A DNA stretch of 64,000 bases from an uncultured Eubacteriales bacterium. Its GTDB lineage: Bacteria > Bacillota > Clostridia > Christensenellales > Aristaeellaceae. The stretch spans positions 1-64,000 of the forward strand of contig CACYTF010000011.1 of NCBI GenBank assembly GCA_902777335.1. Reading direction: 5' to 3'. Position numbers and translations under genes: made by a program. The first letter of the stretch is position 1. Each line of letters begins with the position of its first letter. This document shows, piece after piece, positions 1 through 64,000 of the stretch. The notes under the pieces are model-generated. The model was not told where the DNA came from. It searched no databases and was given only the letters and a program-made list of their open reading frames with translations.

Positions 1-94
1 GTCCCTCGCGCTCCCTGTCTTTTTTGTTATACCAGATGGCTCCGCCCTTGTATACCCCTTTCCATTCCCTGTCTGTGTCATTGTTGGCATGGGT

Positions 95-128
95 GTTCTC
101 TGTGTCAATGACACAGAGAACCGTCCCC
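95..128. repeat. Palindromic interspersed repeat
   Basis: A perfect inverted repeat with 13-base arms (95-107 and 109-121) around a single base is followed directly by ccgtcccc. The right side, agaaccgtcccc (117-128), is the exact reverse complement of a 12-base core that occurs twice at 51858-51869 and 51915-51926, so this is one member of a dispersed family. The first 94 bases hold no gene I can support. Confidence 0.75.
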
Positions 129-149
129 ATGATTTTGGGCGGGATATGA

Positions 150-178
150 TTGACAGCCCTCTGCGGCTGTAGTATCAT
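150..178 (+). promoter_or_regulatory. Sigma-A promoter of rimM operon
   Basis: TTGACA (150-155) and TATCAT (173-178) are separated by 17 bases, close to the vegetative consensus. It lies about 50 bases before rimM and would drive rimM-trmD separately from whatever precedes the window. Confidence 0.7.
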
Positions 179-231
179 TATGCTGTTGACCGCAAAGGCG
201 CAACCATCCATGAGGAGCCGGAGGAAGTTCC

Positions 232-759
232 ATGCTTTCACAATACCTGATGATCGGCGAAATCACGAAGCCCCAGGGCGTGCGGGGCGAGGTGAAGGTG
301 CGGCCCTGCACCTGCGACCCGGACCGCTTTGAGGGGCTTGAGACCGTGTATATCGAGAAGGGCGGCCTCTACGAGCCGCTGGAGGTCCGCGTGAACCGGC
401 TGGGAACGGACGCGGTGTTCATGAACGTGGCGGGCGTCACGGACCGGGACGCGGCCCAGAAGCTGCGGGGCACGCGGCTGTACATCGACCGGGCCCACGC
501 GGTGGAGCTGGACGCGGACAGCAACTTCATCACCGACCTGTACGGCCTGCGGGGCGTCGCCGACGACGGGCGGGACCTGGGCAAGCTCACCGACGTGATG
601 CAGCCCGGCGGCAACGACGTGTACGTGTTCAACGGCCCGCTGGGCGAGGTGCTGGTGCCGGCGCTGAAGAGCGTGGTGGCGCGGGTCGATCTCGAGAAGG
701 GCGAGATGCTGCTCTCCGGCAAGCGCCTCGATGAGGTGGCGGTGTTCGATGAGGATTAA
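232..759 (+). CDS. rimM: Ribosome maturation factor RimM
   Basis: RimM is a cytoplasmic assembly factor that binds ribosomal protein S19 in the 30S head and helps 16S rRNA processing. The 175-residue protein has the usual length. It begins with the family signature [16 protein letters not shown] (about residues 8-23) in the N-terminal beta barrel, and a PRC-barrel domain follows from about residue 95 (DLYGL...[12 protein letters not shown]). The ATG at 232 follows a GGAGGAAG ribosome binding site. The stop overlaps the trmD start by 11 bases, so the two are translationally coupled, as in many Firmicutes. Identification is firm. Confidence 0.96.
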
Positions 760-1897
760 GGTGTTCACGCTGTTCCCGGAGATGCTGCGGCCGGCGCTGT
801 CCCAGTCGATCCTGGGAAGGGCCGTCGCCGCCGGGCTGATCGAGGTGCAGCTGATCGACATCCGCGAATACTCCGCCGATAAGCACCGCAACACCGACGA
901 CTATCCCTTCGGCGGCGGCGCGGGCATGGTGATGACGGCCCAGCCCATCGTGGACGCCTTCGCGGCCAACCTGCCCCCATCCTTCAGCGGCAGGCGCGTC
1001 TACCTTTCGCCCCGCGGGCGCACGCTGAACCAGCGCATCGTGGAAGATCTGGCCAAAGAAAAGGAGCTGGCGCTGCTGTGCGGCCACTACGAGGGCGTGG
1101 ACCAGCGGGCGCTGGACAGCGTGATCGACGAGGAGCTGTCCATCGGCGACTACGTGCTGACCGGGGGCGAGCTGGGCGCGCTGGTGGTGATCGACGCGGT
1201 GGCGCGGCTGATCCCCGGCGTGCTGGGCTCGGACGAATCGCCGGAGGACGAGAGCTTCTCCACGGGGCTGCTGGAATACCCCCAGTACACCCGCCCCGCC
1301 GACTTCCGCGGGCAGAAGGTGCCCGAGGTGCTGACCGGCGGCAACCACGCCGACATCGAGGCCTGGCGGCGGGAGCGATCGCTGGCGCTGACACTGGAAC
1401 GCCGGCCGGAGCTGCTGGACGCCGCGCCGCTGACCGACGCGGACCGGGCCATGCTCGCTCGCCTGCGGCGCGCCCGCGAGGTGGAGGCGCGGCTGGACGG
1501 CATCCCCCTGAAGCGCCTGGGCCTGCAGGACGCGGACCGCTTCCCGAAGGCATGGTTCAACGCCTTCGTGCCCGCGGAAAACCGGAAGGCGGCAAAGCGC
1601 CAGTGCTTCTCCGGGCGGCGGCACGTGGGCTGGCTGTGGCAGGCATTTTCGATGGGCTTCATACCGGATTTTGTCGAGGGTGAGGCCGCCCGGCAGCGCC
1701 CACGCGAAGAACAGCCCGGGGCCGGCTGGCTCTACCTGCCGGACGACGGGTTGCTGTATGAAGCCGGAGATTGGACGGTGCTGACGCCGGAAGCCCTCTC
1801 CCCCCTCGGCCACTTCATGCTGGCCGACGCGGCGCTCACCCGCACGTACGTGGAGACGGGCAGAGCCGAAAAGGGGCCGTACTTCCATGAAGTTTAA
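749..1897 (+). CDS. trmD: tRNA (guanine-N1)-methyltransferase TrmD with C-terminal extension
   Basis: TrmD methylates G37 of tRNAs that read CNN codons, using S-adenosylmethionine. The SPOUT-fold core is complete in residues 1-240, with GHYEGVDQR (about 112-120) and [14 protein letters not shown] (about 132-145) forming the knotted cofactor site. Normal TrmD is about 240-250 residues; this one is 382. The extra 140 residues contain [13 protein letters not shown] and end with [14 protein letters not shown]. That ending recalls a small Bacillus-type family of about 140 residues (DUF4275-like, from memory, unverified). The chosen ATG at 749 overlaps rimM and gives the native start [11 protein letters not shown]. 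There is no stop or restart between core and extension, so a true fusion is likely. Confidence 0.93.
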
Positions 1898-1909
1898 CAT
1901 CAAAAGGCA

Positions 1910-1938
1910 TTGTGTTCCGTCTGCCCGCGTGCTATAAT
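1910..1938 (+). promoter_or_regulatory. Promoter of rplS
   Basis: TTGTGT (1910-1915) and a perfect TATAAT (1933-1938) are spaced by 17 bases. They lie immediately after the trmD stop and 76 bases before rplS, giving rplS its own transcription start. Confidence 0.75.
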
Positions 1939-1943
1939 AGTCA

Positions 1944-2010
1944 AGTTGAATTCGGACGGTCCTCTGTGGCACATGCCAGTATGAACGCCCTGGTGAGGAA
2001 AGGAGGAACA
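1944..2010 (+). promoter_or_regulatory. Possible L19 mRNA leader
   Basis: The transcribed leader between the rplS promoter and its AGGAGG (2001-2006) carries ggtcctctgtggc followed by a tgcca motif. Position and length match the L19 autoregulatory leader known upstream of rplS in Firmicutes. I could not fold it or compare it to a covariance model, so this is tentative. Confidence 0.3.
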
Positions 2011-2014
2011 TCCC

Positions 2015-2359
2015 ATGAATGAGATCATCCGTTCCATCGAGAGCGCCCAGCTCAAGCAGGTCATCCCCCAGTTCGCGGTCGGCGATACCGTTCGCGTTCA
2101 GGTGAAGGTTGTCGAAGGCTCCCGCGAACGTCTGCAGGCCTTTGAGGGCGTGGTCATCGCCCGCCGCAACGGCTCTGTCCGCGAAACGTTCACCGTTCGC
2201 CGCAATTCCTACGGCGTCGGCGTCGAGCGCACGTTCCCGCTGCACAGCCCCCGCATCGATAGCATCAAGGTCATTCGCCACGGCAAGGTCCGTCGCGCGA
2301 AGCTGTACTATCTGCGCGAGCGCAGCGGCAAGGCGGCCAAGGTCAAGGAGAGGACTTAA
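2015..2359 (+). CDS. rplS: 50S ribosomal protein L19
   Basis: L19 sits at the 30S-50S interface of the large subunit. The 114-residue protein has normal length and family hallmarks: [19 protein letters not shown] near residues 18-36, FEGVVIARR, the segment [20 protein letters not shown], and the end [16 protein letters not shown]. An AGGAGG (2001-2006) lies eight bases before the ATG. It follows trmD, the standard order. Identification is certain. Confidence 0.98.
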
Positions 2360-2376
2360 TCTTCCGGGCCACAATC

Positions 2377-2410
2377 GGGAATCGCTCTGGCGGTTCCCTT
2401 CATTTTTATT
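2377..2410 (+). terminator. Terminator after rplS
   Basis: A nine-pair stem, gggaatcgc/gcggttccc with one G-U pair and a four-base loop (2377-2398), is followed by a T-rich run (ttcatttttatt). It lies between rplS and rbgA and may be partly read through. Confidence 0.6.
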
Positions 2411-2425
2411 CTGAAAGGCTTTTCC

Positions 2426-3271
2426 ATGAACGAACGCATCAACTGGTATCCCGGCCACATGGCCAAATCCCGGCGCCTGCTGCAGGATCAGCTGCGGGCG
2501 GTGGACGCGGTGATCGAGCTGTGCGACGCCCGCGCGCCCCAGGCCACCCGCAACCCGGACCTGCAGCGCCTGACCCGGGACAAGACCCGCATACTGGTGC
2601 TGAACAAGGCCGACCTGGCCGACGACGCCCAGACCGCCCGCTGGCTGGAGCGCTTCCGCCGGGACGGCCTTACCGCCATGCGCTTCAATGCCAACGGCGG
2701 CAAGGTGAAGGACATACTGGGCCGCATCGAGGCGGCCTCAAAGCCCGCGCTGGAGCGCTACGCCGCCCGGGGCGTGCGCAAGACGGTGCGCTTCATGGTC
2801 ATCGGCATTCCCAACGTGGGAAAGTCCACGTTCATCAACCGGCTGCACGGCTCGTCCATCGTGAAGGCCGGCGACCGGCCCGGCGTCACCCGCGCCAACC
2901 AGTGGGTCAAGATCGGGCCGTTCCTGGAGGTCCTGGACACCCCTGGCATGCTGCCGCCCCGCCTGGACGACCAGCAGGGCGCGCGGCTATTGGCGTACCT
3001 GGGCTCCATCCGCGACGAGATCATGGACACCGAGGACCTGGCCGGCGGGCTGATGGCGCTGCTGTACGAACTGAACCCGGCGGCCCTGCGCGCCCGGTAC
3101 AAGCTGCCCGAGGGCTGCGGCAGCGCGCCCCACGAGCTGTTGGAGGCCGCCTGCGGGGGCCGGGGCTGGCTGCTGTCCGGCGGGCGCTGCGACACCGGCC
3201 GCGCCGCCGCGCTGGTGCTGGACGAGTTCCGCGCGGGCAAGGTGGGCAAAATCACGATCGAGAGGGCATGA
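2426..3271 (+). CDS. rbgA: Ribosome biogenesis GTPase RbgA (YlqF)
   Basis: RbgA is a circularly permuted GTPase needed for late maturation of the 50S subunit. The motif order seen here is the permuted one: LNKADL (G4, about residue 58), then GIPNVGKST (G1, about 126), then DTPGM (G3, about 170). The N-terminus INWYPGHMAKSRR is typical, and the length (281) matches the family. The ATG follows GAAAGG at a suitable distance. The stop overlaps the alternative rnhB start (ATGA). It sits between rplS and rnhB as in Bacillus. Confidence 0.96.
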   Translation: MNERINWYPGHMAKSRRLLQDQLRAVDAVIELCDARAPQATRNPDLQRLTRDKTRILVLNKADLADDAQTARWLERFRRDGLTAMRFNANGGKVKDILGRIEAASKPALERYAARGVRKTVRFMVIGIPNVGKSTFINRLHGSSIVKAGDRPGVTRANQWVKIGPFLEVLDTPGMLPPRLDDQQGARLLAYLGSIRDEIMDTEDLAGGLMALLYELNPAALRARYKLPEGCGSAPHELLEAACGGRGWLLSGGRCDTGRAAALVLDEFRAGKVGKITIERA

Positions 3272-3273
3272 CG

Positions 3274-3927
3274 ATGCAGAAGGACGCGCCCCGCAGGAAG
3301 CGGGAGACCCCGGAGGAAAAGCTCCTCCGGCTGACGGAAATCGAGCGCGGCCTGTGGGCCGAGGGCCTGGCCGTGGCCGGCATCGACGAGGTGGGCCGCG
3401 GCCCGCTGGCGGGGCCGGTGGTCACCGCCTGCGTGTGCATCCCCAAGGACAGGCTGGTCATGGGCGTGGACGATTCCAAGAAGCTGTCCGAGAAGCGGCG
3501 GGAGGCGCTGTACCCCCTGCTGCTGGCGGCGGCGGACTACGCCGAGACCTGCTTCATCGGCCCGGACGTGATCGACGAGATCAACATACTGCAGGCCACC
3601 CGGCGCGCCATGGAGACGTGCGCGGCGGGCTTTGGCGGCAGCCTGATACTGATCGACGCGGTGCAGGGGCTGAAGCTGCCCTGCGAAGCCCGGTCGCTGA
3701 TCCACGGCGACGCGCTGAGCTACATGATCGGCGCGGCCTCCATCGTGGCGAAGGTGGCCCGTGACCGCTACATGGTGGCGCTGGACGAAAAATACCCGAT
3801 GTACGGCTTCGCCCGCAACAAGGGCTACGGCACCGCCGAGCACATCGCCGCGCTGAAGCGGTACGGCCCCTGCCCGGAGCACCGGCGCAGCTTCATCGGC
3901 GGCATATTGGGAGAGGACCATGAATAA
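3274..3927 (+). CDS. rnhB: Ribonuclease HII
   Basis: RNase HII cleaves RNA in RNA-DNA hybrids and removes misincorporated ribonucleotides. The catalytic acids are visible in GIDEVGRGPLAGPVV, LIDAVQ and SIVAKVARDR, followed by GYGTAEHIAALKRYGPCPEHR. The length is about 217 residues. Two starts are possible: ATG at 3268, overlapping the rbgA stop, or ATG at 3274. I chose 3274 because GAGAGG (3260-3265) is then eight bases away. The gene overlaps yraN by eight bases, so it is part of the same operon. Confidence 0.94.
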   Translation: MQKDAPRRKRETPEEKLLRLTEIERGLWAEGLAVAGIDEVGRGPLAGPVVTACVCIPKDRLVMGVDDSKKLSEKRREALYPLLLAAADYAETCFIGPDVIDEINILQATRRAMETCAAGFGGSLILIDAVQGLKLPCEARSLIHGDALSYMIGAASIVAKVARDRYMVALDEKYPMYGFARNKGYGTAEHIAALKRYGPCPEHRRSFIGGILGEDHE

Positions 3928-4276
3928 GCGGCAGTTCGGCAGCGAGGGCGAGGCCGACGCCCGGGCGTATCTTCAGCGCAAGGGAGCGAAGATCCTGGAG
4001 ACGAACTACCGCCGCCCCACCGGCGAGATCGACATCATCGCCCGCCACAAAAGGGTACTGCTGTTCGTGGAGGTCAAGCGCCGCTCGTCCCTGCGCTTCG
4101 GCAGGCCCTCCGAGGCCGTGGACCGCGCCAAGCAGGCCCACATACTGCGCACGGCCCAGCTGTACCTGCAGGAGAAGCGGCTGCAGGACGCGAAGCTGCG
4201 CTTTGACATCATCGAGATCCTGCCCGGAGAGATCCGCCACATCGAAAACGCCTTCGACGCAACGGCGATCCAGTGA
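3920..4276 (+). CDS. YraN family (UPF0102) nuclease-like protein
   Basis: This 118-residue protein belongs to the YraN/UPF0102 family, predicted to have a PD-(D/E)xK endonuclease fold. The diagnostic segments are GSEGEADARAYLQRKG, NYRRPTGEIDIIA and FVEVKRR, which hold the presumed catalytic Glu, Asp and Glu-x-Lys residues. The family's biological role is not settled. It overlaps rnhB and ends the conserved operon; the next gene lies on the other strand. Confidence 0.93.
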   Translation: MNKRQFGSEGEADARAYLQRKGAKILETNYRRPTGEIDIIARHKRVLLFVEVKRRSSLRFGRPSEAVDRAKQAHILRTAQLYLQEKRLQDAKLRFDIIEILPGEIRHIENAFDATAIQ

Positions 4277-4283
4277 TCGCCCG

Positions 4284-4306
4284 GCGCCGAAGGCGCTTAA
4301 TTTATT
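4284..4306 (+). terminator. Short terminator between converging genes
   Basis: A five-pair GC stem, gcgcc/ggcgc with a gaa loop, is followed by ttaatttatt between yraN and the converging gene at 4302. The stem is short, so the call is weak. Confidence 0.4.
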
Positions 4307-5261
4307 CCGCGGGGCTCACCGACATTTCAAAGCCCTTGTCCCGGCAGTAGCGCTCCGCGGCGCTGCCCTCGATCACCTCGAACGCGGCCTTGCAATCGCC
4401 GGGGAAGGCGTCGTCGGCGATGCGCTCCAGGCTGGCGGGCAGCACCACCCGCGTAAGCGACGGGCACATGTCGAAGGCGTGGGTCTGTATGGACTGTACG
4501 CCCTCCCGCAGCTCGACCTCCCGCAGCCGGACACAGCCGGTGAAGCAGGCCGCCGGGATGTCGTGTATGACCGCCGGCACGATCACGTGCACCAGCGTGT
4601 CGCACCGGGAATACGCCCCGGGCGCCAGGCCGCTCACGACGCGCTCACCCAATACGAAGGGCACGGTCACGCTCTCCTCGCCGCCGGTATACGCCGTGAC
4701 GACGGCGAAGTACTTGCCGTCCGGCGCGTAGCGGTAATCCCCGTCCCTCTCGTCGCCGTCGCCGCCCCCGGAACGCCTGAAGAGCCCGGTGAAGTCGGTG
4801 ATGTGCAGACCGCGCACCGCGCTTCGCAGGTCGAGCCCCACGCGGCCCCGCAGCGTCGACACGCCCGTGGCGAGCAGCGCGCAGATCACGATCCAGCAGA
4901 CGCCGGCCAGCATCAGACCGCCGCCGCTTCGGGGCGCCTTCTCCCGCTCCAGGTGAAACCGCTCCGGAGCGTCCGGATCGTAGCGCACCTCGACGCTCGT
5001 GCCCACGGGCAGCGCGGCGGGATTGCCGGAGGCACAGGCCTGCCGGTATACGGCGCCCTCCGCGGTGAACTCGACCACGGGCCGCGCCCGGCCCTTCTTC
5101 GATTGGGCGATTTCGACGATCGTGCCGGTGGCACGGCCGCGCTCCCGCTCCTCCCGGTCGCGAAGCGCCCTGCGCCGGCGCAGGCCCTTCACCAGGGCGA
5201 CCCAGCCCGCCGCGGAAAACACCGCGAACCACACCAGCGCGTTCAGCTGAACGTCATTCAT
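4302..5261 (-). CDS. DUF3592 membrane protein with leucine-rich-repeat C-terminus
   Basis: The function is unknown. The 319-residue protein starts with a membrane helix (about residues 8-22). A DUF3592-type beta domain follows (about 40-110, GTIVEIAQSKKGRARP...VRYDPDAPERFHL), then a second hydrophobic helix (about 117-137). The C-terminal third resembles BspA-like leucine-rich repeats (VIHDIPAACFTGC, REVELREGVQSIQTHAF, RVVLPASLERIADDAF) and is probably extracytoplasmic. I chose ATG 5261 because GAGGAGG precedes it; an upstream ATG at 5339 has no such site. It lies 22 bases downstream of the LuxR-type gene and is likely co-transcribed with it. Confidence 0.72.
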   Translation of the reverse strand: MNDVQLNALVWFAVFSAAGWVALVKGLRRRRALRDREERERGRATGTIVEIAQSKKGRARPVVEFTAEGAVYRQACASGNPAALPVGTSVEVRYDPDAPERFHLEREKAPRSGGGLMLAGVCWIVICALLATGVSTLRGRVGLDLRSAVRGLHITDFTGLFRRSGGGDGDERDGDYRYAPDGKYFAVVTAYTGGEESVTVPFVLGERVVSGLAPGAYSRCDTLVHVIVPAVIHDIPAACFTGCVRLREVELREGVQSIQTHAFDMCPSLTRVVLPASLERIADDAFPGDCKAAFEVIEGSAAERYCRDKGFEMSVSPAE

Positions 5262-5283
5262 ACCATCTGCCCTCCTCTTCCGG

Positions 5284-6672
5284 TCACGATATCGCCGATT
5301 CCGGCACCTCGCTGATGTCGGGATACAGCGCCAGGCCAAACTTCCGCTGCACCTCGCTCCGGTTGGCGCAGCCCGTCTTCTGGAGCACGTTGCGCACGTG
5401 GTACTTCACCGTGTTCTCGGAGATGAACAGCGCCTCCGCGATCTCGCTGTTGGTGTGCCTGTCCAGCATCAGCCGCAGGATCTCCCGCTCGCGGTCGCTC
5501 AGGTCGTGGTGCAGGCAGAACGCGTCGAACACCTCCTGCGCGCTGCGCTGGCGGACCTGTCCGGGCTCGTACAGCGCGCGGTACAGCCGGATGCACACCG
5601 CAAGCGCCGCAAAGAACGCCAGCGCCGCCGCCAGCACCAGCGCGGCGCGGTTTCCCGACAGCAAAAGGCTCGCGCCGGTGCCCGCCGCGTCGCCCACGCG
5701 CCCCAGCAGAAGGCCCAGCGGCGCAAGCTCCCAGCGGCCCATGCGCTCGGCCATATCCATCAGCAGCACCACCCGGAACACGGTGAAAAAGCCCGTGAAC
5801 AGATAGTCCAGCCCGCGGCACACCGCCACCGGCACGGGCTCGCCCGTCAGGCCCACCATGATGAAGGGCAGTATCAGCGCCGCCATGGCGCAGAGCATGC
5901 CGTTTCTGCGGCTCCGGTCGCAGACGAGCCCCGCGACCGCCAGCCCGACGGCGTAGGGCAGCCGCGACAGCTCCGCCGGCAGCCCGGCCTGTACGCCCGA
6001 TGCCGGGAAGCAGAAGCCCAGGCTCTTGACCGCGCTGATGGCCGCCACCGCCGCGCAGGCCTGCATGAGCAGCTTCCGGCCCGCGCCGTCCGGCTTCGGC
6101 TGGGCGGCGCTGCCCTCGATGGGCGTCAGCGCGTCCCGCTTCATCGCCATCCAGAGCGCGCAGGCGCACAGCGCCGCACAGATCAGCAGCTCGGCCCCGC
6201 CCCGCGCGACCAGCGCCCGCAGGCCGACGGCCGCGGTGGCAGCGGCGTAGCCCGCGCCGAACGCGACGCCCCGCCGTCCGGCCGCCACGCGCCGGGCGAC
6301 GCCGTACAGGTAAAACCCGGCGATCGCGCCGCACAGGAGGTTCATGGCCAGGCCGAAGACGACGGCCCCGGCCAGCGTGTGCGCCAGCGCCGCCGGAACG
6401 GAGACCGCCATGAACAGCAGCGCGCTGGCCGCAAAGGGCCGCCGGACGGACGGCTCGGGCGCGCCGCGAAGCCACGGCAGCGCCAGGCCCAGGCCCACGG
6501 CCTGCGCCAGGTACCCGGCCACCACGCTGATCCAGTCCGCGGCGTCCCCCGCCAGCAGCGTCAGCCGGTCCAGCCACGCCAGCCACATGGCGGAGGTCAG
6601 GCCAAAGCACAGCGCGACCCACAGCGCCGCGCCCACCGCGGGCCGCTTCAGCCACGCGCGCCAATCCGACAT
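5284..6672 (-). CDS. Membrane-bound LuxR-family transcriptional regulator
   Basis: The first 385 residues are a run of about ten to twelve hydrophobic helices resembling a transporter-like sensor. The last 65 residues are a LuxR-type DNA-binding domain (LSDREREILRLMLDRHTN, then SENTVKYHVRNVLQKTGC). There is no receiver domain, so the signal is presumably sensed through the membrane part. Such regulators are frequent in gut Clostridia and Eggerthella-type bacteria. It has its own promoter and is followed at once by the DUF3592/LRR gene, which may be its partner. The regulon is unknown. Confidence 0.85.
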   Translation of the reverse strand: MSDWRAWLKRPAVGAALWVALCFGLTSAMWLAWLDRLTLLAGDAADWISVVAGYLAQAVGLGLALPWLRGAPEPSVRRPFAASALLFMAVSVPAALAHTLAGAVVFGLAMNLLCGAIAGFYLYGVARRVAAGRRGVAFGAGYAAATAAVGLRALVARGGAELLICAALCACALWMAMKRDALTPIEGSAAQPKPDGAGRKLLMQACAAVAAISAVKSLGFCFPASGVQAGLPAELSRLPYAVGLAVAGLVCDRSRRNGMLCAMAALILPFIMVGLTGEPVPVAVCRGLDYLFTGFFTVFRVVLLMDMAERMGRWELAPLGLLLGRVGDAAGTGASLLLSGNRAALVLAAALAFFAALAVCIRLYRALYEPGQVRQRSAQEVFDAFCLHHDLSDREREILRLMLDRHTNSEIAEALFISENTVKYHVRNVLQKTGCANRSEVQRKFGLALYPDISEVPESAIS

Positions 6673-6704
6673 ACGCCCCAGCTCCTTTGTACAAACCTGG
6701 AGCC

Positions 6705-6733
6705 ATTATACCAGATCAGCGGACCTTTCTCAA
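6705..6733 (-). promoter_or_regulatory. Promoter of the LuxR membrane regulator
   Basis: On the minus strand, TTGAGA (6728-6733) and TATAAT (6705-6710) are 17 bases apart, with AAAGGAG and the start codon just downstream. Confidence 0.75.
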
Positions 6734-6807
6734 CGCAAAAGTCGCCAAATCGGGCCACCTACCCCAAAACTATCCTCCGTTTTTGCCAAATTCCCGGCCA
6801 AAAGCTC

Positions 6808-6837
6808 TTGTTTCATTTGTGTTAAACAGTGTATAAT
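6808..6837 (+). promoter_or_regulatory. Promoter of the secreted-paralogue operon
   Basis: TTGTTT (6808-6813) and TATAAT (6832-6837) are 18 bases apart and point to the gene at 6896. The region is divergent with the LuxR regulator promoter about 75 bases away, so the regulator may act here. Confidence 0.6.
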
Positions 6838-6895
6838 GGTTTAAACGGGAGCGGGGGCGGCCCCTCGCCCTGCCCTTTGAAAAGGAGGATACACC

Positions 6896-8488
6896 ATGCG
6901 CAAAATGATTTCCCTTCTGTTGGCGCTCCTGCTGCTCGCGTCCGTCCCCGGCGCGCTGGCCGAGGGCGCGGTCCCCTTCACCTGCGACGAGCAGGGCTAC
7001 AGCACGCTGGTCGACCCCGGATGGCAGTGCGAATGGAAGGACGGCGACGGCGTGTACTATCACTTCACCGACAACAACATGCCCTATGTGCTGGCGTGGG
7101 TCAACGCCACGGACGGCCGGACCACCGACGGCGAAGCCTTCCTGGATGAGGAGTTCCCCGAGCTCCAGGAGCGCTACAGCCAGAACGGCGGGGTGTCCAT
7201 CGTCCGGCACGGCGAATTCTCCGTGGGCGGCAGGCCGGTATCGGCGGCGGACGTGCAGTACCGCAACAGCCAGGGCCTGCCGATCCACCTGCTGATCGTC
7301 GCGGACGTGCGCGACGATTTCACCGCCATATTCCGCTGCCGCTATCTGGAGGACGCCGGCCGCCAGCAGGTGCTGGACGCGCTGGATCTGATCGACGCCA
7401 ATCTGCGGCTGACCGGCGGCGCCGAAGCGCCCAAGACCGAGGCCCCGGCCCCGACGCAAAACGGCGAGGGGCAGCCGCTGGCCTTCGCGGTGAACGACGT
7501 CGCGCAGGGCGGCATGGTCATGGGCCGCTGCACCGCGCCGGTGGACTATCAGGTGACCAGCAAGGCGACCTGCAGCGTGATGGAGCTCGGCGCGGGCAAT
7601 CCGTGGATACTGCAGGTGGCGGCCATGTCCCCGGACGCCACGACGCTGCTGACCTACACCTCGGGCCGGAACTTCATCGCCAGCGCCGACGGCGAGACGC
7701 CCGACGAGCAGTTCAACGCCGACTACTACACCCCGATGCTGCACTACATGACCGCCGGCGAATACTGCGATTACTGGGCCGCCAAGCTGAACCCCGGGGC
7801 CAGCCGCATCGAATTGGTGGATGAGAACACCTACCCCGAGCTGCAGCCCATGCTGCGCAAGCGGGAGCAGGAAGTGGTCGACGCGCATACGGGCCTGTTC
7901 GGCCTCATCGGGCTGAGCATCGACAAGGCGTCCGCCACCATCGCCACGCGCCGCTATCGCGTGACCTCGAACGGCCTGGACTGCTGCTTCTGCGTCACCG
8001 CCGCCACGGTCGGCGCGTGGTACACGGCCTCGATGCCGGGCATCTACGTGGACATCGTCAACAAGTACATCATGTGGGATGTGCCCTGCGTGTACACGAT
8101 GTCGTGCCCCGAGGCGAACGCCGCCGAGGGCATCGCCGCCTTCACGGCCTTCTCGGAGAACACCTCCGTCAGCGACCAGTTCATCGTGGCCAACCGGCGG
8201 CTGTCCAACGAGCTGTGGGACATCATCACCGGCCGCGGCCCGACCTACGGCGACCAGTACAGCGACCAGGTGATGAAGGAGGAGACCGACAAGGGCGACG
8301 ACTATGACGAGGATCGCTTTACCGACTACCTGTTCGACCAGAACGACTACACGCTGTCCGACGGCAGCCACGTGAAGGTCTCCACCGCCTACGACTACGT
8401 GTACGAGGGCGACAACGGCACGGTCTACTACTCAGACAGCGCCTTCACCCAGCCCGGCGGCAGCACGCAGCTGTACCCGAACCGTTAA
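6896..8488 (+). CDS. Secreted protein of unknown function, paralogue 1
   Basis: A clear signal peptide (residues 1-22, MRKMISLLLALLLLASVPG, ending ALA) starts this 530-residue protein. Residues about 27-185 form a domain shared with the next two genes: compare CDEQGYSTLVDPGWQCEW and NNMPYVLAWVN here with CPQLGFTTMADPAYTWKY in the gene at 9090. A Thr/Glu/Ala/Pro linker (about 180-192) leads to a larger C-terminal domain with no family I recognise. It contains a single-span-like hydrophobic patch (LFGLIGLSI) but no catalytic motif I can name. AAGGAGG precedes the ATG. It is the first gene of a three-gene set. Confidence 0.78.
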   Translation: MRKMISLLLALLLLASVPGALAEGAVPFTCDEQGYSTLVDPGWQCEWKDGDGVYYHFTDNNMPYVLAWVNATDGRTTDGEAFLDEEFPELQERYSQNGGVSIVRHGEFSVGGRPVSAADVQYRNSQGLPIHLLIVADVRDDFTAIFRCRYLEDAGRQQVLDALDLIDANLRLTGGAEAPKTEAPAPTQNGEGQPLAFAVNDVAQGGMVMGRCTAPVDYQVTSKATCSVMELGAGNPWILQVAAMSPDATTLLTYTSGRNFIASADGETPDEQFNADYYTPMLHYMTAGEYCDYWAAKLNPGASRIELVDENTYPELQPMLRKREQEVVDAHTGLFGLIGLSIDKASATIATRRYRVTSNGLDCCFCVTAATVGAWYTASMPGIYVDIVNKYIMWDVPCVYTMSCPEANAAEGIAAFTAFSENTSVSDQFIVANRRLSNELWDIITGRGPTYGDQYSDQVMKEETDKGDDYDEDRFTDYLFDQNDYTLSDGSHVKVSTAYDYVYEGDNGTVYYSDSAFTQPGGSTQLYPNR

Positions 8489-8506
8489 GAAAAGGAGGCC
8501 GACGCC

Positions 8507-9073
8507 ATGCGGAAACGGCTGATACTGACGCTGCTCATCGCGCTGGCGGTCTGCGCCGCCTCGGCGGAGCCCGTGGCGATGCGCATCGTGTCCTGCCCGG
8601 AGCAGAGCTTCTCCACGCTGTGCAAGCCCCAATACACCTACGACTTCCACCCGGACGGCGGCCTGACGATCTGCCTGGGCGAGGCGGAGGACCAGCCCTG
8701 CGTGACGATCTTCAAGACCGACGCGCCCGGAGCGGAGTTTGACGCCCGGTACTACCTGGACAACGTCTACGCCGGCCTGCTGAAGGACAGCTATGGCGAC
8801 GGGCTGGACAGCCTGAGCGATACCGCCGCCTACACCCTGGGCGGACGCGAAATGCCCGCCCGCATGGCGCTGTACCACACCGACGGCGGGGCGTACATGC
8901 GCTTCTGCGCCTTCGACCTGCGGGACGACTGCTTCGTGCGCTACGAGGCCTTCAGCCCGCAGGAGGACATCGCCATAGAGGACGCGCTGCAGGCGCTGAG
9001 CGACGCGGTGCGATACTTCCAGCCCGACGCCGGCCACTACGGCGACGCCGGCACACCCATGACAGACGATTGA
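8507..9073 (+). CDS. Secreted protein of unknown function, paralogue 2
   Basis: This 188-residue protein has a short signal peptide (residues 1-20, LILTLLIALAVCAASA) followed by one copy of the domain shared with its neighbours. The domain starts CPEQSFSTLCKPQYTYDF, continues QPCVTIFKTD and ends EDALQALSDAVRYF, so it represents the minimal unit of the family. AAGGAGG lies just before the ATG, and the gene starts 19 bases after paralogue 1, so the genes form one transcript. I cannot assign a function. Confidence 0.78.
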   Translation: MRKRLILTLLIALAVCAASAEPVAMRIVSCPEQSFSTLCKPQYTYDFHPDGGLTICLGEAEDQPCVTIFKTDAPGAEFDARYYLDNVYAGLLKDSYGDGLDSLSDTAAYTLGGREMPARMALYHTDGGAYMRFCAFDLRDDCFVRYEAFSPQEDIAIEDALQALSDAVRYFQPDAGHYGDAGTPMTDD

Positions 9074-9089
9074 CGGGAGGAAAAAAGCC

Positions 9090-10589
9090 ATGAAAAAACT
9101 GCTCGCGTGCCTGCTGGCACTGGTGATCTTCGCCCTGCCGGCCCTGGCGGAGCCCAGGTCCTACCTGGACTACACCGACGATGTGCTGGAGGACGGCAGC
9201 CTCATCTACTACTTTATGGAGCTCTCGCTGAAGCTGCCCGCCGACTGGCGGGGCAAGGTGTTCGCGATGGCCGAGAACAGCGGCGTCGGCTTCTACCAGC
9301 GGGCCAGCTACGACGCGTTCCAGGCCGACGGCCTCGACGGCGGCGGGTTCCTGTTCCGGCTGGGCTGCAGCGTGAACCACAGCTTCGACCAGCTGCCCTC
9401 GTTCAGATACCTGGGCTTCAGCGAGGAATCGGCCCTGAACTACTACCTGGAGCTGCCCTCGGACTATCGCGCCTACGGCAACGACGCAGCGCGGGCGGAG
9501 TACGACGCCATGTTCGCCCAAATCGACTACGTGGTCGAAAACGCCTCCTTCTACGCGGACCAGGCCCAGGCGGAGCCGGCGACCGAGCCGCAGGCCCAGG
9601 ACGATTCCGCGGCGGAGGGCGTGACGCTGGAGCAGGCGCGCTACCACTTTGAGCACAACGCGCTGCCCAGGTACTTCTACGACGACCCAGCGAATGTCAT
9701 CGACGTGCTGAGCAACAACGGCGTCTATCGGCTGTGGAAGGCCTTCGCCGACGAAAACGGCATCGCGTACCCCTATACCGCGGCGGATTGCCGCGAGGTG
9801 CTGTTCGACGCGGACGACGGCACGGCGATACTGCTGCTCACGCTGCCCTGGCCGGAGGCCACCCCGCTGTGCTTCCGGATCTACATGGTCTACAACGCAT
9901 CCACCGGGGCGGCGGGCTACTACACGGTGGAGTACAACAACCTGCTGGGCGACGCCGCCTTCCTGTGCGGCTGGTCGGCGGAGCGCGAACACACGAACTA
10001 CGGCGACGCGCCGGTGCTGAGCGGGGCCGTCACCGGCGAGGAGCCGGAGCTCCTGGACGAGGCCCGGCAGGTTGCCGGGCTGGCGGGCGTTTCGACGGCG
10101 CTGACCCGCGCCGGGGCCGGTGGGCCGGTGGACCCCGAGCCGCAGGACCTGGCCCTGATCGAATGCCCTCAGCTGGGCTTCACCACGATGGCCGACCCCG
10201 CCTACACCTGGAAATACGAGGAGGGCACCGGCGTATACATCTTCGCGGAGGCCGCCGGCAGCATCCCCTACGTGATCGTCTACCGGACCGGCGACGTGAT
10301 CGCCGAGCCGCTGGAGTACATCCGCGAGCAGTACACGCCCCACATGAAGCAGCAGTACGGCGACGACCTGGCGGCCGTTACCGAGTATGAGACCTACGAG
10401 ACCGGCGGCAAGGCGCTGCCCGCGGGGCTGTACGTCTACCGCCTGCAGGGGCACCTGGTGTCGATGCTGCGCCTGTACGAGGTCACCGACAACGGCACCG
10501 CCGTCTACACCGCCAAGTACCTGGACGACGACGGCGCGGCCACGCTGGGCATACTCGACAGCGCCGTTCGCTGCTTCAAGGACGAATAG
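9090..10589 (+). CDS. Secreted protein of unknown function, paralogue 3
   Basis: A signal peptide (1-20, LLACLLALVIFALPALA) precedes three regions. The first is an N-terminal domain (about 22-150, LKLPADWRGKVFAMAENSGV). The second is a central domain (about 185-310, GVYRLWKAFADENGIAYPYT...DGTAILLLTLPW). The third is a C-terminal copy of the shared domain (about 353-499, CPQLGFTTMADPAYTWKY, IPYVIVYRTG). The central domain may mimic a stress-response or carboxypeptidase-regulatory fold, but I cannot name it. The gene follows paralogue 2 by 16 bases and is closed by a strong terminator. Confidence 0.78.
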   Translation: MKKLLACLLALVIFALPALAEPRSYLDYTDDVLEDGSLIYYFMELSLKLPADWRGKVFAMAENSGVGFYQRASYDAFQADGLDGGGFLFRLGCSVNHSFDQLPSFRYLGFSEESALNYYLELPSDYRAYGNDAARAEYDAMFAQIDYVVENASFYADQAQAEPATEPQAQDDSAAEGVTLEQARYHFEHNALPRYFYDDPANVIDVLSNNGVYRLWKAFADENGIAYPYTAADCREVLFDADDGTAILLLTLPWPEATPLCFRIYMVYNASTGAAGYYTVEYNNLLGDAAFLCGWSAEREHTNYGDAPVLSGAVTGEEPELLDEARQVAGLAGVSTALTRAGAGGPVDPEPQDLALIECPQLGFTTMADPAYTWKYEEGTGVYIFAEAAGSIPYVIVYRTGDVIAEPLEYIREQYTPHMKQQYGDDLAAVTEYETYETGGKALPAGLYVYRLQGHLVSMLRLYEVTDNGTAVYTAKYLDDDGAATLGILDSAVRCFKDE

Positions 10590-10609
10590 GCCGCTCTTTC
10601 CCGCACCCG

Positions 10610-10647
10610 TTCCATCCGCCCCGATCCGGGCGGATGGAATTTCTTTG
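10610..10647 (+). terminator. Strong terminator after secreted-paralogue operon
   Basis: A perfect 12-pair stem, ttccatccgccc/gggcggatggaa with a six-base loop (10610-10639), is followed by tttcttt. Confidence 0.85.
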
Positions 10648-10660
10648 CCTTTGCAGGAAT

Positions 10661-10689
10661 TTGTGTTTCCCGCGTGGAAAATATATAGG
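10661..10689 (+). promoter_or_regulatory. Possible promoter of the glycosyltransferase fusion
   Basis: TTGTGT (10661-10666) and TATAGG (10684-10689) are 17 bases apart, directly after the terminator and 31 bases before the start codon. The -10 element is weak. Confidence 0.4.
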
Positions 10690-10720
10690 TTAAAGCCATG
10701 CATTCCAAGGAGAACCGACC

Positions 10721-14641
<3,921 letters not shown>

Positions 14642-14666
14642 CAAAACTCAGAGGAGGGTGTGTTCC

Positions 14667-16145
14667 ATGGCATTCAAGCTGACCGTCATCGGCGCCGGAA
14701 GCCTGACCTTCGCGCGCACGCTGTTCACCGACATCATGACCGTCCCGGAGCTGCGGGGCATGGAGGTGGCCTTCACCGACATCAACGCCGACAACCTGGA
14801 AAGGGTCACCCGGCTGTGCCAGCGGGACCTTATGGCCAACGGCATCGCCACAAGGATTCAGGCCACCACCGACCGCCGGGAGGCGCTGAAGGGCGCGCGC
14901 TACATCGTAAACTGCGTGCGCGTGGGCGGCCTCGAGGCCTTTGAATCGGACATCGACATCCCGCTGAAGTACGGCGTGGACCAGTGCGTGGGCGACACGC
15001 TGTGCATCGGCGGCATCATGTACGGCCAGCGGGGCATCGCCGCGGTGCTGGACTTCTGCCGCGACATCCGCGAGGTGGCGGAGCCCAACGCCCTGCTGCT
15101 GAACTACTCCAACCCGATGGCCATGCTGACCTGGGCCTGCATACAATACGGCGGCGTGCGCACGCTGGGCCTGTGCCACGGTGAGATCCACGGCGAGATG
15201 CAGATCGCCGAGGTGCTGGGCCTGAAGGACCGCAAGGCGCTGGACGTGATCTGCGCGGGCCTCAACCACCAGACCTGGTACCTGTCCGTCAAGCACAACG
15301 GCCAGGAGATGACCGGCCGCCTGCTGGAGGCCTTCGAGAAGCATCCGACCTACAGCCAGACCGAAAAGGTGCGCATCGACGTGCTGCGGCGCTTCGGCTA
15401 CTACTCCACCGAGTCCAACGGCCACCTGTCCGAATACGTGGCCTGGTATCGCAAGCGCCCGGACGAGATCGAGCGCTGGATCGACCTGTCCAGCTGGATC
15501 AACGGCGAGACCGGCGGCTACCTGCGGGAGACCCGTGAAAACCGCGACTGGTTCGAGACCGAGTACCCGAAGCTGATGCAGGAGCCGCCCAAGCGCTACG
15601 ACGGCAGCGCGCGCAGCAGCGAGCACGGCAGCTACATCATCGAGGCGCTGGAGACGGGCCGGACCTATCGCGGCCACTTCAACGTGATGAACCGGGGCAC
15701 TATATCGAACCTGCCGGACGACTGCGTGGTGGAGGTGCCCTGCTATGTGGACGGCAACGGCATCAGCGTCCCCCGCGTGGGCGATCTGCCGATGGGCTGC
15801 GCCGCCGTGTGCAGCCAGTCCGCGTGGGTGCAGCGCATGGCCGTGGAGGCCGCCGTGTCCGGCGACGCGGAGCTGCTCAAACAGGCGGCGCTGATGGACC
15901 CGCTGACCGGCGCGGTGTGCAACCCGCCGGAGGTGTGGCAGATGGTGGACGAGATGCTGATCGCCCAGGAGAAGTGGCTGCCCCAGTACAGCGAAGCCAT
16001 CGCCGCCGCGAAGGCGCGCTTCGCGAAGGGCGGCCTGATCCCCACCAGGGAGGGCTACCGGGGTGCGGTCCGCCAGCGGGTAAAGACCGCCGAAGAGGTC
16101 GCCGCCGAGCGCCGCGAGCGCGAGGAGCGGCACAAGCGGGAGTAA
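14667..16145 (+). CDS. Glycoside hydrolase family 4 (alpha-galactosidase/alpha-glucosidase type)
   Basis: GH4 enzymes hydrolyse glycosides by an NAD+- and Mn2+-dependent redox-elimination mechanism. This 492-residue cytoplasmic protein has the N-terminal Rossmann motif VIGAGSLTFARTL, the metal-binding Cys-His in LCHGEIHGE (about residue 170), NYSNPMAMLTW and the downstream CAGLNHQTW. It is closest in pattern to MelA-like members, but substrate and anomeric preference cannot be read from the sequence. ATG 14667 follows GAGGAGGG; a GTG at 14658 is less likely. It lies 25 bases after the glycosyltransferase fusion and may share its transcript. Confidence 0.9.
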   Translation: MAFKLTVIGAGSLTFARTLFTDIMTVPELRGMEVAFTDINADNLERVTRLCQRDLMANGIATRIQATTDRREALKGARYIVNCVRVGGLEAFESDIDIPLKYGVDQCVGDTLCIGGIMYGQRGIAAVLDFCRDIREVAEPNALLLNYSNPMAMLTWACIQYGGVRTLGLCHGEIHGEMQIAEVLGLKDRKALDVICAGLNHQTWYLSVKHNGQEMTGRLLEAFEKHPTYSQTEKVRIDVLRRFGYYSTESNGHLSEYVAWYRKRPDEIERWIDLSSWINGETGGYLRETRENRDWFETEYPKLMQEPPKRYDGSARSSEHGSYIIEALETGRTYRGHFNVMNRGTISNLPDDCVVEVPCYVDGNGISVPRVGDLPMGCAAVCSQSAWVQRMAVEAAVSGDAELLKQAALMDPLTGAVCNPPEVWQMVDEMLIAQEKWLPQYSEAIAAAKARFAKGGLIPTREGYRGAVRQRVKTAEEVAAERREREERHKRE

Positions 16146-16167
16146 GATTACACAGGAGGGCTTAGCC

Positions 16168-17697
16168 ATGCTCGCATTTGTACCCAGCTGCGGCCTCGCC
16201 GGCATCGACGGCTTCGCCGTGGACGTGGAGGTCAACCTGTCCAACGGCATGGTGCTGTTTGAAATCGTGGGGCTGCCGGACGCCGCGGTGAAGGAATCCC
16301 GCGAGCGGGTGCGCACCGCGCTGAGAAACAGCGGCTTCATACTGCCGGGAGAGCGCCTGATCGTCAACCTGGCCCCCGCCGACCAGAAGAAGGAGGGGCC
16401 CGCCTTCGACCTGCCCATCGCGCTGGGCATACTGTGCTGCATGGGCAGCATCAGCCAGGCGGCGCTGCAGAGCGTGTGCGTGTTCGGCGAGCTGTCGCTG
16501 AACGGCGCCGTGCGGCCCGTGCGCGGCGCGCTGCCCATGGTGATCTCCGCCATGGAGCGGGGCGTGCGGCGCTTTTTGATCCCCGCGGAAAACGCCGCGG
16601 AGGTCCGCTGCATCGAGGGGGCCGAGATCTACCCGGTGACCACGCTCATCGAGGCGGCGCGGCACCTGGCGATCAAAACCCTGATCGAGCCGCTGCAGCC
16701 GGTGGCCTACAAGACGCTGGTCAGCCGTCGGCAGTTCTCCGAGGACTTCTGCCACGTGAAGGGCCAGAGCAAGGCCAAGCGGGCGCTGGAAATCGCCGCG
16801 GCGGGCGGCCACAACATACTGATGATCGGCCCGCCGGGCAGTGGCAAGACGCTGATGGCCCGGTGCCTGCCCACGATACTGCCGGACATGACCTTCGAAG
16901 AGGCGCTGGAGGCCACCCGCATCCACTCGGTGGCCGGCATCGTGCCCCCCTCGGGCCTGCTCACCGAGCGGCCCTTCCGCTCGCCCCACCACACCGCCAG
17001 CCACGCCAGCCTCGTGGGCGGCGGGCCCAACGCCATGCCCGGCGAGATCTCCAAGGCCCACAACGGCGTGCTGTTCCTGGACGAGCTGCCCGAATACCAC
17101 CGCGACGTGCTGGAGGCGCTCCGGCAGCCCATGGAGGACGGCTTCGTCACCGTCACCCGGGTGAACGCCACGAGCACCTATCCCAGCCGCTTCGTGCTGG
17201 TGTGCAGCATGAACCCCTGCCCCTGCGGCAACCTGGGCAGCCGCACCAAGCAGTGCCGGTGCACGCCCAACGAGATCAGAAGGTATTTGAACCGCGTGTC
17301 CGGCCCGCTGCTGGACAGGATCGACATGCACATCGAGGTGGAGTCCATCTCCGCCGAGCGCCTGGCCGACGCGGAGCTTTCAGAGTCCAGCGACAGCATC
17401 CGCCAGCGCGTCGAGGCCGCCCGGGCGGTGCAGCGCGCGCGCTACGGCGACGCCGGCATCCGCTGCAACGCCGAGCTGAACGCGAGGACGCTTCCCAAGG
17501 TCTGCACGCTGACCGCCTCCGCCCGGGAGCTTCTGAGCGCCTCCACCGAGAAGCTGAAGCTGTCCAACCGCGCCTACGCCCGCGTGCTGAAGGTCGCGAG
17601 GACCATCTGCGACCTGGACGGCGTCGATGAAATCGGCGACGCGCAGGTCGCCGAGGCCGTTCAGTACCGGGCGCTGGACCGGAAGTATTGGGGATGA
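16168..17697 (+). CDS. YifB/ComM family Mg-chelatase-like AAA+ ATPase
   Basis: YifB (ComM) is a hexameric helicase-like AAA+ protein linked to branch migration during natural transformation. The 509 residues comprise an N-terminal Lon-protease-like fold (VEIVGLPDAAVKESRERV-type segment, about 30-50), Walker A GPPGSGKT (about 222-229), Walker B VLFLDELPEY (about 300) and a C-terminal Mg-chelatase lid (SNRAYARVLKVARTICDLDG). The last 169 bases are duplicated at 18550-18718, so this gene end has been a recombination site. In Firmicutes yifB lies next to dprA; here 12 kb separate them. AGGAGGG precedes the ATG. Confidence 0.95.
   Translation: MLAFVPSCGLAGIDGFAVDVEVNLSNGMVLFEIVGLPDAAVKESRERVRTALRNSGFILPGERLIVNLAPADQKKEGPAFDLPIALGILCCMGSISQAALQSVCVFGELSLNGAVRPVRGALPMVISAMERGVRRFLIPAENAAEVRCIEGAEIYPVTTLIEAARHLAIKTLIEPLQPVAYKTLVSRRQFSEDFCHVKGQSKAKRALEIAAAGGHNILMIGPPGSGKTLMARCLPTILPDMTFEEALEATRIHSVAGIVPPSGLLTERPFRSPHHTASHASLVGGGPNAMPGEISKAHNGVLFLDELPEYHRDVLEALRQPMEDGFVTVTRVNATSTYPSRFVLVCSMNPCPCGNLGSRTKQCRCTPNEIRRYLNRVSGPLLDRIDMHIEVESISAERLADAELSESSDSIRQRVEAARAVQRARYGDAGIRCNAELNARTLPKVCTLTASARELLSASTEKLKLSNRAYARVLKVARTICDLDGVDEIGDAQVAEAVQYRALDRKYWG
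17529..17697 (+). repeat. yifB 3'-end repeat, copy within the intact gene
   Basis: These bases, the last 55 codons of yifB and its stop, align without gaps to 18550-18718 (offset 1021). Differences are few and mostly at third codon positions. The pair brackets a 0.85-kb insert with three small genes. Confidence 0.9.
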
Positions 17698-17713
17698 CGG
17701 GAGGTGTATATCC

Positions 17714-17989
17714 ATGATCGCCTATCTCTCCAGCCAGGGCAAGTACACGTCCTTTACCGTTGGCGACAGGGTGCTGCGCTTTCGCACGTCCCACAACCTC
17801 GTGCGGTATGAGCGCGTCAAGGAATGGGACAACGGCTACATCGTCGTTGATGCAACCTATGACAAGGCGGGAACGGTTGAAGATTACATCGACCTCGTTC
17901 CGATTCTCGAAAACCTGCGTATTCCGCCGGAGGATTTCTTCGGCAATGTTCAGTCGGTGCAAATCAAATATGACCCCGTCCCGGCCTGA
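17714..17989 (+). CDS. Small protein of unknown function (cassette gene 1)
   Basis: The 91-residue product starts MIAYLSSQGKYTSFTVGD and contains RYERVKEWDNGYIVVDATY and EDYIDLVPILENLRI. It is soluble and acidic, with no signal peptide or membrane segment. I recognise no named function. It starts 16 bases after yifB with a GGGAGGTG site, and is the first of three closely spaced genes inside the yifB-bracketed insert. These resemble small toxin-antitoxin-like or phage-accessory genes in size and spacing; that is inference only. Confidence 0.7.
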   Translation: MIAYLSSQGKYTSFTVGDRVLRFRTSHNLVRYERVKEWDNGYIVVDATYDKAGTVEDYIDLVPILENLRIPPEDFFGNVQSVQIKYDPVPA

Positions 17990-18013
17990 CAGTCGAAAGG
18001 AAGTGTTCAGTCC

Positions 18014-18250
18014 ATGACCATGCAGGAAATCGCCGACGCCGCGTCCTTCATCATCGACGGCTATGCCATGGAGGTGCTCGACAGCGGTATGCGCATCACC
18101 AACCTTCACAGGCTCGATCATGTCGCCTTCCTCTCCCCCAAGGGAGAGGTTTTGGAAACCACCATGGACGATATCGAACTGCACATCGCCATGAAGCACT
18201 ATGAGAAGGCCCGGGCGTATATGGAGGATGACGATGCCGAAGTACTTTGA
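18014..18250 (+). CDS. Small protein of unknown function (cassette gene 2)
   Basis: The 78-residue acidic protein (IADAASFIIDGYAMEVLD, KGEVLETTMDDIELHIA, ending EDDDAEVL) has no motif I can name. It follows gene 1 by 24 bases, with a GAAAGGAAG site before the ATG, and its 3' end overlaps the start of the DUF4160-like gene. DUF4160 proteins are often paired with a small partner, so this could be the partner. It does not look like the usual DUF2442 partner. Confidence 0.68.
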   Translation: MTMQEIADAASFIIDGYAMEVLDSGMRITNLHRLDHVAFLSPKGEVLETTMDDIELHIAMKHYEKARAYMEDDDAEVL

Positions 18251-18515
18251 TTTCAAAATCAACGGGTACTACCTTTACTTCACAACGCATTGCGTGGTTG
18301 AAGCCATGCACGCCCATGCCAGCGACGGACGGCTCACCGAGGGCGGCTCCGCCAAGTTCTTTGTGAAGTCAAACGGGGATACCGTCGTTCAAAACAGGGG
18401 GAGTATCAGCGAGGCCGATATCCGCCGCCTGCAACGCTTTATCAAGGATAATTACGAACTCATGTATGCCAAGTGGCGCATATACAGTTCGGAAGGGTTC
18501 TACAGGGGCGAATAA
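18234..18515 (+). CDS. DUF4160-like small protein (cassette gene 3)
   Basis: The 93-residue product has features I associate with DUF4160: an N-terminal MPKYFDFKINGYYLYF, a central HAHASDGR then SAKFFVKSNGD, and the C-terminal helix FIKDNYELMYAKW. DUF4160 genes commonly sit in two- or three-gene cassettes with toxin-antitoxin-like organisation, but the biochemical role is unknown. ATG 18234 is six bases after GGAGG (18223-18227). It overlaps the preceding gene, so the two are coupled. Family assignment is from memory and moderately secure. Confidence 0.68.
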   Translation: MPKYFDFKINGYYLYFTTHCVVEAMHAHASDGRLTEGGSAKFFVKSNGDTVVQNRGSISEADIRRLQRFIKDNYELMYAKWRIYSSEGFYRGE

Positions 18516-18549
18516 CCCAATGAAAAAAAGAATTCCCCTCCACCGACGT

Positions 18550-18718
18550 GCTACTGAGTGTCTCCACCGAAAAGCTGAAGCTGTCCAACCGCGCCTACGC
18601 CCGGGTGCTGAAGGTCGCGAGGACCATCTGCGACCTGGACGGCGTCGATGAAATCGGCGACGCACAGGTGGCCGAGGCCGTTCAATACCGGGCGCTGGAC
18701 CGGAAGTATTGGGGATAA
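18550..18718 (+). pseudogene. Displaced 3' end of a second yifB
   Basis: This is a detached copy of the last 55 codons of yifB with its own stop (TAA instead of TGA). It keeps the reading frame (STEKLKLSNRAYARVLKVAR, then TICDLDG) but has no start or upstream gene body; weaker similarity extends left to about 18535. Clear differences from 17529-17697 (gag/gaa, cgc/cgg, gcg/gca, gtc/gtg, cag/caa) are synonymous; only gcc/gtc near the left edge changes an amino acid. Both copies therefore appear to have evolved in functional genes before being brought together, as expected for an element that replaces the 3' end of its target gene. Confidence 0.88.
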
Positions 18719-18724
18719 GCCTTG

Positions 18725-18771
18725 CAATGTAGTGACATTGTATTGACATTTGACTATCAAAGTGCTATGCT
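18725..18771 (+). promoter_or_regulatory. Promoter and operator-like palindrome of the toxin-antitoxin pair
   Basis: TTGACA (18743-18748) and TATGCT (18766-18771) are 17 bases apart. The inverted repeat CAATGTagtgACATTG (18725-18740) abuts the -35 element and would suit autoregulation by the antitoxin. Confidence 0.75.
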
Positions 18772-18790
18772 TGCCTTGGAGGTGAACGTC

Positions 18791-19111
18791 ATGTCCCAAC
18801 TGAACGTCGTCAACGCGCCAAAGACAGCCACATTTCAGATGCGCATCAATCCTGAAATCAAAAACGAGGCGGAGCGGGTCTTTTCCCGTTGCGGCCTGTC
18901 CTTCACCGACGCGGTCAATCTGTTTCTTCAACAGTCGATCAACGCCGGAGGGCTGCCTTTTCTCATTACCGGTGACAGCAAGGAAGCCCTGCGCAACCAG
19001 GCCATCACCATGCTGATGTCCGAAATCCAAAAGGGCAGGGATTCCGTGCGCACCGAGAGCGACTGGGTATCCGAAGAAGAAATGCTCTCCCACTTCGGGG
19101 TGACACCATGA
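18791..19111 (+). CDS. RelB/DinJ-family antitoxin
   Basis: The 106-residue protein has a ribbon-helix-helix N-terminus (ATFQMRINPEIKNEAERVF, then SRCGLSFTDAVNLFLQQSIN) typical of RelB/DinJ antitoxins, which bind DNA and neutralise a RelE/ParE-type toxin. The C-terminal part (SDWVSEEEMLSHFGV) is the usual toxin-wrapping acidic tail. ATG 18791 follows GGAGGTG. Its stop overlaps the toxin start by four bases (ATGA). The palindrome and promoter just upstream suggest conditional cooperativity-type autoregulation. Confidence 0.88.
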   Translation: MSQLNVVNAPKTATFQMRINPEIKNEAERVFSRCGLSFTDAVNLFLQQSINAGGLPFLITGDSKEALRNQAITMLMSEIQKGRDSVRTESDWVSEEEMLSHFGVTP

Positions 19112-19413
19112 AACTGCGCTACACCCCACAAGCCATTGTGGATCTACAGGAGATTGACGATTACATCAGCAATGTACTGTTGAATCCGGATGCAGCCAAG
19201 CGAATCATAACGTCCATCGCACAGGACGCTTCCCGTTTGAAGGAGAATCCCTTACTTGGCTTTGACCTCAGTAAGAAAACCGGACGGGAGATCAAAGGCA
19301 GGGGGCTGGTTTCAGGCAAATACCTGTTGATCTATGACATAGACGACTGTGTCTCCATCTTACGCGTACTGGATACGCGGGTCGATTACCTCAGAATGAT
19401 CGGTACTTGGTAA
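19108..19413 (+). CDS. RelE/ParE-family toxin
   Basis: A 101-residue toxin of the RelE/ParE superfamily. The start KLRYTPQAIVDLQEIDDYI is the typical first strand and helices, with LKENPLLGFDLSKKTGREIK in the middle and the terminal strands SGKYLLIYDIDDCVSILRVL, ending DTRVDYLRMI. RelE members cut ribosome-bound mRNA and ParE members poison gyrase; the sequence does not decide between them, though the DYI and RxxDY pattern leans to ParE. It is coupled to the antitoxin by an ATGA overlap. Confidence 0.87.
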   Translation: MKLRYTPQAIVDLQEIDDYISNVLLNPDAAKRIITSIAQDASRLKENPLLGFDLSKKTGREIKGRGLVSGKYLLIYDIDDCVSILRVLDTRVDYLRMIGTW

Positions 19414-19426
19414 TGCCGCGATGGTT

Positions 19427-19455
19427 TTTACTATGAAGAAGAGCACCTGTATAAT
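19427..19455 (+). promoter_or_regulatory. Promoter before the GmrSD remnant
   Basis: TTTACT (19427-19432) and TATAAT (19450-19455) are 17 bases apart. It may also read into the sigma-factor cassette, since no terminator follows before 19777. Confidence 0.6.
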
Positions 19456-19473
19456 GATATGGAGGTCTGCTAC

Positions 19474-19761
19474 ATGCCGATAACAATCGCTCCATCGTCA
19501 AACGACACCGAACTTCGTCAACTTATGAATGATGTTGATAGTGGCAAAATCCAACTTCCTGACTTTCAACGTGGCTGGACCTGGGATGATGACCGCATCC
19601 GTGGCATGCATCGAATCATGGAAGAGCGAACCTATGTCGCCATTAACTCGAACAGTTTCTTAATATCAGCCATCTGTTTTGAGCCAGATGGCAGGCATAT
19701 TCCATTCGATACCATCTTCAAGCTGAAGTACAACTGCGCGCAGAAACGGATAAATACATAA
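19474..19761 (+). pseudogene. Truncated GmrSD/DUF262 restriction-type gene
   Basis: The first 45 codons encode the conserved N-terminus of DUF262 (GmrSD-like modified-DNA restriction nucleases): LRQLMNDVDSGKIQLPDFQR followed by GWTWDDDRIRGM. The following 50 residues do not resemble the expected continuation (normally a segment like LLASISxGYPIG), and the gene ends after about 95 codons where intact members have 500 or more. It is a deletion remnant, either a degraded defence gene or a deletion scar left by island turnover. GGAGG lies eight bases before ATG 19474. It ends 15 bases before the sigma gene. Confidence 0.7.
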
Positions 19762-19776
19762 AGGAGTCGTGTTAGC

Positions 19777-20331
19777 ATGATTATATTTCCCCAGGTGATA
19801 CTGGACATGCCTGAAGGCAGTGATCGTGACTATATGGAATGGCTCTATAGGGAGTATTGCGCCCTGATGTTTTCAACCGCATGGAAATACTTCAAGGATA
19901 AAGCAGACGTGGAAGACATTGTATCCGACGGTTGCCTCTCTCTAATGCAGAATATCCCTACATTGCGTTTGCTCGAACGTAACAAATTAGGGGTTTACAT
20001 CGTCTCTACAATTAGAAACACTGCATTCAACCACTATGCCAAACAAAAAAGAACAAATGATCACACAACCGCTGCAAGCACTAAGGTGATTCAGTCGGTG
20101 GCTGACACAACCAATGTTGAAAGCAAAGTCGCCATGGAAGATGAATTGGCTTATGTCTGGAAAGCGATTGGACAACTTCCAGAAAAGGAACAGCAGATCT
20201 TGTACATGAAATACGCACTCGAACTACCGGATACCGTAATTGCAAAGCGTGTTGGATTGTCCATTAATAGTATACGCAAGTATATAAGCAGGGCGCGCGA
20301 TCACATAAAAGCTATGATTTATGCGGAATAA
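19777..20331 (+). CDS. ECF-type RNA polymerase sigma factor
   Basis: The 184-residue protein has region 2 (WLYREYCALMFSTAWKYF, then DKADVEDIVSDGCLSLM, about 25-70) and region 4 (QLPEKEQQILYMKYALELPD, then NSIRKYISRARDHIKAMI, about 130-180). It therefore redirects RNA polymerase to a dedicated promoter set. AAAGGAG precedes the ATG. Thirteen bases downstream lies a membrane protein of the DUF4367 type, the expected anti-sigma partner. Codon use is AT-richer than the backbone genes, as for the next five genes, suggesting recent acquisition. Confidence 0.92.
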   Translation: MIIFPQVILDMPEGSDRDYMEWLYREYCALMFSTAWKYFKDKADVEDIVSDGCLSLMQNIPTLRLLERNKLGVYIVSTIRNTAFNHYAKQKRTNDHTTAASTKVIQSVADTTNVESKVAMEDELAYVWKAIGQLPEKEQQILYMKYALELPDTVIAKRVGLSINSIRKYISRARDHIKAMIYAE

Positions 20332-20343
20332 AGGAGTCTATTT

Positions 20344-21099
20344 ATGCGGAAGAATAGATATAATTTCGATGCGTTGCAAGATCAGCATCTCGATGCAATG
20401 ATCCAATTGGCCTACAAACAAGCGGATGCGTTGGAATCCCAAAGAATCGCAGATGACTACTACGCTTCTCCTGCGCAGCCTTCTCCAGACGCCGCCGCAG
20501 CAGCCTTCGCGTCATTTGAGGACAAGTTGCGCCGACGCTCACGGCAAGACAGTAAAGCGGCGCGGCGGCGGCGACTGGGACATATGATCCCACGGATTGT
20601 CCAGGCGGCAGCCTGCATCGTCCTTGTCCTGGGAATATCTGCCCCAATCGCCATTGCAAATGTAGAATCCATCAGATTCAAAGTCATGGAACTGCTAATC
20701 AATATTCAAGAAGATCACGCAGAACTCGAAATGGTCGAAAACAACGACCTTGACCTCCATATTCCCGCTGAATGGGCAGGGAACTACTATCCGCTATATA
20801 TCCCAGATGATTTCACAGCTATTGATGTGGGCAGCCTTTTCGCTACGATAAATTTTGCCAGTAGTGACGGGCGCAATATACGCTTTACGGAGCTTGCCCC
20901 GGATGACCAGACGAATATCGACATTGAAGATGCGTACCTGTCCTACACCACAATCAACGGCGAAAACGCTTTCATCGTCGAGAAATGCGATTCCATAACC
21001 GTCGCATGGGGAGTGAATGATCGCTACTTTGTTCTCAACTCCAATACCACGAAAGAGGAAACACTTGAAATTGCCAAGAACGTACGGTGCATCAAATAA
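20344..21099 (+). CDS. DUF4367 membrane protein, probable anti-sigma factor
   Basis: The 251-residue protein has a cytoplasmic N-terminus (about 1-90) with a basic stretch (DKLRRRSRQDSKAARRRR), one membrane helix (about 93-110, AACIVLVLGISAPIAIA) and an extracellular C-terminal domain. That domain ends in a DUF4367-like pattern (NGENAFIVEKCDSITVAWG, then RYFVLNSNTTKEETLEIAKN). This layout, directly after an ECF sigma gene, fits a membrane anti-sigma factor that senses an external signal. The classical zinc anti-sigma His-Cys motif is not visible. The ribosome binding site is AAAGGAG. Confidence 0.8.
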   Translation: MRKNRYNFDALQDQHLDAMIQLAYKQADALESQRIADDYYASPAQPSPDAAAAAFASFEDKLRRRSRQDSKAARRRRLGHMIPRIVQAAACIVLVLGISAPIAIANVESIRFKVMELLINIQEDHAELEMVENNDLDLHIPAEWAGNYYPLYIPDDFTAIDVGSLFATINFASSDGRNIRFTELAPDDQTNIDIEDAYLSYTTINGENAFIVEKCDSITVAWGVNDRYFVLNSNTTKEETLEIAKNVRCIK

Positions 21100-21123
21100 T
21101 TTCAGACATTCTGTCACGCCTTA

Positions 21124-21166
21124 ACCTCCTGAATTGTCTTCTATTATGAACGATAAATCAGGAGGT
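21124..21166 (+). promoter_or_regulatory. Hairpin that could hide a ribosome binding site
   Basis: ACCTCCTGA (21124-21132) is perfectly complementary to TCAGGAGGT (21158-21166), the Shine-Dalgarno sequence of the next gene, with a 25-base loop between. If formed in mRNA it would block initiation at ATG 21173. Confidence 0.55.
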
Positions 21167-21186
21167 ATTTCAATGAAGAACCTTAG

Positions 21187-21582
21187 TTGGATGTGTCTTG
21201 TACTCCACACCTCAAGGTACTTAATGTCATGGATGAGAAGCGGCGCATAGCCTACATCCTAACCTGCGTTCAGAATGAATCCACCGATTTTATTCGCATG
21301 AAAATCCGTGAAAGGCAGCTCATGGCAAGACTGGCGCGAGATTTACAGAAGCCTGTACACATCGAAATCATCGACTCTATTTCTCTCCAAAGCGAGCTTG
21401 ACGACCTTCTATCCGTATGCACGGGACAGGAATACAATGTTTTGTGCGACAAACGTATTGGCCTGAGCGACGAGGAAATTGCAGCAAGAATGCAAGTATC
21501 CAAATCAACAGTTCGTATTTATTGGCATAGGGCCAGAAAGCGTATAAGGGACATGTTACTCCGTAGCGAGTTTGATGTATAG
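21187..21582 (+). CDS. Sigma-70-like regulator with apparent 5' frameshift
   Basis: The C-terminal half is a region-4-like helix-turn-helix (EYNVLCDKRIGLSDEEIAAR, then VSKSTVRIYWHRARKRIRDM). The N-terminal half (DEKRRIAYILTCVQNESTDF, RERQLMARLARDLQKP) is helical and resembles no complete region 2. The only good ribosome binding site (AGGAGGT, 21160-21166) serves ATG 21173, in a different frame that ends at 21250. Adding one base near 21186-21189 would join MKNLS to LDVSCTPHLKVLNV and give a 136-residue protein. I therefore suspect a one-base deletion or sequencing error there. Without it, starts could be TTG 21187 or ATG 21229, both with poor sites. Confidence 0.6.
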   Translation: MDVSCTPHLKVLNVMDEKRRIAYILTCVQNESTDFIRMKIRERQLMARLARDLQKPVHIEIIDSISLQSELDDLLSVCTGQEYNVLCDKRIGLSDEEIAARMQVSKSTVRIYWHRARKRIRDMLLRSEFDV

Positions 21583-21610
21583 AATGCCATAAAAGAAGGA
21601 GGTCCTATTG

Positions 21611-22768
21611 TTGGGTACGATCTATCTTACAAAATGTATGCTGCTGAAGTGTCTGAAAAGGAAGCGTGGATTGCCCATCGTTCTTTTTGGACTATTTATC
21701 GCAGCCCTTGGTATTCTGATCGTCGCTTCTGTGGCAAGAAACCGGGAATTGCAGTCTCCCTGGTATATGCAGAGATCCGCTACAGTCTTGTTTGAATACC
21801 CGGTATCGCCCAAGGAATTATACTCTTCCCTGCATGATGCATTTCGCGAAGGATCCGTCAACGGCTATGCGCTGATCGCAGACATCGATGTATCTGGAGG
21901 CATCTCTCTGGGGGGGCTGGAGGGCAACCTATGGAATCCTGTCGATAGCGAGGATGACCGTTTTTCTACCCGTGATAATATCTTCTGGATCCACCAGCAG
22001 GCGGTCCCCGAAGCGTATTTCTACGATTTGGATGACCTCAGGGCAACGATCAATGGCATAGAACTTGATTGTGCGGGCTTAACCTATTATGGATTGAATT
22101 GGGATTGGTCTCAAAATACACATTCAACTGATTCTATAGCCTTCACGCTCGATGGAAAGCGGCCTGTAATTGGGTATCCCGTATTTGAAAGCGTCAACAT
22201 AGGCGGGGATTGGATCTATATAGCGCCCGTACTTACTGGCTCAACCTGGATGGCTGAGAACGATATACCAATCATAGGCGCCTGTATAACACTTTCGCAG
22301 CCCAATGATTTAACCGTGCTCAAAGACATCGTTGACATGCTCAGTACACCATGCACGTTGACAACCGAATGGAATGCTGGGCGGATCGGCTCTTTGACTG
22401 CCAATGAGTGGGTCTATTTGGGGGCGCTTGTCCTGGCGCTGTTAAATGTTGCAGCCCTTTTCTACGGCTTGATAGATAGTTATAAGGAAGAACTGTTCAT
22501 CTTTCGGAAGATCGGCGCAACAAAGCGCTCCATCTGTATTGCGTCGTCAATACTCGTAATCCTCTTCTCCTGTCTTGCCAGCCTTCTCGCCCGAGGTGTA
22601 TTTGAAGTATTATTCCATTGCCAGGGCGATACCGTTTGGTTGGCTTCCCTCCCAGGTAGCTACAATTGCGCACTGTTCCTCGCCTTTATCGGGATATGCG
22701 CGTTGCTGTCCTTGAACCACCTGAGCGGTATATTGAAAAATTTCCGAAGAATCGGCACGAATTTGTGA
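21611..22768 (+). CDS. ABC transporter permease (FtsX-like), cassette subunit 1
   Basis: The roughly 385-residue membrane protein has one N-terminal helix (about 23-42, GLPIVLFGLFIAALGILIV), a long extracellular domain (about 45-265) and three C-terminal helices (about 270-290, 315-335 and 355-375). This is the FtsX/MacB permease topology, used to drive extracellular events or export rather than import. AGGAGGT (21597-21603) is seven bases before TTG 21611, four before TTG 21608, and no ATG is suitably placed. It is followed closely by a second permease and an ATPase. The large external domain has no motif I can assign. Confidence 0.8.
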   Translation: MGTIYLTKCMLLKCLKRKRGLPIVLFGLFIAALGILIVASVARNRELQSPWYMQRSATVLFEYPVSPKELYSSLHDAFREGSVNGYALIADIDVSGGISLGGLEGNLWNPVDSEDDRFSTRDNIFWIHQQAVPEAYFYDLDDLRATINGIELDCAGLTYYGLNWDWSQNTHSTDSIAFTLDGKRPVIGYPVFESVNIGGDWIYIAPVLTGSTWMAENDIPIIGACITLSQPNDLTVLKDIVDMLSTPCTLTTEWNAGRIGSLTANEWVYLGALVLALLNVAALFYGLIDSYKEELFIFRKIGATKRSICIASSILVILFSCLASLLARGVFEVLFHCQGDTVWLASLPGSYNCALFLAFIGICALLSLNHLSGILKNFRRIGTNL

Positions 22769-22778
22769 GGTGAACGGT

Positions 22779-23975
22779 ATGCGAAAAGCCTCGTATGTAT
22801 CCCGGGTCCTGTTATCCACATTTGGCACAAAACTGATCCTGCTTTGGCTCATTACCCTTCTGATCTCTTTCGGCTTATCCATGAGCATCGGGATCGCGCA
22901 CGACCAGTTTGTTACGCAGTCTTATTATCTCAATGACGATATGAGCGACCTGGCCTTTTTCGTTGACACCACAGCAGCGTACTATCCCGATGCCCAGGGG
23001 CGCGCAAATGCAATACGAAAATTGCAAGATATCCTCACATCCTGGCCTGGTATGCAAGCGGTCTATGCACAAACCACATTGGAGGATATCGATCAAGGAA
23101 TCGTCTGCTATGCGTACCCATCCGCCTTATTGCCCAGGCTGCATCTGCCAACTGCTCAGCATGGCATTGAGGTCGGGGTTGGCGGGGGCGAACGTGCAGT
23201 TTGGTTGGATAACCGTTTGGCCGGTCAATATCGCCCCGGCGATGAAATCTGCCTTGACCTTGATATGGGCGATGGGCACACCTCCCGGCAGACCTTCACG
23301 GTCGCAGGGTTCCTGAATGATGAGAATGTGCATTACGATTTTGATACCGGTTCTTCTGCGGAGACATTTTCAGCAGATTTTGTCGTCCGAAACCCTTCAA
23401 GCTACATATGCGTGACAGTCAGTGATCGTGTATTTTCCGATTCGGCATTTGACGGCTTGCGCTCCTCCGCGAAATTCCTCTTACCTGAGGACGGCGATTG
23501 CATTGCCGCATGGAAAGAACGTGCCCGCCAGCAAGGTGTCGGCACTGTCAGCAGCATGGCAGACATTTTGCAAAACGACCGGAAAAACACCAGTCTGATG
23601 ACCACCCCTGTGCTGATCCTGTGCATTATTATGATGGTACTTGCCCTCGTTGGACTGATTGGGACACAGATGCAACTCATGAACCAATATAAGCAGGTGG
23701 CCTTTTCACTGGTCATGAGCGGCATGCAATGGCGGACTTGGAAGACGGCTTGGCTGACGATATTTTGTATACCGCTTTTTATCGCAAGTGCGATCGGGGC
23801 ATCGCTTGGAAACGCTTGGGAATTGATCGTTATGTTGCAAGCGATCCGCTTTGTCTCACCCTTGACTGCCGCTGTCAGCATTGTAACCGTTCTGCTTTCC
23901 GTTCTGGGCATTCTTCCGAATATCAGCAGATGGAGCCGGATCGACATCAACGAATTTAGGAGGCTAAGTGAATGA
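22779..23975 (+). CDS. ABC transporter permease (FtsX-like), cassette subunit 2
   Basis: The 398-residue protein again has one N-terminal helix (about 19-38), a large extracytoplasmic domain (about 40-265) and three C-terminal helices (about 272-295, 325-345 and 355-378; for example ILCIIMMVLALVGLIGTQM). The end IDINEFRRLSE resembles other FtsX-like permeases. ATG 22779 is eight bases after GAGG; the gene starts 10 bases after the first permease and overlaps the ATPase start by four bases. The two permeases probably form a heterodimer. Confidence 0.82.
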   Translation: MRKASYVSRVLLSTFGTKLILLWLITLLISFGLSMSIGIAHDQFVTQSYYLNDDMSDLAFFVDTTAAYYPDAQGRANAIRKLQDILTSWPGMQAVYAQTTLEDIDQGIVCYAYPSALLPRLHLPTAQHGIEVGVGGGERAVWLDNRLAGQYRPGDEICLDLDMGDGHTSRQTFTVAGFLNDENVHYDFDTGSSAETFSADFVVRNPSSYICVTVSDRVFSDSAFDGLRSSAKFLLPEDGDCIAAWKERARQQGVGTVSSMADILQNDRKNTSLMTTPVLILCIIMMVLALVGLIGTQMQLMNQYKQVAFSLVMSGMQWRTWKTAWLTIFCIPLFIASAIGASLGNAWELIVMLQAIRFVSPLTAAVSIVTVLLSVLGILPNISRWSRIDINEFRRLSE

Positions 23976-24640
23976 ACAACATTAAACTGAGCGGAATCAC
24001 AAAGGTCTATGACCCCGGGAAACCATATGAAGTCGTAGCGCTCCAAGGAGTCGATGCGGAATTTGAATGCGGCCATTCCTATGCGGTCATGGGCGCCTCG
24101 GGCTCAGGAAAATCGACGCTGCTCAACATTTTGGGCGGACTTGACCGGCCTACCAAGGGAACGTATTCCTGGGGCTCTTTGAGAATGGATACCATGACTC
24201 CAAAGTTATTGACAAGAGTTCGGGCAAACAACATTGGTTTCATACTTCAGGATTACGGGTTGATCGACTATATTTCCGTCCTTGAGAACTGCCTTGCCCC
24301 CTGCATATTCGCTGGTAAAAAGAGAAGCCTTGCAAAGCGGGAAGCTGTAAATGTTTTGGAAATGTTGGGGATCATAGGTCTTGCCAACCGAGAGGTAAAA
24401 AAGCTCTCAGGCGGGCAAAAACAGCGGACAGCCATTGCCCGTGCCATCATCAATCGTCCGAACCTGATCCTTGCTGACGAACCGACCGGCGCACTGGACT
24501 CCAAGAACGCCGATATGATCTTGCAGGTTCTTCTTTCTTTGGTCAACGAACGGTCGATCGTAATCCTGGCAACACATGACGCTGCCGCCGCCCAGCGCTG
24601 TAATCATATTCTGCGCATAAAGGATGGAAAGATTATCTAA
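23972..24640 (+). CDS. ABC transporter ATPase (MacB/LolD-type)
   Basis: The 222-residue ATPase has Walker A GASGSGKST (about 46-54), the Q-loop FILQDYGLIDYISVLENC, signature LSGGQKQR (about 143-150), Walker B LILADEPTGALDS and the H-loop ATHD. It matches the MacB/LolD/BceA group that works with FtsX-like permeases. It starts inside the preceding stop (ATGA) and completes a two-permease, one-ATPase complex. The likely role is export of, or immunity to, a peptide, such as the small secreted protein encoded next. Confidence 0.93.
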   Translation: MNNIKLSGITKVYDPGKPYEVVALQGVDAEFECGHSYAVMGASGSGKSTLLNILGGLDRPTKGTYSWGSLRMDTMTPKLLTRVRANNIGFILQDYGLIDYISVLENCLAPCIFAGKKRSLAKREAVNVLEMLGIIGLANREVKKLSGGQKQRTAIARAIINRPNLILADEPTGALDSKNADMILQVLLSLVNERSIVILATHDAAAAQRCNHILRIKDGKII

Positions 24641-24669
24641 ACCTCTTAATTGGGTTCACTCTATGGTCA

Positions 24670-24720
24670 AAATGCTCGGCTACCCGTTTTGCCGTATCAA
24701 TAACTGGTATTTGAGCATTT
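24670..24720. repeat. Inverted repeat in the gap before the secreted protein gene
   Basis: AAATGCTC (24670-24677) and GAGCATTT (24713-24720) are perfect inverted repeats 35 bases apart, between the ATPase stop and the secreted-protein gene. They may form a weak processing or attenuation hairpin. Otherwise I see nothing in the 24641-24819 gap. Confidence 0.4.
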
Positions 24721-24835
24721 AGATAACACAGTAATACGGTGCTGTGAATAATCTTCGAAGGAGCGTGACACATAATCTGAAGGGACATACTTTCTCCGAC
24801 ACATCAAATTCAAATCCATGAAAGGAGTGCTTTCC

Positions 24836-25201
24836 ATGAAGAAGTTTACCTCTATGCTCTGTCTCACCCTGGTTCTTACCACGATTCTCGCAACGATTGC
24901 CTTTGCTACCTGTGATGGCAAAGGGCGCAGCTACAATGTCGATTGCTGGAAGACCTTCGGAATCTACCAGTACGCCAAAGCCACTCAGTCTGCAAGTTGT
25001 ACTGGTGGCCATAATGTAACATTAACGACGAAATTGACGCTGCACTACACCGATGGCTCAACCGGTTCCTCAAGTGGCGCTTCGTCTGTACAGAAGCAAG
25101 TTCCCGCAGGAAAAGTCGGCAGCAAGGCTTCTGGCACATTCAATGCTAAATGTAGCGCTGGCTACAGTTTCCCGAAGCGTAGCGCGACTGATAAGTGGTA
25201 A
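24836..25201 (+). CDS. Small secreted cysteine-containing protein
   Basis: The 121-residue precursor has a textbook signal peptide (about 1-23, FTSMLCLTLVLTTILATIAF ending in Ala). The mature part is about 97 residues, rich in Ser, Thr, Gly and Lys, with four cysteines (in TCDGKG, NVDCWK, SASCTGG and NAKCSAG) that could form two disulfides. It ends SFPKRSATDKW. I do not recognise the family. Size, secretion and position after an FtsX-type ABC transporter suggest a bacteriocin-like or signalling protein. AAAGGAG precedes ATG 24836. No processing double-Gly leader is present. Confidence 0.75.
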   Translation: MKKFTSMLCLTLVLTTILATIAFATCDGKGRSYNVDCWKTFGIYQYAKATQSASCTGGHNVTLTTKLTLHYTDGSTGSSSGASSVQKQVPAGKVGSKASGTFNAKCSAGYSFPKRSATDKW

Positions 25202-25432
25202 GATATAGTAGGCCCTTACTTTGGGTGTTTCTCGACTACACGATTGTGGATCTATCCCATAATCTGTGTAAGCAAGATCATGCACTGCAAAACGATATAG
25301 AGTTAAAAAGCGAGCGGGCAGCGGATTTATCCGATGTCCGCTTGTGTGCATCATAGCATACCGGACGAGTAGAGTCAAGGGACGTCGCGTCGCAACGCAA
25401 TGCCCAAGCCGATACAAAACGATAATTGCCTC
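25202..25432. other. Intergenic region without a supported gene
   Basis: Apart from an imperfect hairpin around 25312-25342 (AGCGG...CCGCT enclosing CGGAT/ATCCG), which on the minus strand is followed by a short T run, I see no gene, RNA or repeat here. It marks the return from the AT-richer cassette to backbone composition. Confidence 0.5.
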
Positions 25433-25461
25433 TTTACAATTGCGGCGTTTTCGTGTACAAT
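25433..25461 (+). promoter_or_regulatory. Promoter of the 2HCT transporter gene
   Basis: TTTACA (25433-25438) and TACAAT (25456-25461) are 17 bases apart, 63 bases before the start codon. Confidence 0.7.
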
Positions 25462-25524
25462 GGTTTTGAGCACTCAAAGGTATGCTTATACCAACAATCG
25501 ACGAGGCAAGAAAGGAAGGTTCTC

Positions 25525-27009
25525 ATGGCGAACAAGTCGAACTCAGGAAAACAGCTGACGCTGTTCAACCTGCCGTGGCCGATCTTCTTGATCATCACGG
25601 CCGTCGTGCTGATCGCTACCTATCTGGGCGTGCTGCCCGCGGGCATGGCCGGATGCTTTGCGTTCATGATCGTGCTGGGCACCATACTCGGCTGGATCGG
25701 CGACCACACCCCCATCATCAAGGACTTCCTCGGCGGCGGGGCCATCGTGTGCATCTTCGGCTCGGCGCTGCTGGTGTACTTCAACATACTGCCGAAGAAG
25801 ATCGGCGTGGATGAGGAGACCGGCAAGGCCATCTACAACATGTTCCTTCCGTTTGCCAACGCCAAGGGCGCTTCCGACCTGGTGGGCAACATCGGCACCT
25901 TCTTCAAGACCGAGGGCGGCTTCCTGGATTGGTACATCGCCGCGCTGATCACCGGCTCCATACTGGGCATGAACCGCAAGCTGCTGATGAAGGCGGCGGC
26001 CCGCTACTTCCCCGCCATCTTCGGCGGCCTGATTCTGGCCTTCGCGCTGTGCTGCGGCGTGGCCGCCATCATGGGCTACCCGGTGATAAACGCGCTGCTT
26101 CTGATCGCCCTGCCCATCATGGGCGGCGGCATGGGCGCCGGCGCCACCCCGCTTTCCAAGATCTTTGAGACCAGCAGCAGCATGAGCGCCGCCGAGGCCC
26201 TGTCGGTCATGACCCCCGCCGTGGCCATCGGCAACGCCGTGTCCATCGTGCTGGCCGGCATACTGGTGAAGGTCATCAGCGGCAAGCTGAACGGCAAGGG
26301 CCAGCTGATGCATTCCGGCTCCATCGACCCGAAGGAGCTTGAGATCAGCCCCGAGATGCAGGCCAAGCGCGACAATCTGTCCTTGGCGAACCTGGGCATC
26401 GGCCTTCTGACCTCCGGCGCGTTCTTCGCCTGGGGCTTCATACTCGCCGGCGTGTGGAAGGCGCTGGTTCCCAGCATCACGATCCACGCCTACGCCTGGA
26501 TGATCATCACCGTCGCCATCTGCAAGATCGCCAACATCATGCCCGAGCGCATCGAGATCGCCTGCTATCAGTGGTTCCAGTTCATCATGAAGAACCTGAC
26601 GAACATGCTGCTGGTGGGCATCGGCATTTGCTATCTGGACATCGGCACGGTCATCTCCTCCTTCAGCATCACCTATTTGCTGCTGTGCGCGGCCACCTGC
26701 ATCGGCGCGTTCGTCGGCGCGGCCGTCGTCGGCAAGTTCGTGGGCTTCTATCCCTTTGAGTCCGGCATCACCGCGGGCCTGTGCATGTCCAACATGGGCG
26801 GCACCGGCGACGTGGCCGTGCTGTCCGCCGCCGACCGCATGGAGCTTATGCCCTTCGCACAGATCTCCTCCCGCCTGGGCGGCGCGATCATACTGCTGAT
26901 CGCGAGCCTGATGCTCTCGGTGCTGGCGCAGTTCATCGTCACGTCCAACCCCGAGGCCGCGCAGGCCGCGCTGAGGACCGTCGTGGACGCCGCCAAAGCG
27001 CTGGGATAA
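25525..27009 (+). CDS. 2-hydroxycarboxylate transporter family (CitS-like)
   Basis: This 494-residue polytopic protein belongs to the 2HCT family of sodium- or proton-coupled carriers for citrate, malate or lactate. The two re-entrant loop motifs are clear: PIMGGGMGAGATPLSKIF (about 195-212) and MGGTGDVAVLSAADRMELM (about 422-440). About eleven hydrophobic helices surround them. ATG 25525 follows AAAGGAAGG. No citrate lyase or malolactic genes are nearby, so the substrate is open. It stands alone between a promoter and a terminator. Confidence 0.92.
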   Translation: MANKSNSGKQLTLFNLPWPIFLIITAVVLIATYLGVLPAGMAGCFAFMIVLGTILGWIGDHTPIIKDFLGGGAIVCIFGSALLVYFNILPKKIGVDEETGKAIYNMFLPFANAKGASDLVGNIGTFFKTEGGFLDWYIAALITGSILGMNRKLLMKAAARYFPAIFGGLILAFALCCGVAAIMGYPVINALLLIALPIMGGGMGAGATPLSKIFETSSSMSAAEALSVMTPAVAIGNAVSIVLAGILVKVISGKLNGKGQLMHSGSIDPKELEISPEMQAKRDNLSLANLGIGLLTSGAFFAWGFILAGVWKALVPSITIHAYAWMIITVAICKIANIMPERIEIACYQWFQFIMKNLTNMLLVGIGICYLDIGTVISSFSITYLLLCAATCIGAFVGAAVVGKFVGFYPFESGITAGLCMSNMGGTGDVAVLSAADRMELMPFAQISSRLGGAIILLIASLMLSVLAQFIVTSNPEAAQAALRTVVDAAKALG

Positions 27010-27035
27010 TCGCATATACCCCATCCGTTTTCGCC

Positions 27036-27066
27036 AGGGTCCGGCTTCGCGCCGGGCCCTTTCCTG
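27036..27066 (+). terminator. Terminator after the 2HCT transporter
   Basis: A ten-pair stem, agggtccggc/gccgggccct with one G-U pair and a five-base loop (27036-27060), is followed by ttcctgt. The T-run is poor. Confidence 0.6.
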
Positions 27067-27084
27067 TGGTTACACAAGTTTTTC

Positions 27085-27113
27085 TTTATCATTTTACCCT
27101 TTTCTGCTATAAT
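27085..27113 (+). promoter_or_regulatory. Promoter of the glycan operon
   Basis: TTTATC (27085-27090) and TATAAT (27108-27113) are 17 bases apart, about 100 bases before the GT2-GtrA gene. Confidence 0.6.
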
Positions 27114-27216
27114 GGGCTGCATTGGGGCGCTTGTACTTCCCGCCGGTTTGTGATAACATATTATAGATAGGATTTTTACCGCCGGGGCACGCGGCCCGCC
27201 AAAGGAGCGCAGACCC

Positions 27217-28266
27217 ATGAAAACCGCACTGATCATTCCCGCCTACAAGCCCGACGAAAAGCTGCTGGGGCTGCTGGCGCGATTTAAAGACAACGACGCC
27301 TTCGCACCCGTCGTGGTGGACGACGGCAGCGGCGCGGACTACCGGGCGATATTCGACGCCCTGCCCGCCGGCGTCACGCTGCTGCGCCACCCGCAGAACC
27401 GGGGCAAGGGCGCCGCGCTGAAGACGGCCTTTGCCCACGTGCTGGCGCACATGCCCCAGTGCGACCAGGCCGTCACCGCCGACGCGGACGGCCAGCACCG
27501 CTATGAGGACATACTGCGTGTGTGCGACAGGGCCCGCAGGCGCCCGGAGGCGCTGGTGCTGGGCAGCCGGAAGTTCGACGGCAGCGTGCCGCTGCGCAGC
27601 CGCTTCGGCAACGGGGTCACCCGCCACGTGTTCTCCATCGCCAGCGGCGTGAAGGTGTTCGACACCCAGACCGGCCTGCGGGCCTTCGGGCGGGAGGCCA
27701 TGGCGCGCTTCTGCCAGGTGCCCGGCGACCGCTACGAGTACGAGATCAACATGCTGCTCACGGCGGCCCAGTCCGGCATGCCGGTGGTGGAGGAGTGGAT
27801 CGAGACGGTGTACCTGAACGACAACGCCTCGTCCCACTTCAACCCGTTCCGGGATTCGCTGAAGATCTACCTGTGCATACTGAAGTTCAGCGCCTCGTCG
27901 CTGCTGTCCTTCATCATCGACTACGTGCTGGCACTGCTGCTGAAGGCGCTGACCGCGTCCTGGCCCGCGGCGGTCTCGCTGAATTTCAGCGTGATCATGG
28001 CCCGGCTGGTCAGCGGCACGGTGAACTTCACCGTGAACCGCAAGGTGGTGTTCAAGGGCAACGAGACGCTGGGCCGGGCCATCGTGAAATACGTGGCGCT
28101 GGCCGCGGCGATCCTGGCGCTGAACCTTGGGCTGATGCACCTGTTCACGTCGATGGGCTGGCCCTTCGCGCTGGCCAAGATCGTCACCGAAGTGCTGCTG
28201 TTCTGCCTGAGCTTTGTGGTGCAGGGCAAGTTCGTGTACCGCGGCAAGACCAAAAAAGGAGCATGA
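27217..28266 (+). CDS. GT2 glycosyltransferase fused to a GtrA-like flippase domain
   Basis: Residues 1-215 are a family-2 glycosyltransferase resembling dolichyl-phosphate sugar synthases: IIPAYKPDEKLLGLL, VVVDDGSG, the metal-binding DADGQH (about 89-94), LGSRKFDG and DTQTGLRAFGREAM. Residues about 222-345 are a four-helix GtrA-type membrane domain (ILKFSASSLLSFIIDYVLAL, VNFTVNRKVVFKG). Together they would make and flip a polyprenyl-phosphate sugar for use outside the membrane, for example by GT-C enzymes such as the fusion at 10721. AAAGGAG precedes the ATG. The stop overlaps the next start (ATGA). Confidence 0.92.
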   Translation: MKTALIIPAYKPDEKLLGLLARFKDNDAFAPVVVDDGSGADYRAIFDALPAGVTLLRHPQNRGKGAALKTAFAHVLAHMPQCDQAVTADADGQHRYEDILRVCDRARRRPEALVLGSRKFDGSVPLRSRFGNGVTRHVFSIASGVKVFDTQTGLRAFGREAMARFCQVPGDRYEYEINMLLTAAQSGMPVVEEWIETVYLNDNASSHFNPFRDSLKIYLCILKFSASSLLSFIIDYVLALLLKALTASWPAAVSLNFSVIMARLVSGTVNFTVNRKVVFKGNETLGRAIVKYVALAAAILALNLGLMHLFTSMGWPFALAKIVTEVLLFCLSFVVQGKFVYRGKTKKGA

Positions 28267-29408
28267 GCCCGGTGAAGAAGCGCAAGAAGAGAAGGCCCTG
28301 GCTCAGCCGCCAGCTGCGCCGGCGCCCCAGGCCGGTGTGGGTGCTCATACTGTGCGACGCGCTGCTGCTGGGGCTGGGTCTGGTGACGTTCGCGCTGTTT
28401 CACCACGTGCTGCCCCGGCACGAGCAGTCCGTGGGCATCGTCACCACCCGGGAATCCCTGATGGCCGCCCGCAGCCAGCAGGTCGATGTGCCGCGGGCGA
28501 CGGACGCGCCGGCGATGGAAGCCGCGACCATAGCGCCCGCCGCGCCTGAAGGGGCCGCCGGGAGCGGGGAAACGGCCGAGCCCGCGCCCACCGAGACGCC
28601 GGACCCCGACGCGCCGAAGCGCAGCGTGCACACCACCGAGAACATCGGCTGGTTCGGCAACCGGTTCCCGGACAAGTTCACCGACGGCGAGGTCATCATC
28701 ACCGACGACAGCTACAAGAGCAGCCACGTGAACATCACGCTGCAGCGCCACAAGAAGCCCGGCCTGGCGTTCTACGTGGCGGACATCTACATCAAGGACA
28801 TCATCAGCCTGAAGACCGTGTTCGCCGAGGACACCTTCTCCCGGGGGCTGCGCGAGTCGGTGGTGTCGATGAACAAGCGCGTCGGCGGCATCATCGCCAT
28901 CAACGGCGACTTCTACGGCTGCCGCGCCGACGGCTTCGTGATGCGCAACGGCGAGCTGTACCGCAAGGACACCCGCACCAAGCGGGACGTGGGCGTGCTG
29001 TACTGGGACGGCACGATGGAGACCTTCTCGCCCTCCAAATTCGATATCGACGACGCCATCGCCAAGGGCGCCTGCCAGATCTGGAACTTCGGCCCGCGGC
29101 TGCTGGACGAGAACGGCGAGGCCATGACCAAGTTCAATTCGGACGTATGGGGGCTCAACCCCCGCACGGCGCTGGGCTACTATGAACCGGGGCACTACTG
29201 CTTCGTGGTGGTGGACGGGCGCACCGACAAGTCCAAGGGCATGGAGCTGAAGGACCTGTCCAAGCTGATGCACACGCTTGGCTGCGTGCGCGCCTACAAC
29301 ATGGACGGCGGCAACACCTCCGTCATGGTGGTGGGCGGCAAGGCCGTGAACAACCAGAGCGGCAAGGGCCGCATCACCAGCGATGCCATCGTCATCGTGG
29401 ACAACTGA
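28263..29408 (+). CDS. Membrane-anchored phosphodiester glycosidase (NAGPA domain)
   Basis: The 381-residue protein has a basic N-terminus, one membrane helix (about 24-46, VWVLILCDALLLGLGLVTF) and a Pro/Ala/Thr-rich stalk (about 75-120). An extracytoplasmic NAGPA/DUF2233 domain (about 140-381) carries AINGDFYGCRADGFVMRNGE and the end motif NMDGGNTSVMVVGGKAVN. NAGPA enzymes remove or expose sugars linked through phosphodiesters and occur in exopolysaccharide and teichoic-acid gene sets. It is coupled to the GT2-GtrA gene by an ATGA overlap, supporting an envelope-glycan role. Confidence 0.9.
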   Translation: MSPVKKRKKRRPWLSRQLRRRPRPVWVLILCDALLLGLGLVTFALFHHVLPRHEQSVGIVTTRESLMAARSQQVDVPRATDAPAMEAATIAPAAPEGAAGSGETAEPAPTETPDPDAPKRSVHTTENIGWFGNRFPDKFTDGEVIITDDSYKSSHVNITLQRHKKPGLAFYVADIYIKDIISLKTVFAEDTFSRGLRESVVSMNKRVGGIIAINGDFYGCRADGFVMRNGELYRKDTRTKRDVGVLYWDGTMETFSPSKFDIDDAIAKGACQIWNFGPRLLDENGEAMTKFNSDVWGLNPRTALGYYEPGHYCFVVVDGRTDKSKGMELKDLSKLMHTLGCVRAYNMDGGNTSVMVVGGKAVNNQSGKGRITSDAIVIVDN

Positions 29409-29426
29409 TTATCGGGAGGAAAAGCC

Positions 29427-29672
29427 ATGTTACGCAAGCTGCTTCCGCACCTCGCCATCATACTGTCCTGCATGTACGTGGTGTTCTTCGGCATCGACCG
29501 GGTCAACTCCGCCATGGCCTTCATCGAGAACGACATCACCAAGTGGCTGCTGCTCGTGCTGTGCCTGATCTCGATAACAAACGCCGTGCTGGTGATCGTA
29601 GACGACAGAAAGCGTGAACGCCGCCGCCGGGCGCGGGCAAAGAAGCGCGCCCACGCCGGCACGGCGAGGTGA
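29427..29672 (+). CDS. Small two-helix membrane protein
   Basis: The 81-residue protein has two hydrophobic helices (about 6-26 and 38-57, KWLLLVLCLISITNAVLVIV) and a strongly basic tail (RKRERRRRARAKKRAHAG) on the cytoplasmic side. No family is recognised. GGGAGG precedes the ATG. It lies 18 bases after the NAGPA gene and ends just before dprA, so it belongs to the glycan operon or bridges to dprA. Confidence 0.7.
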   Translation: MLRKLLPHLAIILSCMYVVFFGIDRVNSAMAFIENDITKWLLLVLCLISITNAVLVIVDDRKRERRRRARAKKRAHAGTAR

Positions 29673-29680
29673 CCGGGCCT

Positions 29681-30793
29681 ATGGATTACACCGCCATGGA
29701 GCAGTACTGGGTGTGGCTGAGCAGCGTGGAGGGCATCGGCCCCAAGCGCTTCTACCGGCTGATCAGTCTGTACGAGGACGCCCGGAACGTGTGGGACGCC
29801 CTCGGCGGCCTGCTGACGCCGCCGGACATGCAATCGCTGGGCCCGGCCACGCTGAATCGCCTGCGGGCCGCCCGGAGCGAGGAATACTTCTACCGGCTGT
29901 TCGACCGGCTGGAGCAGGGCGGCATACGCGCCGTCACCCGGCTGAGCGACGCCTATCCGGCGGCGCTGACCAGCATCTACGACCCGCCGCCCACGCTGTA
30001 CGTGCGGGGCGATTGCGACCTGAACGGCGCGCGCATGTTCGCCGTGGTGGGCTCGCGGCGCTGCACCCGCGACGGGCAGCGCGCCGCCCATGACATCTCG
30101 AAGGGGCTGGCCGAGAACGGCGTGACCGTGGTCAGCGGCATGGCCCGGGGCATCGACTCCTGCGCCCACCGGGGCGCGCTCAGCGGGCACGGGCCCACCG
30201 TGGCCGTGCTGGGCTGCGGGGTGGACGTGGTCTATCCCCCGGAGAACGGCCCGCTGATGCAGGAGATCATCGACGGCGGCGGGGCGGTCGTCTCCGAGCT
30301 CGTGCCGGGCGCCAAGCCCAACCCGGGCAACTTCCCCGCCCGCAACCGCATCATCAGCGGCCTGTCGTCGGGCACGCTGCTGGTGGAGGGCGCGAAGGCC
30401 TCCGGCGCGATGATCACGGTGAACCTTGCGCTGGAGCAGGGGCGGGACGTGTTCGCGATCCCCGGCGGCATCTATTCGCCGCTGAGCGTCGCGCCCAACC
30501 GGGTGATCGTGGACGGCGCGATACCGGTGCTCAGCCCCTGGGACATCCTCGAATACTACCGCTGGGCCCAGCGCCCGTCGGCGGGTCAGGCCCCCGAAGC
30601 GGCCCGCCGCGAGCCGCTGGAGCCGGACGACGAGGCCATCGTCGCCCCGCTGCGGATCGAGGCGCTGTCCTTTGAGGAGCTGGTCGCCGCCACCGGTTTT
30701 TCCGCGGCAAAATTAAATTCCCACTTGACAATGCTGGAACTTCGGGGAATAATAGAAAAGGCGCCGGGCGGAATGTACCGGGCATATCACTAA
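29681..30793 (+). CDS. dprA: DNA processing protein DprA
   Basis: DprA binds incoming single-stranded DNA during transformation and loads RecA. The 370 residues include an N-terminal helix-hairpin-like region (about 1-60) and the Rossmann-like core with AVVGSRRCTRDG, VVSGMARGIDSCAHRGAL, AVLGCGVDVVYPPENG, FPARNRIISGLSSGTLLVEG and GAMITVNLALEQGRDVFAIPG-type segments. A C-terminal winged helix (about 305-370) completes it. I chose ATG 29681, nine bases after GAGGTG; a GTG at 29669 is possible. yifB and dprA both act in transformation. Confidence 0.95.
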   Translation: MDYTAMEQYWVWLSSVEGIGPKRFYRLISLYEDARNVWDALGGLLTPPDMQSLGPATLNRLRAARSEEYFYRLFDRLEQGGIRAVTRLSDAYPAALTSIYDPPPTLYVRGDCDLNGARMFAVVGSRRCTRDGQRAAHDISKGLAENGVTVVSGMARGIDSCAHRGALSGHGPTVAVLGCGVDVVYPPENGPLMQEIIDGGGAVVSELVPGAKPNPGNFPARNRIISGLSSGTLLVEGAKASGAMITVNLALEQGRDVFAIPGGIYSPLSVAPNRVIVDGAIPVLSPWDILEYYRWAQRPSAGQAPEAARREPLEPDDEAIVAPLRIEALSFEELVAATGFSAAKLNSHLTMLELRGIIEKAPGGMYRAYH

Positions 30794-30827
30794 TCGGAAG
30801 GAGAACGTCGAACCGGAACGGGCGTCC

Positions 30828-30860
30828 CCCTGTTCCCTGTTCCCCGTTCCCTGTTCCCTT
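30828..30860. repeat. Short heptamer array before topA
   Basis: Four to five units of CCCTGTT (one variant CCCCGTT) lie between dprA and the topA ribosome binding site. The unit is identical to that of the 28-unit array at 43742-43945. Confidence 0.8.
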
Positions 30861-30874
30861 TTTCGGAGGAAATT

Positions 30875-32889
30875 ATGGCAAGCAAGCTCGTCATCGTCGA
30901 ATCGCCGGCCAAGGCAAAGACCATCGGAAAGTTCCTGGGGCGCGGCTTCAAGGTAGAGGCCTCTCAGGGCCACATCCGGGATCTGCCCAAGAGCCAGATC
31001 GGCGTGGAAGTGGATAATAACTTTGAACCCAAGTACATCACCATCCGCGGGCGCGGCGACATACTGAGCAAGATCCGCAAGGAAGCGCGCTCCGCCAGCA
31101 AGATCTATCTCGCGACCGACCCGGACCGCGAGGGCGAGGCCATCTCCTGGCACCTGGCCAACGTGCTGGGCATCGACGAGGATTCGGCCTGCCGCATCGA
31201 GTTTCACGAGGTGACCAGCAAGGCCGTGAAGGCCGCGGTGAAGAGCCCCCGGAAGATCAACATGGACCTGGTCAACGCCCAGCAGGCCCGCCGCGTGCTG
31301 GACCGGCTGGTGGGCTACAAGATCAGCCCGATACTGTGGCAGAAGGTCAAGAAGGGGCTGAGCGCCGGGCGCGTGCAGTCCGTGGCCACCAAGATCATCT
31401 GCGACCGCGAGCAGGAGATCGAATCCTTCATTCCCGAGGAATACTGGACGCTGGGCACCACCTTCACCATCGGCAACGCCGAGATCGCGGCCCGCTACAC
31501 CGGCATCGGCGACGAAAAGCACGAGCTGAAGAGCCGCGCCGAGGCCGACGCGGTCATCGAGCGCTGCAAGGGCGCGACATTCACCGTGTCCGCCATACGG
31601 CGCAGCGAGCGCCGTCGGCTGCCCGCGCCGCCCTTCACCACCTCGAACCTGCAGCAGGAGGCCAGCCGCAAGCTGGGCTTCTCCACCCAGAAGACCATGC
31701 AGATCGCCCAGCAGCTCTACGAGGGCGTGGAGCTGGCCGGCGAGGGCTCCCAGGGCCTGGTGACCCCGAGAAGCCCAACGTGTACAAGACCCGCAAGAGC
31801 GCCCAGGACGCCCACGAGGCCATCCGGCCCACCGTGGTGGACCGCAGGCCCGAGGCCATCAAGGCCTCGCTGTCCCGGGACCAGTACCGGTTGTACAAGC
31901 TGATATTCGACCGCTTTGTGTCCAGCCAGATGACCCCGGCGCTGTACGACACCCTGTCCGTGGACATCGACGCTAAGGACGGCACGCGGTTCCACTTCAA
32001 CGGCCAGAAGCTGCGCTTCGCGGGCTTCAGCGCCGTGTATGTGGAGAGCGTGGACGACCCCCAGGAGGAGGCCGAGAACAGCACGCTGCCGGAGCTGACA
32101 GAGGGCATGGCCGCGCGCCAGGGCGAGATGAACGCCGAGCAGCACTTCACCCAGCCGCCGCCAAGGTACACCGAGGCCAGCCTGGTGCGCACGCTGGAGG
32201 AGAAGGGCATCGGCAGGCCGTCCACCTACTCCCCCACCATCTCCACCATCACCGGGCGCAGGGGCTACATCGCCAAGGAGAACAAGCGCCTGATCCCCAC
32301 CGCGCTGGGCAAGATCGTCAACGACCTGATGTGCAAGAACTTCCCGGACATCGTGGACGTGACCTTCACCGCCGACATGGAGGACCAGCTGGACGACGTG
32401 GAGGCCGGCAAGGCCGAGTGGAAGAAGATCGTGGCCGACTTCTACGGGCCCTTTGAAAAGGACCTGGAGAAGGCCGAGTCCAGCATCGAGAAGGTGGCCA
32501 TTGAAGACCAGGTGTCCGACGTGCCCTGCGAAAAATGCGGCGCGATGATGGTCTACAAGATGAGCCGCTACGGCCGCTTCCTGGCCTGCCCCAACTTCCC
32601 CGCCTGCCGGCACACGCTGGCGCTGCCGAACAACATCGGCGTGCCCTGCCCCAAATGCGGCGGCGAGCTGCTGGAGCGCATCAGCCGCAAGGGCCGCAAG
32701 TTCTACGGCTGCGAAAAGTACCCGGAGTGCGACTTCGTGTCCTGGGACCGCCCGGTGGCGCAGAAGTGCCCCGTGTGCGGCAGCTACATGGTCTTAAAGC
32801 GCGGCGGCCGCGACACGCTGTACCACATTTGCGCCAACGAGACCTGCCGCCACAAGGTGCAGGTGGAGGCCGGCGAGGACGCCGAATAG
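30875..32889 (+). pseudogene. topA: DNA topoisomerase I, interrupted by a deletion with frameshift
   Basis: Type IA topoisomerase I relaxes negative supercoils. The Toprim domain (IVESPAKAKTIGKFLGRGF, DPDREGEAISWH) and most of the core are intact up to EGSQGLVT at about base 31765. The reading frame then shifts and resumes at PEKPNVYKTRKSAQDAHEAI. The expected segment between them, which holds the catalytic tyrosine motif (YMRTDS/T), is absent: about 100 bases of 3n+1 length are missing. Downstream parts, including three Cys4 zinc ribbons (CEKCGAMM...CPNFPAC, CPKCGGEL...CEKYPEC, CPVCGSYM...CANETC), are intact and well conserved. As topA is normally essential, an assembly error is as likely as a real lesion. 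Confidence 0.85.
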
Positions 32890-32922
32890 ACCCGCCGACG
32901 ACCCGCTATGAGGTGAGACACC

Positions 32923-33114
32923 ATGAAGCTGATCCGACGGATGATCGCCATCATCATCGTCACGTTTGTTTTCCTCTTTGTCGCCATGCTGATGATGAAG
33001 GTCATCCGGCACGGGGGCGATTTCACCACGGCGCTGATGGAGGAGCTCCAGCCCCTGCTGGACTTCCTGAAGCAGCAGGGTGAGAAGATCGCGCATTCCA
33101 TCAACCTGGGGTGA
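32923..33114 (+). CDS. Small single-helix membrane protein
   Basis: The 63-residue protein has one N-terminal membrane helix (about 7-27, MIAIIIVTFVFLFVAMLMM) and an amphipathic C-terminal helix (EELQPLLDFLKQQGEKIAHS). No family is recognised. GAGGTGAG precedes the ATG. It sits between topA and trmFO, 33 bases after topA, with the same orientation, so it is part of that operon. Confidence 0.72.
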   Translation: MKLIRRMIAIIIVTFVFLFVAMLMMKVIRHGGDFTTALMEELQPLLDFLKQQGEKIAHSINLG

Positions 33115-33148
33115 CGCGCCGCGCCGGCCCCGCCTGGAGAGTACCGAT

Positions 33149-34465
33149 ATGTCGACCAATCCTTCCCCCGTGACCGTCGTCGGCGCGGGTCTGGCGGGCT
33201 GCGAGGCGGCCTGGCAGCTGGCGAACCGGGGCATACCGGTGCGCCTGATCGAAATGAAACCCTTAAAGTACAGCCCGGCCCACCACTACCCGGGCTTTGC
33301 GGAGCTGGTCTGCTCCAACTCGCTGAAGGCCGAGCAGCTGTCGAACGCCTCCGGCCTGCTGAAGGCCGAGCTGCGGGCCATGAACAGCCTGATCCTGCGC
33401 TGCGCGGAAGAGAGCCGGGTGCCCGCGGGCGGCGCGCTGGCCGTGGACCGGGAGCAGTTTTCCGACCGGATCACCGCCGCGGTGAAGGGGCACCCCCTGA
33501 TCCAGGCCGAGACCGGCCTTGTGGACGACATCCCAAACGCGCCCGCCGTCGTCGCCACCGGCCCGCTGACCGACCCGGCGCTGACGGACGCCATCGCCCG
33601 GCGCACCGGTTCCGCGGCGCTGAACTTCTTCGACGCCGCCGCGCCCATCGTCACCGCCGATTCACTGGACATGACGAAGGTGTTCCGCGCCTCCCGCTAC
33701 GGCAAGGGCTCGGACGACTACCTGAACTGCCCGATGACCGAGGCCGAGTACAACGCCTTCTACGACGCCCTGGTGGGCGCGGAGCTGGCGGAGCTGCACG
33801 ACTTTGAAAAGAAGCTGGTGTTCGAGGGCTGCCTGGCCGTGGAGATACTGGCCTCCAGGGGCCGCCAGACGCTGGCCTTCGGGCCGCTGAAGCCGGTGGG
33901 CCTCATCGACCCGCGCACGGGCCGCGAGCCCTACGCGGTGGTCCAGCTGCGCCAGGAGAACGAACAGGGCACGCTGTACAACCTGGTCGGCTTCCAGACC
34001 CGGCTGAAGTGGGGCGAGCAGAAGCGGGTGTTCGGCATGATTCCGGGCCTCGAACACGCGGAGTTTGCCCGCTACGGCGTGATGCACCGCAACACCTACC
34101 TGAACGGGCCCCGGGTGCTGGGCGCGAACTACGCGCTGAAGGCCGACCCGCTGATCCGCTTCGCCGGGCAGCTGACCGGCGTGGAGGGCTACATGGAATC
34201 CACCGCCAGCGGGCTGGTGGCCGCCGTGGGGCTTTCAAAGGCCCTGGCGGGGCGACCGGAGCCGGACTTCACCGGCAAGACCATACTCGGCGCGCTGGCG
34301 CGCCACGTGACCACCCCCACCCCCAACTTCCAGCCGATGAACGCCAACTTCGGCATACTGGATCCCCTCCCCTTCCGGGTGAAGGGCAAGCGGAACCGCT
34401 ACGAAAAGCTGAGCGAAGCCGCCATCGACACACTGAACGAGGTAGTGAGACAATATGAGCTATGA
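33149..34465 (+). CDS. trmFO: Methylenetetrahydrofolate-tRNA-(uracil-5-)-methyltransferase TrmFO
   Basis: TrmFO makes 5-methyluridine at position 54 of tRNA, using FAD and methylenetetrahydrofolate. The 438-residue protein starts with the FAD dinucleotide-binding motif [19 protein letters not shown] and continues with [20 protein letters not shown] (including the active-site cysteine), [14 protein letters not shown] and [16 protein letters not shown] 33149 follows TGGAGAG. It overlaps hslV by 11 bases. The order topA-trmFO-hslV-hslU matches Bacillus, except that the usual recombinase gene codV (xerC) is missing between trmFO and hslV. Confidence 0.96.
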
Positions 34466-35006
34466 ACCCACCAGCATGTTTCGCGGCACCACCATCTGCG
34501 CCGTGAAGAAGGACGGCGTGATCGCCATCGCCGGCGACGGCCAGGTCACCATGGGCGACAAGACCATCATGAAGGCCACCGCGAAGAAGGTGCGCCGCAT
34601 ATTCGGCGGCAAGGTCGTGATCGGCTTTGCCGGCAGCGTGGCCGACGCCTTCGCGCTGTCCGAAAAATTCGAGGACAAGCTGACCCAGTACTCCGGCAAC
34701 CTGCCCCGGGCGGCGGTGGAGCTGGCCCAGGACTGGCGCATGGACCGCGCCATGCGCAAGTTAGAGGCGCTGCTGCTGTGCGCCGACAGGGACAACCTGA
34801 TGCTGATCTCCGGCACCGGCGAGGTCATCGAGCCCGACGACGGCGTGCTGGCCATCGGCTCCGGCGGCAACTACGCCCTGGCCGCGGCGCGGGCCCTCAT
34901 TCAGAACACCGATCTGGGCGCCACGGAGATCGCCGAAAAGGCGCTTCGGATCGCGTCCGACATCTGCGTTTACACCAACGGGAACATCATCGTGGAGACG
35001 GTTTGA
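34455..35006 (+). CDS. hslV: ATP-dependent protease subunit HslV (ClpQ)
   Basis: HslV is the proteolytic ring of the HslUV protease. The nucleophilic threonine lies in [20 protein letters not shown], followed by [19 protein letters not shown] and [14 protein letters not shown]. The first ATG (34455) overlaps trmFO and would give a 9-10 residue propeptide. ATG 34476 would give the common MFRGTT start but has no ribosome binding site. The length (183) fits. hslU follows 19 bases later. Confidence 0.95.
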
Positions 35007-35025
35007 CCGCTGAAAGGAATACAAC

Positions 35026-36396
35026 ATGACAGAACTCACCCCCCGCGAGATCGTTCGCGAACTGGATCGCTTCATCATCGGCCAGGACGAGGCCAAGCGC
35101 GCCGTGGCCGTGGCCCTCAGAAACCGCTATCGCCGGGCCCAGCTGCCGGAGGACATCCGGGAAGAGGTCACGCCGAAGAACATACTGATGATCGGCCCCA
35201 CCGGCGTGGGCAAGACCGAGATCGCGCGCCGGCTCGCCAAGCTGGTGGACGCGCCCTTTGTGAAGGTGGAGGCCACGAAGTTCACCGAGGTGGGCTACGT
35301 GGGCCGCGACGTGGAGAGCATCATCCGCGACCTGGTGGAGGCCGCCATACGCCTGGTGAAGGCACAGCACGCCGAGCGCGTGCGCATCCGCGCCGAGGCC
35401 AACGTGGAGGACCGGCTGGTGGAGCTGCTCACCAGCACCGTCAAGCGCAAGCCGGCCAACCCCATCGACATACTGCTGGGCAACAAGCCCAGGCAGCCGG
35501 AGCCCTCGCCGGAGGAGAAGACCGCGCTGGTGACCCGCCAGGGCGACGTGCGCGAGCGCCTGCGCCGGGGCGAGCTGGAGCACGAGATCGTGGAGGTCGA
35601 GGTGGAGCAGTCCATGCCCCAGCCGGAGATCCCCGGCATGGACATGAACATGAACGACGTGCTGGGCAGCATACTGCCCAAGAAGACCCACCTGAGGAAG
35701 GTGGAGGTGCGGGAGGCCCGCAAGATACTGCTCTCCGAGGAGGAGCAGAACCTCATCGACATGGACCAGGTCTACAGCGAGGCCATTGAGCGGGCCGAGC
35801 AGCACGGCATCGTGTTCCTGGACGAGATCGACAAGGTGGCGGGCCGCGGCGGCGGCGGGCACGGCCCGGACGTGAGCCGCGAGGGCGTGCAGCGCGACAT
35901 ATTGCCCATCGTGGAGGGCAGCACCGTGAACACCAAGTACGGCCCGGTGAAGACCGACCACGTGCTGTTCATCGCCGCGGGCGCGTTTCACGTGTCCAAG
36001 GTCACCGACCTGATCCCCGAGCTGCAGGGCCGCTTCCCGGTGCGGGTGGACCTGAAGCCCCTCACCGTGGAGGACTACCGGCGCATACTGACCCAGCCCG
36101 AAAACGCGCTGATCCGCCAGTACCAGCTGCTGCTGGGGGTGGACGGCGTCAGCCTGGAGTTCGAGGATTCCGCGCTGGCGGAGATCGCCGAATACGCCTG
36201 GCAGGCCAACGAGTCCAGCGAGAACATCGGCGCGCGCCGGCTGCACACGCTGATGGAGCGCATACTCAACGACATTGCCTTCAACGCCGGCGGCGGCGAC
36301 GCCCCCGAGATCAGCGTGAAGGTGAACGCCGAGTACGTGAAGGCCCAGCTCTCCGGCGACATTCACCAGAAGGACGTCCGGAAGTACATCCTGTAA
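35026..36396 (+). CDS. hslU: ATP-dependent protease ATPase subunit HslU (ClpY)
   Basis: HslU is the AAA+ unfoldase that feeds substrates to HslV. The 456-residue protein has the N-terminal [20 protein letters not shown], Walker [11 protein letters not shown] (about 55-64), the pore loop motif [11 protein letters not shown], the inserted I-domain (about 110-245), Walker [15 protein letters not shown] and the C-terminal sensor-2 region [23 protein letters not shown] precedes the ATG. It pairs with the upstream hslV in one operon. Confidence 0.97.
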
Positions 36397-36403
36397 GCGC
36401 GCC

Positions 36404-38779
36404 ATGGCACATCCGCCCATCATACGAAGAACAGAAAAGCTCCGCAAGCTGTCCGCCCTGCTCAGGGAAAGGCGGATCGTGTACCTCTCCGCGTTTTTCT
36501 ACAGCGGCAAGACGGTCCTGCTGGACCAGCTCTGCGAAATCTGGAGCGGCGGCGTTTTGCGCTTCGACCCGGGCCAGGATGACTGGACGGCCTTCCGGGC
36601 CGGGGCCGCCGGGGCCGGGGACGCGCTGCTGGTCATCGACGGCGTCGACAGGCTCCCGAGCGTCATGGCGGAGGACCTGGCGGCGATGCTGGCCGGCCTG
36701 TCCGACGGGCAGTGCGCCGTGCTGGCGGGGCGGGGACAGGCGCCCTCCGCGCTGCACGGCCTGTGCTCCAGCGGCGTCATCGCCGTGCTGGGCAGGGAAT
36801 TCATCATGTTCGACGAGGAGGAAATCGTACAGCTGTTCCTGGAGTATTCCATCGAGCTGCTGCCCTCGGACGTTCATCTGATACTGGACGGCCTTTGGGG
36901 CTGGGCCTTCGGCCTGCACATACTGGCGCAGCAGATCAAGGCGCATCCCGACACCACGCTGCGCGCCCTGATCGACGAGACCCGCGCGGACATCAAGCAG
37001 ATTCTGATCACCGACATCGTGCTCGCCTTTCCGGAGCGGGAGCGGCAGCTGCTGTACAACCTTTCGCCCTTCGACAGCTTTTCCGAGGAGATGGCCCGCA
37101 TCGTGACGGGCCGCAACGACGCGCCGCGGATCATGGCGGACATCGCCCGGAAATCCTTCATGCTGCTGCGCGAACGCGCGGACACCTATACCTTCGTTCC
37201 CATCGTCCGGCAGGCGCTGTTTGCCGAGATGCGCAACCTCTACAGCCAGGATTACATCAACGGCCAGTACAAGCGCGCCGCGCTCTACTTTGAACTGCAA
37301 AACCAGATCCCCCAGGCGATCTCCTATTACCGGCAGCTGGGGGACCTGGAAAAGATTCGTGAATTGCTGATTCGCGACACCTTCAACCGCCCGGCGGACG
37401 GCGATACGGTCGACCTGCTGGAGGGCTACGCGCTGCTGGATCGGGAGACGATACTCGCCTACCCCGAGCTGATGAAGGGCAAGTGCGAAATCGAGTGCCT
37501 GCTGGGCCACGCGGAGGAGAGCGAGCGCTGGTACGCGGCGCTGGAGCGGTTCATCCGTCAGACGCCCGTCAGGGACGCGCGCCGCCAGACGGCCATGGAA
37601 GCCAAGGCCTACCTGGACCTGTGCCTCTCCCAGCGCGGCACCCGGCACACGCTGAAGCGGCTGATCGCCGCGGCGAAGTCGCCCGAGCTGATGCGCTCCA
37701 ACGCCTGGCACAACGGCTTCAACGTCTCCGGAAACAGCGTGAGCCTGATGAACGGCGGCCTCGACTTCTGCCGCTGGGTGCCCCACGGCTGGGCCATCTA
37801 CCGGCTGTTCAAGGTACCCATCGAGCTGGCGCTGGGCCATGGGGGCAGCGGCGTGACGGACATCGCCATCGCCGAGCGGGAGCTGGAGGCGAACCCGGAC
37901 GGCGATTACTCCGTGGCCCTGGCCAAGGTGCGGCAGGGGCTTCAGCGCGTGTCGGACAATCTGGAGATGCGCTGCGCCGCCATCGGTATCCAGAGCCGCA
38001 TCGAGGCGGCCAGCGGCAACGCGGACGAGGCGCTGCGCATGATCGACAACGCCATCGCCGCGCTGCCCGATCAGCACCCGCCGAGGCTTGTGCAGAACCT
38101 GCGGGTATTCCGGCAGGAGCTGATGCTGCTGCGGGGCGAGGTCGCCGGCGCGCGCAGCTGGCTGGAGACCGAGGCGCCGGATGAGACGGGCGCCTTTGTC
38201 ATCATGGACCGATACCGCTACATGCTGAAGCTGCGGCTGTACATCATACTGGCCCAGCGCTCGAAGGTGCCCTTCCTGGCGGCGACGCTGCGGCAGTATT
38301 ACGAGAGCTACGACCGGCCCTACCTGCTGATCCAGCTGGACCTGCTGGAGGCGCTGTACCGCTATCGCGGCGGGGACGAGACCTGGCGCGAGCGCATGGC
38401 TGAGGCGCTGGCGCTCGCCAAGCGCTACGGCCTGGTCCGCGTGATCGCCGGCGAGGGCATCGCCATCATCGACATGCTGAACGAAATGGCGCTTCCCGAC
38501 GCGCCGTGGGAGAACAGCGTGCTGGCGCTCACGCGCCGGCAGGCCGCCTATTACCCCAACTACATGAAGCAGACGGCCAAAAAGCCGGTCTTCACCGACC
38601 GGGAGTACCAGGTCTACTCCCTGATCATCGCCGGCTACAAGAACGCGAAGATCGCGTCCATACTGAACATCTCCGAGCGCACCGTCAAGTACTTCTGTGG
38701 CGTGATCTACAAAAAGCTCGACGTCGAAACGCGCGCGGAGGCCCTGAACCGGGCGGCGGAGCTGGGGGATATCCGATAG
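36404..38779 (+). CDS. Large MalT-like LuxR-family regulator
   Basis: The 791-residue protein has the STAND/MalT layout: an N-terminal ATPase-like domain (about 1-260) with the P-loop AFFYSGKTVL, Walker B ALLVIDGVD and winged helix, a long helical repeat region (about 265-690) and a C-terminal LuxR domain (TDREYQVYSLIIAGYKNAKI, then SERTVKYFCGVIYKKL). The first glycine of the P-loop (GxxxxGKT) is alanine, so nucleotide use may be altered. It starts seven bases after hslU with no clear ribosome binding site. In Bacillus the gene in this position is codY. Target genes and ligand are unknown; the secreted-protein gene just downstream is a candidate. Confidence 0.88.
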   Translation: MAHPPIIRRTEKLRKLSALLRERRIVYLSAFFYSGKTVLLDQLCEIWSGGVLRFDPGQDDWTAFRAGAAGAGDALLVIDGVDRLPSVMAEDLAAMLAGLSDGQCAVLAGRGQAPSALHGLCSSGVIAVLGREFIMFDEEEIVQLFLEYSIELLPSDVHLILDGLWGWAFGLHILAQQIKAHPDTTLRALIDETRADIKQILITDIVLAFPERERQLLYNLSPFDSFSEEMARIVTGRNDAPRIMADIARKSFMLLRERADTYTFVPIVRQALFAEMRNLYSQDYINGQYKRAALYFELQNQIPQAISYYRQLGDLEKIRELLIRDTFNRPADGDTVDLLEGYALLDRETILAYPELMKGKCEIECLLGHAEESERWYAALERFIRQTPVRDARRQTAMEAKAYLDLCLSQRGTRHTLKRLIAAAKSPELMRSNAWHNGFNVSGNSVSLMNGGLDFCRWVPHGWAIYRLFKVPIELALGHGGSGVTDIAIAERELEANPDGDYSVALAKVRQGLQRVSDNLEMRCAAIGIQSRIEAASGNADEALRMIDNAIAALPDQHPPRLVQNLRVFRQELMLLRGEVAGARSWLETEAPDETGAFVIMDRYRYMLKLRLYIILAQRSKVPFLAATLRQYYESYDRPYLLIQLDLLEALYRYRGGDETWRERMAEALALAKRYGLVRVIAGEGIAIIDMLNEMALPDAPWENSVLALTRRQAAYYPNYMKQTAKKPVFTDREYQVYSLIIAGYKNAKIASILNISERTVKYFCGVIYKKLDVETRAEALNRAAELGDIR

Positions 38780-38830
38780 GGCGGGCGCGGCATCCGCGCC
38801 GCTTTCAAACGGACCTGTACCAAAGGACAG

Positions 38831-38859
38831 TATACAATATGGGAAAAATCGCCTATAAT
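38831..38859 (+). promoter_or_regulatory. Promoter of secreted protein gene 38908
   Basis: TATACA (38831-38836) and TATAAT (38854-38859) are 17 bases apart, 49 bases before the start codon. Confidence 0.6.
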
Positions 38860-38907
38860 TGTACAAGTTCCAATAGGGACAATACAAAAAAAGAGAGGTT
38901 ATTCCCC

Positions 38908-39429
38908 ATGAAGAAGCTTTTGGCTGTTATCGTTGCCCTGATGCTGTTGGCCTCCGCCGCCATCGCCGAAGCGCCCGCGCTGAGCTGGTCCGATTTTGAG
39001 CCCGTGCTCGAGGCCGGCGGCGTCACCGGTCAGTTCTACACCTTCGATGAGATCGCGATCAAGATCTGGCTGCCCGACGGCATGAACGCCGTTGAGCTGA
39101 CCGACGAAGACAAGGCGAACGGCTATATCGGCTACTACATGCCCGAGGATCAGTCCGCCACCGTCGCCGTGATGTATGTCGACGTGAACGGCATGAGCCT
39201 TGAGGAGTATGGCAGCTACCTGAGCTCCGAGGCCGGCGCGACCGAGGTCGAAGTCGGCACCGTCAACGGCTTCCCCTGCGTCTCCTACAAGCTGCCCGAG
39301 CAGGACACCGTCAGCGTGGCCTTCACCACCGAGGCGGGCTATGTGCTGGAAGTCACCTGCCAGCCCGCGTCCGAGGAGAACGCCGATCTGGTCTGGGGCG
39401 CCGTCGTCAGCTCCATCCAGGCTGCTTAA
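38908..39429 (+). CDS. Secreted protein of unknown function
   Basis: The 173-residue protein has a signal peptide (about 1-21, LLAVIVALMLLASAAIA) and a small acidic mature domain. It contains FDEIAIKIWLPDGMNAVELT, NGYIGYYMPEDQSATVAVM and NADLVWGAVVSSIQ. This resembles the small alpha/beta domains often found in secreted proteins of gut Clostridia, but I know no function. The -10 promoter element and an AGAGAGG site are close. It is ended by a strong terminator and lies directly after the MalT-like regulator. Confidence 0.78.
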   Translation: MKKLLAVIVALMLLASAAIAEAPALSWSDFEPVLEAGGVTGQFYTFDEIAIKIWLPDGMNAVELTDEDKANGYIGYYMPEDQSATVAVMYVDVNGMSLEEYGSYLSSEAGATEVEVGTVNGFPCVSYKLPEQDTVSVAFTTEAGYVLEVTCQPASEENADLVWGAVVSSIQAA

Positions 39430-39448
39430 TCCAATAAGGCTATCAAAT

Positions 39449-39484
39449 CGCGCCCCGGAGCGTTGCTCCGGGGCGCGGTTTTTC
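39449..39484 (+). terminator. Strong terminator between converging genes
   Basis: A perfect 12-pair GC-rich stem, cgcgccccggag/ctccggggcgcg with a five-base loop (39449-39477), is followed by five Ts. A-rich bases precede nothing useful on the other strand, so it mainly serves the plus-strand gene. Confidence 0.9.
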
Positions 39485-39505
39485 TGTTGAGGCAGAGTAG
39501 TCCGG

Positions 39506-40441
39506 TCAGAAGTCCCGCCAGTTCTCCTCGTCCGAGCCCACGTAGTCGGCGTCTGGGTTCTCCTCCTGCACGTTCACGGTGATGGTGGACCTGTAGTTCT
39601 TCTGAAGCTCCACCACCTGCTGCCCCTCGTCGTCGAAGGTCATGATCTCGTAGCTGCCCTCGTCGCCGAAGCTCTCTTCTTCACCGTACCAGTTCTTGCC
39701 GGTGCCGTCCTTGATGATGTATCTGCCCGCCGGCAGGGACACCGTGGACTTGCCGGTGCCGCCGATGAACATGGTGCGGGCCAGCGCTTCGCCGTCCTCG
39801 GTGTAGATCTTCACCAGCATGGCGGTGTCGGAGTCGGTGAAGAACTGCACCACCAGCTCGGTGTTGCTGCCCTTGACCTCCGGATTCTTGTACAGCACGC
39901 CGTTCTTGGGCCAGGGCTGCACGCAGGCCTCGGCGCGGGCCTCCCAGTCGCCGTACTGGCTCTGCTCAAACCAGTGCTTCGCCGAGGCGAACTTCCCCTG
40001 GGCGACATAGGCGCAGGCGCGGGCATAGTCGAACTCGCCCTGTTCCATACCAGGCACCAGCAGCGCCTCGGCCCCGTCCGGGTCGGTGGCGATCAGCAGC
40101 CGGGGCAGCAACGCCGCGTAGCCGCCGGCGTCCAGTTCCTCGGTCTCCTCCAGCCCGAAGGCCGCCTGCACCGCGTTCAGCGCGGCGATGGACTTGGGGC
40201 CGACGTTGCCGTCCACGGCGATGTCCTGGCCGAAGTCCGCCAGCGTCTGCTGCACGCCCCTGGCGGCGTCGCCCTTGCTGCCCTTTTTGACCACCTCGCC
40301 GGCCAGCAGCGCGTCGTAGGTGGCGCGGTAGACGTCGCTGCCCAGCGCGTCCAGTACGTCGCCCGTACCGCCGCTCTGGGCGAGGGCAGGCAGTGTGAGC
40401 AGCAGCGAGAGTATCGTCAGCATCGCAAGCAGCTTCTTCAT
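39506..40441 (-). CDS. Secreted protein with peptidoglycan-binding-like domain
   Basis: The 311-residue protein has a signal peptide (1-21, LLAMLTILSLLLTLPALA). A PG_binding_1-like helical domain follows (about 50-100, KKGSKGDAARGVQQTLADFG, VDGNVGPKSIAALNAVQ), then a helical segment and a beta-rich C-terminal half (about 180-300, ELVVQFFTDSDTAMLVKIYT, SVSLPAGRYIIKDG-like). The first domain should hold it to the cell wall; the function of the rest is unknown. GAGGTAAT precedes the start on the minus strand. Confidence 0.8.
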   Translation of the reverse strand: MKKLLAMLTILSLLLTLPALAQSGGTGDVLDALGSDVYRATYDALLAGEVVKKGSKGDAARGVQQTLADFGQDIAVDGNVGPKSIAALNAVQAAFGLEETEELDAGGYAALLPRLLIATDPDGAEALLVPGMEQGEFDYARACAYVAQGKFASAKHWFEQSQYGDWEARAEACVQPWPKNGVLYKNPEVKGSNTELVVQFFTDSDTAMLVKIYTEDGEALARTMFIGGTGKSTVSLPAGRYIIKDGTGKNWYGEEESFGDEGSYEIMTFDDEGQQVVELQKNYRSTITVNVQEENPDADYVGSDEENWRDF

Positions 40442-40485
40442 GATATTACCTCCTCATCTGTCGGCAGTTCATGGCTTTCCCAATC

Positions 40486-40514
40486 ATTATATCACATATC
40501 TTTCCCCACAACAA
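40486..40514 (-). promoter_or_regulatory. Promoter of the peptidoglycan-binding-like protein gene
   Basis: On the minus strand, TTGTTG (40509-40514) and TATAAT (40486-40491) are 17 bases apart. Confidence 0.65.
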
Positions 40515-40535
40515 CACAAATCCCCGGGCCGGGGC

Positions 40536-40564
40536 TTGATGGATCCACCGGGGTATGGTATACT
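40536..40564 (+). promoter_or_regulatory. Promoter of the TIR-propeller gene
   Basis: TTGATG (40536-40541) and TATACT (40559-40564) are 17 bases apart. It is back to back with the minus-strand promoter at 40486-40514. Confidence 0.7.
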
Positions 40565-40632
40565 CTTTTCATGGAATCAACAAAGGTCTCCCTGCGTCAG
40601 GGGTTGCGTGTGACGCCGCGTCATTTGATATT

Positions 40633-43062
40633 ATGAGTGAGAGAACCTTTTGCGCGTTTATCAGCTATCGCCATACCGACCTCGATCAGAAGATCGCCGT
40701 GCGGCTGCACCGGCTGATCGAGCGGTATACGCTGCCCAGCGCCCTGCGCAGGCAGAAGGGCATCCGGCACCCGGGCATGGTGTTTCGGGACCAGGACGAG
40801 CTGCCGCTTTCGGCGAACCTGGGCAGAGACATCGAGACGGCGCTGGACAACAGCGCGTGGCTGATCTGCATCTGCAGCCCCAGGTATCTGCAGAGCAGGT
40901 GGTGCCTGCGGGAGGTCGACTACTTTCTGAAGCACCACCCCGCCGACCACGTGCTGACGCTGCTGGTGGAGGGCAGGCCCGAGAACAGCTTCCCCGACGC
41001 GCTCCGCTTCGCGGTGGATGAGAACGGCAACAGGATCCCCAAGGAGCCCCTGGCCGGCGACGTCCGGGGCGGTTCGCTCCGGGAGAGCCTGAAAAAGCTG
41101 AAGCGGGAGAAGCTGCGCCTGCTGGCGCCGATGCTGGGCGTGGCCTACGACGACCTCTACCAGCGGGAGCACCGGCGCACGGTCCGCAGGGGCCTGGCGA
41201 TATCAGGAACGACCACGCTGATCCTGGGCGGCTTTCTGGCCTACGCCCTCATCCAGAACGCCCGCATCGACGCGCAGCGCCTGATCGCGGCCCGGAGCCA
41301 GTGCGACCTGCTGGTCGAAAAATCGCTGTCCAGGACCGCGGAGCACCGACGGCAGGAGGCCCGAACGCTGGCGCTGGAGGCGCGGGATGTGTCGGCGCAG
41401 CTGAACGGCTATGAATCGGACGCGGTGAACGACGCACTGGCGGCCACCTGCTACATGGGCGATTTCTCGATCGACGCCGCGCTGGACCTGCCGGGGGCGT
41501 ATGCCGAGATGTGCGCGTTCTCCCCGGACGGCAGTCGCATCGCCGCGGTGGTCTCCTCCGCCGCCGTGTTCTGCTTCCGGGCGGACACGGGCGACGCGCT
41601 GTGGAACGCCACGCCCTCCAGCCTGCAGCTGACCTCGCTCACCTGGAGCGCCGACGGCCGGTACCTGGCCGCGACCTCGATGACGGAGCATCGGGTCTAT
41701 GTGCTGGACGCCGAGAGCGGCGCCACGCTGCATGCGCTGGAGGTCCCCTGGCCTTCGGGCGCGGCCTTCGCCGACGACGGCGTCATGGTATGCTTCGAGC
41801 AGGGCATACTGAACTGGGACCCGTCCTCTGAATCCGCCACCGTTCCCTTCGCCGCGCAGGCCGGAAACGCGTGCCAGTATTCCGCCTGCCAGGCCTCGGC
41901 GGACGGGCGCTTTGTGCTGTGGATCAATCCCGTCACGCCGGAAGTGCTGGCGGTGGACACCCGCGAGCAGCGGGCCTACCGGTATGTGCCCGAGGCGCAA
42001 GCGGCCGTCAGCGCCTGCGGCCTGTCCCCGGACGGCGCGACGCTGTACCTGCGCCAGTGGGACCGCGTCATCGCGGTCCGGCTGGAGGACGACGAGGTCG
42101 TGTGGCAGGGGAGCTTCGACGATCCGGCCGGCGGGCAGACGGCGATGGTGCAGGCCGCCGCGTGGACGGGCGAGCGCATATTCGACAGCGGCCGCATCTA
42201 CGACGCCGGTACCGGTGAGTGCCTGGCAACTGTCGAGGATTCGGCCGCCACGGTCTCCGCCGACGGGCAGTTCTTCATCGGCGACAGGGCCATCTACCGG
42301 GTGTCGGACGGCAGCGCCTACGCCGCCGCGCCCGGCACGGTGCTGGCCGCGGACCCCACCGGCCAATACCTGCTGATCCAGCGCGACACCGCCTCCAAGG
42401 ACACCATGCCCGGCAAGGGGAGCTATCGCCGGCTGGAGCGGTACGCGGGCACGCTGCTCGACGTGCCGGACTTCTCGGAGCCCGCGCAGGATTATACGCC
42501 CTTTGACCCGGTTTCCTGGGGAAGCACGGAGAATAATTTCGCGATGCGGCTGTTGATCAGCCCCGACGCCCGATACTACGTGATGATCAACGCGGCCAAC
42601 CACATCAAGGTATTCGACGCCACCCGCGGGAGCGAGCCGGCCTATCGCCTCTACGGACACCCGATGAACGGGACCGTCAGCGTCGGCGACGCGTCCTTCT
42701 CCGCGGACGGCCGCCGTCTCGGCGTGGCCGGAAGCATGGGCACGGTGGCCGTCTACGACCTGGAGACGGGAAAGGTGCTGCAATTCTGGAAGGACCTGAA
42801 CGGCAGGCTGTCGCTGGAGGGCATCAAGTTCAACCGGGACGGGACCCTGGTGATGGTGGCCGGGTACCAGAGGCGGCTGTTCGCCATCTATTCGGTGAGC
42901 AACGGCCTTCAGCTGTACCTGATCCACCCGGAAAAGGACGTGGCGGACTGGGGCTTTGACGAACAGACCGGCGACGGCATGATCGTCTACCAGGACGGCT
43001 CGGCCCTGGCGGCGGACATCTTCACGACGCCGGAGGAGCTGTACGAATTCGCGGGCACGTGA
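40633..43062 (+). CDS. TIR-domain membrane protein with beta-propeller
   Basis: The 809-residue protein has three parts. Residues 3-165 are a TIR domain (CAFISYRHTDLDQKIAVRLH, FRDQDELPLSANLGRDIETA, ICSPRYLQSRWCLREVDYF). The Glu after WC corresponds to the catalytic glutamate of NAD-cleaving TIR proteins. A single membrane helix follows (about 188-208, AISGTTTLILGGFLAYALI). Residues about 280-809 are WD40-like beta-propeller blades with SPDGSRIAAV, SADGRYLAAT and SADGRRLGVAG repeats. So the TIR is cytoplasmic and the propeller outside, or the reverse. Possible roles are defence or signalling. ATG 40633 lacks a good ribosome binding site; no better in-frame start exists downstream of the promoter. 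Confidence 0.9.
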   Translation: MSERTFCAFISYRHTDLDQKIAVRLHRLIERYTLPSALRRQKGIRHPGMVFRDQDELPLSANLGRDIETALDNSAWLICICSPRYLQSRWCLREVDYFLKHHPADHVLTLLVEGRPENSFPDALRFAVDENGNRIPKEPLAGDVRGGSLRESLKKLKREKLRLLAPMLGVAYDDLYQREHRRTVRRGLAISGTTTLILGGFLAYALIQNARIDAQRLIAARSQCDLLVEKSLSRTAEHRRQEARTLALEARDVSAQLNGYESDAVNDALAATCYMGDFSIDAALDLPGAYAEMCAFSPDGSRIAAVVSSAAVFCFRADTGDALWNATPSSLQLTSLTWSADGRYLAATSMTEHRVYVLDAESGATLHALEVPWPSGAAFADDGVMVCFEQGILNWDPSSESATVPFAAQAGNACQYSACQASADGRFVLWINPVTPEVLAVDTREQRAYRYVPEAQAAVSACGLSPDGATLYLRQWDRVIAVRLEDDEVVWQGSFDDPAGGQTAMVQAAAWTGERIFDSGRIYDAGTGECLATVEDSAATVSADGQFFIGDRAIYRVSDGSAYAAAPGTVLAADPTGQYLLIQRDTASKDTMPGKGSYRRLERYAGTLLDVPDFSEPAQDYTPFDPVSWGSTENNFAMRLLISPDARYYVMINAANHIKVFDATRGSEPAYRLYGHPMNGTVSVGDASFSADGRRLGVAGSMGTVAVYDLETGKVLQFWKDLNGRLSLEGIKFNRDGTLVMVAGYQRRLFAIYSVSNGLQLYLIHPEKDVADWGFDEQTGDGMIVYQDGSALAADIFTTPEELYEFAGT

Positions 43063-43100
43063 TCGACCCGCACATCAATACGACGACGGGAGGCTGACCC

Positions 43101-43283
43101 ATGGCGACGAAGAAGAAGTTCCGCATCCCCGGCCTGACCTTCAGCTGGAAGCGGGCCCTGGGCATCACGCGGCTCAAGCAGGCCATCGCCCGCAAGACCG
43201 GCATCCCCACGACCAAGCAGGGCCGCCAGCGCAAGCTGGAGCGCACGCTGTTCAGGACCATATTCGGCGGAAAAAAGAAGTGA
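43101..43283 (+). CDS. Small basic protein of unknown function
   Basis: The 60-residue protein is very basic (many Lys and Arg; FSWKRALGITRLKQAIARKT, QGRQRKLERTLFRTIFG) with no hydrophobic helix. It could bind nucleic acid. GGGAGG precedes the ATG at a good distance, and the gene lies 38 bases after the TIR-propeller gene on the same strand. I do not recognise a named family, although similar short proteins exist in Clostridia by my recollection. Confidence 0.68.
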   Translation: MATKKKFRIPGLTFSWKRALGITRLKQAIARKTGIPTTKQGRQRKLERTLFRTIFGGKKK

Positions 43284-43290
43284 ACTCCCT

Positions 43291-43734
43291 CTATCGCCCC
43301 AGCCGTATCCGGCGGCGCTCCAGCGCGGCGGCGTATTCCCGCTGCTCGGCGTCGGTCTCGGGGGTGAAGGGCGGCACCGGGATGGGCGCGTCATGCTCGT
43401 CCAGCGCCACGAACACCAGGTAGGCGCGGTTCACGGGCTCGCGGACGCCGTCCAACCGCTCCACGTAGCTGTCCACCCGCACCTCCAGCGAGGTCCGGCC
43501 CGTCCAGGTGACCCGGGCCTCCTGCACCACCGTGTCGTTCAGATAGGCGGGGTTCAGAAAGTTCAGGTTGTCCACGCACACGGTGGTCACCGCGCTGTGG
43601 GTGTAGCGGCGGGCCGCCACCCCGCCCACCACGTCGATCCACGCCATGATCTGCCCGCCGAACAGGCGGGGCTTTTTATACCCGTTGCAATGCTGCGGCA
43701 GCACGATCTGCACGCTGGTGGTAATCTCGCTCAT
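43291..43734 (-). CDS. Acyl-CoA thioesterase (hotdog fold)
   Basis: This 147-residue protein is a hotdog-fold acyl-CoA hydrolase of the YciA/BACH type. The family features are the QIVLPQHCNGYKKPRLFGGQ segment followed by IMAWIDVVGGVAA, the strand VTTVCVDNLNFLNPAYLND and VNRAYLVFVALD. The usual Asn/Asp active-site position is in the first helix (the Asp in AWIDVVGG). It would release CoA from acyl-CoAs in the cytoplasm. The start is preceded on the minus strand by the GGGAACA heptamer array rather than a normal promoter region. Confidence 0.88.
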   Translation of the reverse strand: MSEITTSVQIVLPQHCNGYKKPRLFGGQIMAWIDVVGGVAARRYTHSAVTTVCVDNLNFLNPAYLNDTVVQEARVTWTGRTSLEVRVDSYVERLDGVREPVNRAYLVFVALDEHDAPIPVPPFTPETDAEQREYAAALERRRIRLGR

Positions 43735-43741
43735 CCAAATC

Positions 43742-43945
43742 CCTCCTGTTCCCTGTTCCCTGTTCCCTGTTCCCTGTTCCCTGTCCCCTGTTCCCTGTCC
43801 CCTGTACCCTGTTCCCTGTTCCCTGTTCCCTGTTCCCTGTACCCTGTTCCCTGTTCCCTGTCCCCTGTTCCCTGTACCCTGTTCCCTGTTCCCTGTTCCC
43901 TGTTCCCTGTACCCTGTTCCCTGTCCCCTGTTCCCTGTTCCCTAA
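43742..43945. repeat. Heptamer tandem array, about 28 units
   Basis: About 28 tandem units of CCCTGTn (n = T, C or A; GGGAACA on the other strand) fill the gap between the thioesterase and SUF genes. The variable base follows a higher-order pattern: the run A-T-T-T-T-A-T recurs ten units (70 bases) apart. Both strands stay open in all frames because the unit has no stop, but these are not genes. Confidence 0.93.
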
Positions 43946-43996
43946 TTCTACCACCCCCCGCCCGCCCTGTCAAAGAAATCGTCAAACTTCGGCGCA

Positions 43997-44030
43997 AATC
44001 AATGTATTCTTTGCATTGATTCGCTATAAT
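43997..44030 (+). promoter_or_regulatory. SUF operon promoter with inverted repeat
   Basis: A perfect TATAAT (44025-44030) is preceded by the inverted repeat AATCAATG (43997-44004) and CATTGATT (44014-44021), which overlaps the place of the -35 element. This looks like an operator, possibly for an iron-sulfur-sensing repressor; it does not match the classical IscR site. Confidence 0.55.
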
Positions 44031-44068
44031 GGGTACAGAATATCCACACAAGACGAGGTATCCCAACC

Positions 44069-44797
44069 ATGCTTGAACTAAAACATCTGACCTTTGGGGT
44101 GGACAGCGAAGGCGCGGGCCGCGAGATCGTGCGGGACGTGAGCCTGACGCTGCCCGACGGCAGGCTGATCGTGGTGACCGGGCCGAACGGCGGCGGCAAG
44201 TCCACGCTGGCGCGGCTGATCATGGGCATCGAGCGGCCCACCTCGGGCCGCATATTTCTGAACGGCCAGGACATCACCGAAAAGAGCGTCACCGAGCGCG
44301 CCCGGCTGGGCATCGGCTTCGCGTTCCAGCAGCCGGTGCGCTTCAAGGGCCTGCAGGTGCTGGACCTGCTGCGCCTGGCGGCGGGCAGGAAGCTGACCCC
44401 GGCGGACGCCTGCGAATACCTGGCCGCCGTGGGGCTGTGCGCCCGGGACTACATCAACCGCGAGGTCAACGCCAGCCTGTCCGGCGGCGAGCTGAAGCGC
44501 ATCGAGATCGCCACGGTGCTGGCCCGGGGCGCGGCGCTGTCCGTGTTCGACGAGCCGGAGGCCGGCATCGACCTTTGGAGCTTCCAGAACCTGATCGAGG
44601 TGTTCGAGGGCATGCGCAGGAACATACGCCACAGCGCCATCATGATCATCTCCCACCAGGAGCGCATACTGAACATCGCCGACGAGATCGTGGTGCTCAA
44701 AGACGGCCGGGTGGACCGGCAGGGCCCGCGGAATGAGGTGCTGCCGGATCTGATCGGCACCGCGGCGGCGGTGGCAAGCTGCCGCCGGATTTTGTGA
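44069..44797 (+). CDS. sufC: Fe-S cluster assembly ATPase SufC (SmsC-type)
   Basis: SufC is the ABC-type ATPase of the SUF iron-sulfur scaffold. The 242-residue protein has Walker A GPNGGGKST (about 40-48), Q-loop AFQQPVRFKGLQVLDLL, signature LSGGELKR, Walker B SVFDEPEAGIDLWSF and ISHQER as H-loop. FDEPEAGIDLWS and HQERIL are typical of SufC rather than importers. GACGAGG precedes the ATG. The only partner gene follows 13 bases later, giving a two-gene minimal system with no sufD, sufS or sufU nearby. Confidence 0.92.
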   Translation: MLELKHLTFGVDSEGAGREIVRDVSLTLPDGRLIVVTGPNGGGKSTLARLIMGIERPTSGRIFLNGQDITEKSVTERARLGIGFAFQQPVRFKGLQVLDLLRLAAGRKLTPADACEYLAAVGLCARDYINREVNASLSGGELKRIEIATVLARGAALSVFDEPEAGIDLWSFQNLIEVFEGMRRNIRHSAIMIISHQERILNIADEIVVLKDGRVDRQGPRNEVLPDLIGTAAAVASCRRIL

Positions 44798-44810
44798 GGA
44801 GGCGTTGGCA

Positions 44811-45734
44811 ATGGAACTGGACAGCATACAGAAGCACCTTTTGGAGGAGATCGCGGACCTGCACGCCATCCCCGACGGCGCGTACAACATCCGCAGCAAC
44901 AGCGCCTCCGCGGGCAGGCGCTCCACGCCCACCATCGAGATCACCCCGAAGGCGGACGTCAGCGGCCTGGACATACACATCAAGGCCGGCGGGCGGCGCG
45001 AGAGCATGCACATACCGGTGGTGATGACCCAGAGCGGCCTGAAGGAAACGGTGTACAACGACTTCACCATCGACGAGAACGCCGACGTGGTGATCATCGC
45101 CGGCTGCGGCATCGACAACTGCGGCATGGCCGACTCCGAGCACGACGGCATCCACCGCTTCTACGTGGGCAAAAACGCGAAGGTGAAGTACGTGGAGAAG
45201 CACTACGGCTCAGGCACCGGCGCGGGCAAGCGCATACTGAACCCCGGCACCGAGGTGTACATGCAGGAGGGCGCCAGCATGGAGATGGAAATGGCGCAGA
45301 TCAAGGGCGTGGACGACACCGAGCGCACCACCACCGCCAAGCTGGCCGCCGGCGCGAAGCTGATCATCCGCGAACGGCTGATGACCCACGGCCAACAGCG
45401 GGCGCTGAGCACCTACGTGGTCAGCCTGAACGGCGCGGGAGCCAGCGCGGACATCGTCTCCCGCTCGGTGGCCCGGGACGACTCCTTCCAGCGCTTCGAC
45501 GCGAAGATCGTCGGCAACGCGCCCTGCAGCGGCCACACCGAGTGCGATTCCATCATCATGGACCGGGGCCGCATACTGGCCGTGCCGGGGCTGGAGGCCA
45601 ACGACGTGGACGCCGCGCTGGTACACGAGGCCGCCATCGGCAAGATCGCCGGCGAGCAGCTGATAAAGCTTATGACGCTGGGCCTCACCGCCCAGGAGGC
45701 GGAGGAGCAGATCATCAGCGGCTTCCTGAAGTAG
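44811..45734 (+). CDS. SufB/SufD-family scaffold protein (SmsB-type)
   Basis: The 307-residue protein is a shortened SufB/SufD-family beta-helix scaffold. The diagnostic segments are KVKYVEKHYGSGTGAGKRIL, LIIRERLMTHGQQRALSTYV and the C-terminal PGLEANDVDAALVHEAAIGK, then AEEQIISGFLK. Full SufB is about 470 residues, so this is the compact form described as SmsB (minimal SUF). ATG 44811 lies eight bases after AGGAGG (44797-44802). With SufC it would assemble Fe-S clusters in the cytoplasm. Confidence 0.9.
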   Translation: MELDSIQKHLLEEIADLHAIPDGAYNIRSNSASAGRRSTPTIEITPKADVSGLDIHIKAGGRRESMHIPVVMTQSGLKETVYNDFTIDENADVVIIAGCGIDNCGMADSEHDGIHRFYVGKNAKVKYVEKHYGSGTGAGKRILNPGTEVYMQEGASMEMEMAQIKGVDDTERTTTAKLAAGAKLIIRERLMTHGQQRALSTYVVSLNGAGASADIVSRSVARDDSFQRFDAKIVGNAPCSGHTECDSIIMDRGRILAVPGLEANDVDAALVHEAAIGKIAGEQLIKLMTLGLTAQEAEEQIISGFLK

Positions 45735-45743
45735 CCGCGCAAA

Positions 45744-45772
45744 TTGACACGCGCGGGCGATTCAGGTATAAT
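45744..45772 (+). promoter_or_regulatory. Perfect consensus promoter of the CotH gene
   Basis: TTGACA (45744-45749) and TATAAT (45767-45772) are separated by exactly 17 bases. This is the strongest-looking promoter in the window. Confidence 0.9.
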
Positions 45773-45841
45773 GACTCTACAACGGTAAGGTATTACAGTA
45801 CGGGCGGCGCGGCAGCGCCGCGGGAAGCGGGAGGCGGTAGG

Positions 45842-47596
45842 GTGAACGCCAGGAAGACGCGGTGGCTGATTTGCGCCGTCGGATGCGCCTGCATCGCGCT
45901 GCTCGTGGCCGCCGCGCTGCTTGCGCCCGAGACCCACAACGCCGGCCTGGAGGCGGTTTCGTTTTCGCGGGATTCCGGCTTCTACGACGCTCCCTTCAGC
46001 CTGGAGCTGAGCGGCGGCGGCAGGATCTACTACACCCTGGACGCCAGCGACCCCGACGAGAACGCCATCGAATACACGGGCCCCATACCCATCGGCGACG
46101 CCAGCGAGAACGAGAACGTTTACAGCATGAACACGGACGTGGCGCTGGACTTTGTCAGCGACGTGATCCAAGGCCTCGGCTACAGCTTTGAGGGCACCTA
46201 CCGCGTGCCGGAATCGAAGATCGACAAGGCCACGGTGGTCCGGGCGGTGTCCATCGGCGCCGACGGCAGCCGGAGCGCCACGGAGAACCGGGTGTTCTTC
46301 GTGGGCTTTGACGAGAAGACGGGCTACGACGGGCTGAACATCGTCACCGTCACCACGGACCCGAAGAACCTGTTCGACCCGCAGACCGGCATCTACGTGC
46401 TGGGCAAGGCCTTCACCGACTGGCTGGAGCAAGGCAACTACAAGCTGGACCCGGATTGGATCTACACCTTCTCCCCCGCGAACTACTTCTACAAGGGCCG
46501 GGACTGGGAGCGGGAGGCCAGCGTCTGCTTCTTCGACGCCGACCGCCAGCTGATCGCCTCCGGCAACTGCGGCATACGCCTGCAGGGGCACGGCTCCAAG
46601 GCCAAGCTGCCCAAGAGCCTGAACCTGTTCGCGCGCAAGGAGTACGGGACCGCCGCCTTCTCCGGAAAGGACCTGCTGGGCGTGGACTACACCCTCGACC
46701 GGCTGAACCTGAACACCGGCAGCCAGGATTCCGATTCCCTGCTGATGGACAGCCTGGTGAACGCCTTCTGCGCGGACATGCGCTTTGGCACCCGGGAATA
46801 CGTGCCCTACGCGCTGTTCCTGGACGGGGAATACTGGGGCGTCTACTGGCTGACGCCGCGCTACAAGAAGGACTACATGGCGCAGAAGTACCAGATTTTC
46901 GAGGACAACCTGGTGCTGTACTTCGGCTACAAGGTCCACAGGACGAGAAACGCAAAGCAGACCGACAACCTGATGGACATCACCGCCGGCCGGATCAAGA
47001 TCGGCAACGACGAGGACATGGCGCTGTACACCGACATGCGCGACTTCATCGCCGGCAGCGACATGCGCATCCCCGATAATTACGCCCGGGCCTGCGAGCT
47101 GATCGACATCGACAGCTGCCTGGACTACTATGCCACCGAGATCTACATCGCCAACAACGACTGGCCCATCTACAACACCGCGCTCTTCCGGGCGCGCAAG
47201 AAGGCGGCCGGGCCCTACTCCGACGGCAAGTGGCGCTGGCTGCTGTTCGACGTGAACATGGCCATGAACGTGCCGGACGCCCAGAGCGACTATGTGGCGC
47301 GCACCGTCAAGCAGGACCCTCTGTTCGCCAGCCTGATGAACAACGAAGCGTTCTCGGACGCGCTGTACCGGCGGCTGGTGCGCTTGGCCACGGAGACCTT
47401 CGACCCGGAAAAGGTCGGCGCGTTCATCGACCGCCACGAAGCCCTGCTGGACGAGCAGATGGACCTGAAGAACCAGCGCTTCTACAACGACGAGAAGAGC
47501 CCGGACTACTTCATCAAAAACTGCGAAAAGGTCCGGCAGTTCTACGCCCTCAGGCGCGAATACATACTTTCGCAGTACGGCGAACAGTACGGTTAG
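45842..47596 (+). CDS. CotH kinase-like secreted or membrane-anchored protein
   Basis: The 584-residue protein has an N-terminal membrane helix (about 8-27, WLICAVGCACIALLVAAALL) and a chitobiase/beta-hexosaminidase-type Ig-like domain (about 35-130, DSGFYDAPFSLELSGGGRIY, YTLDASDP). The CotH kinase fold follows (about 155-584) with IRLQGHGSKAKLPKSLNLFA, LDRLNLNTGSQDSDSLLMDS, GEYWGVYWLTPR and WLLFDVNMAMN. CotH proteins phosphorylate spore-coat or other extracellular proteins; this one is probably outside the membrane. The start is GTG 45842 after GGGAGG; no ATG fits. The product is likely abundant, given the perfect promoter. Confidence 0.88.
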   Translation: MNARKTRWLICAVGCACIALLVAAALLAPETHNAGLEAVSFSRDSGFYDAPFSLELSGGGRIYYTLDASDPDENAIEYTGPIPIGDASENENVYSMNTDVALDFVSDVIQGLGYSFEGTYRVPESKIDKATVVRAVSIGADGSRSATENRVFFVGFDEKTGYDGLNIVTVTTDPKNLFDPQTGIYVLGKAFTDWLEQGNYKLDPDWIYTFSPANYFYKGRDWEREASVCFFDADRQLIASGNCGIRLQGHGSKAKLPKSLNLFARKEYGTAAFSGKDLLGVDYTLDRLNLNTGSQDSDSLLMDSLVNAFCADMRFGTREYVPYALFLDGEYWGVYWLTPRYKKDYMAQKYQIFEDNLVLYFGYKVHRTRNAKQTDNLMDITAGRIKIGNDEDMALYTDMRDFIAGSDMRIPDNYARACELIDIDSCLDYYATEIYIANNDWPIYNTALFRARKKAAGPYSDGKWRWLLFDVNMAMNVPDAQSDYVARTVKQDPLFASLMNNEAFSDALYRRLVRLATETFDPEKVGAFIDRHEALLDEQMDLKNQRFYNDEKSPDYFIKNCEKVRQFYALRREYILSQYGEQYG

Positions 47597-47721
47597 ACAC
47601 CGGCGCTTTTCCCGTCGCCCGCGGGGCCATAATTAACACAAAATTGATAGACTGTTTCTGCCGTCGATGGTAAAAAGGAAGCGGGGCATATCATACCACA
47701 CCGCCCCGAGGAGGTCGTGCC

Positions 47722-48504
47722 ATGAAGAAGATCATCGCCGCCGTTTTGACGCTGGCGCTTTTGTGCGCCGGCCTGCTGACCGCCCTTGCCGAGGGGCAGG
47801 ACCTGCTGGACAAGGTCCTGGCCGCGGGCAAGCTGGTGGTGGGCAGCGAAGGAACCTACCCGCCCAACAGCTACTATGACGAAAACAACAACCTGACCGG
47901 CTTCGACGTGGAGGTGGGCCGCGCCATCGCGGGCAAGCTGGGCGTCGAGTACGAGCCCTACGTGGCCGACTGGGCCTCGCTGATGACCGCGCTGCAGTTC
48001 GGAACCATCGACACGCTGATCGAGGAGCTGGAGCCCACCGAGGAGCGCGCCGCGATGTACGACTTCTCCGTGCCCTACACCACCATCCACGGCGCGGCGC
48101 TGGTGGCCGGCGACAACGACACCATCGTCTCCGCCGAAGACCTGGCCGGCAAGCGCGCCGCCCAGAACGACACCAGCCTGTGGGGCCAGCGCGCCCGGAA
48201 CTACGGGGCCGAGATCGTGTCCGTCACCGACGACTACCAGACCTACGAGCTGATCACCACCGGCCGGGCCGACGTGACGCTGAACGCCGAGACGGCCTTC
48301 AACGACTACATGGCCCAGCACCCGGAGGCCAACGTGAAGATCGCCTTCTACACCGAAGACACCTCCACCTCGGTGGTGCCGGTGCGCAAGGGCAACGAGA
48401 AGTTCCTCGCCGCCGTGAACCAGGCCATCGAGGAGCTGCGCCAGGAGGGCGTGCTGTCCGAGCTGTCCACCCGCTTCTTCGGCTTTGACTACACCCAGGA
48501 ATAA
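47722..48504 (+). CDS. Polar amino-acid ABC transporter substrate-binding protein
   Basis: The 260-residue protein has a signal peptide (about 1-22, IIAAVLTLALLCAGLLTALA) and a type-2 periplasmic-binding fold of the polar amino-acid family: LVVGSEGTYPPNSYYDENNN, LTGFDVEVGRAIAGKLGVEY, YDFSVPYTTIHGAALV and ELITTGRADVTLNAETAF. No lipobox cysteine is seen, so it is probably secreted or held by the uncleaved signal. The ligand cannot be told; cystine or related amino acids are common for this group. GAGGAGG precedes the ATG. Permease and ATPase genes follow. Confidence 0.92.
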   Translation: MKKIIAAVLTLALLCAGLLTALAEGQDLLDKVLAAGKLVVGSEGTYPPNSYYDENNNLTGFDVEVGRAIAGKLGVEYEPYVADWASLMTALQFGTIDTLIEELEPTEERAAMYDFSVPYTTIHGAALVAGDNDTIVSAEDLAGKRAAQNDTSLWGQRARNYGAEIVSVTDDYQTYELITTGRADVTLNAETAFNDYMAQHPEANVKIAFYTEDTSTSVVPVRKGNEKFLAAVNQAIEELRQEGVLSELSTRFFGFDYTQE

Positions 48505-48510
48505 TCCGAC

Positions 48511-49176
48511 ATGTTCAACGAGCGCGTATGGAAGCTGCTGGCGGATTCGCTGTGGCCGCTTCTGAGCAAAGGACTGACCGTCACCATCCCGCTGACGCTG
48601 GCCTCATTCACACTGGGGCTGGCGCTGGCGATGGTGGCGGCCTTTGTGCAGGTGGCGAAGGTGCCGGTGCTGCGCCGCTTGGCGCGGTTCTACATATGGG
48701 TGTTCCGCGGCACGCCGATGATCGTGCAGCTGTTCATCGTGTTCTACGGCCTGCCGGGGCTTGGCGTGTACGTGAACTCGATCCCGGCGGCGATCATCGT
48801 GTTCTCGCTGAACACCGGGGCCTACGCCGCGGAGACGGTGCGCGCCGCCATAGAGTCGGTGCCCGTGGGCCAGTTCGAGGCGGGCTACATGGTGGGCATG
48901 AACTACCTGCAGATCATGGGCCGCGTGGTGCTGCCCCAGGCCATGCGCACGGCCTTTCCCCCGCTGTTCAACACGCTGATCGGCCTGGTGAAGGACACCT
49001 CGCTGGCCGCGAACATCACCGTGGTGGAGATGTTTCGCACGGCCCAGCTGATCGCGGCCCGCACCTACGACGTGTTCGCGATGTACTGCGAGGTGGCGGT
49101 GCTGTACCTGCTCTTCTGCACCTTCTTGACCTGGGTGCAGCACGTCTGCGAGCGCAAGCTCGAGGCCGGGAGGTGA
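48511..49176 (+). CDS. Amino-acid ABC transporter permease
   Basis: This 221-residue permease of the His/Glu/Gln/Arg family has about five membrane helices and the inner-membrane coupling motif in AAIESVPVGQFEAGYMVGMN (about 112-131). RGTPMIVQLFIVFYGLPG (about 67-84) is the usual family signature. It starts six bases after the binding-protein gene, with no strong ribosome binding site, so translation is likely coupled. It pairs with itself as a homodimer. Confidence 0.93.
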   Translation: MFNERVWKLLADSLWPLLSKGLTVTIPLTLASFTLGLALAMVAAFVQVAKVPVLRRLARFYIWVFRGTPMIVQLFIVFYGLPGLGVYVNSIPAAIIVFSLNTGAYAAETVRAAIESVPVGQFEAGYMVGMNYLQIMGRVVLPQAMRTAFPPLFNTLIGLVKDTSLAANITVVEMFRTAQLIAARTYDVFAMYCEVAVLYLLFCTFLTWVQHVCERKLEAGR

Positions 49177-49182
49177 CGGGCG

Positions 49183-49935
<753 letters not shown>

Positions 49936-49938
49936 CAT

Positions 49939-50982
49939 TCAGACCTTCTGCGCTTTCTCGAGCAGCCGCGCCTTTTCCCTGCGGGCATGCTCAAGTCCCG
50001 TATCCTCGGTGAAGCCCCACTCATTTTCAAGCAGGTCGATGATGCGGTCACAGGTGTCGGCGGCCTTCCCGTATTCGCCCATGATCTCATGGATATCGGC
50101 GATGGCCATCAGCGCATCCGTAAAGCGCGGCCGGCGGGTCTCGCTTTCAAAGGACCGCTCGTAGAGCTCGATCGCTCTCCCGTAATCACATTTTTTCGCG
50201 TAATACTGCGCGGCTTCAAACAGGTAGACAAAATCCTCCGGATGCGCGGCGACCAGTTCTTCGATGATCCCGTCCGCGGTCTTTTCATCAAATCGGGCGA
50301 GCGCGATGTGCGCCCGATAGGCCCTAACCATGACGGGCCTCGCGTCCGGAAGCCGGCTGACCCGCTCCAAATAGTGCTCCGCCTCGTCCGCCCGGTGATC
50401 GGCGAGCAGGTTGTCGATCAGGTAGAGATACGGCAGGCGGACGTCCGGGTTTTCTTCAACGACGCCGCGCCAAAATGCTACCGCCTTTGCATGGTTGGCG
50501 ATGTTCCAGTCCCAGGCCGCATGGCCCTCCGCCCGGTCCAGTATCCACTGGCAATCCTTGACGCCCGGCGCCGTCCGAATGGCTTCTTTGGCGTAGTGGG
50601 CGGCCTTCTGCGCACAGGCATTCATGCGATGCCAGTACAGGTAGGCGATGAGGCTTGTGGCCCGCTGCCGGTTCTGCGCATCCTCGAGCTGCGCCTTCAG
50701 AAAGTCCTCGTAATCCCGGAACAGGTCCGGCGAGAGCTCCTCCGTGATGTCCAGGCTGTTCTCGATGCGGCTCAGGCGCTGCTCGCTCGTCAGGTCAAAC
50801 AGCTCGTCGATGGTGACGCCGAAGACCTCCGCCAGAAGCGGCAGCGTGGTGATGTCCGGCATGGAGGCGGCGTTTTCCCATTTGGAAACCGACTGCGGCG
50901 CGATGCCCAGTTTGTTCGCAAGCTGCTCCTGCGTGAGCTTCGCCCTGAAGCGCAGCTGCCTGATCTTCTTTCCCAGTTCCAT
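49939..50982 (-). CDS. XRE-family regulator with TPR-like domain
   Basis: The 347-residue protein has an N-terminal Xre helix-turn-helix (LGKKIRQLRFRAKLTQEQLA, IAPQSVSKWENAASMPDITT, about 3-57). The rest consists of TPR-like helical repeats (YGRAIELYERSF, YGKAADTCDRIIDLLENEWG), as in Rgg/PlcR-type peptide-sensing regulators. The peptide ligand is unknown. The ATG at 50982 is preceded by GGAGG. It converges with the amino-acid ABC operon, and its own promoter is at 51028-51056. Confidence 0.85.
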   Translation of the reverse strand: MELGKKIRQLRFRAKLTQEQLANKLGIAPQSVSKWENAASMPDITTLPLLAEVFGVTIDELFDLTSEQRLSRIENSLDITEELSPDLFRDYEDFLKAQLEDAQNRQRATSLIAYLYWHRMNACAQKAAHYAKEAIRTAPGVKDCQWILDRAEGHAAWDWNIANHAKAVAFWRGVVEENPDVRLPYLYLIDNLLADHRADEAEHYLERVSRLPDARPVMVRAYRAHIALARFDEKTADGIIEELVAAHPEDFVYLFEAAQYYAKKCDYGRAIELYERSFESETRRPRFTDALMAIADIHEIMGEYGKAADTCDRIIDLLENEWGFTEDTGLEHARREKARLLEKAQKV

Positions 50983-51027
50983 CCTGTTACCTCCGTATTC
51001 GGGATCGTGTTTCATGAGCACGGCTTC

Positions 51028-51056
51028 ATTATACGGAAAAGCCCGGTCGGAATCAA
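51028..51056 (-). promoter_or_regulatory. Promoter of the XRE-TPR regulator
   Basis: On the minus strand, TTGATT (51051-51056) and TATAAT (51028-51033) are 17 bases apart. Confidence 0.75.
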
Positions 51057-51109
51057 TAACGCAGTTGTCGAGCCGGGTCTCCTGTCGGTGGAATACTGTC
51101 TGCGGGCGT

Positions 51110-51517
51110 CTACAGGTTGAGAAATGCCTGCGGTTCAAGGGCTTTGACCGGCGAATCCCTGAAGTCTTTGGCATTTCGCGTGACGATATAGTCCATGTGG
51201 CAGCGCGCGGCGATGGCGGAGACGAGCGCATCCTCAAAATCCGCCATGTTGGACGCGATGGCGGCGTGAACGTCCTCGCCCAGGGCATCGGCAAATCCAA
51301 CCAGCTGTAGCAGCCTTTCAAGCCCGTCCTTCGCGGCCTGGTCATCCTTCAACGCCCGGCGCAGAAGATAGTATATATCCGTGGCCGCGGTTGCGGAGAC
51401 GAAGCCCTCGACCTGCTCCAGCGCGGAGCGCTTCATAACTTCATAAGACGCCTGAAAGAATGGCTCCCGCCTGAGCAGCACATCCAGCACGACATTGGTG
51501 TCGATCATGATCTTCAT
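51110..51517 (-). CDS. PIN-domain toxin (VapC-like)
   Basis: The 135-residue protein is a PIN-domain RNase. The conserved acids are visible in KIMIDTNVVLDVLL (Asp near residue 6), SATAATDIYYLLRR, FEDALVSAIA and YIVTRNAKDF. It would cut RNA when free of antitoxin. The start overlaps the antitoxin stop by four bases on the minus strand. The pair lies between the XRE-TPR regulator and the palindrome cluster. Confidence 0.9.
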   Translation of the reverse strand: MKIMIDTNVVLDVLLRREPFFQASYEVMKRSALEQVEGFVSATAATDIYYLLRRALKDDQAAKDGLERLLQLVGFADALGEDVHAAIASNMADFEDALVSAIAARCHMDYIVTRNAKDFRDSPVKALEPQAFLNL

Positions 51518-51732
51518 GCGTTATCAAGGCGCTCCTTCCTGATGCCGTCCAGCGTGATGTCCTCTGATTCCGCGATCCCGACAAGGCTGTCCAACACCGC
51601 GACGCGATCCGGCGACGGGTTTGTCAGCTTTGCGATGCGCTTTCCGTTTTTCGTGATGAAGATATCGCGTTTGCCGGCCATGGAAAGATACTTGCCCATG
51701 TTCAGCTTCAATTCCGTGGCAGTGATCTGCAT
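51514..51732 (-). CDS. Phd/YefM-family antitoxin
   Basis: This 72-residue protein has the Phd/YefM DNA-binding fold: ITATELKLNMGKYLSMAG, then DIFITKNGKRIAKLTN. The C-terminus (DSLVGIAESEDITLDGIR) would bind the PIN toxin. ATG 51732 follows GAGGGAACGCC; an upstream ATG at 51792 lacks such a site. Its stop overlaps the toxin start. Confidence 0.88.
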   Translation of the reverse strand: MQITATELKLNMGKYLSMAGKRDIFITKNGKRIAKLTNPSPDRVAVLDSLVGIAESEDITLDGIRKERLDNA

Positions 51733-51760
51733 GGCGTTCCCTCCTCTCTTTCGCGCTATT

Positions 51761-51802
51761 ATTATATACCATTCGAACGATATTATCAACAATTTTGTTC
51801 GA
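51761..51802 (-). promoter_or_regulatory. Promoter and operator of the Phd/PIN pair
   Basis: On the minus strand, TTGATA (51784-51789) and TATAAT (51761-51766) are 17 bases apart. The inverted repeat TCGAAC (51773-51778) and GTTCGA (51797-51802) flanks the -35 element and could be the antitoxin operator. Confidence 0.75.
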
Positions 51803-51849
51803 TCTTGTCAGCGGGACGGTCCTTCTGACAACTTTTTTGATTTCAAAAA

Positions 51850-51949
51850 GGGACACTGGGGACGGTTCTGCTGTGTCTGTCCCCAGTGTCCCATTACCCA
51901 AAAGAAGGGACAGTGGGGACGGTTCTGCTGTGTCTGTCCCCAGTGTCCC
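51850..51949. repeat. Two tandem copies of a palindromic repeat (57-base period)
   Basis: Copy 1 has perfect 14-base arms (GGGACACTGGGGAC at 51850-51863; its complement at 51879-51892). Copy 2 (51907-51920 and 51936-51949) has one arm mismatch. Both loops contain ggttctgctgtgtct. The core ggggacggttct is also present, inverted, at 117-128. Such palindromes in Firmicutes genomes resemble REP sequences mobilised by Y1 (REP-associated) transposases; none is in this window. Confidence 0.85.
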
Positions 51950-52051
51950 ATTACCCAAAGGTGTTCTTAGTCATCATACGATACACTGTTGTTCCGAAAA
52001 AGGCGCGAGGCTGTACGCAAGGACCTCTTCCGTCTGTCCTTCGGCCAGCCA

Positions 52052-52098
52052 CCTTCCCCATAGGGGAAGGCTTTTGTGCGGGCGGCGAATCGCCGCCC
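52052..52098. repeat. Two further interspersed palindromes
   Basis: CCTTCCCC/GGGGAAGG around ATA (52052-52070) and GGGCGGCGA/TCGCCGCCC around one base (52080-52098) are perfect palindromes. They are set in text (accttcccc..., gaatcgccgcccctac) that I recall as recurring between genes in many Clostridia. No gene is supported between 51803 and 52175. Confidence 0.75.
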
Positions 52099-52175
52099 CT
52101 ACTGCTCGGGCGGTATGAATCGCGTGCACACCGCACATGAGATCGCAGTGTCTTCTGCTCCTCACGCCTAACGCC

Positions 52176-53735
52176 TCACTGATCGCTGACTGGCTGCTCC
52201 CCCATCACCACGAACGCCTGCGGGCCCATCTCCAGCCCATCGCCATCAACACCGACTTCGCCGAGCGTGAAGATCGGGCGCAGGCCGGTGACCGGGGCGG
52301 CGGCGCGCAGGGTTTGGCCGGTGGGGTTCACGGCCAGCACGAGGCGGCCGCGGCTGTACACGAAGGGTTCGCCGGGGCCTTCGCTGAGGGCGGCGTAGGG
52401 CGCGTCGGCCTGCAGGTCCTCGTGGTCGTGGCGCAGCTTCAGCAGCGCCACGACGAAGTTCAGCAGCGAATCCGGGTCGCTTGTCTGGGCCTCGACGGTC
52501 GGGGCGTCGGGGGCCGGGTCCACCGGCAGGTACAGGTCCTTCGCGTCGGCGGTGGAGAAGCCCAGGTTCCTGCCGGCGTTCCACTGCATGGGCGTGCGGG
52601 AGCCGGTGCGGGTGTAGCCGCCCTCCTTGGTGGGCACGTCCAGGAAGCGCATGCCGATCTCGTCGCCGTAGTACATGAACGGCACGCCCGGCATCGTGAA
52701 CAGGAAGGCGTAGGCCAGCTTCAGCTCGCGCACGTTTAGGCCAAAGCGCGGGCGGGTGGTGTCGTGGTTGCAGGAGATCAGCGACACATAGCCCAGCGCC
52801 GCCGTGTCCGCGTACCACCTTTCATACACGTCCAGGAAGCGGCGGATGTCCCTGTGGGGCGCGTCCTTCTTGAAATAGCTGTTGTTCACCGGCTGGTCGT
52901 AGTCCCGCATCAGCGAGGCATAGCCGGTGTCCCAGTTGTTCAGGCAGAAGTCCATGTCAAAGCCCGCCCGCAGTGCCAGGGGCGGATTGCTCCACTCCGA
53001 GACCAGCGCCGCCTGGGGAAACTCCTCATCCAGCATGGTGCGGATATCGCGCCAGATGGCGCTGGTGCCGCTCTTCTGCGCGTCGTCCCGCTTCACCAGC
53101 GAATCGGCCATGTCCACGCGGAAGCCGTCGCAGCCGTGGCCCAGCCAGAAGCGCATCACGTCCTTGATCGCCTCGCGGGTGGCCAGCGCGTCCGGATGGT
53201 CCATCGGCAGCTGCCAGGGCTCCGTCGGGTTCAGGAAGCCGTAGTTCAGCGCGGGCTGGCACTTGAAGAAGTTCAGTATGTAGGTGCCGTCCCGCTCGCG
53301 CTCGCCGCCCACGTAGGGCAGGCCGTTCCCGCCCTGCCACCAGTGGTTGGTCCAGATGTAGCGGTTGCTGTATTCATTGGGCTTCGCCTCGCCGCTGCGC
53401 ATGAACCATTCGTGTTCCTCGCTGGTGTGGCCGGGCACCAGGTCCAGCAGCACGTGGATGCCCTTTTCGTGGGCCGCCTCGAACAGCCGGTACAGATCCT
53501 CGTTCGTGCCGTAGCGCGGGGCGACCTTCTTGTAATCGCGCACGTCGTATCCGGCGTCCCTGAACGGCGAATCGAAGCAGGGGTTGATCCACAGCGCGTT
53601 GCAGCCCAGAGCCTTCACGTAGTCCAGCTTTTGGGTGATGCCCGCGATGTCGCCGATGCCGTCCCCGTTGGCGTCGTAGAACGACTGGGGATAGATCTCG
53701 TAAAAAACGGCGTCCTTCAGCCAAGAGCGTACCAT
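52176..53735 (-). CDS. GH13 alpha-glucosidase/trehalose-synthase-type glycosidase
   Basis: The 519-residue cytoplasmic (no signal peptide) GH13 enzyme has the four family regions: DLVPGHTSEEHEW, GFRVDMADS (nucleophile Asp), ALVSEWSNP (acid Glu) and SCNHDTTR (Asp stabiliser). The start DAVFYEIYPQSFYDANGDGI and the C-terminal beta domain (VYSRGRLVLAVNPTG) are typical. It acts on alpha-1,4 or 1,6 oligosaccharides; the exact substrate is undetermined. It starts 13 bases after pncB, so it is read with the NAD operon, an unusual pairing. GAGGAGG precedes the ATG. Confidence 0.9.
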   Translation of the reverse strand: MVRSWLKDAVFYEIYPQSFYDANGDGIGDIAGITQKLDYVKALGCNALWINPCFDSPFRDAGYDVRDYKKVAPRYGTNEDLYRLFEAAHEKGIHVLLDLVPGHTSEEHEWFMRSGEAKPNEYSNRYIWTNHWWQGGNGLPYVGGERERDGTYILNFFKCQPALNYGFLNPTEPWQLPMDHPDALATREAIKDVMRFWLGHGCDGFRVDMADSLVKRDDAQKSGTSAIWRDIRTMLDEEFPQAALVSEWSNPPLALRAGFDMDFCLNNWDTGYASLMRDYDQPVNNSYFKKDAPHRDIRRFLDVYERWYADTAALGYVSLISCNHDTTRPRFGLNVRELKLAYAFLFTMPGVPFMYYGDEIGMRFLDVPTKEGGYTRTGSRTPMQWNAGRNLGFSTADAKDLYLPVDPAPDAPTVEAQTSDPDSLLNFVVALLKLRHDHEDLQADAPYAALSEGPGEPFVYSRGRLVLAVNPTGQTLRAAAPVTGLRPIFTLGEVGVDGDGLEMGPQAFVVMGEQPVSDQ

Positions 53736-53748
53736 CTGTATTCCTCCT

Positions 53749-54975
53749 CTACTCCACCAGTTTCCTTCTCCACTCCTTGTTCTCCCGGTGCCGCTCCAGG
53801 CGGAAGGCCACGGAGCTCTTCAAATAGTCCAGATAGGCCTCGTCGCGGCACATGGCCTTGCCGGGGCTGTCGGAGAGCTTGGCCACGGCGCGGCCGTTCA
53901 CGGTTTGCAGCTTGATGACGATGTTCAGCGGCTCCACGTCGGTGTCGTTGGCGCAGAAGGTACCGATGCCGAAGGTCACCTTCACCCGGTCATGGAAGTA
54001 GTCGTACAGCGCCTGGGCGCGGTCGAAATCCAGGCTGTCGCTGAACAGCAGCTGCTTGGTCATCGGGTCCACGCCGTACTTTTGGTAGTGGGCGATGATC
54101 TTCTCGCCCCACTCGTAGGGGTCGCCGCTGTCGTGGCGCACGCCGCTGAAGTTGTTGACCATGGCCCGGTTGAAGTCCAGCAGGAACAGGTCGGTGGTAA
54201 CGGTGTCCGTCAGCGCGGTGCCGTTGTCGCCCCGGTACTCGTCGTACCAGTCCTCGAGGGCGCAGTGGTTGGTGTAGGCCAGCGGGATCGAATCGATGCC
54301 CTGGTACATCTGCACAAACTCGTGGGCGTAGGTGCCCACCGGCGTCAGGTTGTGCTTCTTGGCCAGGTACACGTTGCTGGTGCCCACGCAGTTGTTCGTC
54401 TCGCGGGTCAGGCGGCGCACCACCTCGTCCTCCCACTCGCGGGACAGCCGCCGGCGGCAGCCGAACTCGGCGAAGCGGAAGGTGTACCTGCCGGAATTGA
54501 AGCCCTCGATCTTGGCGTTCAGCCGGGCCTCGGCGGAGGCGCGCAGCTCGGAATAGTCGTAGCGCATCCTAAAGTAGACCTCGTTGACGATCTCCAGTAG
54601 GTAGATCTCAAACTGCATGGCGGAGAACAGCGGCCCGCGCACCACGATGCCCAGCTCGCCGCTCTCGGACAGCGAGGTCTCCACGTAGTCCCGCAGCGGC
54701 CGCCACAGCCGCAAAAACTCCACGTAGTCGTGCTTGATGAAGCGGATCGAGCGCAGGTATTCCAGCTCGTCCTTTCGGAACGTCAGCGTGCACAGGTGGT
54801 CGATCTGGGCGTTGATCTCGTCGAACATCTCCCGGGTGAACACCACGCCCTCGTTCCGGCAGCGGAAATAGTACTCGCCGTTCAGGTCGGTGTGCCTGTG
54901 GAAGATCACCTGGTCCATGTTGAACTTGTACAGGTCGGTGTCCAGCAGCGATATGACAATGGGGTCCAGTTTCAT
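53749..54975 (-). CDS. pncB: Nicotinate phosphoribosyltransferase
   Basis: PncB makes nicotinate mononucleotide from nicotinate and PRPP, the entry to NAD salvage. The 408-residue protein starts with LDTDLYKFNMDQVIFHRHTD and has FSGVRHDSGDPYEWGEKIIA, SDSLDFDRAQALYDYFHDRV and FGIGTFCANDTDVEPLNIVI, which form the phosphoribosyl and nicotinate sites. GAGGAGA precedes the ATG. It is 15 bases downstream of nadD, so the Preiss-Handler steps PncB, NadD and NadE are encoded together. Confidence 0.94.
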   Translation of the reverse strand: MKLDPIVISLLDTDLYKFNMDQVIFHRHTDLNGEYYFRCRNEGVVFTREMFDEINAQIDHLCTLTFRKDELEYLRSIRFIKHDYVEFLRLWRPLRDYVETSLSESGELGIVVRGPLFSAMQFEIYLLEIVNEVYFRMRYDYSELRASAEARLNAKIEGFNSGRYTFRFAEFGCRRRLSREWEDEVVRRLTRETNNCVGTSNVYLAKKHNLTPVGTYAHEFVQMYQGIDSIPLAYTNHCALEDWYDEYRGDNGTALTDTVTTDLFLLDFNRAMVNNFSGVRHDSGDPYEWGEKIIAHYQKYGVDPMTKQLLFSDSLDFDRAQALYDYFHDRVKVTFGIGTFCANDTDVEPLNIVIKLQTVNGRAVAKLSDSPGKAMCRDEAYLDYLKSSVAFRLERHRENKEWRRKLVE

Positions 54976-54990
54976 GCGATTCTCCTCCGT

Positions 54991-55593
54991 TCAAAGCATG
55001 GCCAATATATCTCCGGGCACCAGCTCGATGACCTCTCGCTTCAGCGCCTGGATCTGGGACATCAGCTCCCGCACCCGGGTGGACGACACGTCCCGCAGCG
55101 CCTCCGGGGTCTGAAGCACCCGGATGTATGGCGACAGCGCGCTCAAATACGGATCCCCGGCGATCTGTTCATCGCAGGCGTCCTTGCCCCGGGTCAGGCA
55201 CACGATGCCGAACGCATGGGCGATCTCCTCCACGTGCAGCCAACCGTGCTCCAGCTCCGGCAGCTTGTCCGAGCCCAGCAGCAGCGCCGGGTCCAGGCCC
55301 TCGTCCCGCAGGCGGCACAGCGTGTCGTAGGTGCGGGGCTGGCGCTGGGCAGTGAGCTCGCAGTCCGTCACGTCCATCCAGGGCCGGTTCCCCGAAAGTA
55401 TCTTCAGCATCTTCAGCCGCACCGCGTCGCTGTAGGCGTAGTCCTTGCCCTGCTCCCCCTGGATGTACGCGGACTTCGAGGGCACGAAGATCACGCCCTC
55501 GCGGCCGGTCTCATGCATGGCGAAGCGGGCCAGGTCCACGTGGGCCGCGGTGGGCGGGTTGAAGGCCCCGAAGAAGGCCAATACCCGCCTCAT
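54991..55593 (-). CDS. nadD: Nicotinate-nucleotide adenylyltransferase
   Basis: NadD joins nicotinate mononucleotide to ATP, giving deamido-NAD. The 200-residue protein has the nucleotidyltransferase start AFFGAFNPPTAAHVDLARFA (with the T/HxxH motif), LLGSDKLPELEHGW and the late SSTRVRELM motif (ISSTxIR-like). The first His of the classical HxGH is replaced by an Ala-Ala spacing (TAAH), which I note but do not regard as disabling. ATG 55593 overlaps the nadE stop (ATGA). Confidence 0.88.
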   Translation of the reverse strand: MRRVLAFFGAFNPPTAAHVDLARFAMHETGREGVIFVPSKSAYIQGEQGKDYAYSDAVRLKMLKILSGNRPWMDVTDCELTAQRQPRTYDTLCRLRDEGLDPALLLGSDKLPELEHGWLHVEEIAHAFGIVCLTRGKDACDEQIAGDPYLSALSPYIRVLQTPEALRDVSSTRVRELMSQIQALKREVIELVPGDILAML

Positions 55594-56378
55594 GGCCGCG
55601 CCTCCCCGTCGAAGGGCGTGAGGATCACCGGCATGCGGCGCTTGTGCAGGTTCGCCCGCTCCTTCGCGCGGATCTTCTCGTCGATCTCCGGGTCTCCGCA
55701 GCTGCCCAGCCGGATGTAGCGGTGGATGTCCGCGTAGGAAAGTCCCAGACGCTCCTCGTCGCTCTTGCCGGACAGGCCGTCCGTGGGCGTCTTCTCCACC
55801 AGCTCCCGGGGCAGCTCGGGCATGGTCAGTCCCACCTGCACCACCTCCACGCTGGTCAGCGCGCCCAGCAGCGCGAAGTCGCAGGAGGTGTCCCCGTCCT
55901 TGGTGCAATAGCCCACCGTGGCCTCGGAGAGGTTGCCGGTGCCCACCAGTCGCGCGCCCAGGCTCTGGCCGATGTAGCGCAGCACGGTCATGCGAAGCCG
56001 CGGCCCGACGTTGATGTCGCTCTCCCGGCTGTAGGGCACGGCGAACTCCCCCGCCCCGGCCCGCTCGCCCAGCTGGTCCGTGGCGCCCTTCAGCGCGTCG
56101 TGGATCGGGCCGATGTTGATCACGCGCCTGTGGATGCCCAGCGCCGCGCACACCCGGGCGCTGTCGTCGATGTCCTTCTGCGCGCCGTCCGGCAGCATCA
56201 CGCCGTACACGTTCTCCGGCCCGAAGGCCCTTGCGCACAGCGCCGCGCACACGGTGGAGTCCTTGCCGCCGGAGATGCCCAGCACCACGCGATTGAAGCG
56301 CTGGCTCTCCCCCAACGCCCGAAGCGCGGCCACCAGGCCGTCCCGCGCCTTCTCGGCGTCAAAACGATATTCGTTCAT
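55590..56378 (-). CDS. nadE: NH3-dependent NAD synthetase
   Basis: NadE amidates deamido-NAD to NAD+, using ATP and ammonia. The 262-residue protein has the P-loop motif VLGISGGKDSTVCAALCARA (about 32-51), GTGNLSEATVGYCTKDGD and the later SYADIHRYIRLG segment. The absence of a glutaminase domain makes it the ammonia-using type. ATG 56378 is preceded by GGAGGG. It heads the operon nadE-nadD-pncB-GH13 on the minus strand, with its own promoter. Confidence 0.95.
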   Translation of the reverse strand: MNEYRFDAEKARDGLVAALRALGESQRFNRVVLGISGGKDSTVCAALCARAFGPENVYGVMLPDGAQKDIDDSARVCAALGIHRRVINIGPIHDALKGATDQLGERAGAGEFAVPYSRESDINVGPRLRMTVLRYIGQSLGARLVGTGNLSEATVGYCTKDGDTSCDFALLGALTSVEVVQVGLTMPELPRELVEKTPTDGLSGKSDEERLGLSYADIHRYIRLGSCGDPEIDEKIRAKERANLHKRRMPVILTPFDGEARP

Positions 56379-56423
56379 GGTTTTTCCCTCCGTTCGCCCG
56401 GAAAGCCGGGCCCGCATGGCTCT

Positions 56424-56452
56424 ATTATACCTGTATGAACCCGGATTCGCAA
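56424..56452 (-). promoter_or_regulatory. Promoter of the NAD operon
   Basis: On the minus strand, TTGCGA (56447-56452) and TATAAT (56424-56429) are 17 bases apart, 45 bases before nadE. Confidence 0.7.
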
Positions 56453-56469
56453 GAGGTTTACATCATTAA

Positions 56470-56504
56470 GCGCGGCGGCACCAGATTTCGCAGTGCCGCC
56501 GCGC
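56470..56504 (-). terminator. Hairpin after the GH3 gene
   Basis: A perfect 12-pair GC stem, gcgcggcggcac/gtgccgccgcgc with an 11-base loop, lies 19 bases after the GH3 stop. The following bases on the minus strand (ttaatgatg) are only moderately T-rich, so termination may be partial. Confidence 0.6.
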
Positions 56505-56523
56505 CCGTCGTTCAGCCCCCGGC

Positions 56524-58791
56524 TCAGCCGTTGATCTGATCCAGCAGGGCCAGTATCTGTTCCTCGGTGACCATGCCCGCGCTGAAGCCCAGGGCATTGC
56601 GCAGGGGCATGTAGTTGATCATGGCCGCGCCCATCTCGTCGTTGATGGCCTCGGCGGCGGCCTGGGTCTGCTCCTCCGGGTTCGGCGCGAACATCGCGAA
56701 GGCCTTGTCGATCAGCGGCTTCACGACGGCGGCGGCCCTCGGGTCGGCCAGTATGTCCATGAATATGCTGTTCATGTCGTAGTGCCGGGGGATCCGGGCG
56801 GTGCCGGTGACGGTCACCTTTTCGCACAGCGGCAGGTCGCGGGAGGACGCGCCCACCTGCACGGCGTAGTCGCCGGACACCACGAACCAGTCGTGGATCT
56901 CCGCGTTCCAGTAGGCGAAGCTGCGCTTGTTAAGCGTAAAGCTGACCGTCTTCGCCTCGCCGGGCTGCAGGTCCACCTTCACAAAGCCCTTCAGCTCGCG
57001 CACCGGGCGGATGACGTCGGCCTCGGGCGGCGCGACGTACAGTTGCACCACGGCCTTGCCGGCGCGCTCGCCGGTGTTCTTCACGGTGACGGTGGCGGTG
57101 ACCTCCTGGGTATCGTCGATGGCCTTTTCGGAAAGGCGCAGGTCGGAATACTCAAAGGTGGTGTAGGACAGGCCGTGGCCGAACGGGAACAGCACGTCCA
57201 TAGCCTTCTTGTCGTAGTAGCGGTAGCCCACGAACACGCCCTCGCGGTACTCGGTGACATTGCCCTCGCCGCCGTAGTACAGGAAGCTGGGGTTGTCCTC
57301 CAGGCGCTTCGGGAAGGTCTCGGCCAGGTGGCCGGAGGGGTTCTCGTCGCCGTAGAGCACGCGCACGGTGGCAAGGCCCACGGCCTGGCCGCCCAGGTAC
57401 GCCTCCAGAACGCCCTTCACGGAATCGATCCAGGGCATCTCCACCGGGGAGCCGTTGTGCAGCACCACCGCGGTGTTCGGGTTGGCCGCCGCCACCGCCG
57501 CGATCAGTTTGTTCTGGCAGTCGGGCAAGCGCATGTGCCTGCGGTCGTAGCCCTCGGATTCATAGGCGTCCGGCAGGCCGGCGAACACCACGGCCACCTT
57601 GGCGGCCTTCGCGGCGGCCACGGCCTCGGCGATCTGTTCGTCGGTGGCGGTATCGCTGGCGGCGCTGTAGCCCTGGGCATAGGTCACCTTCAGGCCCGTG
57701 GCGGCCTCCACCGCGCCGGTGGTCTTGAAGGAATTGATGTGGCTGCTGCCGCCGCCCTGATAGCGGGGCTTCTCGGCGAACTCGCCGATGAAGGCCACGG
57801 CGTCGTCCCGGTTCAGGGGCAGTATGCCGCCCTCGTTCTTCAACAGCACCATGCACTGGGCCGCGATCCGCGCCGACATCTCGTGCTGGGCCTCCTTGTC
57901 CCAGGGGGTGTCGGGCTTCGCGTGCTCGACGAATCGGTACACGATGTTGAGTATCCGCTCGACGCACTTGTCCACCTCGGCCTCGTCCAGCGCGCCGGAT
58001 TTCACGGCCTCGACGATCTTTCTGTCGTTGGCGCCGCCGGAGGCGGGCATCTCCAGGTCCAGCCCGGCCAGTATGCCCTTCACGCGGTCCGCGGTGGCGC
58101 CCCAGTCGCTCATCACGTAGCCCTCAAAGCCCCACTCGCCTCTGAGCACGTCGGTGAGCAGCCACTTGTTCTCGGAGGCGTAGGTGCCGTTGACACGGTT
58201 GTACGAGCACATCACCGTCCAGGGCTGGGCCTGCTTCACGGACATTTCAAACGCCGGGAAGTAGATCTCCCGCAGCGTGCGCTCGTCGGCGTCGGAGGAG
58301 GAGCTCATGCGGCGGTGCTCCTGGGAGTTGGCCGCGAAGTGCTTGATGGAGGTGCCCACGTCCTTGCTCTGCACGCCGTTGATGTAGGCCGCGGACATGC
58401 TGCCGGCCAGATACGGGTCTTCGGAGAAGTACTCGAAGTTGCGGCCGCACAGCGGCGAGCGCTTGATGTTCACCGCCGGGCCCAGCACCACGGACAGGCC
58501 CTCATGCTGGCAGGAATCGCCGATGGCCTCGCCCATGGCGCGGATCATGTCCACGTCAAAGGAGGCCGCGGTGGCGCAGGCCGCCGGGAAGCAAACGGCC
58601 TTGATGCTGTCGTTGATGCCCAGGTGGTCGCCCTCGGTGTCCTGCTTCCGGAGGCCGTGGGGGCCGTCGGAGACCATGCTGGCGGGCACGCCCAGCCGCT
58701 CGACGGGCTTGGTGTGCCAGAAATCGAGGCCCGAGCACAGCCCGGCCTTTTCCTCGAGGGTCATCTGGGAGATGAGCTTTTTGATGTCCAT
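56524..58791 (-). CDS. GH3 beta-glucosidase
   Basis: GH3 enzymes remove terminal beta-linked glucose or related sugars. The 755-residue protein has the N-terminal (beta/alpha)8 domain with the catalytic nucleophile in GYVMSDWGATADR. The middle domain carries AVVLHNGSPVEMPWIDSVKG. The C-terminal fibronectin-type-III-like domain (ADVIRPVRELKGFVKVDLQP) follows, then a further 90-residue tail (LADPRAAAVVKPLIDKAFAM). No signal peptide is present, so it acts in the cytoplasm. AAGGAGCG precedes the ATG. It lies after an oligosaccharide/peptide-type ABC importer, which likely supplies its substrate, such as cellobiose or laminaribiose. Confidence 0.93.
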   Translation of the reverse strand: MDIKKLISQMTLEEKAGLCSGLDFWHTKPVERLGVPASMVSDGPHGLRKQDTEGDHLGINDSIKAVCFPAACATAASFDVDMIRAMGEAIGDSCQHEGLSVVLGPAVNIKRSPLCGRNFEYFSEDPYLAGSMSAAYINGVQSKDVGTSIKHFAANSQEHRRMSSSSDADERTLREIYFPAFEMSVKQAQPWTVMCSYNRVNGTYASENKWLLTDVLRGEWGFEGYVMSDWGATADRVKGILAGLDLEMPASGGANDRKIVEAVKSGALDEAEVDKCVERILNIVYRFVEHAKPDTPWDKEAQHEMSARIAAQCMVLLKNEGGILPLNRDDAVAFIGEFAEKPRYQGGGSSHINSFKTTGAVEAATGLKVTYAQGYSAASDTATDEQIAEAVAAAKAAKVAVVFAGLPDAYESEGYDRRHMRLPDCQNKLIAAVAAANPNTAVVLHNGSPVEMPWIDSVKGVLEAYLGGQAVGLATVRVLYGDENPSGHLAETFPKRLEDNPSFLYYGGEGNVTEYREGVFVGYRYYDKKAMDVLFPFGHGLSYTTFEYSDLRLSEKAIDDTQEVTATVTVKNTGERAGKAVVQLYVAPPEADVIRPVRELKGFVKVDLQPGEAKTVSFTLNKRSFAYWNAEIHDWFVVSGDYAVQVGASSRDLPLCEKVTVTGTARIPRHYDMNSIFMDILADPRAAAVVKPLIDKAFAMFAPNPEEQTQAAAEAINDEMGAAMINYMPLRNALGFSAGMVTEEQILALLDQING

Positions 58792-58814
58792 TGAGTCACG
58801 CTCCTTGTTGGTTT

Positions 58815-58923
58815 GGGGAGTTGGGAGTTGGGAGTAGGCAGTAGGCAGTAGGGAGTAGGGAGTAGGTATGGCGGAAAAAACGTCAACTCCTACTCCCTAC
58901 TCCCTTGTCCCTGTTCCCTACTC
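58815..58923. repeat. Heptamer arrays forming a long inverted repeat
   Basis: GGGAGTT/GGGAGTA units (58815-58866) face TACTCCC units (58885-58923). The inner parts pair perfectly over 16 bases (58851-58866 with 58889-58904) around a 22-base loop. The hairpin lies between the ABC ATPase stop and the GH3 gene on the minus strand. Confidence 0.9.
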
Positions 58924-59775
58924 CGCCTTCAGATCCACCGTGCTCAGATCCCACGCCTCGTGGATCTTCGGCACATCGGAGATCAGGCGCTTGGTGTAGG
59001 CGGCCTTGGGATTGATGATCACCTCGTCCGCCTTGCCGAACTCCACGAACTTGCCGTGCTCCATGATGTACACGGTGTCGGAGATGTAGTAGGCCAGGCC
59101 GATGTCGTGGGTGATGAATATGATGGTCATGCCGGTCTCGTCGCGCAGATCCAGCAGCATGTCGAGTATCGTGGCGCGGGAGCAGGCGTCCACCATGCTG
59201 GTGGGCTCGTCGGCCAGCAGAATCTTGGGCTTCAGCAGGAAGATGCGGGCGATCATCAGGCGCTGCATCTGGCCGCCGGACAGCTCGAACGGATACTTGT
59301 TGGTCAGCTCGGCGAACTTCAGGTTCACGAACGAGCAGGCCTCCGTCATCATTTCGATCTTCTTTTCCTTCGGCAGGTTCTTGCCGCCGCGCATGTTGAT
59401 GCAGTCCAGCAGCACGCTGTCGATCTTGTGGAACACGTTGTAGGACGAGAAGGGGTCCTGGAAGATGGCCTGTATGCCCTTCCAGTATTCCCGCTTCTTG
59501 GCGCCGGAGGAGATATCGCGGGGCTTGCCCATGAACTGGATCTCGCCCTCGGTGGCGTTCAGCAGGCCCAGCAGCATCTTGGACAGGGTGGTCTTGCCGG
59601 AGCCGGACTCGCCCACGATGGACACGAATTCGCCCACGTGGAAGTCAAAGTCCACGTGATCGACGGCCACGGTCTTCTTGTCGCCCAGGCCGAACACCTT
59701 GGTGACGCCGCGGCCCGACAGGCACATCGGGGCGTTGGTGAAGTCCTTGGACTGCCTGGTCTTGGTCTCACTCAT
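58918..59775 (-). CDS. Oligopeptide/oligosaccharide ABC transporter ATPase (OppF-type)
   Basis: The 285-residue ATPase has Walker [12 protein letters not shown] (about 54-64), Q-loop [19 protein letters not shown], signature [20 protein letters not shown], Walker [17 protein letters not shown] and [13 protein letters not shown]. It pairs with the OppD-type ATPase upstream; the starts overlap by eight bases. The C-terminus lacks the Cys-rich OppF motif, so it may be a carbohydrate-type member. It is the fifth gene of the importer operon. Confidence 0.92.
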
Positions 59776-60781
59776 GGCTGTACACCTCCTTCAGCTCGTC
59801 CACGCCCATCAGGCAGCGGTACATGCGGGTCTCGTTCTCGCCGAAGAACCGCTCCGGAATGCCGGTGTAGCGGCATTCGGGCTTGGCGTACTTGCAGCGC
59901 TCGGCGAAGCGGCAGCCCTGCGGGGGCTTCTTCAGGTTCGGCGGGGTGCCGGGGATGGCCGTCAGCGTGGTGCCGCGGGTGCCCTCCTCGGGAACCAGTA
60001 TCGAGCCCATCAGGCCGTGGGAGTAGGGATGCGTCGGGTCGAACACCATTTCCTTCGCGGTGCCCTTTTCCACGATCTGGCCGGCGTACATGACCATGAT
60101 GTCGTCGGTCACGTTGTACAGCAGCGGCAGCTCGTGGGTGATGAACATCATGGACTTGATGTAGCCCTTCTCCATCAGCTCGCGCATCATCTTGATGACC
60201 ATCTTCTGGCTGGTGACGTCCAGCGCCGAGGACGGCTCGTCGGCAATCAGCACCTTGGGCGAGAGGATCGTCGATATGGCGATGACGGTGCGCTGCTTCA
60301 TGCCGCCGGACAGCTCCACCGCGTGCTTGTCCAGCACGCTTGCGGGCAGGCCCAGCTCGGCAAAGCGCTTTTCGGCGCGCTCGCGGATCTCCTTCTTGTT
60401 GGCGTTGGGCTCGTGCACGCGGATGACGTCCTCGACGAAGCGGATGATCTTCATCGTGGGGTTCAGCGCGTTCATGGCCGCCTGCGGGATGTAGGCGATC
60501 TCCGTGCCCAGGATGCTCTTGCGCACGGCGTCCGGGTCCATGCCGGAGATGTTCCTGCCGTCGATGATGATGTCCCCGCTGATGTAGTGCAGCGGCGGGA
60601 AGTAATAGCCCATCATGCTCAGCGCCAGCGTGGACTTGCCGCAGCCGGACTCGCCGGCCACGCCCAGGCTCTTGCCCTCTTCGATGTCAAAGGAGACGCC
60701 GTCCACCGCGTACACGTCCTCGTGGAAGCGGGTGACATACTTTGTCTTGAGGTTCCTGACCTCCAAAATCTTCTTTCCCAT
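59768..60781 (-). CDS. Oligopeptide/oligosaccharide ABC transporter ATPase (OppD-type)
   Basis: This 337-residue ATPase has Walker [12 protein letters not shown] (about 42-52), signature [20 protein letters not shown], Walker [17 protein letters not shown] and [14 protein letters not shown]. The C-terminal oligopeptide/dipeptide extension with the Cys cluster ([17 protein letters not shown]) is typical of DppD/OppD proteins. It lies between the second permease and the OppF-type ATPase. GGAGGCAGCC precedes the ATG. Confidence 0.94.
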
Positions 60782-60791
60782 GGCTGCCTCC

Positions 60792-62042
60792 TTAATCCCT
60801 CAGGGTGGGGTTGAACACCTGGTCCAGGCCCGTGTTCATCAGGTTCAGCGAGAACGAGATGAGCGTGATGGTGAGGATGACCGGGAAGTACGCCCACCAG
60901 GAGCCGTTCGTGTGCGCCGAATACAGCATGGCCCAGTTCATCATCAGGCCCAGCGTGGGCACCTCGGTGGTGCGCGGTCCCAGGCCCAGCAGCGACAGCT
61001 GCGCCTCGGCCAGTATGCCGCTGGACACCTGAAGGATAAACGCCATCACCACGTAGCTGGCGATGTAGGGCAGTATGTCGGTCAGTATGATCCTGAACAG
61101 GCTGTGGCCCGACAGCTTGGACAGGTTCACGTGGTCGCGGTTTCTGAGGGAGATGACCTGCGAGCGCACGGAACGGGTGGTCCACGTCCAGCTGGTCAGG
61201 CCGATGACCAGGGCGACCACCGTCGCGCCGCGCTGCTCCTGGCCGATGGAATAGCTGATCAGGATCAGCAGCACGAAGCCCGGGATGACGGTGAAGATGT
61301 TCGTGATGAACATGATGATGTCGTCCACGAAACCGCCCACATAGCCGGACAGCAAGCCCAGCGTGAGGCCCACCAGCGTGGCCACCGCGCCGGCCAGCAG
61401 GCCGATCAGCAGGGAGGTGCCCGCCGCGGAGATCAGCTCCTTCAGCACGTCGCGGCCAAAGTTGTCGGTGCCCAGCGGCAGTCGCTTCACATTGGCGACG
61501 GCGTTGGTGTTCACATAATCGGTCTTGGTGATCTTGCCCTGCTCCTCCAGCTCGCCGGTCTCCTCGTTCTTCTCGGTGATGATCAGCGTCTCGGCCGCGC
61601 CGATCTCGGCGATGGAGTTGTTCAGGCGCTTGTAATAGTTCCGCTTGGCCTGGGTCATGCCCTTGGGCTTGACGGCGGGATCATAGTTGGCCTTCCACAG
61701 GTCGATCATCGCGTCGGTATCCGAGATATCCAAGCCCTCCACGCTGATCTGCATGGCGGTGAACCATTCCACCATGGCCACGCGATCCTCGTTCGTCAGC
61801 AGCTTCGCCAGGCGCTTTTCATCCGCGTCCGGCAGGCGCAGCGTCTCGGTGCTGGTCTTGGTGGCGTCGTACAGCGAAACATAGGTGCCGGGCTTGGCGA
61901 AGGTGCCCACGCCGATCATCTGCAGCGGATTTCCAGGATTGACCAGCGGATAGATGAACATGGTCAGCAGAATCGCCAGAAAGATGATAAAGCCCACCAG
62001 AAACTTTGAGGAGTGGAAAACCTGCTTGAGTGTATTCTTCAT
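60792..62042 (-). CDS. ABC transporter permease (OppC-type) with long insert
   Basis: The 416-residue permease of the OppC/DppC type has one N-terminal helix (about 15-35), a soluble insert (about 40-185) and the usual five C-terminal helices with the coupling loop [20 protein letters not shown] (about 304-323). The N-terminal soluble insert is longer than in standard OppC (about 300 residues total). This occurs in several Clostridia and Thermotoga sugar-type homologues. It is 17 bases after the first permease and shares its operon. Confidence 0.92.
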
Positions 62043-62059
62043 GCTCTGCTCCCCCTTCC

Positions 62060-63067
62060 CTATGCGTCGAACTGCGCAGCCTTGACGCGCGGGTCGATGA
62101 AGCCGTAGATGATATCCAGCAGGAACGTCACGACCAGCACCATGAAGGTGATGATCAGCGTCGTGGCGGAAATCAGCGGATAATCCGCCGCCGTGACCGC
62201 CGAATACATCGTGCTGCCCAGTCCCGGATAGCTGAAGATGATCTCAGCCACCAGCGCGCCGCCGATCATCGTGCCGATGGACAGCGCGAGGCCCGTCACC
62301 TGGGGCAGCATGGCGTTGCGGAACACATAGCCGACGATCTTGCGGTCCTTGATGCCCAGGAAGCGGGCGTACTTGACGTAATCCGCGTTCAGCTCATAGA
62401 TGGACATGGAACGCATGCCGATCGCCTGGCCGCCGACGGACACCAGCACGATGCTCCAGAAGGGCAGCTGATAGTGGCTGATCACCGATTTGATGAAGCT
62501 CCAGCTGAAATTCGGGATCATGTCGAAGGCGTAGCCGCCGCCGATCGGTGCGATCTTCCAGTTCACCGCGAACAGCACCAGCAGCGTCACCGCCATGCCG
62601 AAGGCGGGCACGTTGCTCAGAAACAGCGATACCGGCAGCAGCACCTTGTCAAAACCCTTTCGTATATACGCTGCCAGCGCGCCCAGCAGATTGCCCAGCA
62701 GCCAGCCCACCAGGATCGCGGGCAGCTGGAGCGCGATGGTCCAGCCGATGGCGCTGGAGATGATGTCGCTGACCCTGCGGGGATACTGGCTGAACGAGGT
62801 TCCCAGATCCCCCCGGAACAGGTTCTTCACGAAGATGAAGAACTGGGTGATCATGGGCTTGTCCGTGCCGAATTCCGCCTCATAGCGCTTGTAGATCTCC
62901 TGAACCGCGCTGGCGTCGGTCATGCCCTGAGCCATCTTGCCGGTGATGGCGGACACGGGGTCCGCCGGCATCAGGCGCGGCAGCACGAAATTCAGGATCA
63001 CGGCGGCGACCAGTGTGATCAGAAACCACACGATCTTCTTGCCGAAGTACTTCCTGTATCCTTTCAT
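62060..63067 (-). CDS. ABC transporter permease (OppB-type)
   Basis: The 335-residue permease of the OppB/DppB type has the N-terminal helix (about 10-28) and about five further helices. The region [20 protein letters not shown] and the coupling loop [20 protein letters not shown] (about 220-239) are family-typical. GGGAGGATAACCCG precedes the start on the minus strand. It is the first permease after the binding-protein gene; the gap to that gene (63068-63442) holds a terminator-like hairpin and a heptamer inverted repeat. Confidence 0.93.
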
Positions 63068-63245
63068 ACCGGGTTATCCTCCCTTACTGTCACCCTGCAA
63101 TACTGTCCTCATTCGAAAGCGCGGCGCAGCGCCGGATGCCCTTTCCCTACCGGCGAAGCCGGGCAGCCCGTCGTTGGCATGCTGCAAGGCCGGCGCCGAA
63201 AAGTCGGCGGCAGACGCCGCGGATTGAATCGGGAACAGTATAAAT

Positions 63246-63354
63246 GGGGAATTGGGAATTGGAAATCAAGACCGGCCGCGCAGGCCGCCTGCAGAACAAA
63301 ACCTGCCCATGCCTTGCGCCACGGGCCCGGTTTCCATTCCCAATTCCCAATTCC
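63246..63354. repeat. GGGAATT heptamer inverted repeat
   Basis: GGAATTGGGAATTGG (63248-63262) and its exact complement (63340-63354) form a 15-base perfect inverted repeat 77 bases apart. It lies between the solute-binding gene and the permeases. The rest of 63068-63442 is GC-rich, with several short palindromes but no gene I can support. Confidence 0.85.
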
Positions 63355-63370
63355 TCATTCGATTGATGAA

Positions 63371-63409
63371 GAACGGCCATGCTCCGAGATGGTCGAAGCA
63401 TGGCCGTTC
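63371..63409 (-). terminator. Terminator or attenuator after solute-binding protein gene
   Basis: A perfect 13-pair stem, gaacggccatgct/agcatggccgttc with a 13-base loop, lies 33 bases after the binding-protein stop. On the minus strand ttcttcat follows. Such partial terminators usually keep binding protein in excess of permeases. Confidence 0.7.
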
Positions 63410-63442
63410 GCGTCATGCCTTAATCGGAATCACAACCGATTA

Positions 63443-64000
63443 TCAGCCGACAAGCTCCAGCTCATACAGAGCGGCGATGCCGTAGCCGTCGGTGCAGTCA
63501 GCCGGCGGAATGTTGCGGCCGTCGTCGCCAGCCGGGAAGTTCGTCCACACGGACTCGTTCACGGCATGGAACAGGGAAGGACGATACATCAGGGAGAAGC
63601 TGGGAACCTCGGTCAGGTAGATCTTGGTCAGCTCGGTATACAGGCCCTTCAGCTCTTCCTCGTCAGTGGTCAGCGGGATCTTCTTCAGCAGAGCGTCCGC
63701 CTCTTCATTGACATACTGGCCCCAGTTGCCGCTCCAGTTGTTCTCGACGCCCACGAACTCGCTGCCCATGAACTGGTTCACGCGGGTCCAGGGGTTGGAG
63801 GGAGAAGCGGCCTCGGGAGACCACATGTAGATGGCATACTCGGTCTGGTTGGGGTTGGTGAACACGGTCTGGTAGATATCCCACTCGGGGTACAGGGTGG
63901 TGATCTCAAGGCCGATGTTCTTGCCGGCGGCCGCGACCACTTCCATGGAAGCCTGCCAGTCGGTCCAGCCGTTGGGGCACACGGCGTTCAGGGAGATCTT
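63443..64000 (-). CDS. ABC transporter solute-binding protein, 5' end outside window
   Basis: The C-terminal 185 residues of an SBP_bac_5-type (oligopeptide/oligosaccharide) binding protein are present: PNGWTDWQASMEVVAAAGKN, GLEITTLYPEWDIY, YAIYMWSPEAASPSNPWTRV and TEVPSFSLMYRPSLFHAVNE. The gene continues past the window end, so start, signal peptide and lipobox are not visible. Being first in the operon with two permeases, two ATPases and a GH3 enzyme, it probably binds an oligosaccharide. Confidence 0.92.
   Translation of the reverse strand, partial: KISLNAVCPNGWTDWQASMEVVAAAGKNIGLEITTLYPEWDIYQTVFTNPNQTEYAIYMWSPEAASPSNPWTRVNQFMGSEFVGVENNWSGNWGQYVNEEADALLKKIPLTTDEEELKGLYTELTKIYLTEVPSFSLMYRPSLFHAVNESVWTNFPAGDDGRNIPPADCTDGYGIAALYELELVG

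Follow-up and report, generated by a model that had tools for sequence, protein, structure and literature searches.

Positions 19777–24640 of the window, by which we mean the whole 64,000-nucleotide stretch analysed, probably hold a horizontally acquired ABC transporter operon that is controlled by an ECF sigma factor and includes a DUF4367 membrane protein and a promoter set within a hairpin. The entire analysis was computational, and the following features have been recognised in and just behind this block.

19777–20331, + strand: ECF sigma factor, 184 aa (PF04542 48.1 bits, PF08281 44.2 bits)
20344–21099, + strand: DUF4367 membrane protein, 251 aa, presumed anti-sigma factor (PF14285 51.6 bits, cut-off 22.1)
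21112–21140, + strand: ECF-type promoter motif, TGTCAC-N17-TGTCTT (-35 at 21112–21117, -10 at 21135–21140)
21124–21166, + strand: predicted hairpin (5' arm 21124–21138, 3' arm 21152–21166, Shine-Dalgarno sequence (SD) AGGAGG 21160–21165)
21173–21250, + strand: 25-codon open reading frame (ORF) behind the masked SD, with an ATG and a good ribosome site
21187–21582, + strand: truncated second sigma factor, region 4 (PF08281 34.1 bits)
21608–22768, + strand: permease 1, large external domain, four transmembrane segments (TMs), start TTG 21608 or 21611
22770–23975, + strand: permease 2, large external domain, four TMs at 10, 272, 324, and 351
23972–24640, + strand: ABC ATPase of the MacB/LolD/BceA branch (PF00005 102.2 bits)
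24836–25201, + strand: orphan secreted protein, 121 aa, ATG 24836, four cysteines past the signal peptide

Origin and Conservation of the Block

The initial annotation described seven genes on one strand within 5.4 kb and a base composition richer in AT than the flanks. ORF calls and Pfam bear out the seven ORFs, all on the same strand between 19777 and 25201, and the G+C content of this stretch is 0.481 compared with 0.674 at positions 1–17000 and 0.643 at positions 27001–64000. A close match to the block ATPase (E ≤ 1e-50) occurs in only 1 of 28 genomes of the genus, the window's own. This distribution and the AT-rich composition point to acquisition of the block.

A relative from a second genus, Ca. 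Pullichristensenella avicola (locus L014), keeps the sigma factor, the DUF4367 protein, both permeases and the ATPase together, with a nucleotide identity of 83–87% and a common stretch that stops at the ATPase stop codon. Over the five common genes dN/dS is 0.09–0.22, with 0.094 for the sigma factor (87% identical), 0.168 for DUF4367, 0.18 and 0.22 for two pieces of permease 1, 0.197 for permease 2, and 0.132 for the ATPase. Synonymous divergence is 0.67–0.72 for the sigma and DUF4367 genes and 0.38–0.42 for the permeases and the ATPase, so the two halves may have partly separate histories. The helix-turn-helix gene of L014 has decayed to fragments, and its permease 1 gene is frameshifted, which is either real or an assembly error. 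L014 also has no secreted gene, which in the window lies outside the common stretch. The initial annotation treated all seven genes as one system and proposed looking elsewhere for the transporter together with the sigma pair and the secreted protein. In this one close relative the sigma pair is kept with the transporter and the secreted protein is absent, so that by the annotation's own refuting condition the former holds and the latter does not.

Some of these observations would also suit a decaying mobile-element remnant with no present function. The second sigma factor of the window is truncated and the first gene behind the hairpin is lost, permease 1 of L014 carries its frameshift, and upstream of the block lie a GmrSD fragment and a fragment that, from a reading of the sequence, we take to be DinB. 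We consider decay unlikely, as the window holds five intact ORFs under the constraint seen between the two lineages.

The ECF Sigma Factor and DUF4367 Protein

The initial annotation's ECF sigma factor and DUF4367 membrane anti-sigma-like protein are confirmed in their domain content by PF04542, PF08281, and PF14285, all over their cut-offs. The sigma factor has regions 2 and 4 without other sigma-70 domains, and the adjoining DUF4367 gene encodes a protein with a single TM near residue 78 and an extracytoplasmic domain. From the family pattern, the DUF4367 protein would tether the sigma factor to the membrane and let it go on an envelope signal. The free sigma factor would then initiate at the promoter directly behind the DUF4367 gene and induce permease 1, permease 2 and the ATPase, a putative MacB/Lol-like ABC transporter whose most likely task is to move or sense a compound that acts on the envelope.

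An autoregulated promoter of the sigma gene is common, though not universal, for ECF sigma/anti-sigma pairs. Upstream of 39 sigma genes, the promoter motif reached a score of at least 8 in only three, and the window's sigma gene scored 5.2 at 17-nt spacing. A common autoregulation motif was also sought by two-box enumeration on the same 39 genes and rejected, as there was no excess over shuffles (best motif 7/39, shuffle maxima 5–7). With the motif lacking before the sigma genes, no autoregulation was seen.

The Predicted ECF-Type Promoter

A position weight matrix (PWM) was fitted to 30 training regions only, the window among them, and within this limit the site at 21112–21140 scores 16.7, the highest in the window on both strands. 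The motif also holds in 13 regions outside the training set (combined p 1.8e-7), and a spacing of 17 nt gives the highest mean score in the training set and in these 13 regions alike. In counts made by script, scores of at least 8 were obtained in 11 of 30 held-out regions (5/13 and 6/17) vs 15 of 458 control gene starts. Two of the six regions in the 17-region set are near-identical. The 13-region set took three of 11 small family loci (L132, L147, and L153); the other small family loci were dropped for having no recognised DUF4367 gene or too little DNA behind it, and L060 was excluded, its contig ending past the DUF4367 gene. The protein lists of 10 of the 13 loci, and all 13 region sequences, were viewed ahead of scoring. 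The 17-region set consists of those of 30 phylum loci whose DUF4367 gene was recognised by profile.

The pattern TGTMAC-N17-YGTYTT occurs twice in the 3.64-Mb genome from which the window comes, once at this site and once within a 1009-aa ORF read on the opposite strand. Transcription from the window's promoter is expected to start near 21147, using an assumed offset. The initial annotation had overlooked the motif, which sits just 3' of the DUF4367 gene.

The Predicted Hairpin Within the Promoter

The 5' arm of the hairpin is an anti-SD that lies in the promoter spacer and extends into the -10 element. As RNA, the window hairpin is predicted to fold at -22.5 kcal/mol (z -5.64), and its stem was equalled by none of 200 shuffles; the copy in L014 is predicted at -28.1 (z -6.62). 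Rfam gave no match in window positions 17000–27000 at E 1, and none at gathering scores in 11 loci. The composite of promoter, SD-stem and anti-SD in the spacer was found in 8 of 30 training regions and in 4/13 and 1/17 held-out regions, compared with one of 458 controls (held-out 5/30 vs control, p 3.6e-6). Most regions lack the full strict element, 22 of 30 in the training set and 25 of 30 among those held out.

At all 13 strict loci the 5' arm stops upstream of the expected start, a result that depends on the assumed start offset and is favoured by the definition of the element. The 5' arm would pair with the SD of the next gene, and its position upstream of the start suggests that read-through mRNA from the sigma and DUF4367 genes would be masked and promoter-started mRNA more open. 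The hairpin may in this way block translation of read-through messages. Fold predictions are consistent with this, the SD of the 13 strict loci being unpaired on average at 0.06 in long vs 0.42 in short transcripts, and at about 0 in the predicted long transcripts of the window and L014. In the window's predicted short transcript the SD is still only 0.27 unpaired, and at L167 the stem fails to hide the SD in the ensemble, where the unpaired fraction is 0.63 for the long and 0.56 for the short transcript.

The inverted repeat overlaps the promoter spacer and the -10 element, as would be expected if a dimeric repressor bound it as a DNA operator overlapping the promoter, with no RNA hairpin involved. 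Such an operator is improbable because the arm sequences vary between loci and the recurring part is mainly the SD and its complement, with 111 Watson-Crick, 16 G-U, and 10 mismatched positions in the 13 strict stems outside the SD. The search design itself places the SD in one arm, which limits this argument from arm variation.

The Gene Behind the Hairpin

At related loci the gene gated by the RNA hairpin would often encode a small secreted protein. The 25-codon ORF at 21173–21250 of the window starts at the position of the secreted gene start in related loci, and we infer that it is the remnant of a lost gene. The sigma-like helix-turn-helix protein of the initial annotation is retained as sigma region 4 and withdrawn as a complete gene. 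The ORF at 21187–21582 matches residues 44–160 of the sigma factor encoded at L162:5836-6330 (164 aa, intact; tblastn 9e-17), and no counterpart of residues 1–43 was found. The ATG at 21173 is in another frame and its reading stops at 21250. Judging from these alignments, the helix-turn-helix ORF corresponds to the C-terminal portion of a second sigma factor and is probably degenerate. With the gated gene reduced to a remnant, any translational switch in the window may be vestigial. The second sigma factor is truncated, and the element's main role today is probably that of a promoter for the transporter.

The Transporter Genes

Both permeases have one N-terminal and three C-terminal TMs by hydropathy, those of permease 1 at 18, 265, 301, and 344 counted from 21611, and permease 1 has an SD of its own. 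The initial annotation called them FtsX-like with large external domains; the topology stands and the FtsX label is weak, with permease 1 at 15.1 bits against PF02687 (cut-off 25.5) and permease 2 without any Pfam match at E 1. Relatives of permease 2 were found in L014 (85%), G003 (3.1e-43), G543 (4.0e-15), and G070 (6.2e-5), the last three lacking ECF sigma/DUF4367 genes alongside in the DNA that was read. The G070 relative is adjoined only, on the opposite strand, by what is presumably a sporulation-type sigma gene, named by reading. Profiles of both permeases gave no credible match in the PDB, and a fold of permease 2 from two sequences was unusable (pLDDT 36.4).

The MacB-type ATPase of the initial annotation agrees with its PF00005 match and with its best solved relatives, BceA, MJ0796, and MacB. 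Among anti-phage models only the ATPase was matched, which is taken as generic ATPase similarity. Its best NCBIfam model, TIGR03608 for lactococcin-972-type exporters, scores 186.8 bits, under the cut-off of 254.85, and Pfam and NCBIfam recognised neither a precursor of lactococcin-972 nor its associated membrane protein in the block. A BceAB-like module does not fit, since 19777–25201 holds two 4-TM permeases, no 10-TM permease and no kinase or regulator of a two-component system. The ATPase belongs to the MacB/LolCDE/BceAB branch, and the permeases share its pattern of one plus three TMs with an external domain; the window differs from that branch in having two separate, highly divergent permeases that fall under the family cut-offs.

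The Terminal Secreted Protein

The 121-residue secreted protein with four cysteines described by the initial annotation has proved sound as an ORF from ATG 24836, with the cysteines in the mature part. Its place in a complete peptide system, in which the transporter would export it or give immunity to it and the sigma pair would control both, is unlikely. The gene does lie on the same strand 195 bp 3' of the ATPase with a similar G+C content (0.469 vs 0.481), a small secreted ORF adjoins related permeases in G070, and secreted proteins with an ABC transporter stand behind sigma/DUF4367 at six other loci, given below. Against this, the gene is absent from L014, and no convincing relative was found in 297 genomes of the order, plasmid and phage collections, viral contigs or PDB sequences. 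No ECF-type promoter was found upstream of the gene, where the best score is 5.9 vs 16.7 behind the DUF4367 gene. The signal-peptide-like N-terminus suggests Sec export, for which an ABC pump would not be needed.

The search of the 297 genomes listed 10 matches, namely the window itself and nine weak ones (E 8.6e-4 to 0.009). Pfam gave none at E 1, and NCBIfam one unrelated match (E 0.03). A comparison with 442 signal-bearing ORFs from the fetched loci, a number that includes duplicates, gave L003 as the best other match (E 4.6e-5), with the rest weaker; L003 was rejected as a relative, since E is 5.6 for its mature part by itself and the match is thus carried by the signal peptide. Alignment to the recurrent DUF6147-like secreted family with hhalign likewise spans 10 signal-peptide residues and nothing beyond. 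A single-sequence model is all-beta with low confidence (pLDDT 50.6) and was not taken to a fold search. As part of the preferred reading of an acquired transporter operon as a whole, the secreted gene is regarded as separate or newly added. Its membership in the system is not supported, and no finding points specifically to the antimicrobial role suggested in the initial annotation.

Comparison with Known Systems

Long transcripts of phage T4 gene e (lysozyme) are described as masking the ribosome site, with a promoter within the stretch that encodes the 5' arm and promoter-proximal transcripts that are open (PMC3014915). The window element is similar in having a promoter in the hairpin and an SD masked in the predicted long transcript; it differs in that its promoter is of ECF type and not a phage late promoter, the gene is unrelated, and the masking is predicted only. 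A search for the promoter-in-hairpin layout found no paper. Most subscription papers lay outside that search, so its outcome speaks only weakly for novelty. A full-text literature search on DUF4367 and DUF6147 found none either.

The sigY-yxlCDEFG operon of Bacillus subtilis combines an ECF sigma factor and an ABC transporter with negative regulators at the membrane, a content like that of the window, with other regulators and another transporter type. To our knowledge, no promoter-in-hairpin element is known for it. SigY has been linked to SP-beta maintenance (PMC8270828).

Related Sigma/DUF4367 Cassettes

DUF4367 occurs in 74 of 249 sampled genomes of the phylum, the window's included. An ECF sigma gene lies directly 5' of DUF4367 at 39 of 40 sites read, and behind DUF4367 there is a DUF6147-like secreted protein at 18/40 sites and an ABC ATPase at 7/40. 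Ten of the 18 DUF6147-like neighbours also served to build the DUF6147-like profile, which matches 66 of 248 genomes, many at the signal-peptide end only. Of 54 family-level sites, 20 were read as whole neighbourhoods. The survey ties DUF4367 to ECF sigma factors and often to small secreted proteins.

Related cassettes that combine a sigma factor, DUF4367, secreted proteins, one or more permeases and an ATPase were found in the same family (L160 and L170) and in further families of the order (L053, L105, L106, and L109). Cassettes of this kind thus recur, though their permeases and secreted proteins are different ones. We know of no name for the sigma/DUF4367/DUF6147-like cassettes of Clostridia. 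They share the head with the window and, at part of the loci, the promoter-hairpin element; where complete, they differ in the type of permease and ATPase and in their secreted proteins.

It is conceivable, at somewhat less than an even chance, that the ECF-sigma/DUF4367 operons of Clostridia make up a class of secretion modules not described before, whose sigma promoter is often set in an anti-SD hairpin, with the window as a derived member. A dedicated secreted protein would then be translated only from promoter-started mRNA, as a bacterial counterpart of T4 gene e control, and its leaky production would be harmful or costly, and the window would have lost its gated gene and would carry a MacB/Lol-like transporter behind the promoter. 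If real, the promoter-in-hairpin would be a two-layer gate as documented for phage T4. Because control this tight suggests secreted products that damage the cell if they are mistimed, their function could then be put to a direct test. The promoter consensus allows prediction of the regulon. Some of the related cassettes also carry DUF6034.

Genes of the cassette

The initial annotation described seven ORFs in the window, and all are present where it had placed them.

Genes of the cassette in the window
19777-20331, + strand, ECF sigma factor (Pfam)
20344-21099, + strand, DUF4367 protein (Pfam)
21187-21582, + strand, sigma region-4 ORF (Pfam)
21608-22768, + strand, permease 1 (Pfam, FtsX match below threshold)
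22770-23975, + strand, permease 2 (Pfam, no FtsX match)
23972-24640, + strand, ABC ATPase (Pfam)
24836-25201, + strand, secreted ORF (121 aa, best start ATG 24836)

The FtsX-like label once given to both permeases is thus sub-threshold for the first and absent from the second; the large external domain holds for both, set between one N-terminal and three C-terminal hydrophobic helices, which we take to be the layout of MacB/LolC-type permeases. The solved structures closest to the ATPase are BceA, MJ0796 and MacB, with LolD close behind. Its best NCBIfam model is a lactococcin-972-type exporter, but the score is under the model cut-off. The four cysteines reported for the secreted protein all follow the signal peptide.

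The sigma-like helix-turn-helix protein is sigma-derived as proposed but is not a complete gene. An intact homologue at L162:5836-6330, a locus with the order sigma, DUF4367, secreted protein and second sigma, encodes a sigma factor of 164 aa that has both region 2 and region 4. Residues 44-160 of this protein match window 21193-21555, and for residues 1-43 no match was found in the window stretch. The close-relative locus of Candidatus Pullichristensenella avicola (L014) retains the gene as fragments only. The best interpretation of the window ORF is that it is what truncation has left of an L162-type second sigma gene.

A predicted promoter within a predicted Shine-Dalgarno-masking hairpin

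The DNA behind the DUF4367 stop codon was read in 30 loci, many of which hold a hairpin with a Shine-Dalgarno (SD) arm and a two-box sequence. The 3' arm of these hairpins is the SD of the next gene, and the two-box sequence resembles ECF promoters, which have an AAC-type -35 and a CGT-type -10. A promoter matrix trained on the 30 regions and scored on 13 regions outside the set gave a combined p of 1.8e-7 (single p values floored at 0.001). In training and outside sets alike, the mean motif score peaked at 17-nt spacing. The top training-set score of 16.7 is common to the window and L014, both members of that set, and is equalled by the phylum region L175. Scores of at least 8 were found in 6 of 17 further phylum-sample regions, two of the six being near-identical. 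TGTMAC-N17-YGTYTT has just two matches in the window's genome, the one behind DUF4367 in the window and one within an ORF of 1009 aa on the opposite strand, so the consensus promoter is a local feature of the cassette.

The full element was defined as a motif score of at least 8, an SD stem beating 95% of shuffles and an anti-SD inside the promoter spacer. It was found in 8/30 training regions, in 4/13 and 1/17 held-out regions and in 1/458 control gene starts from the fetched loci (held-out versus control, p 3.6e-6). Because the strict test leaves 25 of the 30 held-out sites without it, the element is recurrent but not universal.

The predicted element in the window
21112-21117, + strand, -35
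21135-21140, + strand, -10
21124-21138, + strand, hairpin 5' arm
21152-21166, + strand, hairpin 3' arm
21160-21165, + strand, SD
21173, + strand, next ATG

Assuming an offset of about seven bases after the -10, the expected transcript start is 21147, in the hairpin loop. The 5' arm ends ahead of the expected start in 13 of the 13 loci with the full element, window and L014 included, as the definition favours. Averaged over these loci, the SD is predicted to be unpaired with a probability of 0.06 in the long transcript, against 0.42 in the short one; the corresponding values are 0.00 and 0.27 for the window, and 0.63 and 0.56, without gain, for L167. The long transcript is predicted to fold at -22.5 kcal/mol (z -5.64) in the window and -28.1 (z -6.62) in L014, and the outermost stem pair differs on both sides between them, from A-U to G-C. 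An inverted repeat could also be a DNA operator, which we consider unlikely, since the stems outside the SD hold 16 G-U pairs and vary in sequence from locus to locus, both of which favour an RNA hairpin.

Such an RNA hairpin would follow the logic documented for T4 gene e and predicted here. There the ribosome site is hidden in long transcripts, and those begun at late promoters within the region of the 5' arm are open (PMC3014915).

Proposed working

An envelope signal would release the sigma factor from DUF4367, and the freed sigma would begin transcription near 21147, leading to the transporter. The predicted promoter would drive the remnants, then permease 1, permease 2 and the ATPase. 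In related loci, release of sigma would also free translation of a secreted protein. In the window the first gene behind the masked SD appears lost, with 25 codons left, and for this reason the hairpin may no longer matter there while the promoter does. What is inferred here is the sigma/anti-sigma relation, which sigma acts at the promoter, where the transcript starts and what the transporter carries. Taken singly, the parts (an ECF/anti-sigma pair, a MacB/Lol-like ABC transporter and the T4 gene e logic) belong to kinds already known; no description of them combined with a promoter embedded in an anti-SD hairpin was found in the open-licence literature searched.

Related loci

DUF4367 was present, counting the window's genome, in 13/121 genomes sampled from the order, 36/120 of the family and 74/249 of the phylum. 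Forty DUF4367 sites were read, 20 from the order sample (four in the window's genome) and 20 of 54 family-level sites. At 39 of them DUF4367 is immediately preceded by an ECF sigma gene, and the remaining site follows a tandem DUF4367. Directly downstream, 18 of the 40 have a small secreted protein belonging to a single diverse family (10 of the 18 were used to build its profile), which is DUF6147-like through one weak match (E 0.074). Same-strand ABC ATPases occur within 6.5 kb at 7/40 sites, window included. A second sigma-like gene follows DUF4367 at 6/40, window included and excluding a seventh, L163b, which is the next sigma/DUF4367 pair; among the five non-window sites, only L162 has what is clearly the window's gene. 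A search begun from the secreted family alone led to 14 stretches that were read. Ten of them, two being copies from a single genome, have a sigma-like gene within ~2 kb of the secreted-family gene; a match to the strict DUF4367 profile was not obtained in every case.

Full cassettes (sigma, DUF4367, secreted proteins, permease(s) and ATPase) occur in other families of the order (L053, L105, L106, L109) and in the window's family (L160, L170), some with DUF6034 proteins. Their ATPases and permeases differ in type from the window's. The proposal of a recurring kind of system is borne out by these six loci, but not with the window's own secreted protein as a member: that gene is absent behind the ATPase stop in L014, has no convincing relative among order genomes, plasmids, phages, viral contigs or ORFs of the fetched loci, and has no detectable ECF-type promoter ahead of it.

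Elsewhere in the window's genome, a sigma/DUF4367 pair on contig 5 (L022:5154-8882) precedes a secreted protein of 759 aa that lacks any convincing Pfam match; its leader has a predicted SD-masking hairpin but a weak promoter score. Two more pairs (L023:7340-7762, L024:6243-6671) each precede a DUF6147-like secreted protein. Another small and very diverse secreted protein adjoins the DUF6147-like one at L106:7327-7722, L157:8895-9308, L160:3587-3982 and L170:5931-6296.

Selection, probable acquired origin and flanks

L014 is 83-87% identical to the window over 19685-21191 and 21518-24633, the similarity ending at the ATPase stop codon. The dN/dS values of 0.094 (sigma), 0.168 (DUF4367), 0.18 and 0.22 (two pieces of permease 1), 0.197 (permease 2) and 0.132 (ATPase) indicate that these genes have been under selection as proteins; permease 1 of L014 has a frameshift, either real or an assembly error. 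The dS is 0.67-0.72 for sigma and DUF4367 versus 0.38-0.42 for the transporter genes, which may reflect partly separate histories.

The block from sigma to ATPase is taken as acquired DNA. The stretch 19777-25201 is AT-richer than its flanks, as first described (G+C 0.481 versus 0.674 for 1-17000 and 0.643 for 27001-64000). A close ATPase match (E <= 1e-50) was found in 1/28 genus genomes, the window's own, and a permease 2 match in 3/297 genomes of the order, window counted. A GmrSD-like gene fragment lies upstream, and a short upstream piece common to the window and L014 is read as a putative DinB start. The ORF at 19459-19761 fuses the GmrSD N-terminal fragment to this short DinB-like start; L014 keeps a longer DinB-like piece, whose IMS match is weak (E 0.079).

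A RelB-like antitoxin and ParE-like toxin pair (18722-19413) adjoins the cassette. The 3' end of a gene that we take to be comM is duplicated at 17516-17695 and 18537-18716 (92.8% identical), and the two copies enclose DUF7724, DUF7723 and DUF4160 genes. In a sister genome (G302, L073), a match to the RelB/ParE pair comes directly after comM. In G315 (L072:2058-8917), an insert of ~6.9 kb carrying a Fic/TatD-DNase protein splits comM, with a few bases repeated at the junction, and in G305 and G312 two pieces of comM lie on separate contigs. Within the genus, comM may be a hotspot for insertions. Short-period repeats are common to window 43742-43943 and 30826-30862, and a tandem repeat of ~57 bases lies at 51845-51959.
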